Assembly (NCBI GenBank): GCA_026770585.1
Contig: MU647011.1
Location: forward strand, 54,339-74,525
Direction: 5' to 3'
Source of the DNA: Baffinella frigidus
Taxonomy: Eukaryota > Cryptophyceae > Cryptomonadales > Baffinellaceae
Length of the DNA: 20,187 bases
Program-made: the position numbers and the translations under genes
Shown: positions 1-20,187 of the stretch, piece after piece
Layout: every line of letters starts with the position of its first letter
Position numbering within the stretch: the stretch's first letter is position 1
The notes under the pieces: model-generated
Seen by the model: only the letters and a program-made list of their open reading frames with translations
Databases searched by the model: none
Told to the model about the DNA's origin: nothing

Positions 1-143
1 CCCTCTCTCTCTCCCCCTCCCCCTCCCCTCTGCCTCGTGTGGCTGTCTCAGTGTATCTGGGCTCGAATAGTCGGTGTGTGGATCAACTGCTTGGGCGGGA
101 AAGGACACATAACCTAAACTTTACACGCGTGCTGAAACTCAAG

Positions 144-540
144 AGGAATTGAAGTCACGCTTACGGCGATTACGGCGTATTGGCGCCCTCAATCTACCCA
201 AAAGACGACGGTTTGTATGGGGATCGACTTTCGCAAAATCTCCCCGGCTAGCAGTGTGCTAGAACGGCGACGTTGTTTTGGAGTCGTCCCGGGGGGACTA
301 TAAAACCCTAAACCGTAAACCCCGAAACCGTAAACCCTGAACAGCCTCGAAACACGAAACCCCAAGCACCTCTTTGATGACAGCGATCCACCGCTCAGCA
401 GCCACCGGGGACTGCAGGAACCGGTCCATCTAAACTATTCCGGTACAAATATTATCCGTTGCTGTGGACCCAAACCGGAATCTCGCCCGGAAATCCGGGC
501 GAAAAGGACCACGGCGCCTGCTAAGCGGTAGCGTTTTAAA
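144..540. repeat. Inverted, permuted repeat block (copy A)
   Basis: The half 144-310 (GAGGAATTGAAGTCACGC ... GGGACTATAAAA) and the half ~340-540 (CGAAACACGAAACCCC ... GCGTTTTAAAA) both recur in reverse complement at 1786-2220, but in the opposite order. Joined by a heptamer-like stretch (AAACCGTAAACCCCG). The second half holds an inverted copy of the exon 2 end. No transposase or clear termini seen. Confidence 0.75.
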
Positions 541-559
541 ACCCCTTCCCGGGTTTCAG

Positions 560-720
560 GTTCCTATGGATCAACGGCGACGTTCTTTTGGAGTCGTCCC
601 GGAGGGACTATAAAACCGGGGGGACTATAAAAGGTTTTAGGGTTTAGGGAATCTGATCAGATTTCTGCGCCAGAATCTGATCAGATGCCGGCGCCGCCTG
701 ACGGCATGGAGCCCACGCAA
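560..720 (+). pseudogene. Split decayed copies of gene 1 exon 1
   Basis: 560-573 follows a good acceptor (GGGTTTCAG) and reads VPMDQ before breaking into a block resembling 267-310. 679-720 resumes as DQMPAPPDGMEPT. An exon-1 copy seems to have been interrupted by about 100 bp that carries ACGGCGACGTT and two GGGACTATAAAA motifs. Confidence 0.6.
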
Positions 721-889
721 TTCGTTTCGTGACATGTTATGCGTGTGGGGGGGTGCGATCTTGTCATCAAATCCATGTCTAAGATAGCATAAAACTTTAG
801 ATGGACGTGAAAAACATGGTAATTTTTCGATTTTTCTGCGACCCCCCGACCAGATTTGACCACTGGGTGGGCTACGAGGGGTTCGTTGA

Positions 890-1000
890 CCCCGGATTCC
901 GGGGTGTTACGTGACCAATCTGCGCCGAAAAATCCTTAAAGTTCATTGTCTTCAGGTGAGTTGACTTTTGATGAAAGGTTCGTAGTCCACCGTGAGGATT
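890..1000 (+). repeat. Dispersed repeat, inverted copy at 6195-6290
   Basis: TTACGTGACCAATCTGC ... GTCTTCAGGTGAGTTGAC ... GATGAAAGGTTCGTAG matches the reverse complement of 6195-6290 closely. No coding meaning seen. Confidence 0.65.
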
Positions 1001-1029
1001 CCGCGCTCACCAGAAAGCTACAATATCAG

Positions 1030-1081
1030 GTACCTATGGATCAGATGCCTTCGCCGCCTGACGGCATGGAGCTCACGCCAG
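1030..1081 (+). CDS. Gene 1 exon 1 (first seen): flap-insert segment of SlyD-like FKBP
   Basis: After the acceptor ...CAATATCAG, GTA CCT ATG GAT CAG ATG CCT... reads VPMDQMPSPPDGMELTP plus one base, then the donor GTCCTT. VPxDxxP...GMxLxxG is the segment that follows the AYG region in SlyD-type FKBPs. The single leftover G pairs with the two-base start of exon 2 to make GGG (Gly). Two decayed copies lie upstream, at 560-573 and 679-720. The next 5' exon is not recognised in the first kilobase. Confidence 0.75.
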
Positions 1082-4000
1082 GTCCTTTGCTCCCCAAACC
1101 CCAAACCCTAAACCCCAAACCCTAAACCCTAAACAACCCTAAACCCTAACCCCTACACCCTAAGCCCCAGACCCTAAACCCTGAACCCGAAACCTGAAAC
1201 CCGAAACCCTAAACACCCGCCCTCTTACCTGGCCTGTGTGCCGTGTTTGCCTTCGCAGGGGCGCTTTACACGAGAGCCCCGAAGCAGTCGACTGAACCGG
1301 GCATGTTTTGTACTGGGACGATGACTAAACCGGGCAGACTTAGTACCAGGAAACTCTCTGATTAGTCAACCGTCGTGGGTCAGCTTGTTTGTGGCCGGCT
1401 CAGTCAACCGTTCTTCTTGTTTCTGGCTGGTTCAGTCAACTTTCCTTCTTATTCGTGTAAAGTTGACTGAAATGCGTCTTGTTCGTGGCAGCGCTGGTGC
1501 GTGGCTGGTTCAGTCAACTGAAGAAGTTGACTGAAATGCTTCCTGTTCGTGGGTAGTAGGGCTGGTGCGTGGCTGTTTCAGTCAACTCAGGAAGCTGAAT
1601 AAACAAGTTGCCTGAAATGGTTCTCGTTCGTGGGTTGCAGGGCTGGCGCTGCAGCTGTTGACTGCAATGCTTCTTATCGACTGAAATGCGCCCAAGAAGT
1701 TGACTGAAATTCCTCTTGTTCGTGGGTGGCAGGGCTGGTGCTGCAGCTGCAGGGAGGCCAGATCGCTGTCATCAAGGAGGTGCTTGGGGTTTCGTGTTTC
1801 GAGGCTGTTCAGGGGTTTACGGTTTCGGGTGTTCGGGTTTCGGGTTTTATAGTCCCCCCGGGACGACTCCAAAACAACGTCGCCGTTCTAGCACACAGCT
1901 AGCCGGGGAGATTTTGCGAAAGTCAATCCCCATACAAACCGTCGTCTTTTGAGCAGATTGAGGGCGCCAATACGCCGTAATCGCCGTAGGCGTGACTTCA
2001 ATTCCTCTTGCGTTTTAAAACGCTACCGCTTAGCAGGCACCGTGGTCCTTTTCGCCCGGATTTCCGGGCGAGGTTCCGGTTTGGGTCCACAGCAACGGAT
2101 AAGATTTGTACCGGAATAGTTTAGATGGACCGGTTCCTGCAGTCCCCGGTGGCTGCTGAGTGGTGGATCGCTGTCATCAAGGAGGTGCTTGGGGTTTCGT
2201 GTTTCGAGGCTGTTCAGGGTTTATGGTTTCGGGTTTTCGGGTTTAGGGGTTTATGGTTTATGGTTTAGGGCTGGGACCCTCCCGGTACTAGGCTAGGACC
2301 CCCCCGGTACTACAGTGGACCTACCCTAACACATACCCGTCGGGGCCGGACTGATTGAGTATGTGTGGAGGGTAGGTATGCGTTATGGTGTCCACCCTTC
2401 AGGCATACTTCCTTGCATGGGGAAATCGGGGGCCGGCCGAAGGAGTATGTGTGGAGGGTAAGTATGTGTTACGGTAGCCTGTGTAAGGGTAGGTGGACTG
2501 TACTATCACCCCCACGCTGAACAGCCTGCGTTTGGGCACTGCCTATGTGCGAGTCATGGCTGGGAACAGCCTATCCACGCTGGGTACGCTCGCACCCAGC
2601 GCTGGGTGCGAGGGGTTCAGGTATAGGGCTTCGGGAACTAACGGGAACACCCCAAACGGGAACAGCCTACGTTTGCGAGCGTACCCCGTGGGGCTGTTCC
2701 GCCGGGTGCGAGCGTACCCAGGCTAGGACCCCCCCGGTACTGTCACCCCCGTGCGAGCGTACCCAGCGTGGGTAGGCTGTACCCACGCTGGGTACGCTCG
2801 CACTCGGCGCTGGGAACAGCCTACGCTGACAGCCTATGCTGTGCGAGTCAGGGCTGGGAACTGCTGGGTACGCTCGCACCCAGCGCTGGGTACGCTCGCA
2901 CCCACCATAGGGAACTGCCTCTGTTTGCGAACGTGCCCAGCGCTGGGAACAGCCTACGTTTGGGAACAGCCTACGCTGACAGCCTACGCTGTGCGAGTCA
3001 GGGCTGTGGGCAGATCGCCGTTAGCAAGGAGGAGGTTCTACACCCAATACCCTAAACCTTAAACCCTGAACTCTGAACGCCTGCACCCTAAACCCAAACC
3101 CTGGACCCGGAACCCTGAACCATACAACATGAACCATAAACACATGAACCGTAACCCCGAACCCCTAAACCCCTGAACCCTACAAAACAATTCCCCGGTG
3201 TTTCAGCAGCGCCCCAACTCGAGAATTCATAGCGGTCGTTTCAGCATCAGTAAAATCCTCTATCGGTACTGACGGCCCCCCCTTTCCCGGGCGATCCAGG
3301 TAATGCCCGACTCGCAAATGCATACCGGCCTGATCAAAATACACAAAGTCCTCCATTTGTACTGACGCCCCCCCCTCTTTCGTGCGATTCAGGTGGGCCC
3401 AGACTCAAGAGTTCATAGCGGCCTATTCAGCATCATGAAAATGCCTGATGGGTACTGACGACCCCCCCCCTTTCGTGCGTTTCAGGTGGGCCCAGACTAG
3501 AAAGTTCTTTGCGGTCGTTTCAGGAAACACAAAGTCCTGGGTTAGTACTGACGCCCCCCCCCTTTTCTTGCGTTTCAGGTGGGCACGTACTCGAGAAATC
3601 ATAGCGGTCTTATAAAAAAACATAAAGTCCTCATAGTGGTCTTATCAGAATACATAAAGTTCTCCATTTGTACTGACGACCCCCCTCTTTCCGGGCGGTT
3701 CAGGTGGGCACTGACTCGGTCAAGCTGGACGGGAACCACCCCCTGGCTGGGAAGACGTTGACCTTTGACGTTACGGTAAACCCTGAACCCTAAACCTGAA
3801 ACCCGAAACCTGAAACCCGAAACCTGAAACCCGAAGCCCAAAGCCCGAAACCCGGAACACAAAGCCCGAAGCCCGAAACCCGAAAGTTGAAACTCGAAGC
3901 CCGGAACCCGGAACCCGGAACCCGAAACCTGAAATCTGAAACCTGAAGCCCGAAGCCCGAAACCCGAAATCTGAAACCCGAAGCCCGTAACCCGAAGCCC

Positions 4001-7000
4001 GAAACCCGAAGCCCGAGGCCCGAAACCCAAAGCCCGAAACCCGAAACCCCAAACCTGAAACTCGAACCTCAGACGCCTGAAGCCCGAAGCCCGAAACCCA
4101 AAGCCCGAAACCCGAAACCCGAAAACCGAAGCCCGAAACCCGAAGCCCGAAGCCCGAAACCCACCCGAAACCAGAACCCGAAGCCCTATACCTGAAACCC
4201 TAAACCCCAAACCCCAAACCAGGTCAAGGAGATCAAGGACCGCGCTGAAGTGCTTGTAGGTGCTAAACCCCAAACCCAAACCCAAACCCCCAAACCTCAA
4301 ATCCGAAACCCCAAATCCCACACCCAGTATGGTTGTACATTATGTTTTGGGCGAGTCTTCAGAGGGGACCGCTCTTGCTAGGGCGGTGCTTGTAGGTGAT
4401 ACAGTCCACCTCCCTAACACAGGCTACCGTAACACTTACTACCTCCACACATACTCCGTCGGCCGGCCCCCGATTTCCCCCTGCAAGGAAGTATGCCTGA
4501 AGGGTGGACACCATAACGCATACCTACCCTCCACACATACTCAATCAGTCCGGCCCCGACGGGTACGTGTTAGGGTAGGTCCACTGTACACCCCAAACCC
4601 AAAGTGGTCAAGGTAATGTGAGCCCTAAAAGTACGAAACGGCTCCCAACGCCAAGCCAAATCTGTAGCTACACCCCAAACCCAAACCAGTCCTTGATTCG
4701 GCGCGGTCCTGGACAAACTTATCACAATGTACAACCATTATGGGTGTGGGGTGTGGGGTTTGGGGATTGCAGTGCTTGTAGGTGCTACACTCAACCCTAA
4801 ACCCCAACCCCAACCCCAACCCCCTGACCCCTAGACCGCGCTGAAGCGCTTGTAGGTGCCACACTAAACCCCAAAGCCCAAAGCCCACACCGAATCCCCA
4901 AACCCCAACCCCCACACCCACTATGGTTGTACGTTATGAGTTCAAGGACCGCGCCGAAGAGCTTGTAGGTGCTACACTCAACCCTAAACCCCAATCCCCA
5001 ATCCCCAAACCCCAAACTCAACACCCAGTATGGTTCTTAACAGGGTTGTTAAGAGGCCCGCCCCAAACTTATCACACCCAGTATGGTTGTACGTTATATC
5101 ACACCCAGTATGGTTGTACGTTATACTTATCACACCTATACTTATCACACCCAGTATGGTTGTACGTTATATCACACCCAGTATGGTTGTACGTTATATC
5201 ACACCCAGTATGGCTGTACGTTATCACACCCAGTATGGTTGTACGTTACGATAAGTTTGGGGCAAGCCTCCCGAGAATCCTAAAGCCTAAACCCTAATCC
5301 CTTAAACCCAAACCCTAAACCCTAAACCCTAAACCCTAAACCCTGAACTCTAAACCCCAAACTCTAAACCCAAACCCCAAACCCCAGACCCTAAACCCCA
5401 AACCCCTGAACCCTACGCAGTCCAATTGAGGACCTCCCGAAACCCACAAAACCATAAACCATAAACCATAAACCCTGAACCCTAAACCCTAAACTTTAAA
5501 CCCTATACCCCGACCCCAAACCCCAGACCCTAAACCCCAAACCCCTAAACCCTACGCAGTCCAATTCCGAAGGTGCCACTCCTGCTCGGGCCTCTCGAGA
5601 ACCCTAATTCATCATCCCTGAACCCTAAAACCTAAAACCTAAACCCTAAACCGCGAACAGGCAAGATTTCGCAGATGCTGACCGTCCTCGACGCGGACGT
5701 GTGGACAGCTGAGAATACGTTTTACAACTGTAGAACGCTGTACAACTCAACGCAATACGTTTTAGAACTCTACTACGTTTTAGTTGCTGCATAAAAATTT
5801 GTTAAACGGACGGACGTGCTGACGGTACGTATTTGCTGACGGGTCGCGTCCGCAAACAGGCAAGATCTCGCAGATGATGACCGTGCTCGACAACCCTGTC
5901 ATGGTCATGCTCGCCACTGAGGTCCCCTACCCCTACACCCTACACCCTAGCCCCTACACCCTAGCCCCTACACCCTAGCCCCTACACCCTAGCCCCTACA
6001 CCCTAGCCCCTACACCCTAGCCCCTACACCCTAGCCCCTACACCCTAGCCCCCTACACCCTACACCCTAAACCCTACACCCTACACCATACACCCTTCAC
6101 CCTAGCCCCTACACGCCGGTGTTTGATTCTCAAATTTGCCCCGGCAAAGGAGTGAGTCCTCCACCGGTCGGTTGTTGACCTTTGGCGTGTGCCACACGGT
6201 GGACCACGAACCTTTCATCAAAAGTCAACTTGCCTGAAGACAATTAACTTTACGAAGTTTTCTGATGCAAATTGGTCACGTATCACCCTGTGGTTACCAC
6301 GCCAGATTGGAGGAGGGTGGTGACTGTCTTAATACCGTACCCTGGTACGGTAGTGACTTTTGGAAACAACTGCCTTGAGGGAAAATTGACTTTTGGCGAC
6401 ACCTTCCTGGAATCTGGCGTGGTGCGCCAAACGTGTGGCGAGGGCAGACCACGATGGCCACACGCGGCTGAAAGAGGGAGTATTTTAAATGTGGGTTTGT
6501 TAAATTTAGTACCAGTCACGGGCAGGTTTGGTCACGTAGCTGGGGGAATTCCCCCAACTACGTGACCAAACGCCCCTATTTGTGTGAATTTTACTACACA
6601 TTTTTTTTTCCACTTGTAAAAGAATCCCTGTTTTTAAAAAGTCACATTTCTAGCCTCGAGTGGGGCCACACGCGGCTATCCATGCGAACATAATAAAAGT
6701 CAGTTATAGCGTTTTGTAGGGAGAGGCGCGCGCGCTTTTCGGGCGCCACGCGACCAAACATATGAAAATTACTTACACACGCTTACAATTGACATTTATT
6801 CGGTTTGCATGGATAGCCTCGTGTGGGGCACGCCAAAGGTGGGGGCGTGCCCCCCACCTTTGGCGTGCCCCACTAGAAATCGCTAAGGCGTATATCTACA
6901 AGATTAAGGCGTCTAGTCTATCTACAAGAAATCACACGATAACCTCGTGTGGGGCACGCCGTGTTCAGGGTTTAGGTTTTAGGGATTAGGGTTTAGGGTT

Positions 7001-10000
7001 TATGGTTCTCGTGAGGCCCGCCCCAAACCTATCATAACGTACAACCATACTGGGTGTTGAGTTTGGGGTTTGGGGATTGGGGATTACCGGTGGCGCCACC
7101 GGTAGTAGCGGTGCCAGTTTCAGAAGACCCCCAGTCCTGAAGGCCTTTCTCACCCCGACAACTTTTGACAGATCACGAAGAAGGATGACTACGTCGATGA
7201 GATCAAGAAGACTCTCTCGGAGGCCACGGACAAGGTGCCTGAACCCTAAACCCTAAACCCTAAACCCTAAATCTTAAACCCCAAACTCCAAACCCCAAAC
7301 CCAAAACCCCAAACCCTAAACCCTGAACCTTAACACCTTAACCCCTTAAACCCTAAACCCTAAACCCTAAACCCTAAACCCTAAACCCTAAACCCTCAAT
7401 CCTAAACCCTCAATCCTAAACCCTCAATCCTAAACCCTAACCCGTAAACCCTTAACCCTAACACCAAACCCTTAAACCCTAAACCTTAACTTTACAGGGG
7501 GCGGCGCTGAACGAGATCCTCGGGTAAACCCTAAACCCTAAACCAACCCTAGACCCTAGACCCTAAACCCTAAACCCTAAACCCTAAACCCTACACCCTA
7601 AACCCTAAACCCTAAACCTAAAACCTAAACCCTGAAACCTTAACCAGGTCGGAGGATTGGATCACCATCAACGCCGCGCTCATGAGGTCCTTTGATCCTT
7701 AGGGGATTATTCGGGCTCACCAACCGCGAATCCAGCGTGTCATCTTGAGAATAGTCGGTCAACGAAATCCTCGGGTCAGAGGAATACATCAGTGTGAGGT
7801 CCGGGGTGCTTACGGATTTCAGAAGGAAACGGATTTAATTTCGATCACCTTTTGCTGTCTGCATTCTTTCAGCCATTTCTTAGGGCTTTAAATGCCTTGG
7901 GTTTGCTCGTTTTACAATGCCTTCCGGAAGCTAACAAAGCCCTCGGTGCGTTGTGCGCAGCAACTCAGACCCTAGACCCTAAACCCTAATCCCTCAACCA
8001 TAAACGGGTTTACCCCCAGTACTAACGGCCCGAGGCGAGCTCACAAATCGTAAACCCTGAACGCTAATCCCCAACCCCTAAATTCTAAACCCTAAACCTT
8101 GAACCCGAAACCCGAAACCCGAAACCCGAAACCCTAAAACCTTAACCCTAAACCCTAAACCCCACATTGAGTGCCTCACGTCCTAAACCCTAAACCCTAA
8201 ACCCTAAACCCTAAACCCTAAACCCTAAACCCTTAACCCTTAACCCTAAATCCTAAACTAAACCCTGAACCCTAAACCCTAAACCCTCTAAACCCTAAAC
8301 CCTTATAAATCCTAACCCCTACGCCCTCCGCAACAGCAACCCGCAACTTCAGGAGCTCTTCACAAACCTGTGCGCAACCTAAACCCCAAACCCCCAAACC
8401 CTAAACCCTAACCCCCAAAACCCAGCACCAGCTGCAGACCACACAGAGGGCTGCGCAGGGGAAAAAGCTTCATAATCAACCCATTTCTGGTTACCTTATC
8501 CGTAGGAACTCCCCCCTATGTCCCTACGGATCGCCTACCGTAGGGTCGTAGGTCTTATCGCTTAAGGGTTGTTCAAAATCCCGTCCAAGCCCGCTGCGTG
8601 AGTAGTGCCCTCCGCAACAGCAACTCGGGTTGCTGGGCCCTATGGTGGTCCTAGGGGGGTGGGCGTTTCTTATGGGCGAGGTACCCCTGTACTCTGCTTC
8701 AGGAGCTCTTCACACTCCTGCGCGCAACCCAACCCCCAAACCCTAAACCCTAACCCCTAACCCCAACACCAGCTGCAGAGTACAGGGGTACCTCGCTCAT
8801 AAGAAACGCCCACCCCCCTAGGACCCTACAGTAAGCCTACGCCTAGGGCCCTATGGTGCTAACTGTAGGGTCCTAGGGGGGGGCTTACTGTAGGGTCCTA
8901 GGCGGGGGCGGTTTCTTATAAGCGAGGTATCCCTGCAGCGGCTCAAAGTCGGTCTTCGGGAGAACGGGATTTCCCCCAGACGATAATCTTAAAAGCGTAT
9001 CAGCCATCTATTCACCCCCCTAGGAACCTCCTAGGTCCCTAGGCGTGTCCTACCGTAGGAGTCGAAGTAGCTGTCGGGTCGCAAAATCCAGCACCAGCTG
9101 TAGAGTAGTGTCCTCCAGATCTATCCCCAGCTGCAGCAGCTCCTCAAGGATCCTAAACTCTTAACCCTAACCCCCATCCCCGAAGCGCAGCAAGTTAATT
9201 TCGGACCAAGACAGAATCTGTCCCGCTATCTTAGGCTCCCCACGCGGAAGGTAAGGGTGTATATGCTATTTCAGGCATCAAATAATGCTATCTTACGCCT
9301 TTTCATCAGGACAGATTCTGGTATGGTCCGAGATGAAAGTCCAACCCATCAGCTGTTGCATATCCCTTAAGTGGCCAGTAGGCGCATACGCCCTACCGTA
9401 GGGCCCTAGGACCTGCCTACGATCTCCTTGCGGTCAAATTTGACCGGTTGGCCACTTAAGGGATGTGTACACTTAAGGGATAGCGCCGTCCCGAGGCGGG
9501 CCGCACGCTGACAAACCCACTTTGTTTCGGCGGAAACCGAGGATTTTGAGAGGTTACTGTCCACCTACCCTAACACATACCCGTCGGGGCCGGACTGATT
9601 GAGTATGTGTGGAGGGTAGGTATGCGTTATGGTGTCCACCCTTCAGGCATACTTCCTTGCAGGGGGAAATCGGGGGCCGGCCGAAGGAGTATGTGTGGAG
9701 GGTAAGTATGTGTTACGGTAGCCTGTGTTAGGGTATGTGGACTGTTGTCCGAACTGAACCCTGCACGCTAAACCCTCTTGATGAGCAGCAACCCGCAGCT
9801 GCAGCAGCTCCCCACAGACCCTAGACCCCAAACCCTAAACCCTAAACCCTAACCTCTCAACCCTAAACTCTCAACCCTAAACTCTCAACCCTAAAGCCTC
9901 AACCCTCAACCCTAAACCCTAAACCCTAAAAAGGGTTTACCCCTGATACAGTCGATCTAACGGCCCGAGGCGGGCTCACATACCCTAAACCCCAACCCTT

Positions 10001-11753
10001 TCGAGCAGCAACCCACAGCTCCTGAGCAGCAACCCACAGCTCCTGACAGTCTTGGAGCTATTTCGTACGTGTACAGGGGTACCTCGCTCATAAGAAACCG
10101 ACCCCCCCTAGGACCCTACAGTAGGCCTATGCCTAGGGTCCTATGGTGGTCCCTAGGGAGGGGGGGGAGGGTTCTTATGAGCGAGGTACCCCTGTAGGGC
10201 TTCAAATGCCTTCGTGTTTTCCCGGACATATTGCAGATGGAAAGCCTAACCCCTACACCCTCCTCAACAGCAACCCGCAGCTCCAGCAGCTTCTCACAGA
10301 CCCCGTCGCCTCAGAAGAAACCCCTAGACCTTGAACCCTAGACCCTAGACCCTAGACCCTAGACCCTAGACCCCAGACCCTAGACCCCAGACCCTAGACC
10401 CCAGACCCTAGATCCTAGACCCTGGACCCCAACCCCCGGATATCTTGCAGATGGAAAGCCTAACCTCTAACCCCTCCTCAACAGCAACCCGCAGCTGCAG
10501 CAGCTTCTCACAGACCCCGTCGCCTCCGAAGAAACCCCTACACCCTGAACCCTAGACCCTGGACCCTAGACCCTGAAACCTGAATCCTAGACCCTAGACC
10601 CTAGACCCTAGACCCAGAACATATTGCAGATGGAAAGCCTAACCCCTACACCCCCCTCTACAGCAACCCGCAGCTCCAGCAGCTCCTCACACAGACCCCG
10701 TCACCTTCGAAGAAACCCATAAACCCGAGACCCTAGACCCTAGACCCCAGACCCTAGACCTCAGACCCTAGACCCTGGACCCTGGACCCCAACCCCCAGA
10801 TATCTTGTAGGTGGAAACCCTAACCTCTAACCCCTCCTCAACAGCAACCCGCAGCTGCAGCAGCTCCTCACAGACCCCGTGGCCTCCGAGGAAGTCAAGC
10901 GCCGTATGCTCGAAGCCCGGGAGGCCAAGCAGTCTGGGGTGAGTTGCCGAATCCCTCTCTCTCTGTCGCTCGCTCGCTCGCTCTCTCTCTCTCTCTCGCG
11001 CGCGCGCTCTTTCCCACCCTCCCTCCTTCCCTCTCGATCTGTCTCTCTCTACTACAGCCCCTGGACTACAGCTCTCTTTTCAAAATCCAGCTTGCCCTGA
11101 GGAAGTGGACGTTGAGGCATTTATCAAATTTGATCAAATTTGATCAAATGCTCAGATTTGATCAGACGTGATCAAATTGGATTTCGCGACCCCCGGATTC
11201 CGGGGGTCTTGAAACCCCCTACATCCTACACCCGAAACCTGAAACCCCAAACACCAAACACCAAACACCAAACACCAAACACCAAACACCAAACATCAAA
11301 CCCCACACCCCAAACCCCAAACCCCAAACCCCACACCCCACACCCCACACCCCACACCCCACACCCCAAACCCCAAACCCCAAACCCCAAACCCCAAACC
11401 CCAAATCCCAAACCCCACACCCCAAACCCCAAACCCCAAACCCCAAACCCCACACCCCAAACCCCAAACGCGCGGCTGCGGCCCAGGACGTGGCCAGTGC
11501 CGCTTCGGTCCCCGAGGCCGACTTCGGACACGCCTCGTGATTCCGTGTTGACCGATGGAAACGCCGCACACCGTGCAAACCCACTCACTCTGCACACACA
11601 GAGAGCTGCGTAACCTGCCAATTTGATGGTCAAACTCCAGCCACTCAACAGCCTGACGGAAGATCCTCTCGTGTGTGGCAGGGCGCGGCAGCGGCCCAGG
11701 ACGCGGCGAGCGCCGCCTCGGTCCCCGAGGCTGACTTCGGCGAGGACGCGTGA
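1030..11753 (+). CDS. Gene 1: SlyD-like FKBP peptidyl-prolyl isomerase with helical C-terminal extension (10 exons, 5' partial)
   Basis: Ten exons: 1030-1081, 1733-1779, 3704-3775, 4223-4259, 5860-5921, 7172-7234, 7498-7523, 7648-7686, 10845-10938 and 11682-11753. All have GT...AG borders and together give 564 nt, i.e. 187 residues plus stop, with no frame break. Residues about 1-70 match the C-terminal half of SlyD-type FKBPs: VPMDQMP...GMELTPG (end of the flap-insert domain), then DGNHPLAGKTLTFDVTV (last FKBP strands), then KEI. Such enzymes isomerise X-Pro bonds and act as chaperones. The remaining ~115 residues are an extension rich in helix formers, with NPQLQQLLTDP slightly recalling STI1/ubiquilin-type repeats, and an Ala-rich acidic tail. 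The FKBP N-terminal half (the strands before the flap, any transit peptide and the start codon) was not found here and probably lies upstream. Homology of exon 3 is secure. The exact borders of exons 4 and 5 are less so. Confidence 0.8.
1091..1217 (+). repeat. CCCTAAA/CCCGAAA heptamer run in intron 1
   Basis: Plant-type telomere heptamers and variants begin about 10 bp inside the intron after exon 1, with the C-rich strand in the sense direction. Confidence 0.85.
1250..1746 (+). repeat. Tandem array of intron-1 3' splice junctions (68-92 bp units)
   Basis: Acceptor-plus-exon-head units start at 1492, 1560, 1641 and 1733 (exon 2); 1259 is a more distant copy (CTTCGCAG/GGGCGC). Each carries AGTTGACTGAAATG, then TGTTCGTGGG, then a (G)CAG or TAG, then GGCTGGTGC. 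Units differ in how many exon bases they include; the 1641 unit has about 17. Confidence 0.75.
1733..1779 (+). CDS. Gene 1 exon 2: FKBP strand LVLQLQGGQIAVIKE
   Basis: The acceptor is TCGTGGGTGGCAG, downstream of a pyrimidine-rich stretch. The exon has two bases that complete Gly, then LVLQLQGGQIAVIKE, then the donor GTGCTT. Joined to exon 3 it gives IAVIKEVGTDSVKLDGN, the expected strand-turn-strand before the DGNHPLAG motif. The exon end recurs at about 2167-2185 and 3012-3027, and inverted near 376-398. The start was chosen by phase: AG at 1731-1732 is the acceptor that keeps frame with exon 1. Confidence 0.72.
1786..2220. repeat. Inverted, permuted repeat block (copy B)
   Basis: Reverse complement of 144-540 with the halves swapped (~1851-2012 matches 144-310; 2010-2220 matches ~340-540). 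A third partial unit at 1762-1815 overlaps the genuine exon 2 end. Here the + strand carries G-rich heptamers (GGTTTCGGG), against the general orientation of gene 1. Confidence 0.75.
2313..2500 (+). mobile_element. MITE family D, Tc1/mariner-like ends, copy 1
   Basis: A 188-bp element with ends CAGTGGACCTACCC and GGGTAGGTGGACTG, flanked by TA. CAGT/ACTG ends at TA are typical of Tc1/mariner-type elements. No coding capacity. The left flank CCCCCCCGGTAC and right flank TCACCCCC resemble the uninterrupted sequence at about 2726-2746. Confidence 0.85.
2515..3010. repeat. Short-motif satellite built from CTGGGTACGCTCGCACC and GGGAACAGCCTACG
   Basis: Both motifs recur many times, in both orientations (GGTGCGAGCGTACCC is the reverse form), with no heptamers. 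It lies in intron 2. ORFs crossing it (MRAYPAW..., MGRLYPRW...) are products of the repeat. Confidence 0.8.
3046..3190 (+). repeat. CCCTAAA-like run in intron 2
   Basis: Degenerate heptamers (CCTAAACCTTAAACCC, AACCATAAAC), C-rich on the sense strand, between the exon-2 echo at 3012 and the 93-bp array. Confidence 0.8.
3207..3703 (+). repeat. 93-bp tandem array of the exon-3 acceptor
   Basis: Acceptor positions give unit starts at 3207, 3300, 3393, 3486 and 3579, exactly 93 bp apart, then the real exon at 3704 (125 bp; the last unit has an internal duplication of CATAAAGT(C/T)CTC). Each unit has GTACTGACG, a run of C, (T)TTCAG, then a variant of GTGGGCACTGACTCG, i.e. the exon's first bases. 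Confidence 0.88.
3704..3775 (+). CDS. Gene 1 exon 3: FKBP signature DGNHPLAGKTLTF
   Basis: 24 codons reading VGTDSVKL, then DGNHPLAGKTLTFDVT. The D-x-NHPLAGK-x-L-x-F motif is diagnostic of SlyD-like FKBPs. It forms the strand and loop that close the FKBP fold after the flap insert. The acceptor is GGGCGGTTCAG and the donor is ACG/GTAAAC. The acceptor and first ~16 exon bases are echoed five times upstream at an exact 93-bp spacing. The codons have high GC at third positions, unlike the repeats around them. This is the strongest homology anchor in the window. Confidence 0.9.
3776..4222 (+). repeat. Intron 3: 447 nt of degenerate CCCTAAA heptamers
   Basis: It starts GTAAACCCTGAACCC and ends AAACCCCAAACCAG. 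Almost every base fits a 7-mer (CCCGAAA, CCCGAAG, CCCTAAA). It is bounded by GGT on both sides (TTACGGTAAAC, CCAGGTCAAG). Long ORFs in it on the minus strand (GFRVSGFGF...) are heptamer translations. Confidence 0.9.
4223..4259 (+). CDS. Gene 1 exon 4: last FKBP strand VKEIKDRAEVL
   Basis: After AACCAG, GTC AAG GAG ATC AAG GAC CGC GCT GAA GTG CTT GTA G reads VKEIKDRAEVLV plus one base, if the donor is GTGCTA at 4260. An alternative donor at 4256 (GTAGGT) removes two codons and then requires exon 5 to start at 5874; both choices stay in frame. FDVTV followed by KEI(K/R)xA is how SlyD-type FKBP domains normally end. Tail fragments of this exon plus GTAGGTGCT recur at 4385-4399, 4771-4787, 4834-4858 and 4941-4971. 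Confidence 0.72.
4262..5060 (+). repeat. Intron 4 filler: heptamers, exon-4 echoes and GTATGGTTGTACGTTAT motifs
   Basis: CCCCAAA/CCCTAAA runs alternate with copies of the exon-4 tail (near 4385, 4771, 4834, 4941) and of CACCCAGTATGGTTGTACG (4323, 4917, 5026), plus an inverted copy near 4720-4740. No further coding exon seen. Confidence 0.7.
4402..4586 (-). mobile_element. MITE family D, copy 2
   Basis: 185 bp, opposite orientation to copy 1: CAGTCCACCTCCC ... GGTAGGTCCACTG, flanked by TA. It is inserted just after an exon-4 tail echo in intron 4. Confidence 0.85.
5060..5263. repeat. Tandem ~28-bp array within inverted ends GCCCCAAACTTATC
   Basis: About six units containing ATCACACCCAGTATGG then TTGTACGTTAT lie between GCCCCAAACTTATC (5060-5073) and GATAAGTTTGGGGC (5250-5263). 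A related inverted piece is at 7015-7060. It could be a small foldback element with an expanded interior. Confidence 0.78.
5283..5656 (+). repeat. CCCTAAA/CCCCAAA runs with a duplicated spacer
   Basis: Heptamers are interrupted by two copies of CCCTACGCAGTCCAATT (about 5411 and 5551). Sense-strand C-rich, ending just before the exon-5 copy. Confidence 0.85.
5660..5713 (+). pseudogene. Paralogous copy of gene 1 exon 5
   Basis: The acceptor CGCGAACAG is followed by a reading of KISQMLTVLDADVWTAE. The 5' 35 bases are nearly identical to exon 5 with silent changes, but no GT follows GAG, so it is probably unused or was once an alternative exon. Confidence 0.65.
5860..5921 (+). CDS. Gene 1 exon 5: KISQMMTVLDNPVMVMLATE
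   Basis: After the acceptor CGCAAACAG, two bases and then 20 codons read KISQMMTVLDNPVMVMLATE, followed by the donor GTCCCC. A paralogous copy at 5660-5713 reads KISQMLTVLDADVWTAE with mostly synonymous or conservative changes, which supports a coding past. The internal acceptor CTCGCAG at 5873 is an alternative start that pairs with the shorter exon 4. Hydrophobic, probably helical; function of this segment unknown. Confidence 0.72.
5932..6113 (+). repeat. CCCCTACACCCTAG 14-mer array
   Basis: A homogeneous dimeric variant of the telomere heptamer, repeated about 10 times, starting about 10 bp after the exon-5 donor. Less decayed than most runs, so probably a recent expansion. Confidence 0.9.
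6195..6290 (-). repeat. Inverted copy of the 890-1000 repeat
   Basis: Contains CACGAACCTTTCATC, AAAAGTCAACTTGCC, TGAAGACAATTAAC and TTGGTCACGTATCAC, mirroring 890-1000. It lies in intron 5. Confidence 0.65.
6526..6571. repeat. 46-bp loopless palindrome
   Basis: GTTTGGTCACGTAGCTGGG followed by GGAA meets its own reverse complement at 6549 with one mismatch and no spacer. It lies in intron 5. Confidence 0.9.
6823..6873. repeat. 51-bp hairpin with 23-bp perfect arms
   Basis: GTGGGGCACGCCAAAGG and TGGGGG, loop CGTGC, then the perfect reverse complement. The motif ATAACCTCGTGTGGGGCACG recurs near 6940 and, inverted and related, near 6654-6690. Confidence 0.9.
7172..7234 (+). CDS. Gene 1 exon 6: charged helix ITKKDDYVDEIKKTLSEATDK
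   Basis: 21 codons in phase 0, between ACTTTTGACAG and the donor GTGCCT. They read ITKKDDYVDEIKK and then TLSEATDK. This is a charged, amphipathic sequence with no resemblance to the flanking repeats. The downstream intron (7235-7497) is entirely CCCTAAA-like. Confidence 0.8.
7235..7497 (+). repeat. Intron 6: 263 nt of CCCTAAA heptamers
   Basis: From GTGCCTGAACCC to CCTTAACTTTACAG the intron is nearly all CCCTAAA/CCCTCAATCCTAAA variants. Natural CTTAAC (branch-like) and a short pyrimidine stretch precede the acceptor. Confidence 0.9.
7498..7523 (+). CDS. Gene 1 exon 7: 26-nt microexon GAALNEIL(G)
   Basis: The acceptor is CTTAACTTTACAG. Eight codons, GAALNEIL, plus GG follow, and the donor is GTAAAC. 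The Gly codon is completed across the 124-nt heptamer intron by the G opening exon 8. An intronless paralogue at 7758-7798 reads VNEILGSEEYISV, confirming that exons 7 and 8 are contiguous in the message. Confidence 0.78.
7524..7647 (+). repeat. Intron 7: 124-nt intron made only of telomere heptamers
   Basis: It starts GTAAACCCTAAACCC and ends CCTTAACCAG; about 17 heptamers with little else. GGT lies at both edges (CGGGTAAAC and CCAGGTCGG). The paralogue at 7758-7798 lacks it. Confidence 0.92.
7648..7686 (+). CDS. Gene 1 exon 8: SEDWITINAALM
   Basis: One base, then SEDWITINAALM, then AG, between TTAACCAG and the donor GTCCTT. The trailing AG joins the leading C of exon 9 to make AGC, giving AALMSNPQLQQ. 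The exact phase fit with an exon 3.2 kb away supports the model. Confidence 0.78.
7758..7798 (+). pseudogene. Intronless copy of gene 1 exons 7+8
   Basis: Reads VNEILGSEEYISV plus AG, then GTCCGG. It aligns to the joined exons 7 and 8 (LNEILG/SEDWITI) but lacks the 124-nt heptamer intron at GG/GT. It lies 72 bp downstream of exon 8. Confidence 0.7.
7970..8325 (+). repeat. CCCTAAA run in intron 8
   Basis: Several nearly perfect blocks of CCCTAAA and CCCGAAA, broken by a ~45-bp spacer (GGCCCGAGGCGAGCTCAC, 8004-8048) that recurs at 9930-9981. Confidence 0.88.
8439..8601. mobile_element. MITE family E, copy 1
   Basis: Ends CACACAGAGGGCTGCG and AAGCCCGCTGCGTG; interior with CCTACGGATCGCCTACCGTAGGG. 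Homologous to 14453-14613 and 15643-15805. Confidence 0.7.
8636..8689. mobile_element. MITE family A, right-half fragment
   Basis: CCTATGGTGGTCCTAGG ... GCGTTTCTTATGGGCG, AGGTACCCCTG then TA. The left half is missing. It sits inside an exon-9 echo. Confidence 0.75.
8783..8936. mobile_element. MITE family A, full copy with enlarged core
   Basis: CAGGGGTACCTCGCTCATAA ... TTATAAGCGAGGTATCCCTG, preceded by TA. About 154 bp because the core ACTGTAGGGTCCTAGG is duplicated. Confidence 0.85.
9200..9332. mobile_element. Single-copy inverted-repeat element
   Basis: Arms TTCGGACCAAGACAGAATC(TGTCC) and GGACAGATTCTGGTATGGTC(CGA), ~24 bp, about 85 bp apart. It resembles a MITE of a family seen only once here. 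Confidence 0.6.
9361..9464. mobile_element. MITE family B, copy 1
   Basis: TATCCCTTAAGTGGCCAGTA ... GGTTGGCCACTTAAGGGAT, 104 bp. The core is GCCCTACCGTAGGGCCCTAG, followed by TCAAATTTGACCGG. An extra end fragment (CACTTAAGGGATA) follows at 9470-9482. Confidence 0.85.
9557..9744 (+). mobile_element. MITE family D, copy 3
   Basis: 188 bp, same orientation as copy 1. Left end CTGTCCACCTACCC after TA; right end GTATGTGGACTG before TT (decayed target copy). Confidence 0.83.
9815..9930 (+). repeat. CCCTAAA/CCCTCAA run
   Basis: Heptamers after an exon-9 echo in intron 8, C-rich on the sense strand. Confidence 0.85.
10074..10194. mobile_element. MITE family A, full copy
   Basis: 121 bp, TA-flanked. 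Terminal arms CAGGGGTACCTCGCTCATAA and its complement; core CCTACAGTAGGCCTATGCC. Last MITE inside gene 1. Confidence 0.88.
10224..10844 (+). repeat. ~180-210 bp tandem units preceding exon 9
   Basis: Four units begin at about 10224, 10438, 10617 and 10798 with GGA(C/T)AT(A/C)TTGCAGATGGAAA, run into the exon-9 head and (in the first three) continue into CCCTAGA heptamers. The last leads into the real exon 9. Confidence 0.85.
10845..10938 (+). CDS. Gene 1 exon 9: NPQLQQLLTDP helix segment
   Basis: The acceptor CCCCTCCTCAACAG has a CTAAC branch-like site ahead of it. One base is followed by 31 codons starting NPQLQQLLTDPVASEE, continuing VKRRMLEAREAKQSG, and then the consensus donor GTGAGT. NP-x-LQ-x-LL-x-DP weakly resembles STI1/ubiquilin-type motifs; this is suggestive only. 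Of about ten copies of this exon's head in intron 8, only this one keeps the full exon and a donor. Confidence 0.85.
10953..11060 (+). repeat. CT-rich low-complexity stretch in intron 9
   Basis: CTCTCTCTGTCGCTCGCTCG and a GCGCGC run start 15 bp after the exon-9 donor. ORFs reading SLSLARSLS come from it. Confidence 0.9.
11215..11469 (+). repeat. CCCCAAA / CCCCACA / ACCAAAC array in intron 9
   Basis: Homogeneous 7-mers: ACCAAAC first, then CCCCAAA and CCCCACA. The NPKPQTPNPK ORFs here are translations of the array. Confidence 0.92.
11470..11540 (+). pseudogene. Decayed copy of gene 1 terminal exon
   Basis: Reads RAAAAQDVASAASVPEADFG then HAS and TGA. It abuts a CCCCAAA array with no AG acceptor. 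It is a direct repeat of 11682-11753. Confidence 0.7.
11682..11753 (+). CDS. Gene 1 exon 10: terminal exon, Ala-rich acidic tail
   Basis: After GTGTGTGGCAG, 23 codons read GAAAAQDAASAASVPEADFG then EDA, with stop TGA at 11751-11753. It is in phase 0 with exon 9. A degenerate upstream copy at 11470-11540 ends in HAS and TGA but has no acceptor AG, so this downstream copy is taken as the used one. No clear polyadenylation signal was recognised. Confidence 0.83.
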   Translation, partial: GAAAAQDAASAASVPEADFGEDA

Positions 11754-11769
11754 TCAACCAATTCTCCGT

Positions 11770-11797
11770 CAAGTGGCGAGTAGGCTCATACGCCCTA
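11770..11797. mobile_element. MITE family B left-end fragment
   Basis: CAAGTGGCGAGTAGGCTCAT, then ACGCCCTA, matches the family B left part. It stops at the TA where a family A element begins. Confidence 0.7.
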
Positions 11798-11915
11798 CAG
11801 GGGTACCTCGCTCATAAGAAACCGCCACCTCCTAGGACCCTACAGTAGGCCTATGCCTAGGACCCTACGGTGGTCCTAGGGGGGGGGGCAGTTTCTTATG
11901 AGCGAGGTACCCCTG
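11798..11915. mobile_element. MITE family A, copy at end of gene 1
   Basis: 118 bp, TA on both sides, complete arms. It lies 45 bp beyond the gene 1 stop and is inserted in a B fragment. Confidence 0.88.
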
Positions 11916-12176
11916 TACACCCTGGACGCGTCCCCAGTCGCTGCCCCAGCATCGACGCTGTGTGAACCCATGTGAGGACCATCAAAATAGCCCAATATCC
12001 TCAAGTCTACATAAATGACTTATGTTTTCCGCCTGAGGCGGGCTCGTCCCGAGATGGTCCTCACAACCAACGTGCGGCGAAACTTGGGTTCGAACAGTGA
12101 ACACAGGCATACATGTACGCCACCCGTCTCTTCATTCACCCGACGCCACACGCGCCGCTCTGAACCATAAACGATA
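11916..12176. other. Intergenic stretch, nothing firm
   Basis: No ORF or splice-supported exon seen. There is a small inverted repeat GTGAGGACCATC (11973) / GATGGTCCTCAC (12054) and a GAGGCGGGCTCGTCC motif related to 8030 and 9965. Confidence 0.5.
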
Positions 12177-12300
12177 CAGGGGTACCTCGCTCATAAGAAA
12201 CGCCCACCCCCCTAGGATCACCGTAGGGCCCTACTAGGCATGGGCCTACTGTAGGGTCCTAGCTAGGGGGGGTTGCTTTCTGATGAGCGAGGTACTCCTG
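12177..12300. mobile_element. MITE family A, full copy
   Basis: 124 bp, TA-flanked; the right arm is slightly decayed (GGTACTCCTG). Confidence 0.87.
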
Positions 12301-12333
12301 TAAACCCCACACCCTAAGGCGCATACCCCTGTA

Positions 12334-12464
12334 CAGGGGTACCTCGCTCATAAGAAACTGCACCCCCCCCGGGACCACCATAGGGCCCTACATGTAGACA
12401 TAGTCCTACATGTACTGTAGGGTCCTAGAGGGGGGCGCGGTTTCTTGGGAGCGAGGTACCCCTG
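12334..12464. mobile_element. MITE family A, full copy
   Basis: 131 bp, TA-flanked, preceded by the end fragment TACCCCTG, suggesting insertion beside or into an older copy. Confidence 0.87.
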
Positions 12465-12469
12465 TAGGC

Positions 12470-12536
12470 CTACGGTAGGACCCTAGGTAGGACCCTAGGG
12501 CGGAGCGTGTCCTGAATTTCGAGTAACCCCTGCACT
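12470..12536. mobile_element. MITE family C, right-half fragment
   Basis: CCTACGGTAGGACCCTAGG ... GTGTCCTGAATTTCGAG then TAACCCCTGCA; the same end as the full element at 13771-13887. Confidence 0.72.
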
Positions 12537-12600
12537 TGATGCACAGTTCAAACCGTGGAATAAGCCACAGCATAACGAAAAATGTGGAACTTGCGATGTA

Positions 12601-12717
12601 CAGGGGTACCTCGCTCATAAGAAACCGCCCCCCCCTAGGACCCTACAGTAGGGCTATGCCTGGGGTCCTATGGTGCTCCTAGGGGGGTGGGCGTTTCTTA
12701 TGAGCGAGGTACCCCTG
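12601..12717. mobile_element. MITE family A flanked by 40-bp direct repeats
   Basis: 117 bp element, TA-flanked. The 40 bp before it (12561-12600, TAAGCCACAGCATAACGAAA...) recur after it (12718-12757) with two differences. Confidence 0.88.
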
Positions 12718-12870
12718 TAAGCCACAGCATAGTGAAAAATGTGGAACTTGCGATGTACGCAGCAGACCTCTCCTTTTTTTGAGCGCCCTAACTGTGTTGT
12801 GTTCTCAGTAAGTGCGCGTATCCACCACTCATGTGTCGATACTGAGCGAAAACACACCAAAGGTTTTGTG

Positions 12871-12961
12871 GCGAGGCGGTCAAAATTGATCCCAAGAGGT
12901 GCTAGGCAGGTCCTAGGGTCCTACGGTAGGGTGTACGAGCCTACTCGCCACTTAAGGGATA
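12871..12961. mobile_element. MITE family B, decayed copy
   Basis: CCCAAGAGGTGCTAGGCAGG ... CCTACTCGCCACTTAAGGGA, then TA. The outer left end is lost. The TA at its right end is the insertion site of family D copy 4. Confidence 0.72.
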
Positions 12962-13149
12962 CAGTGCACCTACCCTAACACAGGCTACCGTAACACGTAC
13001 TTACCCTCCACACATACTCCTTCGGCCGGCCCCCGATTTCCCCCTGCAAGGAATTATGCCTGAAGGGTGGACACCATAACGCATACCTACCCTCCACACA
13101 TACTCAATCAGTCCGGCCCCGACGGGTATGTGTTAGGGTAGGTGGACTG
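12962..13149 (-). mobile_element. MITE family D, copy 4
   Basis: 188 bp, TA-flanked, CAGTGCACCTACCC ... GGGTAGGTGGACTG. It is inserted exactly at the end of a B element, 134 bp from the gene 2 stop. Confidence 0.86.
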
Positions 13150-13283
13150 TACCCCAGATTGCCGTCGTCTGGTTGGTGCTTTGTATTACACTCAACACCC
13201 CCTCTCACGCCTTCCTCACCATCGAGGAAAAAGTTGACTTTAGCGGGCCGTGCCGCCGTCAAGTTGACTTAATAAAGTTGACT

Positions 13284-13385
13284 TTAGCGGGTCATGCCGT
13301 CGTCGAGGTCGTCAAAGTTGTCGTTGAAGTGGAAGGAAGAGCCCATGTGCAGGTCCTCGTAGCTTGCCCCCATCGTGTCGCCCTT
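13284..13385 (-). CDS. Gene 2 exon 3: acidic terminal exon
   Basis: The acceptor CCCTAAACAG (minus strand) is itself a telomere-type heptamer. 33 codons read KGDTMGASYEDLHMGSS, FHFNDNFDDLDDGMTR, then TAA (13286-13284). This low-complexity acidic/aromatic tail ends about 1.5 kb from the end of gene 1. The last codons, the stop and AGTCAACTT are repeated just downstream at 13235-13262, reading DGGTAR then TAA. Confidence 0.78.
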   Translation of the reverse strand, partial: KGDTMGASYEDLHMGSSFHFNDNFDDLDDGMTR

Positions 13386-16326
13386 CTGTTTAGGGTTTAG
13401 GGTTTAGGGTTTAGATTTCAGGGTTTGCATCAGGATTTATTTATTATTTATTATTACTTATTATTTGATATTGATTATTACTTAAGGTTCCGGGTTTCGG
13501 GTTTCGGGTTTCGGGTTCTATATCCAAGAGCTTCACTAGCTCCCACGGCGGGCCAATCCCATGCTAGCCCTCACATTTAGGGGTTTCGGGGTTGAGGTTT
13601 GGGGTTTAGGGTGTGGGGTTTGGGGTTTAGGGTTTAGGGTTTAGAGATAATTCCTTCTGCACGAGAGACGCCCCAATCTCTTCAGAGGTGGAACTCAACG
13701 GTAACCGGGTAGCGTTTGTTGCGTTTACTAGCCCTACCGCAGGACCCTACAGTAAGACACTTTCTGGACACAGGGGCTACTCGAAATTAAGGACACGCAC
13801 CGGCTGTGGGTCCTATGGTATGGCTAGTCCTAGGAGCATAGGACCACCCCAGGGCCGGCGGGTGTCCTGAATTTCGAGTAACCCCTGCAAGCAAGGCTCC
13901 CACGAGTGTAGACTCACAACTAACCGAGGCCTCCCTACAGGGGAACCTCGCTCACAAGAAACCGCCCCCCTCTAGGACCCTACAGTAGGCCTATGCCTAG
14001 GGCTGTCTCGTAGCCCCCTAGGGGGGGGGGGCGGTTTCTTATGAGCGAGGTACCCCTGTAGTTTGGCATCCTTGCCGCTGCAGGAACCTCCCCAAAATTC
14101 CGAGGAGAAACAAAGTACCCAACGTGTTGCGCGGGGGGAAACGCTCATGACTGATGGCTAACCACCTTCTCGCGTGGTTTAGGGTATATCCCTTAAGTGA
14201 CCAGTAGGCTCATACGCCCTACCGTAGGGCCCTAGGACCTGCCTAGGGCTTCCACAGGCGATTATTCGCCCGTTGGTCACTTAAGGGATAGGGTTTAGGG
14301 TTTAGGGGGTCTGATGACTAACCACCTGGAGCCCTGTCGTGGTTCGCATCCTGCCCGCTGCAGGAATATTCCCGATACACAACGGACTGCCCGTCGCTTT
14401 ATGATTGAATGCCCCGGTGAAATCTTCGGATTGCTCGCTAGGTCTTGGCAACCACACAGAGGGCTTCGAAGGGATTTTTGGCCCAAATCGGGCCACCTTT
14501 CCGTTACTTGATCCGAAGGAACCCCCCCTACGTCCATCCGGATTGCCTACCGTAGGGTCCCAGGTCTTATCGCTCAAGGGTTATTCGAAATCCCTTCGAA
14601 GCCCGCTGTGTGGTTGACCTAGCTGCGCGAAGTTGATTGATGGGAGCGGTTGGAGCTCTTGTCTCACTGAGAAAAGAATATATTATTAGGATTAAGAGGA
14701 AAACTGGTGCGTCACGGTTCTAGATCAAAAGGGAGCGAGCGGGGGCATGGATTCTTGACCAAGCCATAGTAGAAGCTGCCATCGCAGTTGAGAGGGGAGG
14801 GCGGGAGGGAGGGGGGGAGAGAGGGCGGATTCACTTTCTCGCTGAAACATAAATTTCAAGACACTGTGGTGAGCAGAAGTGTGCTGTGCATAAATGTAAA
14901 ACACTGTGCTACACAGAGGTAGGGAGTCTGACCATGCCATAGTCGAAGCTGCCGTCAGAGTTAAGCACGTCCGAATCATCCTCCCCCCCGTCGACCTGAG
15001 TTAGGATTTCGGGTTTAGGGTTTAGGGTTTCGGGTTTAGGGTTTAGGGTTTAGGGTTTGGGTGAGAGCTGAGGTTTAGGGTGTGGGGTGTGGGGTGTGGG
15101 GTGTGGGGTGTGGGGTGTAGGGTGTAGGGTTCAGGGTTTAGGGTTTGGGGTGAGAGCAGAGGTGTAGAGTTTAAAGTTTAAAGTTTAGGGTTTAGGGTTC
15201 TGGGTTTGGGGTGTAGGGTTTAGGGTGTAGGGTTTTGGTTTTGGGTTTAGGGCGAGAGCAGCGGTTTAGGGTTTCATGCTTAGGGGTTGGGGCTTGGGGT
15301 GTAGGGTTTAGGGTTCGGGGTTTAGGGTTTAAGTTTTGGGGTGTAGGGTTCAGGGTTGGGGTTTAGGGAGAAGGATGCTACACGGGTTTGGCGTTCGAAC
15401 AGACCCTCTTCAGGGCTTAATGCGTACCCAGCGTGACAGACCCTCTTCAGGGCTTAGTGCTTCGGGTTCAGGTTGACCCTCCACCCAGCGGACTACCTAG
15501 GGATCTCGTGAATAACCCATAAGTGGATAACCCACAAGACCCTACGGTAGGCAATCCGTAGGGACTGGTTTGTTGGTACGTATATCCTCACCGATTCTCG
15601 GTGGCTCAGCCACCGAAAATCCCTTCGTAGCCCGCTGTGTGGCCACTCAGCGGCTAAGGAGGGATTTTCTGGCCGAATTTGAGTGACTTTCCTTTACCTT
15701 CTCTGTAGGAACCCCACTATGCCCCTACCGTATTGCCAACCGTGGGGTCTATGGATTACCGATTTCTGGGTTATTCAAAGAATCCCTTCGTAGTCCGCTG
15801 TGTGGAACTGTGGGGGGGTTCAGGGCTTGACCTTGTCGAGCATGCCCTTCAAGGCCCCTTCGTAGCCCGCTGTGGGGTTGGTGTCCATTTCTAGTGTTAG
15901 GGTTCAGGGCGTAGTGGTGAGGGTTTGGGGTTCAATGGTTAGGGATCAGGGCGTAATGCTTAGGGTTCAGGCTTCATAGTTAGGGAGGGAGACCTTGTCG
16001 AGCATGCCCTTGAGCGCCCAGTACTCAGGATGCGAGCGCCCCTGGTCACACAGCATGGTCAGCTGCGCCTTGAGCGCCACGCGCGCCGGCTTGTTGACCA
16101 GCGCGCGCTCGAATGCCGCCCCGATGTGCTTGTGCATCGCCTGCTCCAGCCCGAAGCGCCGGGGCGCGGGCGCGGGCGCCGAGAGCGTCACCACTGCTAC
16201 GAGGAGCCCGACGAGCGCCGCACCCCCGCACACGGCCGCGAGGCGCCCCACGCGCGCACGCGACCCTGCGCCAGGGGGGACAGCGTCAGCGCCCGTGCTT
16301 GCGATCGCGAAGGCTCCGGCAAACAC
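13284..16326 (-). CDS. Gene 2: single-pass membrane protein with acidic C-terminus (3 exons, 5' uncertain)
   Basis: Exons on the minus strand are 16326-15994, 14995-14933 and 13385-13284. They join in phase 0 to 165 codons plus stop. The first exon carries a ~24-residue hydrophobic segment (residues ~27-50, AALVGLLVAVVTL) followed by PAPAPRR and a helical, basic domain. The last two exons are rich in Asp, Gly, Phe and Met. This suggests a small anchored protein with an exposed acidic tail. I recognise no family. No in-frame ATG precedes the membrane segment in exon 1, so an upstream exon is needed. Introns hold sense-strand CCCTAAA repeats like gene 1. It converges with gene 1. Confidence 0.68.
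13389..13650 (-). repeat. TTTAGGG/TTTCGGG runs and AT-rich microsatellite, gene 2 intron 2
   Basis: G-rich on the + strand, hence CCCTAAA in the sense of gene 2. Blocks at 13389-13435, 13485-13520 and 13578-13650, with a TTATTTATTATT tract at 13437-13482. The block next to exon 3 supplies its acceptor. Confidence 0.87.
13771..13887. mobile_element. MITE family C, full copy
   Basis: 117 bp. CAGGGGCTACTCGAAATTAA ... TGAATTTCGAGTAACCCCTG, flanked by CA. The core resembles family A (GGTCCTATGGTATGG, CCTAGG). Confidence 0.82.
13938..14058. mobile_element. MITE family A, full copy in gene 2 intron 2
   Basis: 121 bp, TA-flanked. The left arm has GGGGAACCTCGCTCACAAG (two changes). Confidence 0.87.
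14061..14372. repeat. Duplicated segment around a B element
   Basis: CATCCTTGCCGCTGCAGGAA (14068) and CTGATGGCTAACCACCTT (14151) have counterparts at about 14347 and 14311 (CTGATGACTAACCACCTG). A junction-type echo is possible. Confidence 0.5.
14187..14290. mobile_element. MITE family B, full copy
   Basis: 104 bp. TATCCCTTAAGTGACCAGTA ... CCGTTGGTCACTTAAGGGAT. Its right sub-arm GGCGATTATTCGCCCG differs from copy 1, defining a subfamily shared with 17749 and 18168. Confidence 0.86.
14453..14613. mobile_element. MITE family E, copy 2
   Basis: Ends CACACAGAGGGCTTCGAAGG and CCTTCGAAGCCCGCTGTGTG; interior GATTGCCTACCGTAGGGTC. Overlapping ORFs on both strands are side effects of the inverted ends. 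Confidence 0.8.
14614..14932. other. Intron sequence with G-rich purine tract
   Basis: Apart from the exon-2 copy at 14760-14789 there is a GGGAGGGAGGGGGGGAGAGA tract (14795-14825). Nothing else recognised. Confidence 0.5.
14760..14789 (-). pseudogene. Decayed copy of gene 2 exon 2 end
   Basis: On the minus strand NCDGSFYYGL is followed by GTCAAG, matching NSDGSFDYGM/GTCAGA about 170 bp away. Confidence 0.6.
14933..14995 (-). CDS. Gene 2 exon 2: VDGGEDDSDVLNSDGSFDYGM
   Basis: 21 codons after the acceptor AATCCTAACTCAG (minus strand), reading VDGGEDDSDV then LNSDGSFDYGM, with donor GTCAGA. Phase 0 at both ends fits exons 1 and 3. A decayed copy at 14760-14789 reads NCDGSFYYGL and also ends in GTCAA, i.e. 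it keeps the donor. Confidence 0.72.
15001..15370 (-). repeat. TTTAGGG / GGGTGTGGGGTGT run, gene 2 intron 1
   Basis: 370 bp of heptamer variants with three GAGAGC(A/T)G interruptions, C-rich in the sense of gene 2, directly upstream of exon 2. Confidence 0.9.
15515..15642. mobile_element. MITE family E, inverted partial copy
   Basis: GACCCTACGGTAGGCAATCC ... AAAATCCCTTCGTAGCCCGC then TGTGTGG. Head-to-head with the next E element. Confidence 0.7.
15643..15805. mobile_element. MITE family E, copy 3
   Basis: CACTCAGCGGCTAAGGAGGG ... ATCCCTTCGTAGTCCGCTGT. A terminal fragment of the same family (CCCCTTCGTAGCCCGCTGTG) follows at 15856-15875, abutting the exon-1 echo. Confidence 0.72.
15832..15853 (-). 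pseudogene. Copy of gene 2 exon 1 end plus donor
   Basis: The minus strand reads LKGMLDK followed by GTCAAG, then heptamer-like CCCTGAACC. It repeats the real exon end at 15994. Confidence 0.62.
15895..15990 (-). repeat. Degenerate heptamer run after gene 2 exon 1 donor
   Basis: GTTAGGGTTCAGGGCGTAGT type repeats; on the sense strand CCCTAACnCTGAACCC, beginning a few bases inside intron 1. Confidence 0.78.
15994..16326 (-). CDS. Gene 2 exon 1 (first seen): membrane anchor plus helical domain
   Basis: 111 GC-rich codons running from VFAGAFAIAS to ALKGMLDK, then the donor GTCTCC. Visible parts are an Ala/Gly-rich lead, the hydrophobic stretch VCGGAALVGLLVAVVTLSA, PAPAPRR, then FGLEQAMHKHIGAAFERAL and a Lys/Arg/Ala helix. 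Reading upstream in the same frame there is a single TGA near 16356, beyond which the frame is open back to an ATG near 16473. The true acceptor or start is therefore unresolved. An exon-end copy (LKGMLDK plus GT) sits at 15832-15853. Confidence 0.7.
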
Positions 16327-16674
16327 GGCTTGGGGGCAGGGTGCAGGGGGGGCTAGTCAGCGGGCCTGCTCCGCCGGGTTCGCAGCAGGCCGCATCCCAC
16401 GGCACCAGCAGAGTCTCTGCTGTCGCCGCCGCCCAGCGGCTGGACACACGTTCAATTGACCGGCAGACCCCATCAGCACCCACCAACGGGGGGGATCGGG
16501 CGCATAGCGCTAGGCGAGCGGTGCGTGCCATGCCACGCAGCCAGCATCGTCATCCGGGGGTGGGATGGGGAGGTACCCCCGAGGAGAGCGCCTCTCTCTT
16601 CCATCGTCGCCTTATCTTCCGAGGGGGCAAAAAGGGCTCAAGCGGGTCCACTTTCGAAAGTTGCCGTGGATATT
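16327..16674. other. GC-rich region upstream of gene 2 exon 1
   Basis: Open on several frames. On the minus strand an ATG near 16473 starts MGSAGQLNVCPAAGRRRQQR in the frame of exon 1, with one intervening TGA near 16356. It may hold the 5' exon/UTR of gene 2. No telomere repeats from here on. Confidence 0.4.
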
Positions 16675-17354
16675 TTCTCGGGCACGAGACACAGAAACCA
16701 GAAGCGCGGATCCCCCCTCCTCCTTCTTCTCCTTGACGACGCGCCCCGGGCCCTGTCCTTCAAGCAAAGCTCGGTTGCAGCACGGTGCGCGCCTGACCCC
16801 TCCCACTTGCTGCGCGAGCGGCGCTTCCTGAGGCCCCGGGACTTTGGCGATGACAATACAAACAACACACACATCATCTTTCGTCCGATTGTCTGTGACG
16901 ATAAAACCCCTGCAATTTTTAGCCACAGTCCCCCAGCCTCAGCGCTGCCAAACGCCGGCCGCGCCCTGCTCGCGACGTAGCTCTGATCGCGCCGTGTCTC
17001 CCTCTCCTCTGCAGGATGAGCAGAACTCGAACTCGAGAGTGCGCGGATCCCTCGACCGTCCCCTTCTCCTCCTAGGCGGGGCCTCCTTCGCCGCGCCCTT
17101 CGAAAATGGCGGCGGAAGCACGGTTCGCGCCCGACCCCCTCCCTCTGATGCACCACGGGTGGCGCTTCCTGAGGCCCGGGACCTGGCGATGACGATACAA
17201 ACAACACACACATCATCTTTCGTCTGATTGTCTGTGACGATAAAACCCCTGCAATTTTTAGCCACGGTCCCCCAGCCTCCGCGCCGCCAAACGCCAGACT
17301 TGCCCTGCTCGCGACGCATCTCTGATCCTGCTGTCTCTCCCTTCTCTCCCGCAG
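16675..17354 (+). repeat. Two 340-bp tandem units ending in 3' splice sites
   Basis: Units (ending 17014 and 17354) share GGCGCTTCCTGAGGCCC, ACAAACAACACACACATC and AAAACCCCTGCAATTTTTAG, and end CTCTCCTCTGCAG/GATG and CTTCTCTCCCGCAG/GATG. The 282-residue minus-strand ORF over this block (16638-17486) reads the repeat twice and is likely a shadow. Confidence 0.85.
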
Positions 17355-17546
17355 GATGCCACTCGTCGCCGTCTTCAAAGCGTCGAGGAAGTCCTGGGGC
17401 GCCTCCGACCGTGACGAGCTGCCGGCGGGGTGTCTCGACGCGCTCACATCCTCCTCGAGCGCCAGCGCAAGGCAACGACCGCGCAAACATGGCAGCGGAC
17501 GAAAGAAGCAAGTCAGCGCATCGCCGCATCACCAATCGCGTCTCGA
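17355..17546 (+). pseudogene. Possible exon(s) of a third gene with interrupted frame
   Basis: The acceptor CTTCTCTCCCGCAG is strong. The frame after it reads DATRRRLQSVEEVLGRLRP, then TGA, and resumes in the same frame as RRAHILLERQRKATTAQ and TWQRTKEASQRIA. Both parts look like charged helices. The stop may mean an unseen intron (a GTGACG donor sits at the stop), a frameshift or decay. The head of the exon is echoed at 17015. No family recognised. Confidence 0.35.
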
Positions 17547-17748
17547 CTAGCCAAGATGACGTTGCAAGAAGACGCTGACTGCGTCGAGACGCGCATCAAC
17601 GCGCATCACGCATCAAGACACGCTCCGTCAACTGCACGTACAGCATCAAGACATCCCGTCAGATTCAGACGGGCGTCAAAACCAATTACCCTCTGTGGTT
17701 CCAGGCCCGCGCCGGGGTTCGAGCCCCCGGAGGACCTAAGCCGTGGCG

Positions 17749-17828
17749 TATCCCTTAAGTGACCAACGGGTGAATAATCGCCCGTGGAAGCCCTAGGCAG
17801 GTCCTAGCTACTGGTCACTTGAGGGATA
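17749..17828. mobile_element. MITE family B, internally deleted copy
   Basis: 80 bp. TATCCCTTAAGTGACCAACG ... CTGGTCACTTGAGGGATA; the CCCTACGGTAGGG part of the core is missing. Confidence 0.82.
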
Positions 17829-17931
17829 CCTCTTAAGTGCCCAGGCCGTCAAATTTGATGGCCAAGAGGTCGTAGGTAGGTCCCAGGACCCTACCGTAGG
17901 GCGTATGACCCTGCTGGCCACTTGAGGGATA
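17827..17931. mobile_element. MITE family B, copy abutting the previous one
   Basis: TACCTCTTAAGTGCCCAGGC ... GCTGGCCACTTGAGGGATA. The two neighbours share the TA at 17827-17828, so one inserted at the edge of the other. Confidence 0.82.
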
Positions 17932-18118
17932 GCGAATTTGTACGTGGTCATGCGTGGGCACGACCACGCATACTTGGCCCGTGGACGTCGGCACATGTAC
18001 CCATCGCGCCCGACGTGTCGAGAAGACGCGCCGTCAGATTCAGACGGGCGTCAACACCAATTATCCTCTGTGGTTCCAGGCCCGCACCGGGGTTCGAGCC
18101 CCCTGAGGACCTACGCCT
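17932..18118 (+). repeat. Direct duplication unit 1 (uninterrupted)
   Basis: AGCGAATTTGTACGTGGTCA ... TACTTGGCCCGTGGACGTCG ... CCGTCAGATTCAGACGGGCG ... GGGGTTCGAGCCCCCTGAGG. Unit 2 at 18127-18506 is the same sequence carrying two insertions. Parts also occur at 17640-17745, 19078-19105 and 19234-19252. Confidence 0.85.
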
Positions 18119-18167
18119 CGTGGCGTGTAGCGAATTGGTACGTGGTCATGCGTGGGCACGACCACGC

Positions 18168-18273
18168 GTCCCTTAAGTGACCAACGGGTGAATAATCGCC
18201 CGTGGAAGCCCTAGGCAGGTCCTACTAGGGCCCTACGGTAGGGCGTAAGAGCCTACTGGCCACTCGAGGGATA
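18168..18273. mobile_element. MITE family B inserted in duplicated unit 2
   Basis: TCCCTTAAGTGACCAACGGG ... TGGCCACTCGAGGGATA lies between ACCACGCG and CTTGGCCGTGG, where unit 1 has only ACCACGCATACTTGGCCCG. Confidence 0.87.
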
Positions 18274-18346
18274 CTTGGCCGTGGACGTCGGCGCATGAAC
18301 CCATCGCGCCCGACGTATCAAGAAGACGCGCCGTCAGATTCAGACT

Positions 18347-18450
18347 GAGTAGGCCTATGCCCTAGCTAGGCATAGGCCTACTGTAGGGTCCCACGGGGTG
18401 GCGCTTTCTTATGAGCGACCCTACAGTAGGCCTGTGCCTAGCCAGGGCGT
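18347..18450. mobile_element. Rearranged family A-like fragment
   Basis: Contains GTAGGCCTATGCCCTAG, TAGGCATAGGCCTACTG, TGGCGCTTTCTTATGAGCG and CCTACAGTAGGCCTGTGCC: core and one arm, no complete ends. Confidence 0.7.
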
Positions 18451-18526
18451 AGACACCAATTATCCTCTTGTGTTTCCACCGGGGTTGGAGCCCCCGGAGG
18501 ACTTGACATAACCCTCAAGTGGCCAA

Positions 18527-18630
18527 TACCCCTTAAGTGACCAGTAGGCTCATACGCCCTACGGTAGGGCCCTAGGACCTGCCTAGGACCTCTTGGCCGT
18601 CAAATTTGGCGGCATGGCACTTAAGGGGTA
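18527..18630. mobile_element. MITE family B, full copy
   Basis: TACCCCTTAAGTGACCAGTA ... CATGGCACTTAAGGGGTA, with an end fragment (ATAACCCTCAAGTGGCCAA) directly before it. Confidence 0.84.
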
Positions 18631-18652
18631 TCTACTAATGCACCCTACGTTA

Positions 18653-18760
18653 CAGGGGTGCCTCGCTCATAAGAAACTGCCTCCCCCTAGGACCATACCT
18701 AGCTAGGGCCCTATGGTGATCCTAGGGGTGTGGGCGTTTCTTATGAGCGAGGTACCCCTG
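18653..18760. mobile_element. MITE family A, full copy
   Basis: 108 bp, TA-flanked, shortened core. Confidence 0.86.
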
Positions 18761-18879
18761 TAGAGCCCTGGGACCTGTCTAGGGCGAGTTAGGGTGAACA
18801 TTCACCCTATGTGCACTTACGGGGTAGGCCCGCTTCGGGAGGGAAGTGAGGAGTAGCGATGCGCACAGCGTCGGCAAGC

Positions 18880-19030
18880 CCCTGCTAGACCACCAGCATC
18901 CCCAAGTGGCTCAAATAGTGCCCTGGAAGGTCTTCGATTTTACCTTGGATCGGGGTCAGATCCGACCCCGATCCAAGGTAAATCGAAAATGCCCCAGAGC
19001 ACCATTTGAGCCACCTCCCAGGGGCTAGTG
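18880..19030. mobile_element. Long foldback element, single copy
   Basis: Arms 18906-18960 and 18961-19014 pair almost throughout (GTGGCTCAAATAGTGCCCTG against its complement; centre GGGGTCAGATCCGACCCC), with imperfect extension outward (GCTAGACCACC / GGGGCTAGTGGG). ORFs on both strands cross it. Confidence 0.82.
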
Positions 19031-19130
19031 GGAGAGAGGAGGGTTTCGAGAACAGGTTGTGGGCACCTCCGGAGGCCCGCACCGGGGTTCGAGCCCCCGG
19101 AAGACTCTGCATCCCTTAAGTGGCCAGTAA

Positions 19131-19236
19131 TATCTCTCAAGTAGCCTGTTGGCTCTTACGCCCTACGGTAGGGCCCTAGGACCTGCCTAGGACCTCTTGG
19201 CAGTCAAATTTGACTGCCTGGCCACTTCAAGGAATA
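19131..19236. mobile_element. MITE family B, full copy
   Basis: 106 bp, TATCTCTCAAGTAGCC ... CTGGCCACTTCAAGGAATA, core CCCTACGGTAGGGCCCTAGG. An end fragment (ATCCCTTAAGTGGCCAGTAA) precedes it at 19111-19130. Confidence 0.83.
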
Positions 19237-19265
19237 GCGAATTTGTACGTGGCCGTCATATCACC

Positions 19266-19577
19266 AGCCTCCGTGGGGGGTACACAAAATCGAAAATCGT
19301 CGATTTGCTCAGCCCGTGAGGGTGAGTGGCATGGTGGCCATGTAGGTTGACCTTTCGATCCGTAATGAACACATGCTATCTCTTCTCTCGTCGTCGCTGC
19401 TGTCAGGAATGGGCCGTGTGCGCTCCCTTCTGCGCTGTAGCGAAGTGCGTGGGGTGACGCACAGACGGGGAGGATCTCCAGGCTCTGACTGTTATGAGCC
19501 CTGAAGGGAGGGCATAAGGCCCATTCCTGCTGAATACAGCCTCTGTGGGGGGTGCAAACATGGCGGCCGTGTTGGTA
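19266..19577. repeat. Repeat with GCCTC(C/T)GTGGGGGG and an internal inverted pair
   Basis: AGCCTCCGTGGGGGGTACAC (19266) recurs at 19539 and 20048, twice followed by ATGGCGGCCGTGT. An inverted pair CAGGAATGGGCC...CTCCCTTC / GAAGGGAGGG...GGCCCATTCCTG lies at 19404-19429 and 19503-19529. No credible exon seen. Confidence 0.6.
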
Positions 19578-19694
19578 CAGGGGTACCTCGCACATAAGAA
19601 ACAGCACCCCCCTAGGACCCTACAGTAGGACTATGCCCAGGGCCCTACGGTGGTCCTAGGGGGGGGGCAGTTTCTCATGCGCGAGGTACCCCTC
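19578..19694. mobile_element. MITE family A, full copy
   Basis: 117 bp; right end slightly decayed (GGTACCCCTC then TA). Confidence 0.86.
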
Positions 19695-19750
19695 TATGCA
19701 AACAGGTCTCTCTATCTTCCCCCTGAGCCCGAGCGACTACATGTACTGTG

Positions 19751-19838
19751 CAGGGGTACCTCGCTCATCAGAAACTGCCCCCCCCAAACCTGCAGGGCCA
19801 CCATAGGGCCCTAGGCATGGGCTTACTGTAGGGTCCAA
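19751..19838. mobile_element. MITE family A, left half
   Basis: CAGGGGTACCTCGCTCATCA, core TTACTGTAGGGTCC, then truncated 6 bp before the next full copy. Confidence 0.8.
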
Positions 19839-19844
19839 CATGTA

Positions 19845-19965
19845 CAGGGGTACCTCGCTCATAAGAAATCACCTTCTGCTAGGACCCTACAGTAGGCCTA
19901 TGCCTAGGGCCCTATGGAGGTCCTAGCTAGGGGGGGGGCAGTTTCTTATGAGCGAGGTACCCCTG
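19845..19965. mobile_element. MITE family A, full copy
   Basis: 121 bp, TA-flanked, near-consensus. Directly followed by a second right half (19968-20004, CTTTCTTATGAGCGAGGTAC); halves on both sides suggest nested insertion in the core of another A copy. Confidence 0.88.
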
Positions 19966-20094
19966 TAGGGGGTGGTGCTTTCTTATGAGCGAGGTACCCA
20001 TGCACGAAGAATCTCTCAACAGTCTAAAAGAGAGTCCCTCGTACAGAGCCTCCGTGGGGGGGAACACATGGCGGCCGTGTCGGTGTCAACAAAG

Positions 20095-20187
20095 GTCTCT
20101 CTCTCCCCCGCTCCCGCTCCCGCTCCCTCTCTCTCCCTCTCTCCCTCTCCCTCTCCCTCTCCCCCCCCCTCTCCCCCTCTCTCTCCC
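20095..20187. repeat. CT-rich low-complexity window edge
   Basis: CTCTCTCCCCCGCTCCCGCT grading into CCCTCT repeats up to the window end. A similar CT tract opens the window (1-31). Confidence 0.9.

Follow-up and report, generated by a model that had tools for sequence, protein, structure and literature searches.

The origin of new introns is a long-standing question. The heptamer CCCTAAA is the plant-type telomere repeat, which caps plant chromosomes. In the survey of introner elements, as far as the accessible parts of that paper go, low-complexity families were removed by hand as possible microsatellite expansions, so a class of heptamer introns would probably have been filtered out, and the main text as available holds no word beginning with 'telomer' (PMC9860276). 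Only some of the known introner families show terminal inverted repeats or target-site duplications. Interstitial telomeric sequences are explained, in the available sections of PMC7215372, by one-step insertion during break repair with telomerase implicated; in humans none lie in exons and 31% lie in introns, which is compatible with random insertion, and the authors leave open their effects on splicing. Plant telo boxes are described in the excerpted text as short motifs, concentrated in 5' UTRs and slightly under-represented in introns (PMC3022908). According to the accessible portion of PMC12730881, Amorphochlora has gained lineage-specific introns at AG|GN, half of the examined ones with [AT]n repeats, and the portion of PMC7789003 at hand describes repeated introns in Amoebophrya, a protist whose scaffold ends carry telomere repeats of the plant type. 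Among the titles and abstract beginnings of the literature matches listed, a set outside which subscription papers and preprints fall, no description of introns built of telomere-type repeats was found.

The window analysed here is the whole stretch of 20,187 nt (C680:54339-74525) from a genome of 382 Mb. A gene on its plus strand was modelled from a first exon chain, which found the protein P0001; tblastn of P0001 then added exons. No exons were found upstream of 1030-1081. The features of the gene are as follows:

1030-1081, + strand: exon 1 of the visible part of the gene (tblastn of P0001, spliced model)
1733-1779, + strand: exon 2 (tblastn of P0001, spliced model)
1780-3703, + strand: intron 2, with the lowest heptamer share (8%); position apparently common to the protein P0004
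3704-3775, + strand: exon 3, with the SlyD signature DGNHPLAGKTLTFDVT (tblastn of P0001, PDB match, spliced model)
3776-4222, + strand: intron 3, 447 nt, 99% heptamer array, mostly of the CCCGAAA type
4223-4259, + strand: exon 4 (spliced model)
5860-5921, + strand: exon 5 (spliced model); an array of the CCCTACA type comes next, at 5925-6114
7172-7234, + strand: exon 6 (tblastn of P0001, spliced model)
7235-7497, + strand: intron 6, 263 nt, 96% heptamer array
7498-7523, + strand: exon 7, 26 nt (spliced model, relatives)
7524-7647, + strand: intron 7, 124 nt, GTAAACCC...AACCAG, a CCCTAAA array (7-mer coverage and spliced model)
7648-7686, + strand: exon 8 (spliced model, relatives)
10845-10938, + strand: exon 9 (spliced model)
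11682-11753, + strand: exon 10 with the stop (spliced model)

Joined, the ten exons give 564 nt with a single open frame to the stop, encoding 187 residues. Residues 1-159 of this product align with P0001 without gaps over eight junctions, the ninth lying in the gapped part. Querying with these 187 residues returned 26 matches, comprising six relatives with a coverage of 94-100% and an identity of 46-61%, and 20 others covering at most 43%. All six full-length relatives carry PF00254, and their alignment has no gap at the intron 7 junction. In the PDB, the product of exons 3 and 4 hits SlyD-type isomerases, with the alignment spanning the heptamer intron that separates the two exons (best E 3.3e-4), whereas the joined exon pieces themselves gave no FKBP match in Pfam, and short joined exons nothing over the curated cut-offs. 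By homology, the host gene is a SlyD/FKBP-type peptidyl-prolyl isomerase; the alignment of the joined exons to the relatives and the PDB match across intron 3 support splicing of introns 3, 6 and 7, and we consider it close to certain on these grounds that they are introns. Residues 1-60 of the protein P0007 resemble a bipartite plastid presequence (GASAAFSP), with an ASAFAP-like start, which would suggest a plastid isomerase of an alga with a red-type secondary plastid.

The first-pass annotation had described an insert of 124 nt made of CCCTAAA repeats, starting with GT and ending with AG, and this description is exact. Within intron 7, 77% of the bases lie inside exact rotations of CCCTAAA, and CCCTAAA-like 7-mers (at most one mismatch) cover 98% of it on this strand and 0% on the other; the GT...AG ends coincide with exact restoration of the reading frame. 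The 447-nt intron 3, also put forward as a heptamer intron, is an array by the array model (99%), but mostly one of CCCGAAA units, exact CCCTAAA accounting for 7% alone. By the same model the heptamer shares of introns 3, 6 and 7 are 99%, 96% and 96%, and those of the remaining six of the nine introns range from 8 to 34%. Summed over the nine introns, heptamers occupy 2889 bp in sense against 180 bp in antisense orientation. No pair of inverted repeats of at least 8 nt was found in introns 3, 6 and 7 with their flanks. We read intron 7, with moderate confidence, as a spliceosomal intron that consists entirely of tandem telomere-type heptamers and belongs to a genome-wide class, most members of which would have been born from arrays.

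Recurrence was examined in the Cpn60_TCP1 family, picked without regard to heptamer content, for which ten exon matches were obtained and three places (L051, L052 and L053) examined. In CCT1 (L052) sense heptamers make up 60% of one intron and 57% of another, and in CCT4 (L051) 42% of one intron, with no antisense heptamer in any of the three; once joined, the exons of the two genes align to CCT chains of solved structure (E 8e-54 and 1.2e-58, respectively) with gap-free junctions. Heptamers are absent from CCT4 intron 2 and from the intron of CCT6 (L053), and three of the five fully contained CCT introns are heptamer-rich. Nineteen unselected stretches (190 kb, of which 128 kb are N) contain 73 arrays amounting to 6858 bp, or about 11% of the 62 kb of readable sequence; arrays are missing from nine of the stretches, and in those rich in arrays one strand predominates (22:2, 12:2, 10:1 and 7:1). 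Loci L002-L030 were retrieved with a query in which GGGTAAACCC stood close to the start, a bias towards arrays starting in this way; being unusable for frequencies for this reason, they gave way to the unselected stretches and whole-genome patterns. Heptamer introns thus recur in CCT1, in CCT4 and in a gene present in three copies, and array ends across the genome are anchored at acceptors, which strongly indicates a genome-wide class. Many introns with related sequence, a trait of introners, are found here as well, although in a tandem repeat relatedness need not mean copying.

A probable gene on the minus strand of the window (13300-16356) has CCCTAAA arrays on its own sense strand. Its open frame at 15967-16356 contains HKHIGAAFERALVNKPARVALKAQL, and no Pfam match was found for it. 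One of the arrays is listed here:

15001-15368, - strand: heptamer array with CCCTAAA on the minus strand, seemingly ending at an acceptor of a minus-strand gene

The ends of the arrays were characterized with whole-genome patterns. The 3' pattern AAACCCTAAACCCTAAACC[AGT][ACG]G, which picks out doubly changed array ends, has 487 matches; among the first 100 listed, 76 end in AGG (CCAG|G), where equal frequencies of the nine endings would give 11 (binomial 1.5e-51), and the rest are TAG (8), GGG, TCG, GAG and ACG (3 each), and AAG and GCG (2 each). The 5' pattern [AGT][AGT]TAAACCC(TAAACCC)2 has 630 matches, and the first 100 listed start with GG (21), TT (16), TG (14), TA (13), AA (13), GT (7), AG (6), AT (5) or GA (5). 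Two other patterns, DNTAAACCC... and CCNNG, were dropped, as internal unit variants dominate them (for CCNNG, AG in 7 of the first 100 listed). When the 19 unselected stretches are pooled with the window and the neighbouring stretch L031 (86 arrays), 54 of the 3' ends and 31 of the 5' ends have an AG nearby, and 20 of the 5' ends and 32 of the 3' ends a GT. Arrays are anchored strongly at acceptors and mildly at donors. The codon-like signal is higher after AG-ended arrays (n=83) than after other arrays (n=44; p 5e-4), than upstream (n=128, p 0.007) and than in antisense (p 0.004); this set takes in the biased loci L002-L030, and with a median of -1.5 after AG-ended arrays, far under the 9.4 of training exons, many of these places are not clear exons.

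The much weaker anchoring at 5' ends (21 of 100 against 76 of 100, and GT near 20 ends against AG near 54) means that growth from the acceptor fits as well as insertion. This favours the strongest alternative to birth from arrays, a real but lesser possibility, in which heptamers grew within older introns from a seed near the acceptor and filled some ordinary introns completely. The six introns of the isomerase gene with a heptamer share of 8-34% also speak for filling, as does the turnover of array bodies in place. One gene occurs in three copies, on C1181, C647 and C5 (the first two could be alleles), whose exons are pairwise 94%, 78% and 79% identical; a PDB search with this gene gave nothing convincing. 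All three (L023, L062 and L063) have a heptamer intron at one phase-0 site, GAGATGACG|GT(A/C)AACCC...AAACCAG|GACCT, with lengths of 136, 80 and 142 nt, none divisible by three, and the protein is in frame on either side. Their dominant units are CCCTAAA, CCCCAAA and CCCTACA, and the borders are kept. A shared site with differing bodies implies an intron older than the duplications, the body of which was replaced at least twice with its ends kept; it follows that no fresh insertion is caught there. Over 87 arrays with enough units, unit variants also cluster by array (0.59, where 500 shuffles reached no more than 0.52). Judged from these sequence comparisons, turnover of array bodies in place can be regarded as demonstrated.

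The protein P0004, 61% identical and from a 5.4-kb contig, bears on the age of the introns. Precisely at intron 2 it carries an insertion of 28 residues, with V first and Q last, and the insertion's ends resemble a read-through phase-0 GT...CAG intron; from this look, P0004 would represent genomic DNA. At the other eight junctions it has no insertion. Intron 2 thus appears to be common to P0004, the pure heptamer introns 3, 6 and 7 appear to be absent there, and the three consequently look lineage-specific. P0004 appears equally to be without the partly heptameric introns 1, 4, 5, 8 and 9, so the absence is not special to pure arrays, and intron loss in the lineage of P0004 is possible. The heptamer introns are likely to be lineage-specific. 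For filling of older introns, the difficulty is that P0004 seems to lack the three pure introns and yet shares the least heptameric one, and that introns 3, 6 and 7 retain almost no other sequence. A further difficulty is a contiguous copy of exons 7 and 8 that lacks intron 7 and adjoins it, one of several exon fragments in the region:

7756-7802, + strand, inside intron 8: degenerate contiguous copy of exons 7 and 8 without intron (junction match, blastn)
8324, 9111, 9786, 10019, 10258, 10470 and 10651, + strand: approximate starts of degenerate copies of exon 9 (exon-fragment comparison)
11470-11541, + strand: degenerate copy of exon 10 (exon-fragment comparison)

The joined exon 7/8 junction (18+18 nt) has a contiguous match of 28/36 at about 7757-7792; with the parent exons excluded, the best alternative on either strand of the window, or of those L031-L050 stretches that have fewer than 9,000 N, reaches 21/36. 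Blastn gives the copy an identity of 80.6% across 36 nt (E 5e-5 when the window is searched), and TGAGGTCC of the exon 8 donor is repeated at 7795-7802. It is the only piece spanning two exons among the local exon fragments seen. When the genome was searched with joined exon sequence (359 nt, taken from exons 3, 4 and 6-10 in part), every one of the 12 pieces at E <= 0.001 fell inside the window; no second copy of the isomerase gene was found genome-wide at that threshold, which the 36-nt fragment itself did not reach and which would pass over equally degenerate copies elsewhere. What had been called an intronless paralogue is thus contiguous and intronless, but a local exon fragment rather than a paralogous gene. 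It supports gain of intron 7 after duplication, though as a single 36-nt case; alternatively, the copy may have been made from spliced RNA. Genome-wide probes for seven other introns brought up no clear intronless copy; a gapless match on C453 over the L016 junction (84% over 50 nt) is glutamate-rich low complexity and was not counted as one. On balance, birth from arrays has a modest lead over the filling of older introns.

Between 367 and 11541 of the window, parent exons are accompanied by degenerate exon fragments, most of which adjoin splice-site context, and similar ones were seen by eye next to parent exons in L051 and L052. They may be decoy splice sites, or scars that recombination of the arrays left behind. 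Their position beside the parents, in the isomerase gene and by eye in the CCT1 and CCT4 introns, would suit an origin of the introns as by-products of local duplication, in which exon pieces with splice-site context were tandemly copied (an AGGT-type gain), giving new introns that heptamers filled later, as would CCT1 intron 2, which starts like the start of the next exon (GTCATTCCCAA / GTGATCCCGAA). We consider this unlikely, given that the edges of introns 3, 6 and 7 appear by eye to be free of exon duplication and that the decoys may instead result from array instability. The GGT shared by both edges of introns 3 and 7, which the first-pass annotation had linked to insertion, is literally present, but in 14 heptamer introns, chosen by eye from 44 listed mechanically, most from the biased loci L002-L030 and with the three CCT introns left out, the downstream exon starts with GT in only 3 and with G in 12. 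The GGT borders are accordingly ordinary splice-site context, shared GGT being splice consensus and not diagnostic of a target-site duplication, and border duplication was dropped as a mark of insertion. That intron 7 is no intron but a polymorphic or assembly-inflated repeat within a decaying gene, as low complexity, the many decoy exon pieces and an N-rich assembly (128 of 190 kb sampled) might suggest, is highly improbable in view of a frame open over nine junctions, six aligning relatives and a like pattern in CCT genes and three gene copies.

The earlier proposal of telomere-derived introners is upheld in that these are introns by homology, occur genome-wide and look lineage-specific, and the repeat unit equals the plant-type telomere repeat. 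Derivation from telomeres is unproven: a search for 14 perfect units gave 54 overlapping matches in the assembly, of which no forward one (40) begins within 17 kb of the left contig end and no reverse one (14, on ten contigs of known length) comes within 8 kb of the right end, so that none of the 54 stands at a contig end in telomere orientation and no telomere was identified by 14-unit arrays. Nor is the term introner supported in the transposon sense, the three pure introns having no inverted repeats of at least 8 nt and the array bodies evolving in place. Other repeats occur in the window. A MITE-like family of palindromic elements with ends TACAGGGGTACCTCGCTCATAAGAAAC.../...GTTTCTTATGAGCGAGGTACCCCTGTA has many copies within 11796-19967; by eye, another palindromic family, its ends resembling TATCCCTTAAGTG(A/G)CCA, lies at 14190-14290, 17750-17935, 18170-18275 and 18527-18630, and an element with GTATGTGTGGAGGGTA... 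is present in both orientations in four copies (2330-2480, 4390-4590, 9550-9745 and 12960-13150).

For birth from arrays, we infer the following origin and working mode. A short telomere-type array would enter coding DNA or grow within it, and be tolerated there because it is spliced out. Each sense CCCTAAA unit would offer C-rich sequence together with CTAAAC, which we presume to be branch-point-like, so that an array beside CCAG|G makes a ready acceptor; the first array unit preceded by G (G|GTAAACCC), or a GT upstream, would serve as donor. Later, satellite-like change through slippage and unequal exchange would remodel the body as splicing preserves both ends, and array instability plausibly made the exon-fragment decoys beside heptamer introns. 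More broadly, and tentatively, telomere-type arrays may be a recurrent source of new introns, with C-strand heptamers added at breaks or captured and forming a self-renewing class: having a built-in branch point and acceptor, they would be removed from RNA at once and hence persist and spread.

Heptamer introns suggest an overlooked route of intron origin or maintenance. Conserved genes with tandem introns of one unit and exact acceptors make intron birth from simple repeats testable, and, if the reading is true, sequence of chromosome ends would be linked to gene structure. The low-complexity filtering described in the accessible parts of the introner survey means that repeat-built introns were probably missed (PMC9860276). 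Among known systems, and on the portions of each paper available, Amoebophrya introners are defined by terminal inverted and direct repeats, whereas the pure heptamer introns have no inverted repeats (PMC7789003). Amorphochlora differs in its AT repeats and TAACCC telomeres, telomere-type intron bodies not being mentioned in the available text (PMC12730881). Plant telo boxes share the heptamer, and their spread by telomerase addition is proposed in the excerpted text, but they are not intron bodies (PMC3022908). Introner elements, as described in the same parts of the survey, are similar in that many related introns per genome supply one or both splice sites; heptamer introns differ from them in lacking inverted repeats of at least 8 nt and a diagnostic target duplication and in having a tandem-array body (PMC9860276). 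With interstitial telomeric sequences they share the nature of internal telomere-type arrays and, unlike the human ones as covered in the available sections, they end at acceptors and can be an entire intron (PMC7215372).
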